Shown: positions 1 to 57,826 of the stretch, one piece after another | How positions within the stretch are numbered: position 1 is the stretch's first letter | Layout: each line of letters opens with the position of its first letter | DNA from: Porticoccaceae bacterium | GTDB lineage: Bacteria > Pseudomonadota > Gammaproteobacteria > Pseudomonadales > Porticoccaceae | Length of the DNA stretch: 57,826 nt | Assembly: GCA_029252555.1 (NCBI GenBank) | Contig: JAQXBF010000029.1 | Coordinates: 1 to 57,826 of the forward strand | Direction of reading: 5' to 3' | Program-made: the position numbers and the translations under genes | Notes under the pieces: model-generated | The model's input: the letters and a program-made list of their open reading frames with translations, nothing else | Database searches by the model: none | Told to the model about the DNA's origin: nothing

Positions 1-743
1 GGCGCATCGGCTAGTGTCTTCATGAGAAGAGGCAGTTGATCATGGGGTAGGGCGGGGTGATGCCGTTCTTCTTTGGGTGCTTTGGCTTCTTTCACTTTCG
101 CTGCTGAGGTTAGTAAGCCAGCTAGGTGCCCCCTCCATTGCGCTGGGTTTTTATCTGCTCTTAGCCCTAGAGCCTCTGCTCTCGTGATGACAGCCTCGAT
201 ACGTCCTCTTACTCGATCTGCAGTCTCTGGCTTTTCATTCCAGATGGGGTTCAGGATGGCCAAAACATGGTCAGTATTAACCTCTGCGATTGGCAGATGG
301 CCTATGGTAGGGAAGGCGTAGGTTTCAATTGATCTGATCCACTGCTTATTGTGCTTCTGATTGGTCCAGCCAGCGCGTTTTTGCTCGTATGTATCGTATG
401 CTAGCTTTTCAAAGGTATTTTGCTTGAGCTTCTTATCAAGTGATTCCGTTTGTCGCTTGAGGTTTAGTCTATTTTTCTCCTCTAGCTTTGGGTCAATGCC
501 CTGTTTGATCTTGACTCGATACTCATCACATTTTGTTCTTGCCATACCAAGGGTATTAGTAACCCTGTCATAACCCCCTAAGCCTTTATAGTGGGTTTCA
601 CTATTGATCTGATAGCGCATACCAAAACTCATGGCACCTGATTTCTTTATAGTGAAATATAGGCCATCTCCTAGCGGATAACGCTTGGGTTCCTTAGCCT
701 TAATAATCGCATCGAGTTCCAGTTTGGTAATTCGCTTTGCCAT
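1..743 (-). CDS. Tyrosine recombinase / P4-type integrase, 3' part cut by window edge
   Basis: Reading leftward from an ATG at 743 the frame stays open to the window edge (about 247 residues, C-terminus missing). The protein begins MAKRITKLELDAI and runs into an arm-binding region of the DUF4102 type (GDGLYFTIKKSG, then MRYQINSETHYKGLGGYD). It continues to a core-binding SAM-like stretch and a linker with NPAQWRGHL and HHPALPHDQLP, wording typical of P4-family integrases just before the catalytic domain. The catalytic R-H-R-Y residues lie outside the window. The family inserts or excises genomic islands at the 3' ends of tRNA or tmRNA genes. A tRNA-Ser-like 3' end lies about 260 bases upstream of this start, so the gene probably sits at one border of an island that extends to the left. 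Family assignment is firm; activity cannot be judged. Confidence 0.85.
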   Translation of the reverse strand, partial: MAKRITKLELDAIIKAKEPKRYPLGDGLYFTIKKSGAMSFGMRYQINSETHYKGLGGYDRVTNTLGMARTKCDEYRVKIKQGIDPKLEEKNRLNLKRQTESLDKKLKQNTFEKLAYDTYEQKRAGWTNQKHNKQWIRSIETYAFPTIGHLPIAEVNTDHVLAILNPIWNEKPETADRVRGRIEAVITRAEALGLRADKNPAQWRGHLAGLLTSAAKVKEAKAPKEERHHPALPHDQLPLLMKTLADA

Positions 744-849
744 GGCTTCTTAACCTCTGCTTAGACGCTCTAGATTGCGTTTTAAGCGACTTTAAATTGA
801 TGTTTGAGTCAATCATGCTGGTACGAGCTAACATCCCTTACACTGCATC

Positions 850-873
850 AGAGTTACAGTTAGAGTTACAGTT
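850..873. repeat. Short direct repeat upstream of the integrase
   Basis: The unit agagttacagt occurs at 850-860 and again at 862-872, a period of 12 bases. It lies between the integrase start and the putative att core. Direct repeats in this position can be arm-type integrase binding sites, but here that is only inference. Confidence 0.35.
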
Positions 874-1002
874 GTCAACCAATACATAGCAATAGCTTAT
901 AGGGCAGTATAGGAGATTAATGGCCATAAAGTCAGCGTTTAAGCTGCATTGTAGGGGTTATAAAGTAAGTGATAGGATCGTATCGGAATGGAGTTAGGAA
1001 GA

Positions 1003-1016
1003 CTCTTTCTCCGCCA
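1003..1016 (+). other. Putative att site: 3' end of a tRNA-Ser gene (remnant copy)
   Basis: The bases ctctttctccgcca match the 3' acceptor end, including encoded CCA, of many gammaproteobacterial tRNA-Ser genes. The sequence to the left (gagttaggaaga) does not form a T-arm or any other tRNA part, so this is a fragment and not a gene. A terminator follows six bases later, as expected behind a tRNA. Integrases of the type encoded at 1-743 leave such a partial copy at one end of the island while the intact tRNA is at the other. The match is only 14 bases, so the call is moderate. Confidence 0.5.
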
Positions 1017-1021
1017 AAAAC

Positions 1022-1055
1022 AATCCCTCACATCAATATGTGGGGGATTTTTTTT
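1022..1055 (+). terminator. Rho-independent terminator behind the tRNA-Ser remnant
   Basis: A 12-bp stem (aatccctcacat at 1022-1033 with atgtgggggatt at 1038-1049, one G-T pair) closes the loop caat and runs into eight T residues. It is probably the original terminator of the interrupted tRNA-Ser locus. Confidence 0.8.
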
Positions 1056-1163
1056 GTTTGAGCAATAAGGGTGAGACCCCACCCCGAGTTCGCGAAAACG
1101 CAAGGTATTTTAGACGCCGCAGGTGACACTTGGGCTAAGTGACTTTAAACTCAACCTCAAATC

Positions 1164-1577
1164 TTACTGAGCAAGGATAATCGTCGCTTTAATATCATCA
1201 GCAGTCACACCACATGCCTCAAGGGATTTCGCCTGCATGGCCTTCCATTTGGCATCACCTTCTTGCCAAGCTACCACGCTTTGCATAGATGCAACCGAAA
1301 GATGGAGATCAACCGCTCCGATTACTCCCTCTCCAATCGTGGCTGGTGATGATGAATAGGATATTGGTGAAGCTTTAACTTCATAAGCGATCAAATCTTT
1401 AATGCTTGCCAACCCCGCGACTACATTTTTGCATGGGACTTCATAAACTACGACTACCTGACCCGCGGAAGCGACTGGAGCAAGTTTTTCTGAATCCTTA
1501 TGATGACCAGACAACGCCATACTAGAGACCACAAGACCAGTAAATAGAACTAAAAATCGATTTATCATATTAATCAC
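1164..1577 (-). CDS. Small secreted protein of unknown function, mature N-terminus GHH
   Basis: The 137-residue protein has an N-terminal signal peptide (hydrophobic core FLVLFTGLVVSS, likely cut after ALS at residue 23). The mature chain then starts Gly-His-His. The body has one predicted beta strand (QVVVVYEVPC) and two cysteines, C49 and C122, that could form a disulfide after export. I do not recognise a named domain. It lies divergently from the 254-residue gene at 1696, which has the same export signal, a mature DHH start and a similar early and late cysteine layout. The two are probably distant relatives. The His at mature position 3 would make an amino-terminal Cu/Ni-binding (ATCUN) motif if cleavage is as predicted. 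Function unknown. Confidence 0.75.
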   Translation of the reverse strand: MINMINRFLVLFTGLVVSSMALSGHHKDSEKLAPVASAGQVVVVYEVPCKNVVAGLASIKDLIAYEVKASPISYSSSPATIGEGVIGAVDLHLSVASMQSVVAWQEGDAKWKAMQAKSLEACGVTADDIKATIILAQ

Positions 1578-1695
1578 ACCTTTTTTATTGTCGGTTTACA
1601 GGATTTTCAGTCTGCCCGAATCTATGTTAGTGTCGAAAACTCTGAGCGACTATAGATAGAAATAAAACTTATTACAATAACTAGGGATTATCATT

Positions 1696-2460
1696 ATGAG
1701 TAACCAACTTACCAAGATTGTTCTAGCGATTATAGTATTTGCCTCCACTTCACTTGCCATAGCAGACCACCATGCGGCACCGTCCTCTGCTGCGCTGGAG
1801 GCCTTTTTCTGTAACTTCGAAAAAGGTAAAGATATGGATGACCTGTTAAAAGTGACGGCCGAATGGGATAAATGGATAGATACCAGTGAGTCGAACCCGT
1901 ATAGCGCCTATATTATGCAGCCTGTCATAAGTACTGGAGCAGACTTCCCATACGACTATTTTTGGTTAGGCGTTGGACAAAACCATCAAGCTATGGGGGA
2001 AAGTGCTGACGAGTGGATGAAGAATGGAGGCAAAATAGCCGCAAAATTTGATGCTGTGGCTCCCTGTGACACTCATATATTAATGACGAGCCAGATTATC
2101 AAGCCAGGAAATAATAATGGCAAAGGTGGGTTTGCTCAGATATCAGCCTGCGAGCTAAAAGATGGAGCAAGCATGGAGTCATTGATGGCTGCAGATAAAA
2201 AATGGGTTAGCTGGATGACCGATAATAAAATGCCGGGAGGCTTGGCCCGTTGGTTTGGTGGAGTGGGTGAGGCGAGAGACAGCACCACCGATTTTTACAG
2301 CGTTTATTTGGCAGAAAGCTTGGGTCAGCGAGGTAAAGCGCAGGACATGATGATGGCTGGCGGCAGTGCAGCTCTCAGCTCTATTTATGGGGATCTTATG
2401 ACCTGCGATGTTCCCCGTGTCTACCACGGAACTCCGGTCGGCGGTAAAACTGCCAGCTGA
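1696..2460 (+). CDS. Secreted protein with an internal tandem duplication, mature N-terminus DHH
   Basis: The 254-residue protein has a signal peptide ending in AIA (residue 23), giving a mature start Asp-His-His. The mature chain consists of two related halves. Each begins with a cysteine followed by an acidic helix with a W-x-x-W or W-x-x-x-W pattern (C39 with AEWDKW; C152 with KKWVSW). Each ends with a second cysteine exactly 85 residues later (C124, C237). The offset between halves is 113 residues. The arrangement suggests two copies of a small alpha/beta domain, each with a disulfide, perhaps of the dimeric alpha-beta-barrel kind, but I cannot name the family. A terminator follows at 2482. 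The neighbouring minus-strand gene at 1164 resembles one half. Secreted location is well supported; function is unknown. Confidence 0.8.
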   Translation: MSNQLTKIVLAIIVFASTSLAIADHHAAPSSAALEAFFCNFEKGKDMDDLLKVTAEWDKWIDTSESNPYSAYIMQPVISTGADFPYDYFWLGVGQNHQAMGESADEWMKNGGKIAAKFDAVAPCDTHILMTSQIIKPGNNNGKGGFAQISACELKDGASMESLMAADKKWVSWMTDNKMPGGLARWFGGVGEARDSTTDFYSVYLAESLGQRGKAQDMMMAGGSAALSSIYGDLMTCDVPRVYHGTPVGGKTAS

Positions 2461-2481
2461 GTTTTTAACGATTACAATAGG

Positions 2482-2513
2482 CCCTCACAAAGTGATTTGT
2501 GAGGGTTTTTTTT
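2482..2513 (+). terminator. Rho-independent terminator after the duplicated secreted protein
   Basis: A perfect 10-bp stem (ccctcacaaa at 2482-2491, tttgtgaggg at 2496-2505) with a gtga tetraloop is followed by eight T residues. It starts 21 bases after the stop codon. Confidence 0.9.
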
Positions 2514-2557
2514 AGGAGGAACCGGCCAACACAAACCCAGTTTGTGGCAGATTGGGC

Positions 2558-3460
2558 TCAATGCCTTAACTCAAATTGCCCATGGGTCTCCTGCCAGGCC
2601 CGCTTTAATACAAATTCCCGATTTAATCCTATGGGCACAATAAGTTTGAGAGGCATATAGCCCTTATCTTCAGTCAAACGGTCACTTGCCAGAGTGTCTT
2701 CCAGAGAAATACCTTCCTTTAAAGCCCATTTGCCAATGGCAGCCAGCTGCACCATAAAGGCTTGGAATTGTTTTAGGCCCTGCCTGCCAGTGACCGGACC
2801 ATGGCCTGGAATAACATGGTCAAAATCTAGCTGCATAATTTGATCAATGCTACTGCTCCAAGCTTGCACAGAACCACCAGCCTCAAGGTCAATATTGGGA
2901 TAGTGATGATAGAAATAGAGGTCTCCTGTATGGATAGTTTTGTCCTCGACCATTAACACCACAAGATCACCATCAGTGTGGCCACGCCCTGGGTGCATCA
3001 GTCGCAATGTCTTGTTTCCAAGGTTGAAATCCATCACATCATCAAAGGTTTCATTGGGCATCAAAGCTTCTGCTCCGGCGAAATACGCCATATCGGTTTG
3101 CTCAAGATGGTTCCTGGTTCTATTGGTCGCAACAACCCGAGTTCCCACATCGAAAGCTGGGTTACCGTGGGTATGATCCAGATGATAATGGGTATTGATA
3201 ATCATAATGACTGGGGTGCCGGTCAGTTTTTCCGCAACCTGTTTGATACGTTCGCCCTGATAGTGCAGCGTCATACTGTCAATAATTACCGTGCCCTTGC
3301 TAGTACCTAAAACGCCTACATTACCTCCAAGCCCATATAAAACATGGAGATCATCCGTCACTTTCTCAACGGTAAGTTTGTGCATCTGTATGAAAATATA
3401 GCCGCCGAGAAAAAGCATAACACCCAGAGAAGTAACAGCCACTTTTTTCCAAATACCCAT
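2558..3460 (-). CDS. Membrane-anchored MBL-fold metallohydrolase
   Basis: The 300-residue protein has an uncleaved-looking hydrophobic segment (residues 8-25) and then a metallo-beta-lactamase fold. Metal-binding motifs are visible: HYHLDH at 91-96, the histidine of GRGHTDGD near 161, the aspartate of IHTGD near 180, and the histidine of IPGHGP near 220. This set is typical of the periplasmic or quinoprotein-relay MBL group, which includes broad hydrolases and some B3-like beta-lactamases. The substrate cannot be told. It is transcribed toward the preceding secreted protein gene and diverges from the CehA-like gene at 3588. An alternative name would be hydroxyacylglutathione-hydrolase-like protein, but the N-terminal anchor argues for a periplasmic role. 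Confidence 0.85.
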   Translation of the reverse strand: MGIWKKVAVTSLGVMLFLGGYIFIQMHKLTVEKVTDDLHVLYGLGGNVGVLGTSKGTVIIDSMTLHYQGERIKQVAEKLTGTPVIMIINTHYHLDHTHGNPAFDVGTRVVATNRTRNHLEQTDMAYFAGAEALMPNETFDDVMDFNLGNKTLRLMHPGRGHTDGDLVVLMVEDKTIHTGDLYFYHHYPNIDLEAGGSVQAWSSSIDQIMQLDFDHVIPGHGPVTGRQGLKQFQAFMVQLAAIGKWALKEGISLEDTLASDRLTEDKGYMPLKLIVPIGLNREFVLKRAWQETHGQFELRH

Positions 3461-3587
3461 AGGAACAGCCTTTATTTTTTGATCTCTTAGTCTAAACCAA
3501 GATAGGGTTTATGTATCTAAAACCTTGAACAAACTCTTGAGGCTGTTTAATCTCTAAGTCACCTAATAACCAGAATAAAACTATCCT

Positions 3588-6008
3588 ATGAAAAACCTAA
3601 GGTTAATCCTATTGCCGCTGTTAATGTTCTCGCTTGTGACTCAGGCAGAATGGACTAACCGATACCCAAAGGTTGATGGGCAGAGGCACCATATTTATCT
3701 AGAAAGCTATGAGCTCCCCATACTATCCTCTGGCCCCAAATACCCAGCGGCATCTCCAGATGGTCAGTCTTTAGCATTTGCCTCGAACGGCTGGATTTGG
3801 ATTCTTGATCTTAAAACCAATGTGGCTAAAAGAGTGACAGCTGGTATATCTATTGATGGCCGGCCACGCTGGTCACCAGATAGTAGCCGATTGGCTTTTG
3901 TAGCAGATACAGGAACAGATTCAGCCATTACTGTACTCAATATTAAAACTGGGGATAGTTTGGAAATCGATACAGAAAAAATTGATTTAGACCCAGAATT
4001 TTCGGCGGATGGAAAATCTTTGTATCTCAGCTCTGGCAAAGAGGGTGTGCTGGACATTTGGCAATACAGTTTTTCCTCCGGTATTTTTAATAAGATCACG
4101 GAGCTGGATGGGCATTCTAGAAACCCAAGGTTATCCAGTGATGGGGCGAGCCTTTATTTTAGTCATTTGGATTGGCCTGAGCGGCAAATACGGGTTCGCT
4201 CTCTGGCCGATGGCAAAGAGAAGGTGCTAAAGACAGTCAGTATTGCCGGGCAATTTGGCTTCGATATTCATCCCCTTAGAGATGTTTTGGCTTATGCATG
4301 GCCAGTCCATGACGACCTTAACTTGGTTGTTGCAGACGTTAATGATCTGGCACCGGTAAATAATCTGACTCCCGGTAAAACTTATGTTCAGGGCCCAGCT
4401 TGGAGTTCCGACGGGCAGACTATTTATTACAGCGAGCCTGACAAGCATCAGCAATTTAAGCTGATGTCGGTGCCAGTCTATGGTGGAAGCGCAAAAGAAG
4501 TGCCGATTAAAAAATGGGATTGGGGGCAAGAAAGAACAGTGGTTAAAGTAGTCACCAAACTCAATGGCAAGGTGACCCCCACAAGATTGTCTGTCAAAGG
4601 GCCAACTGGCCATGCTATTCCTAATACCTTGGGAGCAACCTACTTTGACTCGCAAAATGGAGAGCATTATTTTTATAGCGATGGCTCTGTAGAGATTGAG
4701 GTTCCCGTAGGTGAGATAACAGTAAAGGCGGTCCATGGACTTATGGGCATGGCTGTTTCCGTCACCTCTGTGGCAGCAGCTTCTCAAAGCAATAAAATTG
4801 TTATTCCCGTTACGGAAGTTTGGGAGGCGCGAGCTGCTGGCTATAAGTCGGCAGACTTCCATCTGCACCTGAACTATGACGGCCCATATAGGCAGGTAAC
4901 CAGCGATATAGAACCACTGCTTGCAGGAGAGAATCTCGATTTGGCTACACCACAGGCTGCCAATCTGCACAACCGGCTTATGGACAAAGAGTTTCTTGGG
5001 GATACAGTGGCGACTAAAAATGGTGGCCTTATTCGATTTGCCCAAGAAGTACGGTCACATTTTCACGGCCATATCGGTGTGGTCGGCCCCACTGAATTTT
5101 ACTTTCCCTGGTTTTGGGGGCCAGGTTATCCAAAGCATAATGACGGCAATCTATCCAATGTTGATGTTATGAAATTTGTCTCGTCACACCCAGATAGCAT
5201 TGGCACCTATGTACATCCGATAGCTACAGATATTAATCCTTTTGAGGGAGCAAACGGCACCAGTATTCCGCTGGAATTTATTCCCGATGGAATTCTCTCT
5301 GAGAATGTAGGTTTGGAGCTTGTCTGTGCCTGGAGTGACGCACTTGGTACCTCAGAGCTATGGTATCGCTTACTCAATGTAGGCAGGCCAGTTATCGCCA
5401 TGGCGGGTACTGACATGTTCGTTGATTTCCATCGAACTCCGGCTATTGGAACAGCTAGAGTTTATGTCCAGCAGAGCAAGCGCAGAACCCAATGGAGCCC
5501 ATATATCAGTGCTGTTAAGCAAGGCCGTAGTTTTGTCACCAATTCACCGGTCTTACTCTTAACCCTTGATAATCAGGCCCGCCCTGGGGATGTGGTTGAG
5601 GGTGGGAAAAAGTCATTCAGATTAGAGGTTGCCTCATCTATTGCCTTTGACAGAGTTGAGATACTGGTCAATGGTGCGGTTGTTTGGTCTGATAAAGGTC
5701 TTAATCGGGGAGAGTCACGGCAATTTAGTGGTCACTTAATATTGCCCGCAGGTGGGTGGGTTGCGGCTCGTGCTTATGGTGGCGAAACATCTTGGCCCTT
5801 GATGGACAGTTACCCCTTTGGCCATACCTCACCAGTGTGGATAAATGAAATTGGCAGCACTGACCCTATTGCCAAGGCACAGGCTCAGGTGGAACTTCTC
5901 GGGGCGTTAAATCAGCTTGAAGCTCATGCGCAGCAAACTTATGGTGATGAAGATATTTCAAAGTTGATGGGGAGATTAAAAAGTGCCAAAGCGGTTCTAG
6001 CTAATTAG
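3588..6008 (+). CDS. Secreted CehA/McbA-family metallohydrolase with N-terminal TolB-like propeller
   Basis: The 806-residue protein has a signal peptide (about residues 1-21). Residues 45-300 form PD40/TolB-like repeats (SPDGQSLAFASNG, SPDSSRLAFVAD, SADGKSLYLSS, SSDGASLYFS, SSDGQTIYYS). A metal-dependent PHP-like hydrolase domain of the CehA/McbA type starts near 421 with ADFHLHLNYDGP and runs to about 690, with further metal-ligand candidates in SHFHGHIG and TDMFVDFHR. A C-terminal beta domain follows. CehA and McbA hydrolyse carbaryl, but the wider family is mostly uncharacterised phosphodiesterase- or amidase-like enzymes of Gram-negative periplasms. It is divergent from the MBL gene. No strong Shine-Dalgarno sequence is visible before this ATG, but the signal peptide fixes the start region. 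Confidence 0.85.
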   Translation: MKNLRLILLPLLMFSLVTQAEWTNRYPKVDGQRHHIYLESYELPILSSGPKYPAASPDGQSLAFASNGWIWILDLKTNVAKRVTAGISIDGRPRWSPDSSRLAFVADTGTDSAITVLNIKTGDSLEIDTEKIDLDPEFSADGKSLYLSSGKEGVLDIWQYSFSSGIFNKITELDGHSRNPRLSSDGASLYFSHLDWPERQIRVRSLADGKEKVLKTVSIAGQFGFDIHPLRDVLAYAWPVHDDLNLVVADVNDLAPVNNLTPGKTYVQGPAWSSDGQTIYYSEPDKHQQFKLMSVPVYGGSAKEVPIKKWDWGQERTVVKVVTKLNGKVTPTRLSVKGPTGHAIPNTLGATYFDSQNGEHYFYSDGSVEIEVPVGEITVKAVHGLMGMAVSVTSVAAASQSNKIVIPVTEVWEARAAGYKSADFHLHLNYDGPYRQVTSDIEPLLAGENLDLATPQAANLHNRLMDKEFLGDTVATKNGGLIRFAQEVRSHFHGHIGVVGPTEFYFPWFWGPGYPKHNDGNLSNVDVMKFVSSHPDSIGTYVHPIATDINPFEGANGTSIPLEFIPDGILSENVGLELVCAWSDALGTSELWYRLLNVGRPVIAMAGTDMFVDFHRTPAIGTARVYVQQSKRRTQWSPYISAVKQGRSFVTNSPVLLLTLDNQARPGDVVEGGKKSFRLEVASSIAFDRVEILVNGAVVWSDKGLNRGESRQFSGHLILPAGGWVAARAYGGETSWPLMDSYPFGHTSPVWINEIGSTDPIAKAQAQVELLGALNQLEAHAQQTYGDEDISKLMGRLKSAKAVLAN

Positions 6009-6206
6009 CGAGTTAGCTTTTAGTTATTCCGAATCAGCTCTACGTCTAAATATCGGTTCGCTGTTGCGCATGTGCAGAGCTTCTGAGATAGTGCAGTGGC
6101 ACAATTATAAAAACAATCTAATATTAGAATAGGTTTCCACATAAGGGTGTTAAAGTTTTTATGCAAGCAAAATTAATCCAACTTCAAACTTGTCTGAGGA
6201 AAATTT

Positions 6207-6935
6207 ATGAAACTTAATAAAATCATTATTGCCGCAATAACATTATGTTTTAGCCAACTATCACTGGCTGGCCACCACGGCGACAAAGCCAGCCCAAATG
6301 AAGCTGTTGTCAAAGGCTGGGTTGAAGCGAGAGTCGCTGGCCAGAAAGAAAATATTGCCTATGTAGAGAAACATATGGCTGAGGATGGCTTATTCTATGG
6401 CGGGCGCTATGTAGGTTTTGGTTTTAATTTTGACCCTGTTGATACCGGTAAAATGGTGGTAAGCCGCCTTATTGAAGATAGCCCAGCGTCAAAAGCTCTT
6501 CAAGTAGGTGATGAGTTTACAGTTGTGAATGGCGTTGAAGTTAATTCGGCCAATATGGATAAACTCTCTTTCCGAGGCAAGCCTGGGGAGCCTGTGAAAG
6601 CGACCATTAAACGCGCTGGTAAAATGCAGAATATAGAAGTGTCCCGGGGCATTATTTCAAATATCAGTTCCAAGGCTGTTCTAATTGATGATCTTAACAA
6701 TGCTAATGCCGACGACTGGACCTCGAAAGCAAAAGTTGTTGAAATGTTGAGTAAAGGCAATGTGGTCTATGTTTGGACCACTGTTAATGATGCAGATCCT
6801 GTCAATGACTTACCATTTGAGTCGCATGTGGTGACTCGTTATGAATTTAATGACAGCGGTTTAGTGGTTGGAGTTGGCGCTTTATCTGAAGATCGATTTG
6901 TACTTGAGCAGACAGGATATACTGTTTCAAGATAA
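6207..6935 (+). CDS. Secreted PDZ-domain protein, mature N-terminus GHH
   Basis: The 242-residue protein has a signal peptide ending SLA (residue 21), so the mature chain starts Gly-His-His. A PDZ domain spans about residues 70-150 (GFGFNFDP, the hydrophobic strand VVSRLIEDSPA, VGDEFTVVNGVEV, then VKATIKRAGK). The flanks (a helix with VKGWVEARVAGQKENIAYVEKHM, broken here as VKGWVEARVAG, and C-terminal strands such as VTRYEFNDSGLV) resemble the two ends of a SnoaL/NTF2-like fold, so the PDZ may be inserted in it. That part is inference. No protease domain is present. A Shine-Dalgarno-like gagga lies 9 bases before the ATG. It stands alone between the CehA-like gene and a terminator at 7023. 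Probably a periplasmic binding or scaffold protein. Confidence 0.8.
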   Translation: MKLNKIIIAAITLCFSQLSLAGHHGDKASPNEAVVKGWVEARVAGQKENIAYVEKHMAEDGLFYGGRYVGFGFNFDPVDTGKMVVSRLIEDSPASKALQVGDEFTVVNGVEVNSANMDKLSFRGKPGEPVKATIKRAGKMQNIEVSRGIISNISSKAVLIDDLNNANADDWTSKAKVVEMLSKGNVVYVWTTVNDADPVNDLPFESHVVTRYEFNDSGLVVGVGALSEDRFVLEQTGYTVSR

Positions 6936-7022
6936 GGGTCTGATGTAAAAATTAGGCTAAAGATCGAAGGACAAGAGGCAAGTTGTTTAAAGCAGCTTTT
7001 GATTCTACTTCTCTCTATAAAA

Positions 7023-7055
7023 AACCTCTGTGGTAATAACACAGAGGTTTTTTTT
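7023..7055 (+). terminator. Bidirectional terminator between the PDZ gene and the Crp/Fnr gene
   Basis: A perfect 10-bp stem (aacctctgtg at 7023-7032, cacagaggtt at 7040-7049) with a 7-base loop is flanked by A residues on the left and eight T residues on the right. It can stop transcripts from both the PDZ gene and the convergent regulator gene. Confidence 0.9.
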
Positions 7056-7141
7056 AATTTAAAAAAAACGGCTAACGGGCAACCGATAATATGCCCTCTC
7101 TTAATATTACAGGCTCCGCTTGCCCTTATTGACAGTATCAA

Positions 7142-7762
7142 TCAACAGCCTACGGGATAAAATCTCGAGCTGCCAATAGAAACACGAGAAACCCCAAGTG
7201 AGTGAGCGAGATCGACCTGTCGCAAATGCACAAGATCAGCATTATCGACACCCTCGCTGACACTTAGAATCTGTTGGGCGACGCGCGCCAACAGAGGCAT
7301 GCCCAGAGTATCACCAATGTAAGTCAACATAGTCTGTACCCTCATGCATGATACGGCCATTAATGCTTTGAAAAAATTCAGAGAACTAGTCATTAATTGA
7401 TCAACGTTTGCCCGCGACAATTTCTGCACAACAACATCACTCTCGGCGATTGCATCATGAATCACATTAAGATTGAGGAAAATCTCAGACTCGCCAAATG
7501 TATGGCCTGGGCCAAGACGGGCAAGGTTGAATTGTGATCCGTCTACTCCCTTGACACCGAGTTGTACCATGCCTTCGTCTATTAGGTAAATATGGTCGGT
7601 TGGCTTCCCACGACTCTCGATCACAGCCCCTTTTTCGAAATGCACCGATTCTGCGAGATCACGAACCTGGGCCACAGCACTGGTGTCGGCGAACGTGGTA
7701 AATTTTACAATAGAGTAGTCAAGTGGAGTAAGCATATGTTTAAAAAGTAAAGGATTTACCAT
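7142..7762 (-). CDS. Crp/Fnr-family transcription regulator with an apparently frameshifted C-terminus
   Basis: The 206-residue product has a cyclic-nucleotide-binding-type beta roll (about 25-130: FEKGAVIESRGKPTDHIYLIDEG is read here as GAVIESRGKPTDHIYLI, then GPGHTFGESEIFL), a long dimer helix, and the first part of a winged helix (LRQVDLAHSLGVSRVSIG). At that point, in the recognition helix, the frame changes to SSRFYPVGC and stops. A shifted frame continues QLEILSRRLLID and ends RSL at a stop at 7107, which matches the expected end of the family. So the gene carries a small deletion of one or four bases, or a sequencing error. In this frame DNA binding would be lost. The gene diverges from the thiolase fusion at 7988, its likely target region when intact. 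The start could also be the internal ATG at 7735. Confidence 0.75.
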   Translation of the reverse strand: MVNPLLFKHMLTPLDYSIVKFTTFADTSAVAQVRDLAESVHFEKGAVIESRGKPTDHIYLIDEGMVQLGVKGVDGSQFNLARLGPGHTFGESEIFLNLNVIHDAIAESDVVVQKLSRANVDQLMTSSLNFFKALMAVSCMRVQTMLTYIGDTLGMPLLARVAQQILSVSEGVDNADLVHLRQVDLAHSLGVSRVSIGSSRFYPVGC

Positions 7763-7987
7763 TTTCTGTCAAGACTGGTTCCATCGCCAAAGCAGCATGA
7801 CATAAGCACCCGCGCTTTTAAGAAAATAGCCGGACGTAAGCATCGTTCGACCTATGGTGTGGAGCTATAGATAGGCATCTGTTTTCATGCATATGGGCAT
7901 AAAATGCAAACTAATTTGCTTTTAGATGGCGGGTTTTCTTGATACTGTCGATCTTTGATTTGACAGGATTTTTTAAAACAAGCAATT

Positions 7988-10330
7988 ATGGACATTGAAG
8001 ACAATTTGCCAATTATTGTGGGTGTTGGCCAGGTCGTTGACCATTGGAATGGCAGCGACCCAAGTCAAGCACCTAGCCCGATTGGCCTAATCAGAAAATC
8101 GATTAAACGGGCTCAGGCTGATGCGGGATTGGCTGACCTTGGCGACAAGATTGATACCTTGGCGGTGGTTCGGGCGTTTACAGATTCCCTGCGCACACCT
8201 TTTGATCCATTTGGTAAAGCCAAGAACTTTCCAGCCGCAGTTGTCCAAGCAGCCTCCATAAACCCTGGCAAAATTATTTATTCAACCGCTGGTGGCGAAC
8301 AGCCACAGTCTCTCGTGAATGAATTATCTGAAGATATCGCGCGGGGAGATATTCGCCTGGCGATGATTACCGGAGGCGAAGCCTTAGCAGCGCTCAAAAC
8401 AGCGTTAAAGAATCGGCATAAGTTTGACTGGTCTTCGGATGCAAAGGCAAACATCGAAGATCGGGGCCCCAAGATTGACTTTATCTCTCAGTATGAAGTG
8501 CTTAATGGGATGGGCTTGCCACCGCAGAACTACGCATCAATGGAGCAGGCATTGCGTGCCCGGTTGGGCATGTCGAAACTGGAGTATCAGAGTTATATCG
8601 CGGGTATCTGCGCGGAGCTGTCTAAGACGGCAGCACAGAATCCCTATTCACAGTTCCCCGCTGCAATGCCAGCCGAATTTTTGGCTGAAGCATCAAAAGA
8701 CAATTATTCTATCTGCGACCCCTACTTGAAATGGAATATTGCACAGGACGCGGTAAACCAAGCCTGCACGTTAATTCTTGCTAGCGTGGGGCATGCGAAA
8801 GAGCTTGGTATTAATCCAGATAAATGGGTCTACCTGCATGGCTATGGGGCTGTTAATGAAAAGCTGGTTTCTGAACGCCCAGACCTGTCGAAATCTAAGG
8901 CCCTTGAGCTCGCTTTGCTGAAGGCTATAAACAGTGCCGGTATTACGGCTGCTGAACTCGCTTATCGCGATATTTATAGTTGTTTCCCAATTGTTGTGCA
9001 TCTTGCAGCTGAGGTGTTGGGCCTGGATCCTGTTCAGGATCAGATGAGTCTGACTGGCGGCTTGCCATTTTTTGGCGGAGCCGGAAATAATTATTCCACC
9101 CATGCTATTGCCGCTGTAGTTGAACAGCTGCGCCAAGATAGAGAGGCCTATGGTTTAGTGCTGGCCAATGGTGGATTTATCAGCAAGCATTCTGCTGGGG
9201 TCTATTCGGCCAAACCCAGGCAGACCTGGGCCGAGGTTTCTAGTCAAGGATTACAGGACGAGGTAAACGCCCAGCCAAAATACCCCTTACTTAACGAAGA
9301 TTGCACAGCAGTTATTGAGGCCTACACAGTGCGCCATGATCGCCATGGCATTGGCCATGCCTATCTATTTGCGCGCAATCCCGAGGGTCGGGTAATGGCA
9401 ACGGTTCCCGTCGATCATAGGGCTACCATGCAAGCCCTTCATCAATTTGATAATCCAGTTGGTCAGACGGTCAATATTATTCACAGAGAGGGTAAAAACA
9501 TCCTCACAAACCCCCATAAATTAGGAGCTCCCATGTCAGACGATTTCCTCGCTCGCAAATTTCAATATGTCACCGTTAAACGAGACGGCAATGTGCTTGA
9601 GTTAACCCTCAATAGACCCGAGGCCTACAACGCCCTATTTAGTGCTGCCCACTTTGAGTTGGCAGAAATTTTTGATGAGTTTGAGCGCGACCAAGATCTT
9701 TGGGTCGCCATCGTCACCGGTGCCGGAGATAAGGCCTTCTGCAGTGGCAACGATCTAAAAGTCACCGCTGGCGGTGGTGATATGTCTGTTCCGACTTCAG
9801 GGTTCGCCGGGCTCTGTTCGCGAAACGACCGAGAAAAGCCGGTCATCGCCGCGGTGAACGGTGTTGCCATGGGTGGTGGCCTGGAAATTGTTCTGGCCTG
9901 TGATATCGCCATTGCTGACCCGGTGGCGAGCTTTGCATTACCCGAAGTTAAGGTAGGTTTGTTTGCTGCTGCTGGTGGGGTGCAACGCTTAACCCGTCAA
10001 ATTGGTGAAAAGGCTGCGATGGAACTCATTTTGACTGGGCGCAAAATAGGTTCTGAGGAAGCCTCGCAACTAGGGTTGATTAATTCTATCTCTGAGGCTG
10101 GTGGAGTCTTGGACGCTGCCCGCGCGCTTGCGCAGACCATTGTCGGCAATTCACCGACCAGTATCCGAGCATCAAAGCGCGTTATTAATGCAGTGGATGA
10201 TTTAGGTAATTGGGATAAAGCACTTGAGCTTAGTCAGGCAGAAATTGTTCAGCTTATACAATCAAAAGATGCCCGGGAAGGCATGATGGCATTTGTGCAA
10301 AAACGAAAGCCTAACTGGGTCAATGGATAA
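7988..10330 (+). CDS. Thiolase-like acyltransferase fused to enoyl-CoA hydratase
   Basis: The 780-residue protein joins two enzymes. Residues 1-390 are thiolase-like (IIVGVGQVVD at the start, the STAGGEQPQS segment, ANGGFISKHS near the end). Residues about 405-505 resemble the extra OB-type domain found behind such thiolases. Residues 520-780 are a crotonase-fold enoyl-CoA hydratase with LTLNRPEAYNALFS, both oxyanion-hole loops (FCSGNDLK, AMGGGLEI) and the C-terminal KRKPNW. I do not see a C-G-S/C-S-S thiolase nucleophile motif in the first half, so it may be a degenerate or SCP2-like acyl-CoA protein. An internal ATG at 9533 with a good Shine-Dalgarno lies exactly at the junction, so a free 265-residue hydratase may also be made. 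It is probably used in fatty-acid or side-chain beta-oxidation. The neighbours are a lipase and an SDR. Confidence 0.85.
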   Translation: MDIEDNLPIIVGVGQVVDHWNGSDPSQAPSPIGLIRKSIKRAQADAGLADLGDKIDTLAVVRAFTDSLRTPFDPFGKAKNFPAAVVQAASINPGKIIYSTAGGEQPQSLVNELSEDIARGDIRLAMITGGEALAALKTALKNRHKFDWSSDAKANIEDRGPKIDFISQYEVLNGMGLPPQNYASMEQALRARLGMSKLEYQSYIAGICAELSKTAAQNPYSQFPAAMPAEFLAEASKDNYSICDPYLKWNIAQDAVNQACTLILASVGHAKELGINPDKWVYLHGYGAVNEKLVSERPDLSKSKALELALLKAINSAGITAAELAYRDIYSCFPIVVHLAAEVLGLDPVQDQMSLTGGLPFFGGAGNNYSTHAIAAVVEQLRQDREAYGLVLANGGFISKHSAGVYSAKPRQTWAEVSSQGLQDEVNAQPKYPLLNEDCTAVIEAYTVRHDRHGIGHAYLFARNPEGRVMATVPVDHRATMQALHQFDNPVGQTVNIIHREGKNILTNPHKLGAPMSDDFLARKFQYVTVKRDGNVLELTLNRPEAYNALFSAAHFELAEIFDEFERDQDLWVAIVTGAGDKAFCSGNDLKVTAGGGDMSVPTSGFAGLCSRNDREKPVIAAVNGVAMGGGLEIVLACDIAIADPVASFALPEVKVGLFAAAGGVQRLTRQIGEKAAMELILTGRKIGSEEASQLGLINSISEAGGVLDAARALAQTIVGNSPTSIRASKRVINAVDDLGNWDKALELSQAEIVQLIQSKDAREGMMAFVQKRKPNWVNG
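9522..9535 (+). promoter_or_regulatory. Internal ribosome binding site and start codon inside the fusion gene
   Basis: The bases taggag (9522-9527) stand five bases before an in-frame ATG (codon 516), just where the hydratase domain begins with MSDDFLARK. This is either the relic start of an originally separate downstream gene or a working second start. Confidence 0.45.
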
Positions 10331-10491
10331 TCTATGTGGGCATTGGCGGGGCTAAAGCCTCTATGAATACTATAAGTGTTGGCACAGATCTAATTCAGCG
10401 AGATATCAGCCCAGGGCCTGTGTTTGGGTTGCCACAATCTGTAGATATCAGCCGTGAGCTTCCATTTTAAGAGATTAAGCTGGAGTAAGCT

Positions 10492-11775
10492 ATGCTCATT
10501 CTTAGAAAACTATGTCTGATTATTCTCTGTCTCGCAGCTAACGCCTGTTCAAGCGAAGTGGCTAGTCCGGTAAATGATGAAGCCATGCCAGATGCAAGGG
10601 TAAAAACGCAATCTGGGCCCTTAACGGGCATTATTCGAGGTGATGTGCACCTTTCGGATTTTTACAACTATCGGGGTCAGCTGCCTAAAAGCTCGGGCAT
10701 ATTAATACAGCGCGAATCTCTAGCCGATCATCAAAAGGTGCCTGGCGCCGCAGTTAATATGCGGCTCTTGTATAGTTCGACAGATGGTCTAGATGGCGAA
10801 ACACCGGTTATGGTTTCAGGCAGTTTATTTCTGCCTCAGGGCACCGCTCCCGATGGCGGTTGGCCGCTGGTGGCTTGGACCCACGGGACCGTTGGAATAG
10901 CAGATATTTGCGCACCGAGTTGGACTGGATATAAGCCTTTTCATGAGGTGTATCTAAAGCAGTGGCTAGACTAGGGGTACGGGGTTGTCGCTTCGGATTA
11001 TCAGGGTTTAGGTACGGCGGGCACCCATCCCTACCTGGCCACCAAACCGGCCGCTTATAGCAATCTGGATATCATTCGGGCAGTCCAAGCGATGGGTTTT
11101 ACTGTGTCTGACAAGGTTGTTTTACTCGGCCAGTCCCAGGGCGCCGCGGTGGCCTTTGCGATAGCAGGTTATGCACCTGACTATGCGCCTGAGGGGAATA
11201 TTCTTGGGGTCGTTGCGACAGGGATTTCGTTCTTTACATCGCGCACTATCGACATTATTCAGGAAACTCGGCCCAACGATGTTGTTGATCCTATGCTTGG
11301 CTGCAACTATTTAACTTTGACATTGGTTGAGCAGCTTGATGAGGCATTCACCTATACCGACTTTATATCAGAGCTGGCCATGCCAACGGCGATGTCGGTG
11401 GATACCACATGTCATGTGGATGTTAAGAATCTGGTTGTCGACAATGCTCTAACCTACGATCGGTCTTTTAAAGTTTCGCCCCAAGAAGCCCTAAAAGGTG
11501 CATTTGCACAGATGGGATATCCAAGGTTTGGCATCTCGGTTCTGGCCTATATTGGTTCTGGTGTAAATGACAGAGATACACCATTGCGTATGCAGGCTGG
11601 TTTGGTTAAGAAAGCCTGTGCCTCGGGCGCCATTATCGAATCTCATATCTACCCAGACCATGATCACTTAACAGTGCTTAATCATTCGACCCTAGACTCA
11701 ATACCTTTTGTCAGAAACCTATTTGCAGGGCAAACCATAGCGGGAAACTGCGATACTCTGCCATTTGAAAAGTAA
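10492..11775 (+). pseudogene. Secreted lipase / alpha-beta hydrolase interrupted by an amber codon
   Basis: An N-terminal lipoprotein-like signal (LCLAANAC) and the first 160 residues run to a TAG at 10972-10974 after KQWLD. The same frame goes on without a gap (GYGVVASDYQGLGT) to a stop at 11773. The full length would be 427 residues. This fits the secretory-lipase (LIP) type alpha/beta hydrolases. The HGTVG-like oxyanion segment (WTHGTVGIADICAPS) precedes the stop. The nucleophile elbow GQSQG (Ser215) and a C-terminal PDHDHLT histidine follow it. A Shine-Dalgarno (ctggag) lies 6 bases before the ATG. Both parts keep normal protein character, so the lesion is recent, a sequencing error, or read through. 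It lies between the thiolase fusion and the SDR in a same-strand run. A TTG/GTG/ATG restart such as the ATG at 11092 would lack the signal peptide. Confidence 0.8.
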
Positions 11776-11827
11776 ACAATAAAATTTTTTACCCTTATCA
11801 CTTAAATAAAAACAAGGAACTAAAACT

Positions 11828-12607
11828 ATGGAACTCAACGCTAGCATCACTGCTTTTGTTACTGGAGGGGCCTCTGGCCTTGGCGAAGCAACAGCCTTTA
11901 AACTTGCCGACCTAGGGGTCAAAGTAGGCATTATTGATATGAATGAAGAAAAGGGCCAGGCTCTGGCTGCAGAGTTGGGAGGCGCCTTTGCCAAGGTCGA
12001 TGTAACATCAGATGAAGATGTTGCTCGAGGGTTTTCAGAGTTACGTGACTCTATTGGTCAGGAGCGCTTGTTAATAAATTGCGCCGGCATCGGTGATGCT
12101 CTAAAAACGGCTTCTCGGGATCGTGAAAGTGGCGAGATTACCCCTCATCCGATGAAGCGGTTTCAGCGGGTTTTGGATATTAATTTGTCTGGTACCTTTC
12201 GTTGTATCGCCGAATCTGCCGCAGGCATGATGGCGCTGGACCCAATCGATGGTGAGCGAGGTTCAATTGTGAATACAGCTTCTGCTGCTGCCGAAGATGG
12301 GCAGGTAGGGCAGGCCGCCTATTCTGCGTCTAAAGCAGGCATTGTTGGTATGACATTGCCTATAGCGCGGGACTTATCTCGTGAACTAATCCGTGTAAAT
12401 ACCATATTGCCTGGTATCTTCGATACGCCGCTATTGGCCTCTGCACCAGAGCCCGTCAGGCAGGCACTTGGGGCTATGGTTCCGCATCCGGCGCGACTTG
12501 GAATGCCTGCAGAGTTTGCCTCGCTGGCCGTTGAAATGTGCCGTAATAGTTATTTTAATGGTGAAGATGTTCGTCTCGACGGCGCTATTCGTATGGCACC
12601 AAAATAA
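11828..12607 (+). CDS. Short-chain dehydrogenase, type II 3-hydroxyacyl-CoA dehydrogenase-like
   Basis: This 259-residue classical SDR shows the NAD-binding TGGASGLGEA glycine motif at about 13-22, an acidic residue after the second strand (IIDMNE, favouring NAD), the NCAG-type segment INCAGIG, and the catalytic YSASK with a preceding serine in NTASAAAEDG. The overall wording (VRVN-like IRVNTILPGIFDTPLL, FNGEDVRLDGAIRM) matches the HSD17B10 group that oxidises 3-hydroxyacyl-CoAs, so it could supply the dehydrogenase step next to the upstream hydratase fusion. It follows the broken lipase gene by 52 bases with an aagga Shine-Dalgarno, and a hairpin terminator follows at 12663. Confidence 0.88.
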   Translation: MELNASITAFVTGGASGLGEATAFKLADLGVKVGIIDMNEEKGQALAAELGGAFAKVDVTSDEDVARGFSELRDSIGQERLLINCAGIGDALKTASRDRESGEITPHPMKRFQRVLDINLSGTFRCIAESAAGMMALDPIDGERGSIVNTASAAAEDGQVGQAAYSASKAGIVGMTLPIARDLSRELIRVNTILPGIFDTPLLASAPEPVRQALGAMVPHPARLGMPAEFASLAVEMCRNSYFNGEDVRLDGAIRMAPK

Positions 12608-12662
12608 AAGGCGATCTGGGACTCACAGCAGGTTCTTGTTGGCAGATTACTCCACCAGAAAA

Positions 12663-12691
12663 TGACCAATGCCAATTTGCGGCATTGGTCA
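12663..12691. terminator. Hairpin between convergent SDR and amidohydrolase genes
   Basis: A perfect 11-bp stem (tgaccaatgcc at 12663-12673, ggcattggtca at 12681-12691) has a 7-base loop and is followed by ctttat on the plus strand and ttttc on the minus strand. T tracts are weak, so efficiency is uncertain, but the position between two converging genes fits a shared terminator. Confidence 0.65.
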
Positions 12692-12710
12692 CTTTATAAC
12701 TGGCTGGGTT

Positions 12711-15605
12711 TTAATCTTGGATAGCAGTGCCGCTGAGTTCCGCGATAGCCGCCAGCGTAGTCTGGGCTGCATTTAGGCCAAGCCTAAAATCCTTATCTGA
12801 GAAGGTTGTCCACACATCCAGCGGTGTATGCCAGGTTGGATTCCAACCGGCACCAGTCTGAGCGCCACGCTCATTTTCCCGCAAACTAATCGACGGCACC
12901 ATATTCATAAACGGTGTTGAGTCGGTGTTGGTCATATGGGGGCCAACGGTGGCAGGGTAGTCGGTGTTATAGGCATCGGCGGCTGCTTTAAAAATAAAGG
13001 CCAGTTTCATCGACTGTTCGGCCAGTTCAGAGTTGGACTGAAATTCAATATTTACATCTGCCTCGAGCCGTTGCTCTGAGCTCACCGTGCCATCGGCTCT
13101 GGGGGCACCATGGTCCCAAAGCATCATATCGTGTTGAATAACCCCTAGCCAACGGGGTTCAGGGTAAAGCCCTGATCCCGGAGGGTTTTCAATTCCCTGC
13201 AAGCCCTGCCGTTGTTCGATATAGGCTTTGGAGCCATTGAGCCCAGTCTCTTCATTATTCCACAGGGCAAAGCGTATAGAGCGCTCGGTCTGCACATCAG
13301 GAGAGCTCAAAATTCTAGCCAACTCCATCACCAGCGCAGTACCGGAGCCATCATCATTAACGGCCTCATTAACACCATGGCCATCCATATGGGCGCTGAC
13401 AATATACATTTCATCTGGATGGCTGGTGCCAATTTTGGTGCAGTAGATCTCCTGCCGCTCGCCATTAGTGGGCTCTTCTCGGTTAAGTTCGCGAATGCGG
13501 GCATCGGGTTGGGCATTCAAATCCCGGTTAACCCCAGTCTCTACCCGATAACCATAGATGGATGACCCACCGGGGCCACTGCCATTGCGCCCCACGGCAC
13601 CACCGGTTGCGGTTTTCAATTTTGCGGGGTCTGTGACCAGAGGTTTACGGGTTCTGGGTGGCCTGGGCTTGGGGTCATAGGTATAGGTGATGCGCTGGAT
13701 ATCCTCACAGCCATAGTCTGCCAGCTGCTTTTCAATCCAGTCGATGGCGTTGCTATTGCGGGTTGTGCCCTGACGGCGATCACCAAATTGGGTAAGGCCC
13801 TTAAGAGTACTTTTGTAGCTGTCCAACTCCAGACGGCTAACCAACTCAGCAATTGGGTCTTTCTTCAAACTGCTATTGGCTGGGGAGGGTGCAGAATAAA
13901 CGCTTTCACCCTGCTTAATAGTCTCCAACACCAGAATATTCTCAATCTGTGATGGGTCTTCGGTGAGTGGGTTTTTGTTAAGAATCACAAAGTCTGCCAG
14001 CTTGCCGACTTCAAGGGAGCCTTTGCTGCCCTCTTCGAAATGTTGATAAGCCGGCCAGATTGTCATGGCTTTGATGCCTTCCATTGGGCTCAGTTTGTGT
14101 TCAGGGCCAATCACATAACCGGATCTGGTGGCACGATTAACGGCACTGTGAAGTACGCGCATGGAGTTGGGAAATGTTACTGGCGCATCAGAGTGAATCG
14201 AAAATTTCATACCGCGCTCTAGCAACCAGCCCGTGGGGGAAATATTTTCTGCTCGCTTTGGCCCGGCCACAGAGCGTCTGTGCCAGTCGCCCCAATAAAA
14301 AGTGTGCATGGGGTAAAGAGCCGGGAAGATATCTAAGTTGTCTAGGCTTGATACCTGATCGGCTCGCAAATACTGGCCGTGAATCAGCACTGTGCGCCGG
14401 TCTGAGGCCGGATTATTTTGCTGAGCCACTCGGGCTGTATTAATAAATTGTTCAATCGCAGCATCACCATTGGCATGCACCATAAGCTGCCAGTTATTCT
14501 TGTAGGCCAGCTCAAACCATTTTAGTGCCTCTTTGTTACTAAAAGCGCCATAACCCGCATAGCTCTTGCTCTGATTTAATGGTGGCTGATGATAGGGATG
14601 ACTAAACCAGGCGGTTTTGCCCTGGGGAGAACCGTCAAAGGTGAGTTTTACCCCGCCGATTCGAAAGTGATTGCTGTAGTTCCTAGAAAGCAAAGGGCTG
14701 TGCACCGGAGAATCATCCTTTATTTTGACTAGGTCAGGGTAGGCCACCAAATCTATATTTAGGGCCCCAGCCGCCGAGACCGTGGCAAAGGTTTTTAGGG
14801 ATAACGGATCAGTTTTGCCGTCCTGAATAGTGGTAAATCCATTGGAGGCGTAGACCATTTCACCGGCTTTAAGGGCGGCCATATACTGTGCCGGGGTAAA
14901 ATCTGGAACCATTGAATAAACCACAGCAAAGTGCGCATTTTCCTGCAAGATGCCATTGGGCGTTTTGCCATCCGCTTCGCGCTCAATCACACCACCGAGC
15001 GGGTTTATAGATTCAGCATTAATGCCAAGAATCTCCAGTGCCTTACTGTTGTAGACGCCCAGATGCCCCGACTGGTGCAGAGCCATAATAGGTAGCTCAG
15101 TTGAGACTGCATCCAGATCATGACGGTTAGGGTGGCGCCGCTCTTCAAGCTGGGAGTCATCGTAATTAAAGCCAATCACTACCCTGTGTTCTGCCACTAC
15201 GGGAGACTCGGCTATATAGGTTCGCAGAGCCTGTTGTAACTGGGCAATATTATTGACTGGGCCGTCTGGGGCTGGCAGTAGATTGGCGGACACCGCCTGA
15301 ATTGCCACGCCGGATAGGTGACTGTGAGCATCTACAAACCCCGGGAGCATTGTGTTGCCCTGAAGATTGATCAACTTGGTGTTTTCGCCGCGGTATTGCT
15401 CCATGGCTCGGTCAGAGCCCAGGGCGAGAATGCGACCATCTTTAACCGCAAGGGCTTCAACGGTGCCCACAGCATCATCCACAGTGACTATCTGGCCGCT
15501 GCTATAGATACTGGTGGCCTCAACTGTGACCTCTGGTTTATTACAGCCAGCCAGAGCAATGCTAGTTAAGCCTATTATCAAGACTCTTAAACGGGATGTT
15601 GTCAT
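12711..15605 (-). CDS. Lipoprotein fusing a YtcJ-like amidohydrolase to an M28 peptidase
   Basis: The 964-residue protein has a lipoprotein signal (SIALAGC). Residues about 30-570 are an amidohydrolase-3 domain: the metal motif GFVDAHSHLSG near 88-98, later LMVHANGDAAIEQ, SIHSDAP, and the closing GSLEVGKLADFVILNKNPL. Residues about 590-964 are an M28-type zinc aminopeptidase with the expected ligand motifs (VSAHMDGHG, AVNDDGSGTAL, WNNEETGLNGS, and a late GPHMTNTDSTPF). Each family usually stands alone, so the fusion is unusual. The lipid anchor puts both domains in the periplasm or at the outer membrane. A likely role is stepwise hydrolysis of a compound with both amide or cyclic and peptide-like bonds, but the substrate is unknown. 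No frame break is seen at the junction. Confidence 0.88.
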   Translation of the reverse strand: MTTSRLRVLIIGLTSIALAGCNKPEVTVEATSIYSSGQIVTVDDAVGTVEALAVKDGRILALGSDRAMEQYRGENTKLINLQGNTMLPGFVDAHSHLSGVAIQAVSANLLPAPDGPVNNIAQLQQALRTYIAESPVVAEHRVVIGFNYDDSQLEERRHPNRHDLDAVSTELPIMALHQSGHLGVYNSKALEILGINAESINPLGGVIEREADGKTPNGILQENAHFAVVYSMVPDFTPAQYMAALKAGEMVYASNGFTTIQDGKTDPLSLKTFATVSAAGALNIDLVAYPDLVKIKDDSPVHSPLLSRNYSNHFRIGGVKLTFDGSPQGKTAWFSHPYHQPPLNQSKSYAGYGAFSNKEALKWFELAYKNNWQLMVHANGDAAIEQFINTARVAQQNNPASDRRTVLIHGQYLRADQVSSLDNLDIFPALYPMHTFYWGDWHRRSVAGPKRAENISPTGWLLERGMKFSIHSDAPVTFPNSMRVLHSAVNRATRSGYVIGPEHKLSPMEGIKAMTIWPAYQHFEEGSKGSLEVGKLADFVILNKNPLTEDPSQIENILVLETIKQGESVYSAPSPANSSLKKDPIAELVSRLELDSYKSTLKGLTQFGDRRQGTTRNSNAIDWIEKQLADYGCEDIQRITYTYDPKPRPPRTRKPLVTDPAKLKTATGGAVGRNGSGPGGSSIYGYRVETGVNRDLNAQPDARIRELNREEPTNGERQEIYCTKIGTSHPDEMYIVSAHMDGHGVNEAVNDDGSGTALVMELARILSSPDVQTERSIRFALWNNEETGLNGSKAYIEQRQGLQGIENPPGSGLYPEPRWLGVIQHDMMLWDHGAPRADGTVSSEQRLEADVNIEFQSNSELAEQSMKLAFIFKAAADAYNTDYPATVGPHMTNTDSTPFMNMVPSISLRENERGAQTGAGWNPTWHTPLDVWTTFSDKDFRLGLNAAQTTLAAIAELSGTAIQD

Positions 15606-15701
15606 GGTATTTATGCCCTTTATTATTTTTATACCTCGAACCCTACAAGACTCTGGCGCGAGCCGCCACGGTTTTGTGGCGAAGCTTGTTACAATACAGA
15701 C

Positions 15702-16166
15702 ATGAGTATCTGTATGGGTGAGAAGCCCGATTTAATGCGCATTAACCAAATTATCACTGAGGCTGCGATGGCTTGGCCCATGGGTGAGCGGATAAAACGT
15801 CTGTCGGTGCCGGTGCTTTGTTACGACAGTGAAGACTTCAAACATTATCAGTTTGCACTGTATAAAGAGGACAACCTTATTGTGGCTGTGGCGGCATGGA
15901 ATGCAGAGGTGCCAGTGGTTAGTCCTAGAGGCACTGGGCGCTTACTCCATGGCCTCTATGTTGCGCCATCCTGTCAGGGCAATGGTTATGGCCAGTTATT
16001 AATGGCCCATGTCGCAGCTGAGGCCAAGGTTGTAGGGGCTAACGGGTTGTTGGTGAAGGCCGAGAGGCCAGCGATAAAATTCTTCGAGCACTGTGGTTTG
16101 CAGCTCCTGCCAGCCAACGGACCAACTGATTACCCCTACCAGTTTTGGTACCAGTTAGACGGTTAA
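15702..16166 (+). CDS. GNAT-family N-acetyltransferase
   Basis: The 154-residue protein has the GNAT core: a strand LIVAVAAWN, the beta4-alpha3 acetyl-CoA loop (LHGLYVAPSCQGNGYGQLLM, with the Q-x-x-G-x-G-like QGNGYG), and the late NGLLVKAERPAIKFFEHCGL that places the terminal substrate-lid segment. The acceptor cannot be told. Three in-frame ATGs (15702, 15714, 15735) are possible starts and none has a strong Shine-Dalgarno. It diverges from the amidohydrolase/M28 gene. Confidence 0.8.
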   Translation: MSICMGEKPDLMRINQIITEAAMAWPMGERIKRLSVPVLCYDSEDFKHYQFALYKEDNLIVAVAAWNAEVPVVSPRGTGRLLHGLYVAPSCQGNGYGQLLMAHVAAEAKVVGANGLLVKAERPAIKFFEHCGLQLLPANGPTDYPYQFWYQLDG

Positions 16167-16264
16167 TTTTCGTGAACCTTGAGTCTACTTTTCGTAATTT
16201 CATGCTGGAGCAACAATGTTAGAATTCACCTAGGAATAAAAATAACTCATTAAAGAGAATTCAT

Positions 16265-17440
16265 ATGGAAAACAATCGAGAGTTGGGCATTGTTGTTTAT
16301 GGCGCTACTGGTTTTACTGGCCGTTTGGTTGCCGAGTATTTAAACAATCAATATGGCGTTAATGGCGAGGTAGTCTGGGCTATGGCAGGTCGCAGCCTGA
16401 GCAAACTGGAGCAGGTTCGTGATGAGATGGGTATCTCCGCTGATGTGCCATTAGTTGTGGCCGACTCATCCGATTTAGACAGCATAAAAGTAATGGTCGA
16501 GCGCACTGCTGTGGTTTGTACCACCGTAGGCCCTTACCAGCTGTATGGCAATGAATTGATAGAGGCCTGTGCTGCTGCTGGTACCGACTATGTTGATCTC
16601 TGTGGCGAGCCCGGTTGGATGCATAAAATGATTGGTGCCCATTCCGCCGCCGCTAAAGCCAGTGGGGCGCGAATTGTATTTTCCTGTGGTTTTGACTCGG
16701 TTCCTTTTGATTTGGGTGTATTGTTTCTACAACAGACCGCAGAGCAGAAGTTAGGCTCTACAGTACCCCGTGTCAGAGGCCGTGTGCGCGCCATGAAAGG
16801 TACTTTTTCCGGCGGTACTCTGGCAAGCTTCCGCGAGACTATGGCGGCAGCAGCAAAGGATCGAGACTTAGTTAATGTGCTGCGCGACCCATTTTCGTTG
16901 ACTGGCGATTTCTCTGGGCCCAAACAGCCGTCGGGTAATAAGCCTGAGTTTGATGAGGTATTACAGACCTGGATTGCTCCTTTTGTTATGGCCAGCATTA
17001 ACACTAAAAATATCCATCGCTCGAACATGCTGCTGGGCCACCAATACGGCACGGACTTTGTCTACGACGAAATGATGGTGACTGGCCCTGGAGAGAAGGG
17101 TGAAGCCATTGCGAACCATATTGCCAATGATAATTCGATGGCCGAAGACCAAACTAAGCCCGGTGAAGGTCCAAGCAAAGAGGAGCGGGAAACTGGGTTG
17201 TACGATGTCTTGTTTGTTGGGGAAGCCAGTGATGGCCAGCTAGTCAAGGTCAGTGTGCAGGGCGATAGAGACCCGGGTTATGGCTCCACCTCAAAAATGA
17301 TTGCCGAGAGTGCGGTTTGTCTGTTGAAGAACCCAGACGCTGCCAGCGGTGGAATCTGGACTCCAGCACCTGCCATGGGGCCGTTGTTGATTGATCGCCT
17401 AACACAAAATGCGGGCCTCACATTTACTGTAGAAGACTAG
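16265..17440 (+). CDS. Saccharopine-dehydrogenase-like NAD(P)-binding reductase
   Basis: The 391-residue protein opens with the Rossmann motif VVYGATGFTGRLVAEYL and has the family segments AGRSLSKLE, TTVGPYQLYGNELIEACAAAG in parts, YVDLCGEPGWM, and FSCGFDSVPFDLG. This is the group of saccharopine dehydrogenase-like oxidoreductases that contains mycobacterial trans-acting enoyl reductases and eukaryotic SCCPDH, not true lysine-pathway saccharopine dehydrogenase. The substrate is unknown, but a lipid or polyketide-like enoyl is plausible. An aaagaga Shine-Dalgarno precedes the ATG. The TonB receptor gene follows after 13 bases, so the two are probably co-transcribed. Confidence 0.85.
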   Translation: MENNRELGIVVYGATGFTGRLVAEYLNNQYGVNGEVVWAMAGRSLSKLEQVRDEMGISADVPLVVADSSDLDSIKVMVERTAVVCTTVGPYQLYGNELIEACAAAGTDYVDLCGEPGWMHKMIGAHSAAAKASGARIVFSCGFDSVPFDLGVLFLQQTAEQKLGSTVPRVRGRVRAMKGTFSGGTLASFRETMAAAAKDRDLVNVLRDPFSLTGDFSGPKQPSGNKPEFDEVLQTWIAPFVMASINTKNIHRSNMLLGHQYGTDFVYDEMMVTGPGEKGEAIANHIANDNSMAEDQTKPGEGPSKEERETGLYDVLFVGEASDGQLVKVSVQGDRDPGYGSTSKMIAESAVCLLKNPDAASGGIWTPAPAMGPLLIDRLTQNAGLTFTVED

Positions 17441-17453
17441 GGGATTTTTAAGA

Positions 17454-19493
17454 ATGTTGAATAAAGTTGGAACTTCTCTGCTACTTAGCGCGGCTGTGCT
17501 CACCAATTCTGCAGTAGCAAATATTGATGAAATCGTAACTGTTGCGACCAGAGCCGAAGCAGATATTGCCCAGGTGATTGGCAGTGTCTCTGTGGTTGAT
17601 GAAAAAGCGTTAAAGTTGGTCTCCCATGCCCATGTGCAGCAGGCCCTTTCTCGCGTCGCAGGTGTTAATTTACACCGCGGCAACGGTCAGGAATATCTGC
17701 CCGCTGTGCGCTCACCCGTGCTGACTGGCGCCGGAGGCTGTGGTGGCTTTTTGATGCAAGAAGACGGTATTCCCCTGCGCGCCGCCGGGTTCTGCAACAT
17801 TAATGAACTGTTCGAAGCCAATACAGAAATGGCTCAGCGTATCGAAGTGTTGCGAGGCACGGGCACTGTCTTGCATGGCTCTAATGCGATGCATGGGGTA
17901 ATTAATATTGTCACACCAGAGATTTCCGAACAGCGCAATCTGGGACTGGAGATCGGTGGCAATGACTACAGCAGAGTTAAGTTTAAATCTGCCAGAGACA
18001 ATCTCGGGATCGCTGGTCATTTTACTCGGGATGGTGGTTATCGCGATGAGTCCGGTTTTGATCAACAGAAAGTGTCGTTGCGTCACGCCTATAAAAGCGA
18101 TGATTTAAAGATTGATTCCGGTATCACTGTAACCAATCTCAATCAGGAAACAGCTAGCTTTATAGAAGGCCTTGACGCCTACAAAGACGATTCTCAGATC
18201 AAACTAAACCTTAATCCCGAGGCCTATCGCGATGTCCGCTCCGCGCGAGCATGGTCGCGAATGAGTAAATCAGAGCAGAACTACCAGCTGATTGTGACTC
18301 CCTATATTCGTTACAGCCAAATGGATTTCTTGCAGCACTTTCTGCCGGGCGACCCATTGGAAGAGAATGGTCAAAAGAGCCTCGGTGTGCAGGTGGGTTA
18401 CTACCGAACACTGAGTCAGGGCGTTAATGTTATTGGTGGCGTTGATGTGGAGGTAACCGAGGCCTACCTGAAGCAGTCTCAGGATGCGCCGACCAGAGGT
18501 CCAAGCTTTTTGCAGGAGACTATTCCTCAAGGGCAGCATTACGACTATCAGGTCGATGCCAGATTAGCAGCGCCCTTTATCCATATGGACTGGGCTGTTA
18601 ATGACCAGCTGTCCCTGAGTGGTGGCGTGCGTTTCGAGTCGGTAAGCTACGACTACAGTAATAATATGCTGACCGGTCGCACCAGAGCCGATGGCACCGA
18701 ATGTGGTCGTGGAGGTTGCCGTTATAGTCGCCCTGCCAGTGGTAAAGATGATTTTAATAACTGGTCATCTAACCTGGGTGCAAAGTTTAATCTGAGTGAA
18801 AGCAGCAGTGCTTTCGTGCGACTGGCGCGGGGCTTTAGAGCACCTCAGGCCACGGAGCTTTATCGTTTACAGCGGGCTCAGCAGATTACTGACCTAGATT
18901 CAGAGAGCATTGACTCGGTGGAGTTAGGTATTGCGGGTTATAACCAATCCCTGAGTTATAAGTTGGCTGTTTATCATATGGAAAAAGACAATGTGATTTT
19001 CAGAGACTCGAGCTTTTTTAATGTCAGTGATGGCAATACAGAGCATCAGGGTATTGAATTGGAACTAGACTATGAGATTAATTCCACTTGGTCCCTGGGG
19101 GTTAGTGCAACTCAGGCGCGCCATACCTATCTCAACAGCACAGTTCTGGGTGGTGTTAGTATTCGTGGCAATGATATAGACACGGCACCAAGGCTTTTTG
19201 GCAGTGCGAGACTGGCTTGGACGCCCGCAGATAATAAGAGTTTAGAGCTTGAATGGCAGGCGATGGGTAGTTACTACTTAAATCCGGAAAACCTGCATAG
19301 GTACGAAGGCCATGACTTAATTCATCTCCGAGCGGGCTGGACTGTCTCTCAATCAATGAGAGTTTTTGCCAATATTAGTAATCTCACCGACGAGCACTAC
19401 GCAGAGCGCGCGGACTACACGAGCTTTAGCCAGGAGCGTTATTTCCCCGGTATGCCGAGATCATTGCAGGTTGGCATGGAGTGGAGTTGGTAG
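17454..19493 (+). CDS. TonB-dependent outer-membrane receptor
   Basis: The 679-residue protein has a signal peptide ending in AVA or nearby, a TonB-box-like stretch (DEIVTVATR), a plug domain (about 35-150, with VLRGTGTVLHGSNAMHGVINI), and a 22-strand-type barrel ending in aromatic WSW with NLTDEHYAERADYTSF just before. Two cysteines in the plug (GAGGCGG, AGFCNIN) and two in an extracellular loop (ECGRGGC) could form disulfides. The length is in the normal range for siderophore, cobalamin or other ligand receptors. The ligand is unknown. Its only close partner is the reductase upstream, 13 bases away. Confidence 0.9.
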   Translation: MLNKVGTSLLLSAAVLTNSAVANIDEIVTVATRAEADIAQVIGSVSVVDEKALKLVSHAHVQQALSRVAGVNLHRGNGQEYLPAVRSPVLTGAGGCGGFLMQEDGIPLRAAGFCNINELFEANTEMAQRIEVLRGTGTVLHGSNAMHGVINIVTPEISEQRNLGLEIGGNDYSRVKFKSARDNLGIAGHFTRDGGYRDESGFDQQKVSLRHAYKSDDLKIDSGITVTNLNQETASFIEGLDAYKDDSQIKLNLNPEAYRDVRSARAWSRMSKSEQNYQLIVTPYIRYSQMDFLQHFLPGDPLEENGQKSLGVQVGYYRTLSQGVNVIGGVDVEVTEAYLKQSQDAPTRGPSFLQETIPQGQHYDYQVDARLAAPFIHMDWAVNDQLSLSGGVRFESVSYDYSNNMLTGRTRADGTECGRGGCRYSRPASGKDDFNNWSSNLGAKFNLSESSSAFVRLARGFRAPQATELYRLQRAQQITDLDSESIDSVELGIAGYNQSLSYKLAVYHMEKDNVIFRDSSFFNVSDGNTEHQGIELELDYEINSTWSLGVSATQARHTYLNSTVLGGVSIRGNDIDTAPRLFGSARLAWTPADNKSLELEWQAMGSYYLNPENLHRYEGHDLIHLRAGWTVSQSMRVFANISNLTDEHYAERADYTSFSQERYFPGMPRSLQVGMEWSW

Positions 19494-19668
19494 CGGGCGA
19501 GCAAAGTAAACCAAAACAGCGGCCATAAACGTAACATCTGCACTTTAAATGATTTTAAAGGTAAACTATATGTAGTTTAGATGTATAGGGCAGGAAAACA
19601 GGACAGGAATAAATATAGGAAAAATAACAACTAGATAACTGATATTACCTGCTGAGGGGTTGCGCTAT

Positions 19669-20937
19669 ATGGATCTTCATCCACTTAAAGATTCTTTAAT
19701 TAACGAGTTGCACAATCGCCCCTTTCCGGTAGTTGACCTGCCTGCTCAGGTTTCCAGCCTAGTATTTCTGCACTGCGGCGATCGCCAGTCGGAGTTGGAT
19801 AAACTCACCGAGCTTGCGCAAGTGCATGGGGCAGCAGCACCTCAGGCTAACGCCGACTGTTACTACCAGAGCTTTCAGGATTTTGATTTGCGCTGGGAAT
19901 TTCACAATGAATTTTCTACCTACACGGTTATTAGAAGGGGTCAGTCGGAGCAGTCTTTTTGCCCGGATGTCTTTTCACTGATAAACGGTGGCTGGGTTGA
20001 TAGCCTTCATGGACAGGTTATAGCCGCCAACCATATCGATTTGCGGCCCGCAGCTAGCGCCCCAACATCCCAAGAAAAACTCTCCGAGCTATTTAACGGC
20101 CAGCGATTAGTCGGTAGCAAAATTTACGATGGCATGGCCAGTATCTGGACCTCAGTGCAGTCGGAAGATGACGGGTTTATTCGTACCCTGGTTGTTGATG
20201 ATGGTTTGGACTCATTTCAGGCTGGCAGATTAGTTCGCAACCTTCTGGAGATTGCCGCCTATCGTTCAATGACGTTACTGGCACTGCCAACGGCGCGGCT
20301 TCTAATGCCCGAAGTTCGCCAGTTAGAACAGCGGTTAGTAGAGACCAACGGCAAATTAAATCAGCTAGTTACCCTGCAGGACGAGCAGACTTTAATGAAT
20401 GAGTTGATCGCAGAGGCGACCCAGTTAGAGAAACTGGTTGCCGACCACAACTACCGTTTTTCCGCCACCGAGGCGTACTTTAATTTAACCGAGAGCAGGT
20501 TGGATATGCTGCGAGAGCAAAAGATGCCAGCGATTCGCACGCTAAAGCAATTTCATGTCCGGCGGTTTATACCTGCCTTTAACACCTGCATGTCAGTGGT
20601 TAAGCGCAAAGAGAATCTATCCAAGCGCATCAGCCGCACCAGTGAACTACTCCACCTCAGGTTACAGCTATCCCTTGAGACACAGAATCAGCAACTCTTG
20701 GCCTCTATGGATAAGCGCAGCGAAATACAGCTGCGCCTGCAACAAACGGTAGAGGGGCTCTCGGTGGTTGCCATGACTTACTACAGCATGAATCTGATTG
20801 AGCTGCTGGCTAAGCCATTGCCTATTCAAGACTACCTGCCAATTTCCCACGGCATGGCGCTGGCGCTATTCACACCGGTGGTTTTTATTGGGGCCATTAT
20901 GGTGGTTTTAAGAATTCGTAAAAAGCTGCACAGTTAG
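19669..20937 (+). CDS. DUF3422 family membrane-associated protein
   Basis: A protein of 422 residues starting MDLHPLKDSLINELHNRPFP in parts, the hallmark N-terminus of DUF3422 (ELHNRPFP). It contains DLRWEFHNEFSTYT, a long coiled-coil middle (about 215-350) and two C-terminal membrane segments (MTYYSMNLIELLAKPL and ALALFTPVVFIGAIMVVL in parts). I chose the ATG at 19669 because gagggg (19654-19659) is nine bases ahead of it. The TTG at 19660 is too close. The role of the family is unknown. Its last four bases overlap the end of the convergent hisA-like gene. Confidence 0.88.
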   Translation: MDLHPLKDSLINELHNRPFPVVDLPAQVSSLVFLHCGDRQSELDKLTELAQVHGAAAPQANADCYYQSFQDFDLRWEFHNEFSTYTVIRRGQSEQSFCPDVFSLINGGWVDSLHGQVIAANHIDLRPAASAPTSQEKLSELFNGQRLVGSKIYDGMASIWTSVQSEDDGFIRTLVVDDGLDSFQAGRLVRNLLEIAAYRSMTLLALPTARLLMPEVRQLEQRLVETNGKLNQLVTLQDEQTLMNELIAEATQLEKLVADHNYRFSATEAYFNLTESRLDMLREQKMPAIRTLKQFHVRRFIPAFNTCMSVVKRKENLSKRISRTSELLHLRLQLSLETQNQQLLASMDKRSEIQLRLQQTVEGLSVVAMTYYSMNLIELLAKPLPIQDYLPISHGMALALFTPVVFIGAIMVVLRIRKKLHS

Positions 20938-21701
20938 TTTGCCTGAAGATTCCACTGGATACAGTCTTCGAGACTAATGCCATTGCCGCCAAAGATGTCC
21001 AGGGCACTGCCTATGGTCAGGTCCACCTTACCAGCAGAGAGGGAATTGACCAGCTGAAGATCGTCCAGAGAACGAGCCCCCCCTGCATAGGTGCAGGGAA
21101 GAGAGCAGCAACGCCCAAGTAACGCGACCAGATGTTTATCTATACCAGCCTGCAAGCCTTCAACATCTGCAGCATGTACCAAAAATTCAGCGCAGTGATT
21201 TTCCAACTCAGCAATAGTGGGCTGGTCAACAACAGTGCCTGTGATGGTCTGCCAGCGATCTGTGGCGATCATCCAGCCCTGCTCCGTTTTACGGCAGCTG
21301 AGGTCAAGAACAAGATGCTCAGCGCCAACTGCCGCTTTAATAGCCTCTAACCGAGGCCAAGAAAATTGGCCATTCTCAAAGAGATAGGAGGTGACAATAA
21401 TGTGTGAGGCGCCCGCTTCTAAATAGCTGGCTGCATTGTCAAGATTTACCCCACCACCAAACTGCATGCCCTTGGGGTAGGCCCCCAAGGCTTCCAGAAC
21501 CTGCTGTTGGTTATTGGGCCCCAATGCAATCACATGGCCACCGGTTAACTGGTTTTGCTTATAAAGGTCGGCGTAATAGGCTGCGGAATGGGTGCTGACA
21601 AAATTGGTATTTGCGCCGACATCGGTAAGGCTGCCGCCAACAATCTGTTTGACCTGACCCTGATGTAAGTCGATACATGGACGGAAAACAGTCAACGGCA
21701 T
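20934..21701 (-). CDS. hisA: HisA of eukaryotic (HIS6) type
   Basis: This 255-residue TIM-barrel protein follows the yeast HIS6 pattern and not the usual bacterial HisA. It has FRPCIDLHQGQVKQIVGGSL, TNFVSTHSAAYYADLYK, HVIALGPNN, GGGVNLDNAASYLEAGASH, IVTSYLFENGQF, LVLDLSCRK, FLVHAADVEGLQAGID, YAGGARSLDDLQLV and GKVDLTIGSALDIFGGN. The reaction would be the isomerisation of ProFAR to PRFAR in histidine synthesis. The catalytic aspartates are expected in CIDLH and HAADVEG. It lies 63 bases behind liuE on the same strand, so it may be the last gene of the liu transcript, an odd place for a histidine gene. No other his genes are in the window. Transfer from a eukaryote or an old bacterial variant are both possible. 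Confidence 0.85.
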   Translation of the reverse strand: MPLTVFRPCIDLHQGQVKQIVGGSLTDVGANTNFVSTHSAAYYADLYKQNQLTGGHVIALGPNNQQQVLEALGAYPKGMQFGGGVNLDNAASYLEAGASHIIVTSYLFENGQFSWPRLEAIKAAVGAEHLVLDLSCRKTEQGWMIATDRWQTITGTVVDQPTIAELENHCAEFLVHAADVEGLQAGIDKHLVALLGRCCSLPCTYAGGARSLDDLQLVNSLSAGKVDLTIGSALDIFGGNGISLEDCIQWNLQAN

Positions 21702-21764
21702 AACTCCAAGGGTAAATTTAATGACCGCATTATAGCTTAATGGGTGACTGGTACTAAAAAGTTG

Positions 21765-22658
21765 TTACTGAAAAGCGATGGAGACTTTGGAACCGTTTTG
21801 CCGGTTGAGCTTTGCACAGATCATATTGCCTGCTGCAATCAACTTTTCCAGATTGACACCATGTTCAATACCCAAGCCATTAAGCATATACACCAAATCT
21901 TCGCTGGCCACATTACCCGAAGCACCTTTTGCATAGGGGCAGCCACCTAGCCCAGCGACCGAACTGTCAATCACAGCGATGCCATGTTGCAAGGCGACAA
22001 GAATATTAGCTAGTGCCTGACCATAGGTGTCATGCATATGCACCGCCAGTTTATTGGCCGGCAGTTCAGTGAGTAACCTTGCCAGTAGCGCCTCTGTGCA
22101 AGCAGGGGTGCCCGCGCCAATAGTGTCACCCAATGAGACTTCATAGCAGCCCGTAGCCAACAACTTGCTCGCCACATCTGCTACCTGCTCTGGGCCTATC
22201 GTGCCCTCATAGGGGCAACCCAACACACAAGAAATATAGCCACGCACTGCTATACCAGACCGACGCGCTTTTTCTATAACCGGCACAAAACGTTCAAGAC
22301 TTTCTGCAATAGAGCAATTAATGTTTTTCTGGCTAAAGCTTTCCGAGGCAGCAGCAAACACCGCAACCTCTTTTACTCCGCATTCAATGGCCCTTTCAAG
22401 CCCCTGCATATTTGGTGTCAGAGCGGCATAGGTAGTTGATTTATCTACGGGCAAGCCAGCGAAGACCTCGGCACTGCCAGCCATTTGCGGTATCCATTTA
22501 GGGCTGACAAAACTACCCGCTTCAATATAGCCAAGGCCGGCCTCGGCCAGTTTATTAATCAACTCAATTTTGGTGGCCAGATTCAGGGCAACGGCTTCAT
22601 TTTGCAGGCCGTCCCGAGGGCCCACTTCAACGATTCTTACACTGCTAGGGTAGCTCAT
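21765..22658 (-). CDS. liuE: Hydroxymethylglutaryl-CoA lyase (leucine pathway)
   Basis: The 297-residue DRE-TIM barrel splits HMG-CoA to acetyl-CoA and acetoacetate, the last step of leucine degradation. Visible motifs are VEVGPRDGLQNE near the start (catalytic Arg and metal Asp), YIEAGSFVSP, SLGDTIGAG, VHMHDTYGQALAN (metal His pair) and the active-site cysteine loop GLGGCPYAKGASGN. Its ATG overlaps the liuD stop by four bases, showing translational coupling. A second, diverged HMGL-like gene lies at 31059. Confidence 0.93.
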   Translation of the reverse strand: MSYPSSVRIVEVGPRDGLQNEAVALNLATKIELINKLAEAGLGYIEAGSFVSPKWIPQMAGSAEVFAGLPVDKSTTYAALTPNMQGLERAIECGVKEVAVFAAASESFSQKNINCSIAESLERFVPVIEKARRSGIAVRGYISCVLGCPYEGTIGPEQVADVASKLLATGCYEVSLGDTIGAGTPACTEALLARLLTELPANKLAVHMHDTYGQALANILVALQHGIAVIDSSVAGLGGCPYAKGASGNVASEDLVYMLNGLGIEHGVNLEKLIAAGNMICAKLNRQNGSKVSIAFQ

Positions 22659-24556
22659 TTTTGATCCGCCTCAAATGCCAATAACTCCTCACCACCATCC
22701 ACCAGATCACCGGGCTGGAAATAGAACTCAGCCACCTGACCATCTGCTGGGGCGATAATGCAGTGCTCCATTTTCATGGCTTCCATCACTAGCAAGGTAT
22801 CTCCTTTAGCTACGGTTGCGCCAAGCTCAGAGAGCAGAGTCACCACTGTGCCATTCATTGGCGCAGTTAAATTACCACCGGCCAGCTCATCATCCAGACC
22901 CAGATCAGGCATAACTTCGCAGCAGCGAAAAAAGCCTTGGGGAGTAAAAAGATCAAAGCCGGTATCGTCAGCTACAATTGTTGAGTCTGCCAAGCTAGTG
23001 CCGGAGTCGGCGCCTGAATTCACTGTGGTACCCTGAATCTCGATTGCATAACTGGGCTTGGGTAGCCCCCAGTTATCTCTGGCATGCCAAGGGGAGTTGG
23101 GGTCCCTGGATACCTTGGCCTGCGCTAGTGCCTGTTGGCCCCGTAAATGTTGTATGGCCGCTGCTGCCAGTGGGGTGGCATAACCGACATCCTGCTCTCG
23201 CTGGCGAAAGATTTCATCCCAGTGCTGTTCAATATACCCAGTGTCCACATCACCAGCGCCAAAGGCCTGGCTAGTGGCGAGATTGTAGAGAAAACCGATA
23301 TTGGTTTTCAGCCCGCCAATGCGGTATTGGGCAAGAGCCTGAGTTAAGCGTTTCAGCGCGCGCTTACGATCCGTATCCCAGACCACCAGTTTGGCAATCA
23401 TAGGGTCGTAATAAATACTGACCGAATCGCCTTCCACCACACCGCTGTCCACACGAATATGGTCGGTCTCTGCTGGTGGCTGAAGCAGGTTTAAACGGCC
23501 GGTGGCAGGAAGAAAATCATGGTCCGGATTCTCCGCATAAATACGAGCCTCAAAAGCATGGCCATTAATTTGAAGCTGACCCTGAGTGCAGGGCAGTGGT
23601 TTGCCTACGGCAACCAACAGCTGCCATTCCACTAGATCCTGACCGCTAATCATTTCAGTCACCGGGTGCTCAACTTGCAGGCGAGTATTCATCTCCATAA
23701 AGAAAAACTCGCCCTGGGTATCCAACAAAAACTCAACAGTGCCAGCACCCTCATAGTTAATTGCCTGAGCCGCCTTAATAGCCGCCTCACCCATTTGCTG
23801 ACGCAGAGCAGCACTCATTCCCGGTGCTGGAGCCTCTTCAATTACCTTCTGGTGTCGACGCTGCAGAGAGCAATCGCGCTCAAACAGATACACGGCGTTT
23901 TTATGGCTATCGCAAAATACCTGAATCTCAACATGGCGGGGTTTAAGCAGGTATTTCTCCACGAGCATAATGTCGTCATTAAAGCTGTTTTGAGCTTCGC
24001 GCTTGGCGGCATCCAAAGCCGCATCAAACTCGTCCTCAGAATAAACCGCGCGCATTCCCTTGCCACCGCCACCGGCAGCAGCTTTAAGCAGCACCGGATA
24101 GCCCATATCATTTGCCGCGCGCTTAAGTAGGTCTGAGTTTTGATCATTACCATGATAGCCAGGCACCAAGGGTACCCCGGCATCGGCCATAATCGTTTTG
24201 GCCGCAGACTTAGAACCCATCGCCAAAATAGCCTCAGAGGGTGGCCCAACAAACACCAGATTATGGGCACTGCACTGACGGCAGAACTCAGCGTTTTCCG
24301 AAAGAAAACCATAGCCAGGGTGAATAGCCTGAGCACCGCTATCCAATGCCGCTTGAATCAACTTATCGATCACCAGATAGGATTCATTGGCGGGAGAAGA
24401 ACCTATATAGACAGCTTCATCCGCCATTTGCACATGCAGAGCGTCGCAATCAGCATCACTATAAACAGCTACCGTGGCGACATTAAGCGCACGGGCAGTT
24501 TTAATAATTCGGCAAGCAATTTCACCGCGATTGGCAATCAATATTTTAGTAAACAT
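22655..24556 (-). CDS. liuD: Methylcrotonyl-CoA carboxylase, biotin-carrying alpha subunit
   Basis: The protein has about 633 residues from the ATG at 24556 (MFTKILIANRGEIACRI), which matches the family start better than the TTG at 24568. It has an N-terminal biotin carboxylase with the ATP-grasp loop KAAAGGGGKGM and EAPAPGM, a middle linker, and a C-terminal biotinyl domain with the lysine in VMEAMKMEH (about residue 592). With LiuB it carboxylates 3-methylcrotonyl-CoA. It lies 8 bases behind liuC and overlaps liuE by four bases. Confidence 0.93.
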   Translation of the reverse strand: MFTKILIANRGEIACRIIKTARALNVATVAVYSDADCDALHVQMADEAVYIGSSPANESYLVIDKLIQAALDSGAQAIHPGYGFLSENAEFCRQCSAHNLVFVGPPSEAILAMGSKSAAKTIMADAGVPLVPGYHGNDQNSDLLKRAANDMGYPVLLKAAAGGGGKGMRAVYSEDEFDAALDAAKREAQNSFNDDIMLVEKYLLKPRHVEIQVFCDSHKNAVYLFERDCSLQRRHQKVIEEAPAPGMSAALRQQMGEAAIKAAQAINYEGAGTVEFLLDTQGEFFFMEMNTRLQVEHPVTEMISGQDLVEWQLLVAVGKPLPCTQGQLQINGHAFEARIYAENPDHDFLPATGRLNLLQPPAETDHIRVDSGVVEGDSVSIYYDPMIAKLVVWDTDRKRALKRLTQALAQYRIGGLKTNIGFLYNLATSQAFGAGDVDTGYIEQHWDEIFRQREQDVGYATPLAAAAIQHLRGQQALAQAKVSRDPNSPWHARDNWGLPKPSYAIEIQGTTVNSGADSGTSLADSTIVADDTGFDLFTPQGFFRCCEVMPDLGLDDELAGGNLTAPMNGTVVTLLSELGATVAKGDTLLVMEAMKMEHCIIAPADGQVAEFYFQPGDLVDGGEELLAFEADQK

Positions 24557-24564
24557 AAGGCGCT

Positions 24565-25350
24565 TCAATCCTTTAGCCAGTTGGGTTTTCGTTTTTCCAA
24601 AAAGGCATTTAAACCCTCCTGACCCTGCTGGCTAACGCGAATAGTCGCAATCACTTCACAGGTATGATCAATCAAACTCTGATCTATAGTTTGACCGCTG
24701 ACATCAGAGACCAACTGTTTGGCTGCCACAACAGCTTCAGGGCCATTTGCCAACACAGCCTCAATAAGCAGGTTAATCTGATCGTCCAAATTCTCGGCAT
24801 CAACGACCTCAGTCAGCAAGCCAATTTGCATCGCTTTATGTGCGTCAAAACGTTCTGCGGTAATGAAGTATCGTCGTGCCGCTCTTTCACCAATCGCCGT
24901 AATCACATAGGGGCTGATAGTCGCCGGCACCAACCCAATCTTGACCTCACTCAAACAAAAGCTCGCCGCACTGGTTGCCACCGCCATATCACAACAACTC
25001 ACCAGCCCCACAGCACCACCGAAGGCCGCACCCTGAACTCGGGCAACAGTGGGTTGGGGCATCTGATGTAGCGTTTTAAGCATCAGCGCCAGAGCCTGAG
25101 CATCCTGAAGGTTTTCATCATAGGAATAGGTCGCCATGCGTCTCATCCAATCCAGATCGGCACCGGCAGAAAAGTTTTTGCCCTCAGAACAAAGCACCAT
25201 AATCCGCACATCAGCATTAGCCGCAACCGCAGCAAAGGCATGGGTAAGCTGCAAAATAATGTGATCATCAAAAGCATTGTGCTTATCCGGATTATTCAAC
25301 CTAACCCAAGCAACCCCGCTATCATCAATCTCAGTAATCACTTCACTCAT
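24565..25350 (-). CDS. liuC: Methylglutaconyl-CoA hydratase (enoyl-CoA hydratase family)
   Basis: A crotonase-fold protein of 261 residues with VAWVRLNNPDKHNAFDD-like opening, oxyanion loops NFSAGADLDWM and GAAFGGAVGLVSC, and the C-terminal KRKPNW. It hydrates 3-methylglutaconyl-CoA to HMG-CoA. The ATG at 25350 has aggtgg eight bases upstream and is preferred over the GTG at 25362, which is itself in that Shine-Dalgarno. The spacing to liuB (126 bases) is the largest in the operon. Confidence 0.9.
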   Translation of the reverse strand: MSEVITEIDDSGVAWVRLNNPDKHNAFDDHIILQLTHAFAAVAANADVRIMVLCSEGKNFSAGADLDWMRRMATYSYDENLQDAQALALMLKTLHQMPQPTVARVQGAAFGGAVGLVSCCDMAVATSAASFCLSEVKIGLVPATISPYVITAIGERAARRYFITAERFDAHKAMQIGLLTEVVDAENLDDQINLLIEAVLANGPEAVVAAKQLVSDVSGQTIDQSLIDHTCEVIATIRVSQQGQEGLNAFLEKRKPNWLKD

Positions 25351-25476
25351 ACTAAATTCCACCTAACTCTAATCCTACCTAACCCTAATTCCACTCAATG
25401 CTCCGATTCAGGTTCCACAGCACTGATTCAAGAGAACCTTCGCTCCGCTCAAGATGACTTAGGCCTGCGTCCTAAG
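25351..25476. other. Spacer in the liu operon with repeat-like sequence
   Basis: This is the only wide gap inside the liu operon. It contains near-repeats of cctaactctaat / cctacctaaccctaat / ccac at 25363-25396 and then cttcgctccgctcaagatgac at 25438-25459 in parts, wording that looks like a dispersed intergenic repeat. I see no gene and no terminator hairpin with a T tract. Confidence 0.3.
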
Positions 25477-27084
25477 TTACATTCTAAACAGCCCAAACTT
25501 AGTCTCACCAATTTCCCGGTTGTGGCTCGCCGAAATCGACAGCCCCAAAACCCTGCGAGTATCCGCCGGATCAATCACGCCATCATCCCATAGCCTAGCC
25601 GACGCATAATAGGGATGACCCTGATTCTCATAATTATCAATAATTGGCTGCTTAAAGTCGGTCTCCTCCTGAGCACTCCAGCTTGTGCCATCGCGCTCAA
25701 ACTTATCGCGGGTAACCTGCGCCAAAACCCCCGCCGCCTGCTCACCACCCATCACCGAAATGCGCGCATTGGGCCACATAAACATAAAGCGAGGATCATA
25801 AGCGCGACCACACATACCATAGTTACCAGCGCCAAAAGAGCCACCAATCACCACAGTAAACTTAGGTACATTAGCCGTAGCCACCGCCGTCACCATCTTG
25901 GCGCCATGCTTGGCAATGCCATCATTTTCGTACTGCTTACCCACCATAAACCCAGTGATATTTTGCAGAAAAACCAGTGGAATTTTGCGCTGAGCGCAGA
26001 GCTCAATAAAGTGCGCACCTTTCTGAGCCGACTCACCAAATAAAATGCCATTGTTAGCCACAATACCCACCGGATAACCAAAGATGCGGGCAAAGCCACA
26101 AATCAGCGTAGTGCCATAGAGTGCCTTAAACTCATCAAAATCAGAGCCATCCACAACCCGGGCAACAACCTCGCGCACATCGTATTGCTTGCGCGAATCA
26201 GCAGGGATTACGCCATAAATTTCATCACCACTACAGACTGGCTCAACCGCATCAGCGATATCACCATTCACCGGCTTAACACGGTTTAGCCTAGCTACCG
26301 CCGAGCGTGCCAACTCCAGCGCGTGGTGATCATTGTTAGCCAGATGGTCTGCCACTCCAGAGGTGCGGCAGTGCACATCGCCACCGCCCAATTCCTCCGC
26401 ACTGACAACCTCACCCGTGGCGGCTTTGACCAGAGGCGGGCCACCGAGAAAAATCGTGCCCTGGTCCTTAACAATAATAGACTCGTCTGCCATGGCAGGC
26501 ACATAGGCACCGCCAGCAGTGCAAGAGCCCATCACAGCAGCAATTTGAGGGATATTTTGTGCAGACATATTGGCCTGATTAAAAAAGATACGACCAAAAT
26601 GATCACGGTCTGGGAACACCTCATCCTGCCGAGGCAGATTGGCACCGCCAGAGTCGACCAGATAAATACAGGGTAAGTTATTCTCCGCAGCAATAGCCTG
26701 CGCGCGCAGATGCTTTTTAACAGTCAGAGGGTAATAGCTACCACCTTTAACCGTCGCATCATTGGCAACCACCACACATTCCTGGCCACTAACTCTGCCA
26801 ATACCGGTAATAATGCCCGCGGCCGCAACATCTTCACCGTAAACATTGTGAGCCGCCAAGGCTGAAAACTCTAAAAATGGGGAGCCCGGGTCCAGCAGTT
26901 TTTGCACCCGCTCCCGTGGCAATAACTTGCCGCGACCCCTATGGCGATCGCGGGCTTTTTGGCCACCACCGCCATTAATTTTGGCGATAGTGGTTTTAAG
27001 GTCATCGACCTGAGCCTGCATTGACTCGTAATTAGTTTGATACTCAGTGCTGGCGATATTGATCTTGGAGTGAATAATGGTCAT
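25477..27084 (-). CDS. liuB: Methylcrotonyl-CoA carboxylase, carboxyltransferase beta subunit
   Basis: The 535-residue protein has the two-part carboxyltransferase crotonase fold. The N-half shows [44 protein letters not shown] in parts and [14 protein letters not shown]. The C-half shows [19 protein letters not shown]-like wording, [11 protein letters not shown], and [20 protein letters not shown] in parts. The length and the motif set are those of MCC beta and not propionyl-CoA carboxylase. It acts with LiuD on 3-methylcrotonyl-CoA. It starts 18 bases after liuA. Confidence 0.93.
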
Positions 27085-27102
27085 GGTCGTTTTCTCCGGC
27101 GC

Positions 27103-28272
27103 TTAAACCGTTTGGGCAAAAAGCTCGCGGCCAATCAACATGCGCCGCACCTCAGAGGTACCAGCACCGATCTCATAAAGCTTGGCATCGCGAAGTAATC
27201 GCCCGGTGGGATATTCATTGGTGTAGCCATTACCGCCCAGTGCTTGAATAGCCTGCAGCGCCATCTGAGTGGCTTTTTCAGCGGTAAACAAAATCACCGC
27301 TGCGGCATCTTTGCGAGAGTCCTGACCTAGATCACAGGCCCGGGCAACGGCATAGAGATATGCTCTAGAGGCATTTAGATCAGCGTACATATCTGCCATT
27401 TTGCCCTGCATTAACTGGAACTCGCCAACAGGAGTACCAAACTGCTGGCGCTCATGAACATAGGGCAGCACAACATCCAGGCAGGCTTGCATAATGCCAA
27501 CCGGGCCACCAGAGAGAACCGTGCGCTCGTAATCCAAACCCGACATCAGCACAGCGACACCGCGGCCCTCGCCGCCGAGAATATTCTCGACTGGCACTTC
27601 ACAGTCTTGAAATACTAACTCACAGGTGTTGGAGCCTCGCATGCCCAACTTGTCGAGCTTTTGATGGCGAGTGAACCCGGGGAAGTCGCGCTCGACAATA
27701 AAAGCGGTCATGCCCTTTGAGCCAGCGTCGATATCAGTCTTGGCATAAATAATATAAGTGTGGGCATCTGGGCCATTGGTGATCCACATCTTGTTGCCAT
27801 TCAGCACATAATGGTCACCGCGTTTGTCGGCCTTGAGCTTCATGCTCACCACATCAGAGCCCGCATTGGGCTCGCTCATGGCCAGCGCGCCAATATGTTC
27901 ACCCGAGCAAAGCTTGGGCAGATACTTTTGTTTTTGCTCTTCAGAACCATTTTTGTGCAGCTGATTAACGCAGAGATTGGAGTGGGCACCATAGGAAAGG
28001 CCAACTGATGCCGAGGCTCGAGAAATCTCCTCCATGGCCACGCAATGGGCGAGATAACCCATCCCGGTGCCACCGTATTGTTCATCCACGGTAATACCCA
28101 GCAGGCCCATATCACCCAGCTTGCGCCACAAGCCCATAGGGAATTCATTACTACTATCTATCTGGGCAGCCTGGGGGGCAATCTCGGTGGCACAAAACTG
28201 GAAAGCGCTGTCGCGAAGTATGTCGATATCTTCGCCAAGATTAAAATTTAATGTGGGGTAGGTCGTATTCAT
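27103..28272 (-). CDS. liuA: Isovaleryl-CoA dehydrogenase
   Basis: A 389-residue acyl-CoA dehydrogenase with [30 protein letters not shown], the catalytic glutamate in [14 protein letters not shown] (the unusual early position typical of isovaleryl-CoA dehydrogenase) and the closing [19 protein letters not shown] in parts with [18 protein letters not shown]. It oxidises isovaleryl-CoA to 3-methylcrotonyl-CoA with FAD, passing electrons to ETF. It begins three bases after the regulator gene liuR, so both share the promoter at 28689. Confidence 0.93.
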
Positions 28273-28275
28273 AGA

Positions 28276-28656
28276 TTATGTCCGTCCGGTAGATTTCAGG
28301 GCGGTTACACAATCAACTTCCGCCTGATTAAGGTCTTTAAGCAGTTTGCTGATATCGTCGAGCTGCTGGTTAAGTTTGGTTCGCTGGGACTGAATGGCAT
28401 CAATCAGTTTTTTAAGCTGATCGACATTGGTTTTGCCCGGCTCGTACATGTCGATAATTTCCCGAGAATCATCCAGAGATAGCCCTAGCCGTTTACCGCG
28501 CAAAATAAGCCTGAGCCGGGTGCGATCTGCAGGACTGTAAACCCGAGTTTGCCCTCGGCGGGCAGGGGACAGGAGCCCCAGCTCTTCGTAGTGGCGGATG
28601 GTTCTGGTGGTGACCTCAAACTCTTTGGCAAGCTCAGAAATGCTGTATTCAGCCAT
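28276..28656 (-). CDS. liuR: MerR-family regulator of the leucine/isovalerate operon
   Basis: The 126-residue protein has a MerR winged helix (YSISELAKEFEVTTRTIRHYEE in parts, GLLSPARRGQTRVYS, DRTRLRLILRGKRLGLSLDD in parts) and a C-terminal coiled coil that forms the dimer. It lacks a cysteine metal site. Comparative genomic work has described LiuR as the regulator of liu genes in many gammaproteobacteria, usually as an acyl-CoA-responsive repressor. Its place as first gene of the operon and the palindrome just upstream support that here. Confidence 0.9.
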   Translation of the reverse strand: MAEYSISELAKEFEVTTRTIRHYEELGLLSPARRGQTRVYSPADRTRLRLILRGKRLGLSLDDSREIIDMYEPGKTNVDQLKKLIDAIQSQRTKLNQQLDDISKLLKDLNQAEVDCVTALKSTGRT

Positions 28657-28688
28657 TTATAGTCTCGGTAGCAGTCAAATATGGTTGG

Positions 28689-28718
28689 AGTATACACTTA
28701 CCTTTACGTTAACGTAAA
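28689..28718 (-). promoter_or_regulatory. liu operon promoter with LiuR-type palindrome
   Basis: A perfect 16-bp palindrome, tttacgttaacgtaaa, covers 28703-28718. On the minus strand a -10 box TATACT lies at 28694-28689. A weak -35 (TTTACG, 18-base spacing) falls inside the palindrome. An operator covering the -35 fits repression by LiuR. The start of liuR is 33 bases beyond the -10 box. Confidence 0.75.
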
Positions 28719-28768
28719 CTACATAAGCAAAAAATTTTGAGCGCTCGGGTCGGGCAAAAAAAGGGGGT

Positions 28769-29551
28769 TTAATCCAGTTTTAGGTCCATCTGATACTGGA
28801 ACAACTCAGTGTTATAAAGCGCCACCAAATAATCCACCAGCATCTCCCTGTCATCATCCTGATAATAGGAGCGACGCACCAAACTCAGCAGAGGGAAACC
28901 CACCGACACCTGCAAATGTGCGGCAATGGCTTCTGTGGCCGGCACCGCACTAATAGTCTGGTTGATATGGCTGACAATCATGCCGCTCTCGCGGAAATAC
29001 TGGTGTCGGGATTGGTCGATAAAGATATCGGTAGTGTCCGGCATATCCACGCCGGCACTCCAGCTATCAAAATAGCCAAAAAAAGCGCCAGCACGCTCTC
29101 GCTTGCGCACTAAATGGAACAATGAATCATTATTACCCAGTGTGAACTCCGCGCGGATATTTTGCGGTGGCACAACCACTCGGCAATCCAGCACTTCGGC
29201 CACTGAGTTTTGGGCAATGCTGTCAATTTCCTCCAACACTCCCAGCAATGGTGCCTGCACCGGTTTCGGTGTGTACTTGTAGATAACGTGGGTGCCTTTG
29301 CCACGCGCCCGCTCTACCAGATCTTCTGCGGCCAGTTCATTTACAGCCCGCTTAACCGTGATACGCGATACATCAAATGCCTCTGCCAGTTCTTTCTCGC
29401 TGGGCAGTTTCTCCCACTGATGGAATGTGCCGTCAATAATATAGCCTTTGATCAGGCTGTAGAGTTGGTAATAGAGTGGAGAGGGCAAATCTTCTGAAAC
29501 CCTGTTGCGCTGGCTTTTGCTAAAAAGTATTGCGCCTGTGTGGATCGTCAT
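28769..29551 (-). CDS. GntR-family (HutC/UTRA) transcription regulator
   Basis: A protein of about 260 residues from the ATG at 29551 (MTIHTGAILFSKSQ). It has a GntR winged helix (SPLYYQLYSLIKGYI, KLPSEKELAEAFDVSRITVKRA in parts, RARGKGTHV) and a C-terminal UTRA ligand domain (about 100-255, with LFHLVRKRERAG and LVRRSYYQDD). Longer forms from TTG 29635 or ATG 29617 would run through the palindrome at 29599, so I reject them. The HutC group binds small catabolic effectors. It is divergent from the CoA-transferase/HyuAB run and is probably its repressor. Confidence 0.88.
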   Translation of the reverse strand: MTIHTGAILFSKSQRNRVSEDLPSPLYYQLYSLIKGYIIDGTFHQWEKLPSEKELAEAFDVSRITVKRAVNELAAEDLVERARGKGTHVIYKYTPKPVQAPLLGVLEEIDSIAQNSVAEVLDCRVVVPPQNIRAEFTLGNNDSLFHLVRKRERAGAFFGYFDSWSAGVDMPDTTDIFIDQSRHQYFRESGMIVSHINQTISAVPATEAIAAHLQVSVGFPLLSLVRRSYYQDDDREMLVDYLVALYNTELFQYQMDLKLD

Positions 29552-29598
29552 AGGGGTCTCATGGGTTGATGATTTGTGTTGTACGCCAATTGATACTT

Positions 29599-29616
29599 TG
29601 GTATAACAATATACCA
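29599..29616. promoter_or_regulatory. Palindromic operator between gntR and the CoA-transferase operon
   Basis: The 18-bp inverted repeat tggtataacaatatacca has 6-base arms (TGGTAT/ATACCA) and contains the GT-TA-AC spacing common in HutC-type operators. It lies 48 bases before the gntR start and about 100 bases before the small ORF at 29720, so one site could control both directions. Confidence 0.6.
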
Positions 29617-29719
29617 TTGTAAAACGGTTTTCCAATTAGCGGCCTGCTGGTCAGTATTTTACCGGTCAATAGCGTGGCATTGTAGGCTTTTTGGTTGTAA
29701 CTAGGGCATTTGGAGAACG

Positions 29720-29863
29720 ATGAAGCTAAACACCCTCGATCATTCATCTTATTCCGCCAGGATTCAAACTCAGGCAAGCCGAAAAGGCCTGCGTAAGGAG
29801 TTTGTCTGCCTGCCCAAACTACGTTCTGAATATTTAACAGCCAACGTCGGGGGTGTGCAATGA
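29720..29863 (+). CDS. Small ORF (47 residues) translationally coupled to the CoA-transferase gene
   Basis: An ATG at 29720 with ggag four bases ahead opens a 47-residue frame (MKLNTLDHSSYSARIQTQ at the start, ending NVGGVQ). Its TGA overlaps the ATG of the CoA-transferase gene in the sequence ATGA. The product is basic, without a signal or membrane segment, and I know no relative. The overlap and the ribosome site suggest a coupled leader peptide, but a chance ORF of this size is possible. Confidence 0.4.
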   Translation: MKLNTLDHSSYSARIQTQASRKGLRKEFVCLPKLRSEYLTANVGGVQ

Positions 29864-31059
29864 AACAGGCACTGGCTGGTGTTCGCGTGCTCGACCTGAC
29901 ACATATGCTGTCTGGGCCCTACGGCAGCATGATTCTCGCCGATCTGGGGGCAGAGACCATTAAGGTAGAGCCCTGCCATGGTGAGGGCACCCGAAAGTTA
30001 TTGGCCACAGACCCAAAAAACTCTCTCGACGGTATGGGTGCTTATTACATCACCCTAAACCGCAATAAAAAGAGTGTGGCTGTTGACCTTAAAACACCCG
30101 AGGGTCTGGCGCTGTTCAAACAGCTAGTGACCAATGTAGATATTGTGATCAGCAACTTTGGCGCTGGTGTGCCTGAGCGTTTGGGCATTGATTATGAGTC
30201 TTTGGCCCAGGTCAACCCGCGTATTATTAGCTGCACTGTCTCTGGTTTTGGTTCAGATGGCCCCGGCTCCAAGCGGCCTGCCTTTGATCAGGTGGCTCAG
30301 GCCATGGGTGGTGGTATGTCGATTACCGGGCCAGATCCAGAGAATCTGGTGCGCGCCGGTATTCCGATCGGCGACCTGGGCGGTGGCATGTTTGGCGTGA
30401 TGGGCATTCTCGCAGCGCTGTATGAACGCGAGCGCAGTGGGGTTGGCCAGCATGTGGATATCTCCATGCTCGATTGCCAGATATCGATGCTAAATTATAT
30501 GGCCACCATGCACTTTCTCTCTGGCGATGACCCCTACCCAATTGGCAATAGCCATTTTGTGCATGTGCCTTACAACACCTTTACCTGTTCCGATGGCCAT
30601 GTAGTGATTGCCGTGATCACGGATAATTTTTGGCAGAATCTTAAAGAGGTGGTCAACTGCCCTGAGTTTGATGACGCCAAATATGACAGTCAGCCGGGTC
30701 GCTGGGAAGATCGAGATATGATCAACAGCACCCTGAATACGGTCTTGAGCACCAATACCTGCCAGCACTGGCTGAATCTGTTTGAGGCAAGCCGCATTCC
30801 CTGTTCACCGGTCAATTCTTTGAGCCAGGCGCTCTCCGATAGCCAGGTGATGCACCGCAATATGGTGGTGGACTTAAAACACCCTAATGGCAATGCCACC
30901 AAGGGGCCGGGTAACCCGATCAAACTGTCCAGAAGTGGCGATGAAGTATTTACCCCGGCACCTCTGTTAGGTGAGCATACTGATGAGGTAATGAGCGATT
31001 TGCTCGGTCTCTCCGTAAATGAAATATCGCAGATGAGAAAGCAGGGGATTATTCGATAA
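29860..31059 (+). CDS. Class III (CaiB/BaiF) CoA-transferase
   Basis: A 399-residue family III CoA-transferase with GVRVLDLTHMLSGPYGSMIL in parts, GAETIKVEPCHGEGTR, NRNKKSVAVDLKTPEG, and the catalytic aspartate region VDISMLDCQISML. It should move CoA between a donor such as succinyl-CoA and a carboxylic acid. The next gene, an HMG-CoA lyase relative, starts in the stop codon (TAATG). Human SUGCT, of the same class, uses HMG and glutarate, so an HMG-like acid is a reasonable guess. First main gene of a probable GntR-controlled operon. Confidence 0.88.
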   Translation: MKQALAGVRVLDLTHMLSGPYGSMILADLGAETIKVEPCHGEGTRKLLATDPKNSLDGMGAYYITLNRNKKSVAVDLKTPEGLALFKQLVTNVDIVISNFGAGVPERLGIDYESLAQVNPRIISCTVSGFGSDGPGSKRPAFDQVAQAMGGGMSITGPDPENLVRAGIPIGDLGGGMFGVMGILAALYERERSGVGQHVDISMLDCQISMLNYMATMHFLSGDDPYPIGNSHFVHVPYNTFTCSDGHVVIAVITDNFWQNLKEVVNCPEFDDAKYDSQPGRWEDRDMINSTLNTVLSTNTCQHWLNLFEASRIPCSPVNSLSQALSDSQVMHRNMVVDLKHPNGNATKGPGNPIKLSRSGDEVFTPAPLLGEHTDEVMSDLLGLSVNEISQMRKQGIIR

Positions 31060-31976
31060 TGCCAGAAGCCGTTTTAATCACTGATGTTGGCCCTCGCGAT
31101 GGCCTGCAAAACCAGCCAAAAATTCTCACTATAGAGCAGAGGATAGCGCTGATTGGCGCTATTGCCGAGGCCGGTGTCCCGCAAATTGAGGTGGGTAGCT
31201 TTGTCTCGCCCCGCGCAGTGCCTGCGATGGCAGGCACTGATCAGGTTTTTGCTGCACTGAGCCAACAGCCCTACTACAGCACGCCAAGCCTTGCGCTTAT
31301 TCCCAATATGAAAGGTTATGAACTGGCCCGCGACGCCGGTGCCAAAACCGTGACCATGGTGCTCTACGCCAGTGATGGCATGGCACAAAAAAATGCCGCC
31401 ATGACTATGGCTCAAGCAGAAGACATTACTATAGATATTCTCAAGCTGGCCAAACAGGAAGGCATTCAAGTGATTGCCACGGTTGCAGTCGCTTTTGCCT
31501 GCCCATTTGATGGGGCAACAGATCCTAAATTAGTAGAAACCATTGCTGGTAAGTTTATTCAGGCAGGCGCAGACCAGTTGGTGTTGGCCGATACTATTGG
31601 TTCGGCGCACCCGCAGCAGGTGCGGGATATTACCGCTTCGCTGGTTAAAAGCCATGGTGCCGCCCAATTGGGATGCCATTTTCATGACACCAGAGCGATG
31701 GGGCTGGCCAATGTCTTTGCAGCTGTGGAGTCTGGTATTCGCCGCTTTGACAGCTCTATTGCAGGTTTGGGAGGCTGCCCATTTGCTCCCGGTGCATCGG
31801 GCAATGTGGCTACAGATGATATTGCCATGATGCTAGGGCAGATGGGCTTTGATACAGGGATTGATATTAATAAATTGATGCAAGCGTCGGATTTGGCGCA
31901 GCAGTTGACTGGCACAGCGCCTGGGGGAAGATCTAAGCCCTGGCTGCAGGGTCATTTGGCCAAGATAGCGAGTTGA
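31059..31976 (+). CDS. HMG-CoA-lyase-like enzyme, second copy
   Basis: A 305-residue DRE-TIM barrel with TDVGPRDGLQNQ, IEVGSFVSPRAVPAMA, LADTIGSAHPQQV, CHFHDTRAMGLAN and the cysteine loop GLGGCPFAPGASGN. All catalytic residues known for HMG-CoA lyase are kept. It differs from liuE at many sites, for example ADTIGSAHP instead of GDTIGAGTP, so it may act on a related branched 3-hydroxyacyl-CoA. It overlaps the CoA-transferase gene by one base, which strongly suggests that the two form one pathway: activation followed by cleavage. Confidence 0.88.
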   Translation: MPEAVLITDVGPRDGLQNQPKILTIEQRIALIGAIAEAGVPQIEVGSFVSPRAVPAMAGTDQVFAALSQQPYYSTPSLALIPNMKGYELARDAGAKTVTMVLYASDGMAQKNAAMTMAQAEDITIDILKLAKQEGIQVIATVAVAFACPFDGATDPKLVETIAGKFIQAGADQLVLADTIGSAHPQQVRDITASLVKSHGAAQLGCHFHDTRAMGLANVFAAVESGIRRFDSSIAGLGGCPFAPGASGNVATDDIAMMLGQMGFDTGIDINKLMQASDLAQQLTGTAPGGRSKPWLQGHLAKIAS

Positions 31977-32042
31977 GCCGATAGCATTGAAAATTGAAAA
32001 GTATGATTAAAAACAAAAAATAAGAATAGTTCGGAGATAAAA

Positions 32043-34112
32043 ATGAGCTACAGATTAGGGGTAGATGTAGGGGGCACTTTCACAGACCTTCTGCTGATCA
32101 ACGAAAAGACAGGGGAAACCCACACGGCTAAAGTACCGTCCACGCCAGAGGATTCTTCCATTGGCGTGCTCAATGGTATTGCCCGTATTTGCGATGAATC
32201 CGGTGTTAATCCAGCGGATGTCAGCAGGGTGATGCACGGCACCACAGTGGCCACCAACGCGGTGCTGACGGGTCGCGGCGCCAAAGTAGGGCTGGTGACT
32301 ACCGCTGGCTATGAAGATACGCTGCAAGTGGCGCGATCGTTCTGCCCCGGTGGTTTGGGTGGGTGGGTCAGCTTTGTTAAAAAGCCTCTTTTAGCCCCCC
32401 TTGAATTAACTATTGGTGCCCATGAACGCATTGGTGCTGACGGTGAAATAGTTTCTGGCCTCGATGAAGACCAGTTGCGCAAAGACCTTAAGACTCTCCG
32501 CGCTAAGGGCGAAGTTGAAGCTCTGACCATCTGCTTTATCAATGCCTACATTAATGGTGCCCATGAACAGCGCGCCAGGGAAATTGCCGCAGAGATATTT
32601 ACTGACACGCCCATTTCCATCTCCAGTGATGTTGTGCCAGAGATGCAGGAATATGAGCGCACCGAAACCACGGTAGTTAATTCCTATGTCCGCCCAGAAG
32701 TGGCCAACTACGTGAGCAACTTGCAGGCGGCGCTGGATGAGAGGATGGGTTCTGACACCCAGCTGTCGATTCTGCGCTCCGATGGTGGTCTGGCCTCGGC
32801 CCGAGCCTCGGCTGAGTCACCGGTAAATATGCTGATGTCCGGCCCAGCTGGCGGCGTTTCCGGTGCAATTTACTTTTGTAGCCGCGCTGGTTACGACGAT
32901 ATTCTGACCTGCGATATGGGTGGTACCTCTACAGATGTAGCCTTGATTCAAAACTCCCGCGCCCGTGTGCGCCGTGAAACCATTGTCGCCGATGTGCGTG
33001 TGCGCGCGCCTTCAGTGGATGTGCGAACGGTGGGTGCTGGCGGCGGTTCCATTGCCTTTGTTCCCGAGTTAACCAAAGCATTGCGTGTGGGCCCTGAGTC
33101 TGCAGGTGCAGTGCCGGGCCCGGCTTGCTATATGAAAGGGGGCGAGCAGCCCACGGTATGCGATGCCAATGTAGTGCTGGGTTATCTGCCCTCTGATGTG
33201 CAGTTGGGTGGAAAGATGGAGATTAATCGCGAGGCCTCTGTGGCCGCGGTACAGTCAGTGGCAGACGCTATTGGCATTGACCTGATGGAAGCCGCGGAAG
33301 GCATTATCAAAATTGTAAACGAGTCGATGTTCGGCGCTCTGCGCCTGGTATCGGTGGAGCAGGGTTATGACCCTCGAGATTTTGCTCTGGTTGGCTTTGG
33401 TGGTGCGGGCCCCCTACATGCCAATGCACTGGGCGTGCTGACCGATGCTTGGCCAGTGATTATTCCACCGGGCCCCGGTGTTCTCTGTGCCTATGGTGAT
33501 GCAACTACTCAGGTACAGGACGAAGCGGCACGTACTTATCTAACCATGGCCAGTGATCTTAGCGACGCAAAGTTGACCGCTGATTTACATGAGCTTCAGG
33601 TGCGCGCGGGTGAGGCTCTGTTAAAAGATAATATTCCAGCCTCAGTCCATGAAATTACCTATCAGGCTGATCTGCGTTATGCAGGGCAGGCTTTCCAAAT
33701 CACTATCGACTTTACCGAAGCCGAGCTTGAAAAGAAGGGTGTGGCTCTGCTGACCGATCAATTTGATGCGGAACACGAGCAACTGTTTACCTTTAAGTTG
33801 GATGATGGCCACGAGATATTAATGATTCGTGCGGTGGCCAAAGCTCGTGCCAAATCTATTGCCGAGCGCCAAATTGGCGAAACCGGAATGACTCTGGAGC
33901 AGTGCAAAATTATTGCCAGCCGTTTCTATTACGAAGGGAATTGGTACGACGCCAATATCTATGATCGCAATAAACTCAATACGGGCTTAAAAGTACCAGG
34001 TCCCGCTATTGTAGGTGAGATGGATTCAACTACCGTTGTATTGCCGGGCTTTGTTGCCGAGGTCGATGCGGTGGGCAACTTACTGATCAACCCAGCGAAT
34101 GGAGGGCAATAA
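32043..34112 (+). CDS. hyuA: Hydantoinase/oxoprolinase A subunit (HyuA)
   Basis: A 689-residue ATP-dependent hydantoinase/5-oxoprolinase/acetone-carboxylase-type large subunit. It has the actin-like phosphate motif YRLGVDVGGTFTDLLLI in parts, VMHGTTVATNAVL, a second ATP-site motif TCDMGGTSTDVALI, VGAGGGSIAF, and VGFGGAGPLHANAL. With HyuB it cleaves cyclic amides at the cost of ATP or, in relatives, carboxylates ketones. A cggagat Shine-Dalgarno precedes the ATG and the HyuB gene follows after one base. Confidence 0.9.
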   Translation: MSYRLGVDVGGTFTDLLLINEKTGETHTAKVPSTPEDSSIGVLNGIARICDESGVNPADVSRVMHGTTVATNAVLTGRGAKVGLVTTAGYEDTLQVARSFCPGGLGGWVSFVKKPLLAPLELTIGAHERIGADGEIVSGLDEDQLRKDLKTLRAKGEVEALTICFINAYINGAHEQRAREIAAEIFTDTPISISSDVVPEMQEYERTETTVVNSYVRPEVANYVSNLQAALDERMGSDTQLSILRSDGGLASARASAESPVNMLMSGPAGGVSGAIYFCSRAGYDDILTCDMGGTSTDVALIQNSRARVRRETIVADVRVRAPSVDVRTVGAGGGSIAFVPELTKALRVGPESAGAVPGPACYMKGGEQPTVCDANVVLGYLPSDVQLGGKMEINREASVAAVQSVADAIGIDLMEAAEGIIKIVNESMFGALRLVSVEQGYDPRDFALVGFGGAGPLHANALGVLTDAWPVIIPPGPGVLCAYGDATTQVQDEAARTYLTMASDLSDAKLTADLHELQVRAGEALLKDNIPASVHEITYQADLRYAGQAFQITIDFTEAELEKKGVALLTDQFDAEHEQLFTFKLDDGHEILMIRAVAKARAKSIAERQIGETGMTLEQCKIIASRFYYEGNWYDANIYDRNKLNTGLKVPGPAIVGEMDSTTVVLPGFVAEVDAVGNLLINPANGGQ

Positions 34113-34113
34113 A

Positions 34114-35994
34114 ATGACGGCAAGATTATTAGAAACCAATAAAGAGCCTCTAAACAGTGTTGATGTCGATGGAGTGACGGTCGATATTATTGAAAATGCC
34201 CTGCGCAATGCGCGGGAAGAAATGGATGCGGTGCTATTTAGAACCGCCATGTCTCCTGGTATTCGCGAGCAGGGCGACTGCTTCCCCATGATCGCCAACA
34301 AAGAGGGCAAGATGGTAGTGGGCCAGTTTGGTTCATTTATCGGGCCCTTTTTAGACGCCTATGATGAGGAGATCGAAGAGGGGGACATCATCCTTACCAA
34401 CGATCCCTATATGTGTAATGCGGCGGTCTCCCACTTACCCGATTGGGTGGTGCTGGTGCCAGTATTTAAAGATGGACGCCATATTGCCTGGTCCGCAATG
34501 TTCGGTCATATGTCTGATAATGGGGGTATGGTGCCGGGCTCGATTCCTATCGAAGCAACCACCATCTTTCAGGAAGGCATTCGTATTCCGCCGACCAAGC
34601 TGTATAAGAAAGGCGTACTGCAGTCAGATTTACTAGAGCTGATTTTGCATAATGTGCGCACGCCCCAGTGGAACCGTTTTGACTTAAACGCGCTGGTGGC
34701 AGCCTGTAATACCGCTGCCAAACGCTGTGTCGAATTGGCAGTGCGTTTTGGTGATGATGTGCTGTTCTCGACTATGGATATTATGTTGCAGCGCAACTAT
34801 GACGCCATGAAACATATTATCGGTATGTTTATCCCCGAAGAGCCCCGCGAGTTTGAAGACTATATTTGCGATGACGGCATGGGTATGGGCCCTTACAAAA
34901 TTAAGTGCACCATGTGGCGGGAGGGTGAGAAGGCGATCTTTGATTTTTCCGGCACTGACCCCCAGGCTCAGAGTTCGGTGAACTTCTTCCTTAACGAAGA
35001 TATGTTCAAAATGTTCTTTGGCTCGTTCACCATTAATGTGGTGGACCCGCAGATTGTGTTTAACGATGGTTTCTATGATCTGGTGGATGTGCGTATTCCT
35101 CAGGGCACTTTATTGAAGCCTAATTACCCAGCGGCACTGTCGGGCAGAACCCATGCATTGGGTCGTATCTTTGATGTGCTGGGTGCTTTGCTGGGCATGG
35201 GTGCGCCAGAGATGATGTTGAATGCGGCAGGCTTCTCTGATTCGCCTCACCTGTTCTTCTCGGGCTACGACACCCGACCGGAAAAAGGCGGCGAGTGGTT
35301 CCAGCTATTCCAGATTGGCTTTGGTGGTGTTCCTGGCCGGCCCGTGGGCGATGGCCCTGATGGTCACAGCCTGTGGCCTGGGTTTACCAATGTGCCCAAT
35401 GAATTTATTGAGTCTTACTTTCCGTTGCGTATCGAACGCTACGAGACTATTCCTGATTCTGGTGGTGCCGGTTTGCACCGCGGCGGCAATGGTTTGAGTG
35501 TGGCCTATCGCTTCCTCTGTGATGGCGATGTAGGTATTCATGATGAACGCTGGCTGACTTATCCCTGGGGTGTGCTTGGGGGTGAGACGGGTCTGCGGTC
35601 GACCAAGCGGCTAGTGTGCGTGGATGGTTCTGAAGAATGGCTTCCAGCCAAGGCCGAGGGTATCAAGGTTAAAGCTGGCGATATGTTGTATTTCAATACC
35701 TGGGGTGGCGGTGGTTGGGGCGACCCATTCGCTCGCGATCCGGAGCTGGTGCGCCAGGATATTAATCGACGGCTGGTAACAGTCGAGGGAGCCAAGCGCT
35801 ACGGCGTTGTGATGGCCGCGGATGGATCTGTAGATGAGGACGCAACTAACAGCTTACGCTCTGAATTAAAAGCCGCCGCTGGAGAGCCAGCACTATTTAA
35901 TTTTGGTGGTGATGTAGAAGAGATTCGCAGCCGTTGTGAGGAGGAAACTAAACTTCCTGCACCGGTAAAACCGACCTTCATTGGGGCATCTTGA
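34114..35994 (+). CDS. hyuB: Hydantoinase/oxoprolinase B subunit (HyuB)
   Basis: A 626-residue hydantoinase B protein (VDVDGVTVDIIENALRNAREEM in parts, RTAMSPGIREQGDCF, ILTNDPYMCNAAVSHLPDW in parts, and the GGGGWGDPFARDPELV tail). I chose ATG 34114 because tggaggg lies about 7 bases ahead. The ATG at 34099 lacks a site. Together with HyuA it forms the catalytic unit. The precise reaction (N-methylhydantoin, 5-oxoproline, ketone carboxylation) cannot be decided from sequence. Confidence 0.9.
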   Translation: MTARLLETNKEPLNSVDVDGVTVDIIENALRNAREEMDAVLFRTAMSPGIREQGDCFPMIANKEGKMVVGQFGSFIGPFLDAYDEEIEEGDIILTNDPYMCNAAVSHLPDWVVLVPVFKDGRHIAWSAMFGHMSDNGGMVPGSIPIEATTIFQEGIRIPPTKLYKKGVLQSDLLELILHNVRTPQWNRFDLNALVAACNTAAKRCVELAVRFGDDVLFSTMDIMLQRNYDAMKHIIGMFIPEEPREFEDYICDDGMGMGPYKIKCTMWREGEKAIFDFSGTDPQAQSSVNFFLNEDMFKMFFGSFTINVVDPQIVFNDGFYDLVDVRIPQGTLLKPNYPAALSGRTHALGRIFDVLGALLGMGAPEMMLNAAGFSDSPHLFFSGYDTRPEKGGEWFQLFQIGFGGVPGRPVGDGPDGHSLWPGFTNVPNEFIESYFPLRIERYETIPDSGGAGLHRGGNGLSVAYRFLCDGDVGIHDERWLTYPWGVLGGETGLRSTKRLVCVDGSEEWLPAKAEGIKVKAGDMLYFNTWGGGGWGDPFARDPELVRQDINRRLVTVEGAKRYGVVMAADGSVDEDATNSLRSELKAAAGEPALFNFGGDVEEIRSRCEEETKLPAPVKPTFIGAS

Positions 35995-36092
35995 GAGTTG
36001 GCCCAATAAGGCTTTTGGCGAATTAAATTTAAAAAACGAAATAAATAATAAATAGAAATCTAAATTTTAAAAGACAGATGAGGGGAAATATC

Positions 36093-38621
36093 ATGAAAAT
36101 GCTAAGCGTTAAAAACGTTATGTCGATGGCGATATTGGCCAGCATAGCTACAACCTCGGTGGCAGAAATTGCTATTGAGGAAATTGTTGTTTCTGCACGG
36201 AAACGCGCGGAAAATTTGCAGGAAGTGCCGATTGCGGTTTCTGCGTTTACCGAAGCTCAGATTGAAAGTGCTGGTATCCAGCGGCCAGGTGACTTTATTG
36301 GGTTGATGCCCAATGTCACTATGGTTGACTCAGCTAACGTCGGTGATACTCAGGTGAGTATCCGCGGTATTGTTTCTACCCGTGATGCTGAATCAACCTT
36401 CGCCTATGTGGTTGACGGCGTCTTGGTTACCAACCCCAATGGCTTTAATGAAGAGCTAATGGACGTGAGCCAAATTGAAGTGCTAAAAGGTCCCCAGGGC
36501 GCACTCTATGGTCGTAATGCGGTAGCCGGTGCCATACTGGTGACGACAAATCGTCCAGATGAAGAGTTCGAGGGCAAGGTTAAAGTAGGCGCCGGTAATA
36601 ACGGCTCCAGCACTGCCAGTCTAACGCTAAGTGGTGGTTTGGGCGATGGAATGCTTGGCAGATTGAGTATGAACCGTCGTGAAACTGATGGCCATTATAG
36701 CAATGCCTACACTGGTGCAGACTCAGTTGATTTTCTTAAGGACACCACAGTTCGTGGTCGTCTGATTTGGGATGTCAATGAAGAGCTATCACTGGATATG
36801 CGGGCTGGAATGAGTGAAGTCAAAGGCGGTGCTATAAACTTTAATGCCGTGTTTGCTATTCCAATGTTCGCTGAAGGTTTTGGCCTTGGCCCAACCTTTT
36901 TTAAAGATGTGAATGAGCACGAGTTTATCTTCTCCAACAATGTGCCTGGTGAAAACGAGCAAGAGACAACGGAATTTTCGATCAAGGCAGACTGGGATCG
37001 TGAAGATTATGATATCAGTGCGATCTTTAGCTACAGTGACTTGGAAGAGTATCTGCTGTCTGATGGCACCAGTGCCACATTTTATGGTTATGAGGTGACA
37101 CCTTCTTGTCAGGCAGATCGAGCCACATTAAACAACTTGCCAACCTCCATGGGTGGGGCGGGTCGCGATGACCTATTTGGTGGTTTCTTTGGCCCCTTCG
37201 GCGTCTTCCCTGGCGCTGGTGGATCAGCTCCTGACTTTACCGGTATCTATGGCCCCTACACGCCAACATCCTGTGACGGTTACCAGTATCAGGAGCGCAA
37301 TCAGTCAGATACCAGTTTAGAAATTCGTCTGACCTCCGAAGCCGATGCCGAGATAAGCTGGATTGCCGGTGCCTATGTCGCGGATATTGAGCGTGAGGTT
37401 GTTGTTGCCTATGGTGCAGATACTGGCAATGGTTTCCTCCGTCAGCCTTATGTTCCTGCTACTGGCCCTAACCCAACTGACCTGATGTTTAACGATAAGT
37501 TTGACACTTCAGTGATGGCTATCTTTGGCCAGGTTGAGGTTGATCTGAGCGATGATATGGAACTGGCATTTGCTGCTCGTTACGATCGTGAAGAGCGAGA
37601 TGTGCAGAATCAGGTGCCCAATGTAGCTGCTTCTGGGCTTAGTGTGAATGCTCTGACCAACCCAATTAACCCAGCTTTTGCCGCTAACCCAAATGGCATA
37701 CCAAATCGTGATGCGACCTTTAGCCAGTTTCAGCCCAAAGTGACCTGGAGCTGGAATGCCGCAGAGGATATCAATGTCTACGCTAGCTGGGGTGTTGGTT
37801 TCCGCAGCGGTGGCTTTAACTCCATTGGTAGTGAGGCGCTGATTGATCTCTGGTACAACAATAACGGTGACGGCACCAACCCCGGTGCACTGGTCGATGC
37901 CAAGCTATCGGTTAAAGATGAGTATGACAAAGAAGTGTCTACCAGCTTTGAGTTAGGTAGCAAGATGGAGTTTTTGGATAACCGCCTGCGTGTCAATGCA
38001 TCGGTATTTAAAACTGAAGTTGACGACAACCAATTCTTTGAGTTTTATGCAGGGCCCTTTGGCTTAATGCGAGTGGTTACCACAATCGAAGAGTTAGAGA
38101 TTCAAGGTTTCGAGATTGACTTCAATGCCGTCGTTACTGAAAACCTGTCAATCTTTGGTGGAGCCGGTATTCTAGATAGTGAAATCATCAAGAATACTCA
38201 CCGTCCAGCTACGCAGGGCAACGATGCACCTCAGGCGCCAGAGCGCACTTATAACCTGGGTGCACAGTTCGAAATGTCTGTTGCGCAGGGTATCGAAATG
38301 ACTGCTCGCTTAGATTGGCAGCATGTTGGTGAGATGGCCTTCCACAGCTTACAGGGTGAGGAGACACCAACGATTTGGCAGGTGTTCTACCCTGGTGTGC
38401 CCATCGCGCAGAACTTCAGTAAAGCGACCCGTGATGATTACTCCACGCTGAATGCGAGAATTTCTTTCGATAGTGAAAACTGGAGCCTGACATTCTGGGG
38501 TCGCAACATCACTGATGAGAACTATCTTGAAGAAGTGATTCCCGCGCCAGAATTTGGTGGTTCATTTATTCACCCAGGTGCTAAAGACTCTTATGGTGTC
38601 GATTTTAACTACCGCTTCTAG
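36093..38621 (+). CDS. TonB-dependent receptor, catabolic-cluster type
   Basis: The 842-residue receptor starts at ATG 36093, six bases after gagggga. The earlier ATG at 36078 overlaps that site. It has a signal peptide (to about TSVA), a TonB box and plug (IEEIVVSARKRAENLQEVPI in parts, VLKGPQGALYGRNAVAGAIL) and a large barrel ending in YGVDFNYRF. The plug wording is that of the large receptor group found in marine heterotrophs for organic substrates. It lies 98 bases behind hyuB, so it probably takes up the substrate of the cluster. A terminator follows. Confidence 0.9.
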   Translation: MKMLSVKNVMSMAILASIATTSVAEIAIEEIVVSARKRAENLQEVPIAVSAFTEAQIESAGIQRPGDFIGLMPNVTMVDSANVGDTQVSIRGIVSTRDAESTFAYVVDGVLVTNPNGFNEELMDVSQIEVLKGPQGALYGRNAVAGAILVTTNRPDEEFEGKVKVGAGNNGSSTASLTLSGGLGDGMLGRLSMNRRETDGHYSNAYTGADSVDFLKDTTVRGRLIWDVNEELSLDMRAGMSEVKGGAINFNAVFAIPMFAEGFGLGPTFFKDVNEHEFIFSNNVPGENEQETTEFSIKADWDREDYDISAIFSYSDLEEYLLSDGTSATFYGYEVTPSCQADRATLNNLPTSMGGAGRDDLFGGFFGPFGVFPGAGGSAPDFTGIYGPYTPTSCDGYQYQERNQSDTSLEIRLTSEADAEISWIAGAYVADIEREVVVAYGADTGNGFLRQPYVPATGPNPTDLMFNDKFDTSVMAIFGQVEVDLSDDMELAFAARYDREERDVQNQVPNVAASGLSVNALTNPINPAFAANPNGIPNRDATFSQFQPKVTWSWNAAEDINVYASWGVGFRSGGFNSIGSEALIDLWYNNNGDGTNPGALVDAKLSVKDEYDKEVSTSFELGSKMEFLDNRLRVNASVFKTEVDDNQFFEFYAGPFGLMRVVTTIEELEIQGFEIDFNAVVTENLSIFGGAGILDSEIIKNTHRPATQGNDAPQAPERTYNLGAQFEMSVAQGIEMTARLDWQHVGEMAFHSLQGEETPTIWQVFYPGVPIAQNFSKATRDDYSTLNARISFDSENWSLTFWGRNITDENYLEEVIPAPEFGGSFIHPGAKDSYGVDFNYRF

Positions 38622-38656
38622 AGCACAATAAATAGTTAAAATAGCGTAGTATCAAC

Positions 38657-38710
38657 AGCGGGCTGTTTCTCTTAAGGAGTTTTATTTTTAAGAGAACAGC
38701 CTGCTTTTTT
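38657..38710 (+). terminator. Terminator after the large TonB receptor gene
   Basis: A long imperfect hairpin pairs agcgggctgtttctctta (38657-38674) with taagagaacagcctgct (38689-38705), with one bulged T and a G-T pair, followed by six T residues. It starts 36 bases after the stop codon and separates the receptor from the amidase gene. Confidence 0.8.
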
Positions 38711-38735
38711 ATGACGGGTAAAAAGAGTAATTATA

Positions 38736-39329
38736 ATGGCATCAAATAATCTCCAGCAAAATCATCTGGGACTCAGCAGCAAACCAGCCCTTCTTCTGGT
38801 GGATATGATTAATGGCTTTACTGACCCCGACTGCCCCCTGGGAACTCATTGTCCAGAGGTTATTACCGCTAATTGCGAATTGCTAGGCGCCTTTCGTAGC
38901 AAAGGTCTACCGGTTTTCTTTACCACTGTGGTCTATCACAATGATCAGCAGGCCAGTGTATTTCGTGCCAAGGTGCCGGCGCTGAATGTGCTGGAGCCAG
39001 AGTCTCACTGGGTGGCGCTGCACTCGAGGATGGGTCGGTTAGAGTCTGAACCCTTAATAGAGAAGCAATGGGCCAGTGCCTTTTACAAAACCGACCTGAA
39101 TCAGCAGCTTAAAGCTTTGTCTGTGGATTCATTGGTTGTTACAGGCTTAACCACCAGCGGCTGTGTGCGTGCATCAGCAGTGGACGCATTGCAGAGTAAT
39201 TTTCAGGTGGTGGTGGCTAGAGAGGCTGTGGGAGATCGCAATCAAGAGGCCCATGAAGCCAATCTGTTTGATTTAGATGCCAAGTATGCAGATGTTGTTT
39301 CGGTCGTTGACATTATTGCTATGTTATAA
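38736..39329 (+). CDS. Isochorismatase-family amidohydrolase, N-carbamoylsarcosine-amidase-like
   Basis: A 197-residue cysteine hydrolase. The triad is visible: Asp in LLLVDMINGFTD, Lys in AFYKTDLNQQL, Cys in TTSGCVRASAVDAL, with the cis-peptide segment VVTGLTTSGC. The late stretch EAVGDRNQEAHEANLFDLDAKYADV in parts is wording shared by N-carbamoylsarcosine amidases and maleamate hydrolases. In creatinine breakdown, N-methylhydantoinase (HyuAB) is followed by N-carbamoylsarcosine amidase, so its place 2.7 kb behind hyuB is suggestive. A terminator lies ahead of it, so it may have its own promoter. Confidence 0.85.
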   Translation: MASNNLQQNHLGLSSKPALLLVDMINGFTDPDCPLGTHCPEVITANCELLGAFRSKGLPVFFTTVVYHNDQQASVFRAKVPALNVLEPESHWVALHSRMGRLESEPLIEKQWASAFYKTDLNQQLKALSVDSLVVTGLTTSGCVRASAVDALQSNFQVVVAREAVGDRNQEAHEANLFDLDAKYADVVSVVDIIAML

Positions 39330-39386
39330 CGGGCGAGGTTCAGGAGGCTTATAACTGCTTTTCTAAAGCGTCGCCTATCTTTTGTT

Positions 39387-39866
39387 TTAGAGCGCCGCGT
39401 AACCTCCGCGATGGAAAACCAGTGGCTTATGGCCATGGTCCGTAATCTCAAGTACCTTACCCACCATAATCACGTGATCTCCGCCATCGTACTTATGGGC
39501 GATAGTGCATTGGAAACAGGTGCTGTAGTGAGACAGTAAGGGCACGCCTGAAAGCCCCTCCTGGGTTTCCAACCCAGCAAACCTATCAGTACCAGTTTTA
39601 GCAAAGCGATTAGAAAGCTCTTCCTGATCCTGTGCCAGAACGTGAATCGCATAGGCTTTTGCCGCTATAAAGTCCTCGAAGCAGTTGGTATCTCGACCAA
39701 TACTCCAAAGTACCAGAGCAGGGTCCAGAGAAACGGAGTTAAAGCTGTTAGCTGTCATACCGATCTTCTGGCCATTTTTGCCCAGAGCAGTTACCACAGT
39801 TACGCCAGTGGCAAAACTGCCCAACGCATTGCGAAAGTCGAGCTTTGTGAAATTAGAAATAGACAT
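39387..39866 (-). CDS. Flavin reductase domain protein
   Basis: About 159 residues from ATG 39866 (MSISNFTKLDFRNALGSFAT in parts). It has the FMN-binding split-barrel wording of HpaC-like flavin reductases (LGSFATGVTVVTA, GMTANSFNSVSLDPALVLWS in parts, HVIMVGKVLEI). The 23 residues ahead of it in the open frame look non-coding. It could supply reduced flavin to a monooxygenase, but none lies nearby. It is 162 bases downstream of fadH on the same strand and converges on the amidase gene, so it may belong with either group. Confidence 0.82.
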   Translation of the reverse strand: MSISNFTKLDFRNALGSFATGVTVVTALGKNGQKIGMTANSFNSVSLDPALVLWSIGRDTNCFEDFIAAKAYAIHVLAQDQEELSNRFAKTGTDRFAGLETQEGLSGVPLLSHYSTCFQCTIAHKYDGGDHVIMVGKVLEITDHGHKPLVFHRGGYAAL

Positions 39867-39974
39867 GGGATTCTTATTAAGTATCGCTTGATGAATCAAG
39901 GCGGCAATGATGGGGGGATTACCCTTTGGTTGCAAGGTTTAAAGGTAAAATACTCGCCGTACCCTGACAGGCGC

Positions 39975-39999
39975 CGGTTATCAAATTATCTTATAACCG
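39975..39999. other. Inverted repeat upstream of the flavin reductase gene
   Basis: CGGTTAT (39975-39981) pairs with ATAACCG (39993-39999) around an 11-base A/T-rich centre. It may be an operator for the flavin reductase gene or a weak hairpin behind fadH. There is no T tract in either direction. Confidence 0.25.
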
Positions 40000-40028
40000 A
40001 CAGCCGGGTCTGAGTTATTGCTCTAGCA

Positions 40029-42927
<2,899 letters not shown>

Positions 42928-43011
42928 AGGCTTTTTCGCTCTATTTAGTCTGTTATTTGCTGTGCTGCCGTTAGTTACGGCTCACCTAGAAACGCAGATT
43001 AAGGATCTATT

Positions 43012-43040
43012 TTGACACTGTCAAGATGCGTTGCTACATT
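43012..43040. promoter_or_regulatory. Shared palindromic operator and divergent -35 boxes for tetR and the isomerase-fadH operon
   Basis: The 13-bp palindrome ttgacactgtcaa (43012-43024) gives a consensus TTGACA to each strand. For tetR a -10 TACATT lies at 43035-43040 with 17-base spacing, six bases before the ATG at 43047. For the minus strand a weaker TAATCT at 43001-42996 has 17-base spacing. A regulator bound here would block both promoters. Confidence 0.6.
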
Positions 43041-43046
43041 ACACTT

Positions 43047-43667
43047 ATGAGCTTAACAAATGTTATCGATATTCCCCGCCCGAGCTATCACCATGGTGAT
43101 TTGCGGCAGGCGCTATTGGCGGCAGCAAAAGAAATCATTGCCGAGGCCGGCATTGAGAATCTTTCCCTGCGCAAACTGGCCGAGCGGGCAGGGGTGTCGC
43201 GGACTGCTCCGTACCACCATTTCTCTGGCAAAAACGACTTGCTCTGCGCCATAGCTGCCGAAGGCTTCCGCCGTCGGCATGGGTTGGCTAAAGAAACTTT
43301 TGACGACCCCTCTCTGAGTCAGGAGCAGAAGTTCGGGGAGTTTATCTGCGGTTATGTCAGATTTGCTGCGGACAATCCTGAGGAATACGAGCTAATGTTT
43401 GGCCGCAGTATATGGAAACTGGAAAATAGCACCCAGGAGCTGCGAGATGTCGCTTACCCCTGTTTTCAGCATCAGGTCGAAATGGTACGCAGTTGGCAAG
43501 AGGCTGGGCTTATTAGTGGCGATAACGCCCTTAGAACCTCGCAGGTGATCTGGGGCGCCGTGCATGGCATAGCCAAATTGCTAATTGATGGCATTTATAC
43601 TGACGCAGCGCAAATTGAAGAAGTCTCCCTGTGCGCAGTTAAATTATTTATTCAAAATCCCGCCTAA
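43047..43667 (+). CDS. TetR-family transcription regulator
   Basis: 206 residues from ATG 43047 (MSLTNVIDIPRPSYHHGDLR in parts). The N-terminal helix-turn-helix is clear (AEAGIENLSLRKLAERAGVS in parts, RTAPYHHFSGKNDLL), followed by a TetR_C-type ligand domain with a predicted helical bundle. The earlier ATG at 43026 overlaps the promoter and has no ribosome site, so I reject it. With the -10 box six bases ahead, the mRNA may be leaderless. It is likely an acyl-CoA-responsive repressor of itself and of the isomerase-fadH operon. Confidence 0.88.
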   Translation: MSLTNVIDIPRPSYHHGDLRQALLAAAKEIIAEAGIENLSLRKLAERAGVSRTAPYHHFSGKNDLLCAIAAEGFRRRHGLAKETFDDPSLSQEQKFGEFICGYVRFAADNPEEYELMFGRSIWKLENSTQELRDVAYPCFQHQVEMVRSWQEAGLISGDNALRTSQVIWGAVHGIAKLLIDGIYTDAAQIEEVSLCAVKLFIQNPA

Positions 43668-43921
43668 GCTATTGTTTTCAAAATAGTAAACTTTATGATT
43701 ATTCTAGATACCATAGGTTTTTCTCAACAAAAACAGCTAAGTTCCTGATTTCTTTTGATATAAAAAGCCTAAAAATCCGGTTTTATTTTTTGACAATGCC
43801 AAAAATGACAACCACCTTTACCTTTACCCGTTAAGTAGTTTAGTTTTGTACTCAAAATAAGGAAATAGACGCGTTTTACATACGCGTTTAGTTAGTTTTA
43901 CGAGTTTTTAGGAGCTTGAAC

Positions 43922-44668
43922 ATGAATAGGAATCTATCAAAATTACTGCAGTCGCTTGCAGGTGTGGTTATGTTATCAATGGCTAGTCTTTCAATGGCCG
44001 CAACTAATACGTAAGACTTTGACGCTGATGAAAATGAGCGAGGTGGGCAACCACTGAACTTTGGCGACCTTACCGTTTACGTTGGAAAGCTTAATGGCGC
44101 AGCGAAGCCCGATCCAAACGTAAGAAGTGCTTACGCTTATCTAGATGCGGGCAATAAAGCTGGTCTGGGTGTGTGTCAAGGTTCAGTAGACAACAGTGCT
44201 GGTGGCGGAAGCCCAAGTGCTAACAAGTGTTTTACCGCAGGCGTTGCTTATGCCGGCTATGATGACAATATGCAGAAAAACGGCGTACTTGGTTTTGTCT
44301 TCTATGTCACCAAGACTGTTTCAGAAGTTGGTCTTCACGGTGGGCCGGTTAGCGGGCACGATGATCTTATCGATGGAACTAAAATTCTGGTCTGGGCCGA
44401 TTCTGCGACTGATGGCGGCTTTAAGTTGTTAAGCGTCGTTGGTGGTCAAATCAGTCTTGGCTTTAAGTTATTCACAACGGCTATCTTTGGCTCTATGAGT
44501 AAGTTCTACAAAGATTACATATACGATAACTTCAAGATTGGTACAACAACAGCTAACAACCTCTACGTAGCTGGTATCAATGAAGTGCCAATTCCTGCAG
44601 CCGTATGGTTGTTTGGTTATGCACTGCTTGGACTGACTGGTTTGCGTCGCCGCAAGGTAGCGGTTTAA
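43922..44668 (+). pseudogene. PEP-CTERM-type surface protein with a stop codon after its signal peptide
   Basis: An ATG at 43922 with aggag seven bases ahead opens MNRNLSKLLQSLAG and a signal peptide ending SLSMAA. Four codons later TAA stops it at 44012-44014. The same frame then runs unbroken for 217 residues (DFDADENERGGQPLNFGD in parts, LVWADSATDGGF) to a typical sorting signal: VPIPAAVWLFG, a hydrophobic segment, and RRRK. Family knowledge: exosortase/PEP-CTERM systems sort such proteins to the envelope. No exosortase is in the window. A GTG at 44171 would give a leaderless 165-residue product. One base change (CAA or similar to TAA) explains the lesion. Confidence 0.8.
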
Positions 44669-44688
44669 CAATCAGTAATGTACCCCAT

Positions 44689-44717
44689 AAAAAACCCCGG
44701 CGTTGCTGGGGTTTTTT
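44689..44717. terminator. Bidirectional terminator between the PEP-CTERM and lipoprotein genes
   Basis: The hairpin pairs aaaaaaccccgg (44689-44700) with ctggggtttttt region (44706-44717), with one G-T pair and loop cgttg. Six A and six T residues flank the G-C stem, so it works for both converging genes. Confidence 0.88.
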
Positions 44718-44743
44718 ATGTCTCGCGAAAACCGATTAAACGC

Positions 44744-44998
44744 TTATTCTGATCTAGTTTCTTCTAAGGGATCTCCAGCGTTGTCCATAGCATCATCGGC
44801 TACATCGCCCATGGCTTCCACAGCCTCGTCGATCGTTCCCATGGCTTCGTCGGCAGTTTCTTCGGTTGCATCCATAGCCTCTGAAGCACTGACTTCAATA
44901 GACTCTGGTGCATCTTCAACCGCAGGATCACCGCTATCGCAGGCGCCAAGGCCTAATGCAATAAGTACTGTAAAGAGCAGTTTGTTACTGTGTTTTAT
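44744..44998 (-). CDS. Small acidic lipoprotein with an apparent ATA start
   Basis: On the minus strand an 84-residue frame begins KHSNKLLFTVLIALGLGAC after its first codon. It has a lipobox (LGAC, Cys20) and a very acidic helical tail with repeated EAM/EAV/DAM blocks (ASEAMDATEETADEAM, IDEAVEAMGDVADDAM). A good ribosome site (aggag) lies 7 bases before ATA at 44998. No ATG, GTG or TTG is in place: a stop codon comes just before. So the start was probably ATG and is now ATA, or ATT/ATA is used weakly. The serine- and alanine-rich frame on the other strand is its shadow. Confidence 0.6.
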   Translation of the reverse strand: MKHSNKLLFTVLIALGLGACDSGDPAVEDAPESIEVSASEAMDATEETADEAMGTIDEAVEAMGDVADDAMDNAGDPLEETRSE

Positions 44999-45276
44999 AA
45001 TTTAACTCCTAAATAAGTTGTTTTAAGGTTTGCGTTAAAAGCATAGATCAACTTGAGAGCGGCTTCCCAACTTCTTTGTAGCCATTTCACGGCAGATTTT
45101 TAGCTAAGTTGGCCAGATGCTAACTTTGCAGCGAAATAGAGGCTGAAACATCGCTGAAGTAGTTGCCGATTCAAAGGTGCTGTGGCAAACTTGCCGCCCT
45201 TTTTGGACAGGTCTGATAACGCGCCATCCCAGCGGCTTATATCAGACCACAATTAACCCAAAAAAAACGAGTTTAT

Positions 45277-45361
45277 GCGAGTGTGGCGGAATTGGTAGAC
45301 GCGCTAGATTTAGGTTCTAGTGTCTTAGGATGTGAGAGTTCGAGTCTCTCCACTCGCACCA
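45277..45361 (+). tRNA. tRNA-Leu (anticodon UAG)
   Basis: The 85-base gene has acceptor arms gcgagtg/cactcgc, an encoded CCA, an anticodon stem ctaga/tctag around TAG, a long variable arm (tgtcttaggatg region) as expected for leucine, and the T arm gagagttcgagtctctc. The 270 bases between the lipoprotein start and this tRNA hold no gene I can support. Trigger factor begins 28 bases downstream, and ttttttg follows the CCA. Confidence 0.95.
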
Positions 45362-45389
45362 TATTTTTTGTATTTCAAGAGGATAACCC

Positions 45390-46709
45390 ATGCAGGTTTC
45401 TATTGAGTCGAGCGAAGGTCTAGAGCGTCAGCTGAAGATTGGCGTGCCTGCCGACAAAATTGATCAAGAAGTCATCGATCGTTTACAGAAAGCCACCAAG
45501 ACCGTCAATATCAACGGCTTCCGTAAAGGAAAGGTACCCCTGAAGGTTGTTAAGCAGCAGTTCGGTGCTGGCGTTCGTCAGGAAGTAATTGGCGAGATCG
45601 TCAATTCGAGCTTCTATGATGCCATTCAGCAGGAAGAACTGCGCCCCGTTGGTCAGCCACGTATCGATGATATTAAAGATAGCGAAGGTCAGGACCTTGA
45701 GTACACGGCGATTTTCGAAGTTTATCCCGAAGTGAAGTTGGCAGACCTGAGCAAAGTTAAAGTATCTCGCCCTGTTTCAGAAGTAGACGCAGATGATGTT
45801 GAGAAAATGATTGAGGTATTGCGCAATCAACAGGCTACTTTTGACGTTACCGAGAAAGCAGCTGAGGATGGCGATCAGGTTAATATCGATTTTGTGGGTA
45901 CCCACAAGAAAGAAGAGTTTGCTGGCGGAAGCGCAAAAGCTCAGGATTTGGTGTTGGGTTCCAACAGCATGATTCCAGGGTTTGAAGATGGTTTGGTTGG
46001 CGTCAGTGCCGGTGATGAAACTGTTCTAAAATTGAAATTCCCCAAAGACTATCATTCTGAAGACTTGAAAGGTAAGGCCGTTCAGTTCGTCGTTACGGTG
46101 AACTCTGTGTCTGTTAAGCAGATGCCAGAGATGGACGACGACTTTTTCAAGCTCTACGGTGTTGAAGGCGGCGGCGAAGAAAAATTCCGCGAAGACGTTC
46201 AGGGTAATATGGAGCGAGAGCTGCGCAATGCGATCCGTGGAAAAGTTAAAAACCGCGTGATGGACCAGCTATTTGAACTAAATAAAGTGGATGTTCCAGA
46301 CGCGTTAGTCAGCAATGAAATCATTCAGCTAAAGCAGCAGATGGTGCAACAATTTGGTGGCGGTCAGCAAATCGATCTTAGCATGTTGCCCGATGATATG
46401 TTCAAAGAGAAGGCAATTCGCCGCGCAGCATTGGGTGTTATTGTTTCTGAAGTGGTTAAGGTTGAAGAGCTGTCTCCAAACGAGGAGAGCGTTCGTGCCA
46501 GAATTGATGAAATTGCATCAACCTATGAGCAGCCTCAGGAAGTTGTAGACTATTATTTTAGTAAGCCTGAACTGCTAAGTTCTGTTGAAGCTGTTGTTTT
46601 AGAAGATCAGGTAACCGAGCTGGTACTCTCTAAAGCCAAAGTGAAAGAAGAGACATTACCGTACGAAGAAGCAGTTAAGCCGGATCCAGAGCCAGATTCT
46701 GAAGCTTAA
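45390..46709 (+). CDS. tig: Trigger factor, ribosome-bound chaperone and prolyl isomerase
   Basis: The 439-residue protein has the three trigger-factor parts. The ribosome-binding N-domain carries the signature GFRKGKVP near residue 44. A FKBP-type isomerase domain spans about 155-240 (DGDQVNIDFVGTHKKEEF in parts). A helical C-domain follows. It binds nascent chains at the ribosome exit. A gagga site precedes the ATG. clpP, clpX and lon follow in the order conserved in gammaproteobacteria. Confidence 0.97.
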   Translation: MQVSIESSEGLERQLKIGVPADKIDQEVIDRLQKATKTVNINGFRKGKVPLKVVKQQFGAGVRQEVIGEIVNSSFYDAIQQEELRPVGQPRIDDIKDSEGQDLEYTAIFEVYPEVKLADLSKVKVSRPVSEVDADDVEKMIEVLRNQQATFDVTEKAAEDGDQVNIDFVGTHKKEEFAGGSAKAQDLVLGSNSMIPGFEDGLVGVSAGDETVLKLKFPKDYHSEDLKGKAVQFVVTVNSVSVKQMPEMDDDFFKLYGVEGGGEEKFREDVQGNMERELRNAIRGKVKNRVMDQLFELNKVDVPDALVSNEIIQLKQQMVQQFGGGQQIDLSMLPDDMFKEKAIRRAALGVIVSEVVKVEELSPNEESVRARIDEIASTYEQPQEVVDYYFSKPELLSSVEAVVLEDQVTELVLSKAKVKEETLPYEEAVKPDPEPDSEA

Positions 46710-46822
46710 GTTTTGCTGTTTGGCAAGCTGGACAATCCGGCTTGCCCGTTGCCCGCGTATACAGGCTGTTGTTTAAAGGCTAGCATAACCCTTCAATTAG
46801 CAATCAAATAAGCGAGGAAGCA

Positions 46823-47458
46823 ATGATTTTTCAACCGCCAACAAGTTTTAACGGTATTCCGGATGTGGAAGCCAGTGGCTTGGTGCCAATGGTTGTTGAG
46901 CAGAGTTCAAGAGGCGAGCGAGCCTACGATATCTACTCAAGACTTTTAAAAGAGCGAGTTATTTTTCTTGTTGGGCAGGTCGAAGATCACATGGCCAATC
47001 TGATTGTGGCCCAGATGTTGTTCCTCGAATCCGAAAATCCAGATAAAGATATTCACCTCTATATTAACTCACCCGGTGGTTCGGTGACTGCGGGCATGTC
47101 TATCTACGACACCATGCAGTTTATTAAGCCCGACGTCAGCACAATGTGCATAGGTCAGGCAGCGTCCATGGGTGCATTCTTGTTGACCGCAGGTGCAGAG
47201 GGTAAGCGCTACTGTCTGCCCAATTCCCGCACCATGATTCACCAGCCCAGCGGCGGTGCCCAGGGTCAGGCAACTGATATCCATATTCAGTCCCAAGAGA
47301 TTCTCAAGATCAAACAGCGTCTGAATAATCTAATGGCTAAACATACCGGCCAAACAGTCGATAAGGTTACTGAAGATACCGAGCGAGATAATTTTATGAG
47401 CGCCGAAGAGTCTAAGGAATACGGGCTGGTAGATGAGGTGCTGGACAAAAGAGGGTAG
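46823..47458 (+). CDS. clpP: ATP-dependent Clp protease proteolytic subunit
   Basis: The 211-residue serine protease shows [13 protein letters not shown], the catalytic serine in [11 protein letters not shown], the histidine in [10 protein letters not shown], and the acidic residue in [11 protein letters not shown]. It forms the double-ring chamber used with ClpX. A gaggaag site precedes the ATG. The gap to tig is 113 bases and that to clpX is 87 bases. Confidence 0.97.
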
Positions 47459-47545
47459 AGGCGTTAGTCTTCTGAATGAAATTATTAGATAGTGCACATA
47501 AGCTTATGTTTTATATGGCTTTTGTTGATTTGGCAGGAGAGAGAA

Positions 47546-48835
47546 ATGAGTGACAGTGACACATTAGGGGGCGGCGGAAAGCTACTTTTTTGCTCCTTTT
47601 GCGGCAAAAACCAGAACGAAGTTCGTCGTCTGATTGCTGGCCCGTCGGTCTATATTTGCGATGAGTGCGTCGATCTGTGTAACGACATAATTTCTGAAGA
47701 AACCCAAGTTGTCGAGGCAGATAGCAGCCCTGACAAGCTCCCAGTGCCCACCGAAATTAAAAACATCCTCGACGAGTATGTGATTGGCCAAGAGCGCGCC
47801 AAGCGTATCCTCTCTGTGGCAGTTTACAACCACTACAAGCGGTTGCAGGTCATCGAGCAAGCTGGCGATAAAGCTGAGGTAGAACTTGGCAAGAGCAATA
47901 TCCTGCTGATAGGTCCCACTGGTAGTGGTAAAACATTACTGGCCGAGACCCTCGCCCGCATGCTGGATGTGCCCTTCACAATCGCCGATGCAACAACCCT
48001 AACCGAAGCTGGTTATGTGGGTGAAGATGTTGAAAATATCATCCAAAAGTTACTGCAAAAATGCGATTACGATGTCGACAAAGCCCAGCGTGGTATCGTC
48101 TACATTGACGAAATCGATAAGATCTCCCGCAAGTCTGATAACCCTTCGATTACCAGAGATGTCTCCGGTGAAGGTGTTCAGCAGGCTCTGCTCAAGCTCA
48201 TTGAGGGTACGGTTGCATCAGTGCCACCTCAGGGCGGCAGAAAGCACCCCCAGCAGGAGTTTCTGCAGGTAGACACCTCCAATATCCTGTTTGTTTGCGG
48301 CGGCGCCTTTGCCGGCTTGGAAAAAGTTATCCGCGACCGCTCCGAAAAGGGCGGCATCGGCTTCAGTGCTGAGGTAAATAGTAAAGACAATCAAAAGTCT
48401 GTAGGCGAAACATTGTTGGATGTCGAGCCAAGGGACCTGATCGGCTATGGTTTAATTCCCGAGTTTATCGGACGCCTACCCGTTGTTGCGACATTGCAAG
48501 AGCTAGATCGGGATGCTCTGGTAAATATTTTGGTTGAGCCAAAGAATGCTGTGGTTAAGCAATATCAGGCGCTGTTTGCAATGGAAGATGTAGATTTGGA
48601 TCTGCGCAGCGACGCATTGGATGCCATCGCAGCTAAAGCTATTGAGCGTAAAACCGGTGCCCGAGGCCTTAGGTCTATCCTTGAGACAGTGCTACTGGAC
48701 ACAATGTATCGAGTGCCCTCAGAGCCAGATGTGGTGAAAGTGGTGGTCGATGCGTCGGTGATTAATGGCGAGAACGAACCACTTCTTGTCCATGAGCAGC
48801 AAGAGCCCAAGAAAGTAGCCTCAGATGAGGGTTAA
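47546..48835 (+). CDS. clpX: Clp protease ATP-binding subunit ClpX
   Basis: 429 residues from ATG 47546, which has aggagaga ahead and gives the standard start [12 protein letters not shown]. The open frame to 47492 is an extension without support. A zinc finger ([16 protein letters not shown]) recognises adaptors. The AAA+ core has Walker A GPTGSGKT, Walker [11 protein letters not shown] and sensor regions. It unfolds substrates for ClpP. The stop codon lies in the A run of the terminator hairpin. Confidence 0.97.
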
Positions 48836-48861
48836 AAAAGGCGGCGCAAGCCGCCTTTTTT
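48834..48861 (+). terminator. Terminator after clpX
   Basis: A perfect ggcggc/gccgcc stem (48840-48845, 48850-48855) with a gcaa tetraloop is extended by A-T pairs and ends in six or more T residues. It overlaps the clpX stop. Confidence 0.93.
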
Positions 48862-48901
48862 GTATCTGCTCAGACCTCAACTGCCTTATATCCAGTAAAA
48901 A

Positions 48902-48932
48902 ATAGGCCCTAAAAAAAGAGTTTAGGGCCTAT
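48902..48932 (-). terminator. Second hairpin between clpX and lon, oriented for minus-strand transcripts
   Basis: A perfect 12-bp stem (ataggccctaaa, tttagggcctat) with a 7-base loop. On the minus strand it is followed by tttttta, on the plus strand by acggtt. So it would stop a leftward transcript, though no leftward gene is known here. It could also shape the 5' side of the lon promoter region. Confidence 0.5.
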
Positions 48933-48936
48933 ACGG

Positions 48937-48966
48937 TTGTAATTATTCTGTAAGGCCCAATATAAA
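48937..48966 (+). promoter_or_regulatory. Candidate sigma-70 promoter of lon
   Basis: TTGTAA at 48937-48942 and TATAAA at 48961-48966 are separated by 18 bases. The lon start is 78 bases further on. I did not find a clear heat-shock sigma-32 site. Confidence 0.35.
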
Positions 48967-49044
48967 AACTTAAGATGTTATGTGGCCTGAATTAAAGTCA
49001 CCGTCAAATAGAGTCACCACAAAAATTTAGAATTAGAGGTAACG

Positions 49045-51459
49045 ATGGGTTCCAAAGAGACCGACGCAGAAAAAATTATCTATCCACTACTGCCATTGCG
49101 TGATGTTGTGGTTTACCCTCACATGGTCGTGCCATTATTTGTTGGCAGAGAAAAATCTATTGTCGCCCTTGAAGATGCAATGGAATCGGGCAAGCAGATT
49201 ATTCTGGTTGCCCAGAAGAACCCCTCAGAAGATAACCCGAGCATCGAAGACGTATATCAGGTGGGGACCTTTGCCACTATCTTGCAAATGCTCAAGCTTC
49301 CCGATGGCACTCTTAAAGTCTTGGTAGAAGGTACAGGGCGCGTGAGCCTTGTCGAGCCCCGTGAGGGCGAAGCCTTTATGCAGACCTATGTTGCCGAGCT
49401 GGCAGACGGCGAGTTAGATGAAGCTGAAGCCGATGCTCTGATCCGCTCAACGCTGTCGCTATTTGAACAGTATGTGAATCTCAGTAAAAAAATCCCCTCC
49501 GAAGTTATTACCACTGTTGGTGGCATTGAAGACGCCAACCGTTTGGCAGATACCATTGCCTCCCATATGACCCTCAGCCTCGAGCAAAAGCAAGATGTGC
49601 TGGAAATTGCTGATTTAACCGGGCGATTCGAGCATCTTATGAGCCTGATGGAATCGGAGATTGATCTGTTCCAAATTGAACAGCGCATTCGGGGTCGAGT
49701 GAAAAAACAGATGGAGAAAAGTCAGCGCGAGTACTACTTAAATGAGCAAATGAAAGCCATTCAAAAAGAACTCGGCGATATGGATGAAGGAGTCTCTGAG
49801 CTAGATCAGCTAGAGAAAAAAGTAGAAGAGTCAGGCATGCCCAAAGCAGCATTGGAAAAAGCCCAATCTGAAATGGCCAAATTAAAGATGATGTCGCCGA
49901 TGTCTGCGGAAGCCTCAGTGCTGCGCAATTATATCGACTGCATGATTGGAGTGCCCTGGAACAAGCGGACCAGAGTAAAGCACAACCTAGATAATGCCGA
50001 GAAAACACTCAATGAAGACCATTATGGTTTAGAAGAGGTCAAGGAGCGCATTCTTGAGTTCCTGGCAGTGCAGCAGCGGGTGAAGAAACTCAAAGGGCCT
50101 GTGCTCTGTTTGGTTGGGCCCCCAGGTGTGGGTAAAACCTCTCTAGGTGAATCTATCGCCAGAGCCACAGGTCGAAAGTTTATTCGCATGAGTTTGGGTG
50201 GAGTACGTGATGAGTCAGAGATTCGTGGGCACCGCAGAACCTACATAGGCTCTATGCCAGGCAAACTAATTCAGAAGCTTTCCAAGGTAGGCGCTAAAAA
50301 CCCACTGTTTCTCTTAGACGAAATCGACAAAATGGGTATGGATCAGCGCGGCGACCCGGCTTCGGCACTATTAGAAGTGCTGGACCCAGAGCAGAACCAC
50401 ACCTTCAATGACCATTATCTCGAAGTGGACTATGACCTGTCTGAGGTGATGTTTATCTGTACCGCCAACTCGATGAATATTCCCGGTCCATTATTAGATC
50501 GCATGGAAGTCATTCGTCTTCCCGGCTATACCGAAGATGAAAAGGTTAAAATTGCTGAAAAATATCTGGTTCCCAAGCAGCGCAGTGCAAATGGTCTGAA
50601 AGAAGCCGAATTGGATATTACCGAGGATGCCTTAAAAGATACTATCCGCTACTACACCAGAGAAGCTGGTGTCAGGGGCCTAGATCGCGATATAGCCAAG
50701 ATCTGTCGCAAGACTGTCACTAGCCATGTGCGCAGTAAAAAGAGCTCAGCGGACGTTGTCGGGGCTGCAGAGCTGGAAGATATGTTGGGTGTTCGCCGTT
50801 TTGACTACGGCCGCGCCGAGGTAGAGAACCAAATCGGTCAGGTCACCGGTCTGGCATGGACTCAGGTCGGTGGCGAGCTGCTCACCATTGAAGCCTCAGC
50901 CATTCCTGGCAAAGGGCGGGTTATCAAGACAGGTTCCCTTGGCGATGTGATGCAGGAGTCTATTCAGGCCGCATTGACCGTTGTTCGCAGCCGCGCCATG
51001 GGTTTGGGTATCCGCAAGGACTTCTATCAGGAAAACGACCTGCATATCCATGTTCCAGAGGGCGCAACGCCAAAAGATGGCCCATCCGCCGGTGTCGGGA
51101 TGTGCACCTCTTTAGTGTCAGTTTTGACCGGTATCCCAGTGAAAGCTGATGTGGCCATGACAGGAGAAATTACCCTGCGCGGGCAGGTGCTAAAAATTGG
51201 TGGATTGAAAGAAAAGCTACTGGCAGCGCACCGTGGGGGCATTCGCACTGTCGTTATTCCCCATGACAATGCTAGTGATTTGAAGGAGATACCGGACAAT
51301 ATTAAAGCTGACCTTGAGATATGCCCCGTCAAGTGGATTGATGAAGTTTTGGACATCGCCCTGCAAGAGTCTCCAACGCCAATGACTGAAGAAGAGTTTA
51401 ACCGCGCTACCGCTGGAGAAAAAAATGCAGAGTCGGGCGCTAGGCCAAGCACTCACTAG
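49045..51459 (+). CDS. lon: ATP-dependent protease Lon
   Basis: The 804-residue protein (E. coli 784) has the LON N-domain (YPLLPLRDVVVYPHMVVPLF in parts), a coiled-coil middle, an AAA+ domain with GPPGVGKTSLGESIARA, and the protease domain with catalytic serine in PKDGPSAGVGM and a lysine in the GLKEKLLAAHRGG segment. It degrades damaged and regulatory proteins. The gene follows a gaggt site and precedes hupB, the usual order. Confidence 0.97.
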   Translation: MGSKETDAEKIIYPLLPLRDVVVYPHMVVPLFVGREKSIVALEDAMESGKQIILVAQKNPSEDNPSIEDVYQVGTFATILQMLKLPDGTLKVLVEGTGRVSLVEPREGEAFMQTYVAELADGELDEAEADALIRSTLSLFEQYVNLSKKIPSEVITTVGGIEDANRLADTIASHMTLSLEQKQDVLEIADLTGRFEHLMSLMESEIDLFQIEQRIRGRVKKQMEKSQREYYLNEQMKAIQKELGDMDEGVSELDQLEKKVEESGMPKAALEKAQSEMAKLKMMSPMSAEASVLRNYIDCMIGVPWNKRTRVKHNLDNAEKTLNEDHYGLEEVKERILEFLAVQQRVKKLKGPVLCLVGPPGVGKTSLGESIARATGRKFIRMSLGGVRDESEIRGHRRTYIGSMPGKLIQKLSKVGAKNPLFLLDEIDKMGMDQRGDPASALLEVLDPEQNHTFNDHYLEVDYDLSEVMFICTANSMNIPGPLLDRMEVIRLPGYTEDEKVKIAEKYLVPKQRSANGLKEAELDITEDALKDTIRYYTREAGVRGLDRDIAKICRKTVTSHVRSKKSSADVVGAAELEDMLGVRRFDYGRAEVENQIGQVTGLAWTQVGGELLTIEASAIPGKGRVIKTGSLGDVMQESIQAALTVVRSRAMGLGIRKDFYQENDLHIHVPEGATPKDGPSAGVGMCTSLVSVLTGIPVKADVAMTGEITLRGQVLKIGGLKEKLLAAHRGGIRTVVIPHDNASDLKEIPDNIKADLEICPVKWIDEVLDIALQESPTPMTEEEFNRATAGEKNAESGARPSTH

Positions 51460-51493
51460 CGTATAACTATTTTAGGATATTTAAAAAGTAAGC

Positions 51494-51522
51494 TTGACCA
51501 CCGATGGTGCTGTTGGTATAAA
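51494..51522 (+). promoter_or_regulatory. Sigma-70 promoter of hupB
   Basis: TTGACC at 51494-51499 and TATAAA at 51517-51522 stand exactly 17 bases apart. The predicted transcript start is near 51530, about 100 bases before the hupB start, so hupB is likely made separately from lon. Confidence 0.75.
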
Positions 51523-51628
51523 GTTAGCGTGGAGGACGATCTTAGCTAGGGATTCCAAGCATCCAGAACATATAATCGTCCTTTCCATACAGCTAGGATT
51601 AACCAATTCCATAAAAAAGGGGAATACC

Positions 51629-51901
51629 GTGAATAAATCTGAACTAATCGATGCAATGGCTGCTGGTGCAGACATCTCTAAAGCTTCTGCTGGCCGCGCT
51701 CTTGATTCTGCGCTAGATGCAGTTACTGGCGCACTTAAAAATGGCGACCAGGTTTCATTGGTAGGCTTTGGTACATACTCTGTTAAGCACCGCGCAGCGC
51801 GCGCTGGTCGCAACCCACAGACTGGTGCTGAGATTCAAATCAAAGCAGCTAACGTGCCAAGCTTCAAAGCAGGTAAGGCACTGAAAGACGCTGTAAACTA
51901 A
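51629..51901 (+). CDS. hupB: DNA-binding protein HU-beta
   Basis: The 90-residue protein starts with GTG at 51629, after aagggga, and reads [20 protein letters not shown] in parts. It keeps the HU fold and the DNA-binding arm ([20 protein letters not shown] in parts). The longer frame starts at the promoter and is not real. HU dimers bend and compact DNA. A terminator follows, then ppiD. Confidence 0.96.
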
Positions 51902-51944
51902 GTTATTGATTGAGGGACTCAACCTAGGTTGAAAACCTTACCTT

Positions 51945-51973
51945 AAAAAGGCGCATCTGAGATGCGCCTTTTT
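51945..51973 (+). terminator. Terminator after hupB
   Basis: A perfect 13-bp stem (aaaaaggcgcatc, gatgcgccttttt) with a three-base loop tga ends in five T residues. It lies 20 bases before the ppiD ATG, so ppiD may rely on leak-through or its own signal inside this region. Confidence 0.92.
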
Positions 51974-51992
51974 AATTATCAGGATAAGACAA

Positions 51993-53846
51993 ATGTTGGA
52001 TAGTTTTCGAAGTAATATGCGTGGCATCGCCACTGTAATTGTTGTTTTTATTGGCGGTATCTTCGCGTTCTCCGGGACCGGTTCATTATTTATCTCTGGT
52101 ACAGGTGCTGAGGCCGTCTTAATTGTTAATGACGAATCAGTCAGCGCCCTCAGAGTTCAGCAGGTACTCTCCTCAGAAAAGCAGCGGATCCTCCGCAGCA
52201 ATGAAGGTTTAGACCCAGCATTACTTGACGACGAATTAATTCGTCCTCAGGTCATTCAGCAGCTAATTGCGCGCAAAGTAATAGCCCAGTCTGCTTCAGA
52301 GCAGGGGCTTGGTGTGTCATCAAAAGCGGTCAGTGAACTGTTACTCGCCACTGAAGGCTTTCAGTCTGACGGCCGATTTAATCAAGAAGTGTTCCAATTC
52401 GTGATCCGCAATCAGGGTTACACCAGCGCAACATTTGTAGAGATGGTCAAAGAAGATCTGCTGATCCAGCAGTTCATTCAGGGCCTGTCGAATACTAACT
52501 TTGTGACTGAGGGTGAGTTAGCCAATCTCGCCAGCTTTACGGAGCAAGAGCGCGACTATTACTATCTAACGTTGCCGATGAAGCCAATTGTTGATGCCAT
52601 TGATATTAGTGACCAGCAGATTGCTGATCACTACCATCAGAGCAAAGACCAGTATCAAACTCAGGTTCAGGTTTCCGTTGAATCTATCGAACTCAGTGCA
52701 AGCGAGTTGGCGGCAGAGCAAACTGTTACCGAAAAACAAATTCAAGCGCGTTTTGACCAAGAGGCCGAGTCGATCAATACGGCCGATAGCTTGCAGGCAG
52801 CGCACATTCTGCTGACCGACCCAGATGCAGAAATCTTACAAGAAATTCGAGGCAAATTAGATGCTGGGGGCAACTTTGCCGCCCTGGCCAAAGAGTATTC
52901 AGACGACTTTGCATCAGCAGACGCTGGTGGCGAGCTTGGGTTCACAACAGGTGATACATTCCCCGAGGCCTTCGAAACTGCATTGGCGGCACTGGAAATA
53001 GGGCAGGTATCAGCAGCGGTTGAAACCGACGCTGGCACGCACTTTATTAAGCTGCTGGACCGTCAGCAAGAAACCTTCGAATTGTCAGCAGAAGGTAGCC
53101 GTATTGAGCAGGAATTGCTGCGGGAAGCCGCCAGCGATTTGTTGGTAGAGAAGTTAGAAATGCTTAAGGAGTTGAGTTTTAACTCCGAGACATTGGCCGA
53201 GGTAGCCGCAGACTTGGGTCTCGAAGCACAGGTCAGTGAACCATTTTCCCGTGTTGGCGGGGCTGGTGTTGCCGCTTTCCCCGCAGTGGTCAAGGCAGCC
53301 TTTAGTTCAGAGGTGTTAGAAGATAAATATGCCAGCGAAGTATTAGATCTGGGCGATGAGCGCTATGTGGTTATCAAGTTGCAGGAATATTTCCCAGCGC
53401 GTCAAAAAGAACTTGATGAAGTTAAAGTCAATGTTGCAGCAGCGCTGCGCGGGTCAATTGCTCAGCAGACTGCCGAAGAGCAGGGCGGGGCGTTACTGGC
53501 ACGTGTTGAAGCAGGTGAGAGCGTAGAGGCCGTAGCCAAGTCTGCAGGTTTGGAATGGCAGGCAGCGCAAAATGTGAAGCGTGTTGACAGATCAGTTAAC
53601 GAAGAAGTGAAGGCAGCGGTTTTTCAGTTGGATGCACCAGCCGACAAGCCCACTATTAAAGGGTTCTCAGCGCGTAATGGCGACTATATTGTTGCTTCAT
53701 TACAAACGGTTACCTCTGGTGATGCCAGTAAATTGAGCCAAGAGCAGAAATCCAGCTTAATTTACACTCTTCAGTCGACAAATAGCAGCCGAGATTTGGC
53801 GGCTTATCAAGCCAGCTTGTTAGCAGAGGCAGAAGTAAATCAGTAA
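51993..53846 (+). CDS. ppiD: Periplasmic folding chaperone PpiD (SurA-N/parvulin)
   Basis: The 617-residue protein has an N-terminal membrane anchor (ATVIVVFIGGIFAFSG), a SurA_N-like chaperone region and a parvulin domain near residues 268-360 (AAHILLTDPD, GELGFTTGDTFPEAFETAL in parts, GTHFIKLLD). It helps outer-membrane and secreted proteins fold near the Sec translocon. Position behind hupB is the conserved one. Confidence 0.95.
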   Translation: MLDSFRSNMRGIATVIVVFIGGIFAFSGTGSLFISGTGAEAVLIVNDESVSALRVQQVLSSEKQRILRSNEGLDPALLDDELIRPQVIQQLIARKVIAQSASEQGLGVSSKAVSELLLATEGFQSDGRFNQEVFQFVIRNQGYTSATFVEMVKEDLLIQQFIQGLSNTNFVTEGELANLASFTEQERDYYYLTLPMKPIVDAIDISDQQIADHYHQSKDQYQTQVQVSVESIELSASELAAEQTVTEKQIQARFDQEAESINTADSLQAAHILLTDPDAEILQEIRGKLDAGGNFAALAKEYSDDFASADAGGELGFTTGDTFPEAFETALAALEIGQVSAAVETDAGTHFIKLLDRQQETFELSAEGSRIEQELLREAASDLLVEKLEMLKELSFNSETLAEVAADLGLEAQVSEPFSRVGGAGVAAFPAVVKAAFSSEVLEDKYASEVLDLGDERYVVIKLQEYFPARQKELDEVKVNVAAALRGSIAQQTAEEQGGALLARVEAGESVEAVAKSAGLEWQAAQNVKRVDRSVNEEVKAAVFQLDAPADKPTIKGFSARNGDYIVASLQTVTSGDASKLSQEQKSSLIYTLQSTNSSRDLAAYQASLLAEAEVNQ

Positions 53847-53926
53847 AGTTACCCAGCAGAAGCAATCCAATAAAGACTCATTGCTGGTGCCATTTAAGGC
53901 TTAAAGTCACGAAAGCCACAGGCAAT

Positions 53927-53948
53927 AAAAAAAAGCAGGTTACCCTGC
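53927..53948 (-). terminator. Likely terminator of mltD
   Basis: On the minus strand gcagg, loop gtaa and cctgc are followed by eight T residues. The stem is only five base pairs, so it is a modest terminator, 73 bases beyond the mltD stop. Confidence 0.6.
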
Positions 53949-54020
53949 CTTATTTGCGTCTGGGAGTCTGTAATATTAATACTTTGCTTATTCCCTAGGG
54001 AGAGAAGCCTGAGCCTCAGG

Positions 54021-55556
54021 CTAGATACGCAGAGCATTAATAAACAATGTCAGGCGTTGGCCCGGCTGCAAAAACTCATTGCGGCTAATCTTGTTCCAGC
54101 GAGTGATATCACGGATGCGGATATCAAACTTTTCAGCGATCAGATAGAGAGAGTCTCCTCGGCGTACCCGATAGGACAGGCGGCGTAGGTTGTCTATGCC
54201 AGATACCGCCGCAGAATGCACCACATTGAGTTTCTGGCCTATTTGCAATGTATCTGTGCGCAAGTTGTTAGCGCGTCTTAAATCAGCCGTAGAGACCTTA
54301 AATCTGGCGCCAATGGATGAAAGTGAATCACCTTGTTGCACCCGATATACAGACTTCTGGGAGGCGCTGGCCACTGAACTGTTGGAGTCATTCCCCGAAT
54401 GGGGAATAAACAGCACCTGATTGACGCGCAAGCGATCATTTTTTAGGCCATTACGGCTTTTTAGCCAGCTAGTTGGGATACGGAAACGCTGGGCAATTTG
54501 TGACAATGTATCACCGCTTTTAACTGCATACTCTGTGTGAGGCACCCAAGTTTTTGGGTCTGTGCTGGCGAGAAGATCCCGCAGCGGCTGAGCAGACCCT
54601 ACCGGTAATAAAATATTATGTTTGCCCTGAGGCGGAGTAATAGAGCGCCGATAAGCCGGGTTTAAGCGGGTAAAGTCCGGGCCTTTGATGCCAGTGATCT
54701 CTACCACCTTAATAAGATCAATTTGCGATTCGATTTCAACTACCTCGAAGTAGGCTTCATTTGGTATTGGCGGCAGTTCAATTTTATATTCCTTGTGTTT
54801 GGCGATCAGCTCGGCCAGAGCAAGCAACTGGGGCACATAGTTTCGGGTTTCCCGCGGTAACTTGATTGACCAAAAATCCGCAGGCTTCCCCTTTTTACGA
54901 TTCCGCTCCATCGAGCGCGACACATTGCCTTCCCCCGAGTTATAGGCGGCCAGAGCCAGTAACCAATCGTTGTCGAAGCGCTTATGCAGATAATTTAAAT
55001 ACTTGATCGCAGCCTGAGTCGAGTAGATCACATCGCGACGCCCGTCATACCAGCGGTCGCGGCGTAAACCAAAAGACTTCGCCGTAGACGGAATAAACTG
55101 CCAAAGGCCAACCGCATGGCTATGGCTGTAGGCAAGCGGGTCATAGGTGCTTTCAACAATTGGCAATAGAGCGAGCTCTAAAGGCAGCCCGGCTTTGTCG
55201 AGTTCATCGGTAACATAGTAAATAAAAGGCTCAGCTCGGCTAAATACCGTAGCCAAATAGCTTGGATTGCGCAGATACCAGTCTCGCTGCTTAGAGACAG
55301 AAGCATGCATTTCATCCGGTACCAGATGATAGCCCTCACGGATTCGCTGCCAAAGGTATGGCGCTGGGACAATTTCCTCCGCCAGTACCTCTTGAATTGG
55401 CTCAGCCTCAGCAACGAGGGCTTCAGGAAGCTCGCGTTCAAGCACCGCAGATTCAATATTTTCATCCAGAGGCACAAGCTCACAGCCGGACAATATAAAG
55501 CTAGTGAGACCGATGGTGAGCATAGGAGCAAAGGGTTTAAAGAGGGGCAATTGCAA
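54021..55556 (-). CDS. mltD: Membrane-bound lytic murein transglycosylase D
   Basis: The 511-residue lipoprotein (lipobox ILSGC) has an SLT domain near 95-230 with the catalytic glutamate E135 in LPIVESTYDP and GLWQFIPSTAKSFGL. Three C-terminal LysM repeats follow (YAVKSGDTLSQIAQRF, YRVQQGDSLSSIGARF, YRVRRGDSLYLIAEKF). It cleaves peptidoglycan glycan strands. The start is a TTG; an ATG at 55523 would leave a very short signal without a charged residue. Confidence 0.95.
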   Translation of the reverse strand: MQLPLFKPFAPMLTIGLTSFILSGCELVPLDENIESAVLERELPEALVAEAEPIQEVLAEEIVPAPYLWQRIREGYHLVPDEMHASVSKQRDWYLRNPSYLATVFSRAEPFIYYVTDELDKAGLPLELALLPIVESTYDPLAYSHSHAVGLWQFIPSTAKSFGLRRDRWYDGRRDVIYSTQAAIKYLNYLHKRFDNDWLLALAAYNSGEGNVSRSMERNRKKGKPADFWSIKLPRETRNYVPQLLALAELIAKHKEYKIELPPIPNEAYFEVVEIESQIDLIKVVEITGIKGPDFTRLNPAYRRSITPPQGKHNILLPVGSAQPLRDLLASTDPKTWVPHTEYAVKSGDTLSQIAQRFRIPTSWLKSRNGLKNDRLRVNQVLFIPHSGNDSNSSVASASQKSVYRVQQGDSLSSIGARFKVSTADLRRANNLRTDTLQIGQKLNVVHSAAVSGIDNLRRLSYRVRRGDSLYLIAEKFDIRIRDITRWNKISRNEFLQPGQRLTLFINALRI

Positions 55557-55780
55557 TCAACTTTTTGGATAGGTGTCTAATAAGCTGCGAATTGTAGCGA
55601 TCACGGCTACATTAAACAATAAACGACCCTCTAAACTGTATTGGCAAGTTGCAGTTTCACTTGGCTATATCAGCATCTCTTCAGGGGGCCCTTCATCAGT
55701 CTGGACTGGCGTTTAATGTAATCATTGAACATAATAAGGGTTAAAGACTAAGGGCTAAGTTCGGGTAAACACAAAACAGT

Positions 55781-56614
55781 ATGCCGAAAAACTTCCTACG
55801 CAGGCGCAGTAAACTTATTCTGGATCGGCTCAAAGTTGATGATCTGGGCTCATCAGCCAACGATTTGGAAAATTGGCTAAATCGAGATTTTGGCCGCTAC
55901 CTACTGCAACAGGAAAAGCGTTTATTAGAGCAGAAGTACAGCCAGCTCCCAGGCTACAGATTAATGCACCTGGGGTTGGCACCTAACCCGCAGACAGTCG
56001 ACTGCTTTAAGCAATTGCACCGTTTCTATATCCATTCTAACCCCCAGAGCTCTTCAGACTTGCCGTCGAGCTCGCTATCAGCATCCAGCAACTATGCAGA
56101 ATTACCGCTGCCATCAGAAGTTGTCGACGTGGCACTGGTGCAGCATGCGGTTGAGTATTCTGTGTCACCCAAGGCAGTACTGGCAGAGATTTCAAGGGTA
56201 GTGGCGCCTGGGGGGCACCTCTTGCTCTGTCTGTTTAACCCCTACGGCCCCCGAGGAGCAGCCAAGTTTCCAATGCAACTTGTCACTGGTCGCCCCGAGT
56301 ATCGTTTTCACAATTTGCGTAAAGGTCGCGTGATCGACTGGCTGTCCCTGTTAAATTTCCAAGTATTAGAGATCGACCATGGTGCCTATAACCTGTCCCT
56401 GGACCGGCCCAATTGGCTGGAGGCAGATAGCCGGTGGGAAAAGATAGCGCAAAAGATTCGCTTTCCGCTGGGTAATTTTTATATGATCCACGCGGTGAAG
56501 CGCGAGCTCCGTGGAATTGGCAACAGATCACATCTGTGGCGACCAGCAGGAACCAATGGCTACCGCTCCACAGGCAGCAAACTCAGTCGCAAAAATCCCA
56601 GTAAGCCCCTATAA
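55781..56614 (+). CDS. SAM-dependent methyltransferase-like protein (YafS-like)
   Basis: The 277-residue protein has a weak SAM-binding pattern: the first motif is degenerate (YRLMHLGLAPNPQ instead of a glycine-rich loop), then VVDVALVQHAVEYSVSP and SRVVAPGGHLLLCLFNP of the class I fold. A basic C-terminus follows. In E. coli the equivalent gene yafS also lies next to rnhA, which supports the name. It precedes rnhA by 9 bases. Whether it is active is unclear. E. coli has gloB on its other side, and here mltD follows directly. Confidence 0.82.
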   Translation: MPKNFLRRRSKLILDRLKVDDLGSSANDLENWLNRDFGRYLLQQEKRLLEQKYSQLPGYRLMHLGLAPNPQTVDCFKQLHRFYIHSNPQSSSDLPSSSLSASSNYAELPLPSEVVDVALVQHAVEYSVSPKAVLAEISRVVAPGGHLLLCLFNPYGPRGAAKFPMQLVTGRPEYRFHNLRKGRVIDWLSLLNFQVLEIDHGAYNLSLDRPNWLEADSRWEKIAQKIRFPLGNFYMIHAVKRELRGIGNRSHLWRPAGTNGYRSTGSKLSRKNPSKPL

Positions 56615-56623
56615 AGGAACAGC

Positions 56624-57058
56624 ATGAATCAAGTTCAGATATTTACAGATGGTGCCTGCCGAGGTAACCCGGGCCCCGGCGGGTGGGGTGTATTAATGCG
56701 TTACGGTGAAGAAGAAAAATCACTATGCGGGGGTGAGGCTGAAACCACCAACAACCGTATGGAACTAACAGCAGTGATTGAGGGCTTGGCGGCATTAACG
56801 CGCCCCTGTCGTGTTGAGCTGACATCTGATTCAACCTATGTGCTAAAGGGTATTCAAGAATGGATGCCCAACTGGAAAAAGCGCGGCTGGAAAACTGCGT
56901 CGAAAAAGCTGGTAAAGAACGTCGATCTATGGCAAAAACTCGATGCCGTTATTGGTGAACATAAGATAAACTGGCACTGGGTAAAAGGTCACAGCGGCCA
57001 TCGGGAAAACGAAATAGCAGACCAACTAGCCAACCGTGGTATCGATGAATTAGGCTAA
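56624..57058 (+). CDS. rnhA: Ribonuclease HI
   Basis: The 144-residue enzyme shows all four catalytic acidic residues: Asp in [12 protein letters not shown], Glu in [10 protein letters not shown], Asp in [11 protein letters not shown] and Asp in [10 protein letters not shown]. It removes RNA from RNA-DNA hybrids. The aaagga site lies inside the end of the upstream gene. It is followed by dnaQ, its usual neighbour, here on the same strand. Confidence 0.97.
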
Positions 57059-57136
57059 GTAAAAGTGGCGCAAGCGACTCAAAAGAGATATTCACTAGGT
57101 ATTCACTAGATAGAAAACAGATAAAGAATAGAGCCC

Positions 57137-57826
57137 ATGAGACAGATCGTACTTGATACAGAAACCACAGGCCTAGAAACCTCTCAAGATCACCGCATCA
57201 TTGAGATTGGCTGTGTCGAGATGGTCAATCGCAAATTGACCGGTCGCCATTACCATCAATATATAAATCCCCAGCGCAAGGTCGATGAAGGGGCGATGGA
57301 AGTTCATGGTATCACCGACCAATTTCTTGAAGACAAGCCTACCTACGATGCCATAGCGGCAGACTTTATGGCATTTGTCGATGGTGCTGATCTTATTATT
57401 CACAATGCCCCCTTTGATATTGGCTTTATCAATCACGAAGTGGGTAAGCTCTCGGGGCGCAATAAGTCGATTGAGAGCGGCTGCAAAATAATTGATACCC
57501 TGGCCTTGGCCCGACAAAAACACCCGGGTCAAAAAAACAACCTAGATGCACTTTGTAAACGTTACGGAGTCGATAATTCCCAACGCGATCTTCACGGTGC
57601 TTTACTGGATGCGGAAATCCTTGCCGACGTCTATCTGTTGATGACCGGTGGGCAGGTCAATCTAAATATCAGCAATCAATCCTCCTCAGCCAGCGGCGAA
57701 GTGAATACTATGAGCAGTATTCGCCGACTTTCTCAGGATCGCACGCCGCTGAGGATAGTCAAGCCCAGCGAAGAAGAGCTCAGCCTTCATCAACAAAAAC
57801 TCGATGCCATTAACAAAAGCAGCGGG
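57137..57826 (+). CDS. dnaQ: DNA polymerase III epsilon (proofreading exonuclease), 3' end outside window
   Basis: 230 codons from ATG 57137 stay open to the window edge, close to the family's usual 235-250. The DEDDh motifs are present: VLDTETTGLE (Exo I), IIHNAPFDIGFIN (Exo II) and DLHGALLDAEILADVY (Exo III). It removes mismatched bases during replication. In E. coli it is divergent from rnhA, while here both read rightward. Confidence 0.95.
   Translation, partial: MRQIVLDTETTGLETSQDHRIIEIGCVEMVNRKLTGRHYHQYINPQRKVDEGAMEVHGITDQFLEDKPTYDAIAADFMAFVDGADLIIHNAPFDIGFINHEVGKLSGRNKSIESGCKIIDTLALARQKHPGQKNNLDALCKRYGVDNSQRDLHGALLDAEILADVYLLMTGGQVNLNISNQSSSASGEVNTMSSIRRLSQDRTPLRIVKPSEEELSLHQQKLDAINKSSG

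Follow-up and report, generated by a model that had tools for sequence, protein, structure and literature searches.

Which compound is handled by an operon that sets a CoA-transferase and a C–C lyase beside a hydantoinase-type ring-opening enzyme, an outer-membrane receptor and an amidase? We analyzed such a gene run in the window, that is, the whole stretch of 57,826 nucleotides from a SAR92-type genome. The first-pass annotation had described a GntR regulator facing genes for a 47-residue ORF, a class III CoA-transferase, an HMG-CoA-lyase-like enzyme, HyuA, HyuB, a TonB receptor and an amidase, and all of these were present in the window sequence, in that order and on those strands, as borne out by their coordinates and Pfam matches. 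The regulator (28769..29551, minus strand) is of the GntR/HutC type and divergent from the operon; it carries an HTH and a UTRA ligand-binding domain (Pfam GntR 9e-19, UTRA 4e-18), and its top NCBIfam model was HutC, at 94.6 bits under a cut-off of 220. Beside its gene lies a conserved palindrome, TGGTATAACAATATACCA (29599..29616), which is likely its operator. This is the single site in the window at up to two mismatches, with 0.11 expected from shuffles, and promoter-like boxes of both strands overlap with it. In 17/17 relatives in which the GntR and CaiB genes face each other, a site with no more than two mismatches was found within the gap between them or at its border. The claim that the regulator has a palindrome of its own holds for the site and its conservation, with binding as a prediction, and the GntR protein would repress the operon from this position between the divergent genes.

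The junctions within the operon are as tight as first reported. The overlaps ATGA and TAATG were confirmed in the window sequence, and the 1-base gap after HyuA follows from placing the HyuB start at the likely MTAR at 34114, within an ORF that opens at 34099. A weak-power scan (17 sites on both strands, 10.8 expected) found no plus-strand terminator-like site between the genes of the presumed transcript, but there are inverted repeats near the HyuB end and between the receptor and amidase genes. The receptor (36078..38621, plus strand) has the Pfam barrel and plug domains of a TonB-dependent outer-membrane protein and is retained among SAR92 relatives. The 47-residue ORF was found where it had been placed (29720..29863, plus strand), but its nature had to be corrected: tblastn against relatives (54% over 39 aa to L032, 49% to L030, 45% to L053) identified it as an N-terminal remnant of a GST-like gene, which rules out a leader peptide. 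The GST-like gene is full length in L030, L032, L103 and L108, with L103 encoding an intact GST_N protein and the L032 protein being matched by solved GSTs. For an operon companion, u28, a fold predicted from five sequences (pLDDT 87.5) matched the DUF1849 beta-barrel 6ntr, a modelled likeness that gives no function.

Conservation of the gene order in relatives, which the first-pass annotation had named as a check, was evident. CaiB, HMGL, HyuA and HyuB followed one another on one strand in 45/80 loci, and all seven genes together with an opposed GntR gene were found in 12/80, though contig ends truncate many of these 80 loci. The carriers comprise SAR92/Porticoccaceae, Halieaceae, Alteromonadaceae, Colwelliaceae and genomes from other Pseudomonadota orders or classes, cultured type strains included. 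Cultured carriers are Seongchinamella unica GH4-78, Halioglobus pacificus KCTC 23430, Pseudohaliea rubra DSM 19751 and Chromatocurvus halotolerans DSM 23344, the last of which showed no amidase gene close to its module. Among the 60 of 94 loci that extend at least 6.5 kb to both sides, CaiB and HMGL occurred without an amidase, LeuC or TonB gene inside that distance in six. Gene calls in the relatives used simple longest-ORF or GC3 rules and are error-prone; the amidases of L143 and L139 were missed and recovered by tblastn. Within a genus, the module genes are jointly present or absent, which speaks against mere neighbours without joint function. The module might also be an accessory of the adjacent leucine-degradation operon, as in SAR92 it directly adjoins a leucine-type operon, which encodes an HMG-CoA lyase of its own. 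In the loci outside SAR92, however, that operon is not adjacent while the module order is often kept, which makes an accessory role unlikely. We consider both versions of this explanation very improbable. Order, joint presence or absence and the palindrome (17/17) agree with the initial view of one GntR-linked conserved module. Literature searches, in which most matches were judged by title and abstract opening, returned no description of this gene set. Kept together in many ocean bacteria, it has the look of a new pathway in which a small ring with nitrogen would be opened, ammonia set free and the branched acid left over split into ordinary metabolites.

The ring-opening step would fall to HyuAB. 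HyuA (32043..34112, plus strand) is by Pfam the ATP-binding subunit of a hydantoinase/oxoprolinase-type enzyme, and its nearest solved relative is the N-methylhydantoinase 7hk5 (1.6e-135). It carries DVGGTFTD, DMGGT and GAVPGP, each of which was found in 77/77 long HyuA proteins from the loci; in this and the other motif counts, short proteins or those under identity limits were left out. The motifs correspond to the A-subunit list of PMC8453981, namely DxGGTxTD and DxGGT for phosphate and GxxPGP for adenosine. HyuB (34114..35994, plus strand; Pfam 6e-142) is the metal-binding subunit, and its Asp-His-Asp-His tetrad aligns with D41, H99, D102 and H124 of the caprolactamase CapB. Its motifs are likewise kept across the loci (QGDCFP 72/72, SHLPD 68/72, GHMSD 71/72). 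Caprolactamase CapAB of Pseudomonas jessenii is similar in being a two-subunit, ATP-dependent lactam hydrolase with common ATP and metal motifs, but it differs in its companion genes, and the window HyuAB scored far under the caprolactamase equivalogs NF050156 and NF050157 (547.5 and 189.6 bits against a cut-off of 1000).

An ATP-dependent ketone carboxylase that supplies CaiB and HMGL with a beta-keto acid, an option raised at the outset, belongs to the same superfamily and is represented by an acetophenone carboxylase match at 8e-88. Solved carboxylases, however, scored far under N-methylhydantoinase, with 299 and 247 versus 456 bits for HyuA and 127 and 49 versus 251 bits for HyuB; the acetophenone carboxylase models gave 303 and 124 bits against cut-offs of 1500 each. 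The module contains no third, carboxylase-type subunit, and the amidase would have no role. On these scores and missing subunits we rejected the carboxylase, whose residual probability is minimal. The kinship to N-methylhydantoinase was upheld by the nearest solved structures of both subunits, and judged by its sequence HyuAB, with ATP and metal motifs kept, has its nearest kin in N-methylhydantoinase and caprolactamase rather than in ketone carboxylases.

What leaves the opened ring depends on the isochorismatase-fold amidase (38736..39329, plus strand). It had been called N-carbamoylsarcosine-amidase-like, and such enzymes are indeed its nearest solved relatives (137.7 and 115.4 bits), slightly ahead of 3ot4 (108.1 bits). 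3ot4/3uao, which we take to be the maleamate amidase NicF, resembles the window protein in TTSGCVRAS, GDR and HEANLFD, the first and last of which were matched to 3ot4 itself. Among relatives, the Cys motif T-T/A-x-G-C-V-R was found in 43/44 and GDR in 41/44, with TTSGCVRAS exact in 16/44 and HEA[NS]LFD in 7/44. In contrast to nicotinate breakdown by the NicF route, the module lacks nicotinate ring enzymes.

The best solved matches, N-methylhydantoinase 7hk5 and the N-carbamoylsarcosine amidases 26st and 1nba, would fit a hydantoin route, in which HyuAB is of the N-methylhydantoinase type, the amidase acts on an N-carbamoyl amino acid as in creatinine breakdown, and CaiB and HMGL process a special side chain. 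A racemase-like gene of the Asp/Glu/hydantoin type lies near the modules of L130 and L138 (by Pfam) and L133 (by a similar N-terminus). The creatinine pathway, with its ATP-dependent N-methylhydantoinase and N-carbamoylsarcosine amidase, shares with the operon a HyuAB-type opening followed by an isochorismatase-fold amidase, and provides the nearest solved relatives of both. But this likeness is at the family level only, none of the operon's genes would account for a step on an amine or amino acid, and the additional CaiB, HMGL and TonB genes, together with LeuC/LeuD in relatives, set it apart. The route also leaves LeuC/LeuD, CaiB and HMGL unexplained, and we regard it as quite unlikely. Because relatives encode LeuC/LeuD-type hydratases and the amidase motifs are common to 3ot4/3uao, the sequences suggest instead an imide whose nitrogen is lost as ammonia, and they render doubtful the sarcosine-like amine that had been proposed as a product.

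The remaining carbon skeleton would be processed by CaiB and the lyase. The CaiB/BaiF-type class III CoA-transferase (29860..31059, plus strand; Pfam 2.7e-121) has a CoA_transf_3 domain spanning its whole length (profile 1-366 of 366), and its nearest solved structures are 10uh (1.2e-76) and the succinate-HMG CoA-transferase 9br7 (7e-75). The HMG-CoA-lyase-like C–C lyase (31059..31976, plus strand; Pfam HMGL-like 4e-50) is nearest to 2ftp (1.2e-63) and passes the HMG-CoA lyase model NF004283 (306 bits, cut-off 246), and HDTR replaces HDTY in its sequence. Arg follows HDT or HNT in 74/74 HMGL-like proteins near HyuA, counted without an identity limit at a length of at least 230, on the same strand and at most 1.5 kb from HyuA; nine further lyases stand elsewhere in the loci. 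Tyr (HDTY) is found in 2ftp, 2cw6, the window's leucine-operon lyase and 3/3 readable relatives of the latter. The structure 6nds, called HMG-CoA lyase by its depositors, has HNTR, and since it shares the Arg, this residue alone does not exclude HMG-CoA; on sequence grounds, the Tyr after HxHDT may not be family-defining for HMG-CoA lyase.

These features bear on a six-membered imide as an alternative substrate. HyuAB would open a ring of the glutaconimide or glutarimide type, ammonia would be freed by the amidase, and the acid, HMG or a close relative, would be converted by a SUGCT-like CaiB and a true HMG-CoA lyase to acetyl-CoA and acetoacetate. The NF004283 score, the Arg in 6nds and the resemblance of CaiB to 9br7 agree with such a route, as does the fact that an already hydroxylated acid needs no hydratase, in keeping with the large number of loci that lack LeuC. 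In the HMG-CoA lyase/SUGCT pair, too, the two enzyme families stand side by side; the module differs from it in the Arg for Tyr of its lyase and in the attached imide and amide hydrolases. Against the six-membered ring stand the invariant Arg, as opposed to the Tyr of leucine-operon lyases, 2ftp and 2cw6, and the LeuC/LeuD genes of the complete sets, for which a 1,3-dicarboxylate would leave no function. We also know of no abundant natural imide of the glutaconimide or glutarimide type, and judge the route unlikely.

The substrates of LeuCD are cis-dicarboxylates, with 2-isopropylmaleate as the usual intermediate. In L140 and L143, genes for a VOC-like protein, a PrpR-type activator, TonB, CaiB, HMGL, HyuA, HyuB, amidase, LeuC and LeuD lie on one strand, the L143 amidase having been located by tblastn at 7166-6597 (51% identity); L141 has these genes as well, but there LeuC/LeuD lie on the opposite strand. 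Among class-level genomes, LeuC/LeuD accompany the module in four loci (L140-L143) of three genomes, and the SAR92 genome G024 has a LeuD-LeuC-amidase row (L101). LeuC was scored as linked in 17/91 rows of the HyuA tree, requiring 10 changes; these labels were set by hand and include second-type copies or copies some kb away, and rows with short flanks were scored as lacking LeuC. Only 12/60 well-flanked loci have LeuC within 6.5 kb. An extra LeuC elsewhere was present in 12/12 searched genomes with a linked copy. The window genome has one LeuC besides an aconitase-sized protein, and none at the window's module. Of 18 other module genomes searched, 17 lack a module-linked LeuC, and in 15 of these 17 only one LeuC match was seen (partial in G472); with this mostly single copy, hydration would rely on the biosynthetic enzyme there.

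As our tentative best explanation, with a likelihood somewhat below even, we propose that the operon serves to import and degrade a cyclic imide with a five-membered ring, the predicted substrate being most likely a 2,3-substituted maleimide. The compound would be taken up by the TonB receptor and opened by HyuAB, with ATP, to a substituted maleamate, from which the amidase would release ammonia and a substituted maleate; for both enzymes the class follows from the sequence and the substrate is predicted. A LeuC/LeuD-type hydratase, module-encoded in some relatives and perhaps the leucine-biosynthetic LeuCD in the window genome, would yield a substituted malate. CaiB, by its class, would move CoA onto this acid, whose CoA ester the HMGL-like lyase, with its altered HxHDT-motif residue, would split to yield an acyl-CoA and a 2-oxo acid. 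We counted for the maleimide reading the conserved order, joint presence or absence, the LeuC/LeuD sets, the 3ot4-like amidase motifs, the lyase Arg and the second gene sets in islands of relatives, and against it the single LeuC in the window genome, the small share of loci with a nearby LeuC, the six loci with CaiB and HMGL but none of the other three genes, N-carbamoylsarcosine amidase as the best amidase match, the incomplete conservation of the amidase motifs, a lyase that passes the HMG-CoA-lyase cut-off and the Arg of 6nds, which slightly lowered our confidence. A cyclic amide with a branched-dicarboxylate carbon skeleton, as originally suggested, is still the best general idea, with acetyl-CoA just one among several possible CoA products. 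The gene set is widely spread and well conserved, and it predicts a concrete reaction chain from cyclic imide to acyl-CoA and oxo acid. In Eubacterium barkeri, the LeuCD-type 2,3-dimethylmaleate hydratase hydrates a dialkylmaleate before C–C cleavage by dimethylmalate lyase. The proposed pathway is alike in this sequence of dialkylmaleate hydration and C–C cleavage, but cleavage here is probably CoA-dependent and HMGL-like, with an isocitrate-lyase-type enzyme only in islands of relatives.

More specifically, the operon could be a bacterial route for chlorophyll- or heme-derived maleimides such as hematinic acid, a prediction that we regard as speculative and rather improbable. Hematinic acid (carboxyethyl-methyl-maleimide) would, after opening by HyuAB, deamidation and hydration, give a 2-methylhomocitrate-like acid, and CoA activation and cleavage of the latter would produce propionyl-CoA and 2-oxoglutarate (or glutaryl-CoA and pyruvate). 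Relatives of PrpR-type activators sense 2-methylcitrate, and a PrpR-type activator would fit such an intermediate. Chlorophyll is made and degraded on the order of 10^12 kg per year, and its oxidation yields hematinic acid (PMC7318184). Should a maleimide derived from tetrapyrroles prove to be the substrate, the pathway would bear on the fate of chlorophyll and heme fragments. A specific heme link through a neighbouring OYE gene was set aside, as the bilirubin-reductase model matched it (393 bits against a cut-off of 750) no better than other OYE models did and, among the 80 loci, this gene was seen beside the module in SAR92-type loci only.

Eight islands of relatives contain a second set of such genes, comprising an amidase with two PuuE-like hydrolases (7/8), LeuC/LeuD (8/8), CaiB (5/8) and HMGL (5/8), and one of the five second-set lyases has HNTY. 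The PuuE-like proteins scored 102-147 bits, far under the allantoinase cut-off of 424.6, which, like the HNTY lyase, counts against the imide reading; in its favour, PuuE has a relative in HxnM, a cyclic imidase (PMC9304392). In four of the eight islands, an isocitrate-lyase-family enzyme with KKCGH adjoins a third amidase. If the substrates are maleimides from tetrapyrroles, the second and third imidase, amidase, hydratase and lyase sets of the islands may serve other ring substituents.

All genes that the first-pass annotation had named in the module were recovered by gene calling in the window and by domain searches, and the 1-base gap between HyuA and HyuB holds if HyuB starts at 34114. 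The host genome (G000, 2.30 Mb) is of SAR92 type, its nearest named records being SAR92/Porticoccaceae. Conservation of the gene order in related genomes, a check that the same annotation had proposed, was addressed by a named-genome scan yielding 382 stretches, 369 of them encoding a relative. Among the best 80 of these 369, 45 retained the one-strand succession of the class III CoA-transferase CaiB, the HMG-CoA-lyase-like HMGL, HyuA and HyuB, and 12 the complete seven-gene order with an opposed GntR gene, many of the loci being short. Flanks of 6.5 kb or more on both sides of HyuA were available in 60 of 94 loci; within that distance, 46 of the 60 carry CaiB, 52 an HMGL-like gene, 38 the amidase, 36 a TonB receptor and 12 LeuC. 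Of 35 same-genus genomes, 19 encode HyuA of the subfamily (G019 adds a 30-residue fragment), 19 the amidase at 60% identity or higher, and 18 CaiB; HyuA was accompanied by the amidase in 18 and by CaiB in 17, and 14 genomes had none of the three, several mismatches falling at contig ends. A sample of 398 Pseudomonadota genomes contained HyuA at E 1e-180 or better in 14, own genome counted. In one module copy (L108, G021:C21:22000-41000), CaiB, HyuA and the amidase are all interrupted by stops, reflecting either gene decay or assembly errors. A contig filed under a Rhodobacteraceae MAG (L035) encodes a HyuA that shares 89% identity with that of the window and falls inside the SAR92 branch of the tree, reflecting either misbinning or recent transfer.

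A link to LeuC and LeuD was seen in several lineages. In two class-level relatives (L140 and L143), one strand carries a VOC-family-like gene, a sigma-54 activator, the TonB receptor, CaiB, HMGL, HyuA, HyuB, the amidase, LeuC and LeuD; a PrpR_N domain was confirmed in the L140 activator, and the L143 amidase (7166-6597) shows 51% identity. Locus L141 has the same gene set with LeuC/LeuD on the opposite strand. In Colwelliaceae and Alteromonadaceae (L076, L080, L084), LeuC/LeuD directly follow HyuAB, with CaiB/HMGL located elsewhere, and the SAR92 genome G024 has a LeuD-LeuC-amidase row whose amidase is 61% identical to the window's. Mapped onto a HyuA tree of 91 rows, the LeuC label required 10 changes, fewer than in any of 500 shuffles (mean 15.9); because 10 changes are needed, the link has been gained or lost many times. 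Where LeuC lies at the module or close to it, an additional LeuC copy turned up in each of the 12 genomes searched.

LeuCD and their kin add water to, or remove it from, cis-dicarboxylates, the normal intermediate being 2-isopropylmaleate, and the successive action of an imide hydrolase and an amidase yields a dicarboxylate. Together, these chemistries point to a substituted maleimide as substrate, which would be converted via maleamate, maleate, malate and malyl-CoA to an acyl-CoA and a 2-oxo acid. In genomes with a single LeuC that is not at the module, including the window's, the biosynthetic LeuCD would have to serve the hydration, or this step would be absent, which is the weakest link of the mechanism. 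For that reason, a route in which HyuAB opens a six-membered imide on the way to HMG keeps a fair probability; in its favour, the window's genome has one LeuC only, besides an aconitase-sized protein, and so do 15 of 17 other searched module genomes without LeuC at the module (1 of the 15 being a partial match).

Comparison with solved structures places the enzymes in known classes. HyuA/HyuB matched N-methylhydantoinase 7hk5 best (456/251 bits), followed by caprolactamase 6yra (404/183 bits), with acetophenone carboxylase 5l9w at 299/127 and acetone carboxylase 5m45 at 247/49 bits. The amidase scored 137.7 and 115.4 bits against the N-carbamoylsarcosine amidases 26st and 1nba, and 108.1 bits against 3ot4/3uao, listed as putative isochorismatase, which we take to be the maleamate amidase NicF. 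The ATP and metal motifs named for HyuAB-type enzymes in the accessible text of PMC8453981 are kept in the window's HyuAB and almost invariant among relatives. CaiB is closest to 10uh and the succinate-HMG CoA-transferase 9br7, and the lyase, which scores above the NF004283 cut-off, to HMG-CoA lyase 2ftp. Whereas 2ftp and 2cw6 read HDTY, the module lyase reads HDTR, and all 74 HMGL-like proteins encoded on the HyuA strand no more than 1.5 kb from HyuA carry this Arg; the window's leucine-operon lyase and its three readable relatives (three more being cut) have Tyr. The Arg could hold the extra carboxylate of a maleimide-derived substrate. A solved protein named HMG-CoA lyase, 6nds, reads HNTR, which cautions against over-reading this residue.

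The TonB receptor is not diagnostic of the substrate, and the module contains no gene that we recognise as tetrapyrrole-specific. Chlorophyll oxidation gives hematinic acid, and chlorophyll turnover is 10^12 kg per year, according to the accessible text of PMC7318184; this source covers plants and herbivores, reports in that text hematinic acid but no detected maleimides in its samples, and cites other work for maleimides in leaves and lake sediments. Use of chlorophyll-derived compounds by these bacteria is raised as a hypothesis only. The enzyme families are all known already; their combination was not found in the open-access literature searched.

Stretches from eight genomes (G450, G340, G451, G453, G452, G454, G024 and G007), seven of the stretches with HyuAB, contain a second, parallel set. 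Amidase 2 with two PuuE-like hydrolases was found in 7 of the 8 islands, a second GntR family in 7, LeuC/LeuD in all 8, and CaiB and HMGL in 5 each (families at the clustering used). On single contigs of six genomes, the starts of the tail-2 LeuC and of a module-type LeuC are separated by 14-53 kb; the module-type copy in G024 is that next to the amidase, HyuAB being on another contig. The PuuE-like proteins scored 102-147 bits against allantoinase PuuE, under the cut-off of 424.6, and PuuE-like proteins are relatives of the cyclic imidase HxnM according to the accessible text of PMC9304392. Next to a third amidase, 4 of the 8 islands encode a KKCGH-containing protein of the isocitrate lyase family, which scored 268 bits against methylisocitrate lyase (cut-off 354). 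The recurring grammar of the sets is ring hydrolase, amidase, maleate-type hydratase and C-C lyase. Beside the module, loci L103, L104 and L105 (G007, G016) carry, among other genes, a GST-like gene, u28, amidase 2, two PuuE-like hydrolases, a second GntR, a DUF4437 cupin, a further CaiB, an amidohydrolase-2 protein and LeuC2-LeuD2, together forming a large catabolic island. Elsewhere, an AsnA-like aspartate-ammonia ligase gene lies upstream of the module in L090, raising the question of ammonia re-use, and L093 has a 376-aa gene of the same length and place; racemase-like (Asp/Glu/hydantoin) and SnoaL-like genes adjoin the module in L130 and L138 (by Pfam) and L133 (by similar N-termini).

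Upstream of CaiB, the palindrome TGGTATAACAATATACCA at 29599-29616 is the single site in the window with up to 2 mismatches (0.11 expected), and such a site recurs in the GntR-CaiB gap or at its edge in 17 of 17 relatives where both genes face each other. Promoter-like boxes on both strands, at consensus level only, overlap it, and it has the look of an autoregulated repressor site to which GntR would bind. The first 37-39 residues of the 47-residue ORF align with the starts of GST-like frames (L032 54%, L030 49%, L053 45%), and ORFs of 214-236 residues occupy the same place in L030, L032, L103 and L108, with a GST N-terminal domain in L103 and matches to solved GSTs in L032. Given this N-terminal match and the full-length GST-like ORFs in relatives, the 47-residue ORF is a decayed gene rather than a leader peptide.

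To the left, a minus-strand operon of leucine/isovalerate degradation type (21765-28656), read by eye, adjoins the GntR gene and encodes HMG-CoA lyase, biotin carboxylase, enoyl-CoA hydratase, carboxyltransferase, acyl-CoA dehydrogenase and a MerR-like regulator; this neighbourhood is kept in SAR92. To the right, the minus strand carries a flavin reductase, an OYE-type flavoprotein and an enoyl-CoA-hydratase-like gene (39387-42927), a group adjoining the module only in SAR92-type loci among the best 80; the flavoprotein matched bile-acid, mycofactocin and bilirubin reductase models, all below cut-off. Further along, the ORF at 44171-44668 ends in IPAAVWLFGYALLGLTGLRRRK, which resembles a PEP-CTERM-type sorting signal, and a tRNA-Leu (45277-45361) directly precedes a trigger-factor-like gene (45390-46709, by eye).
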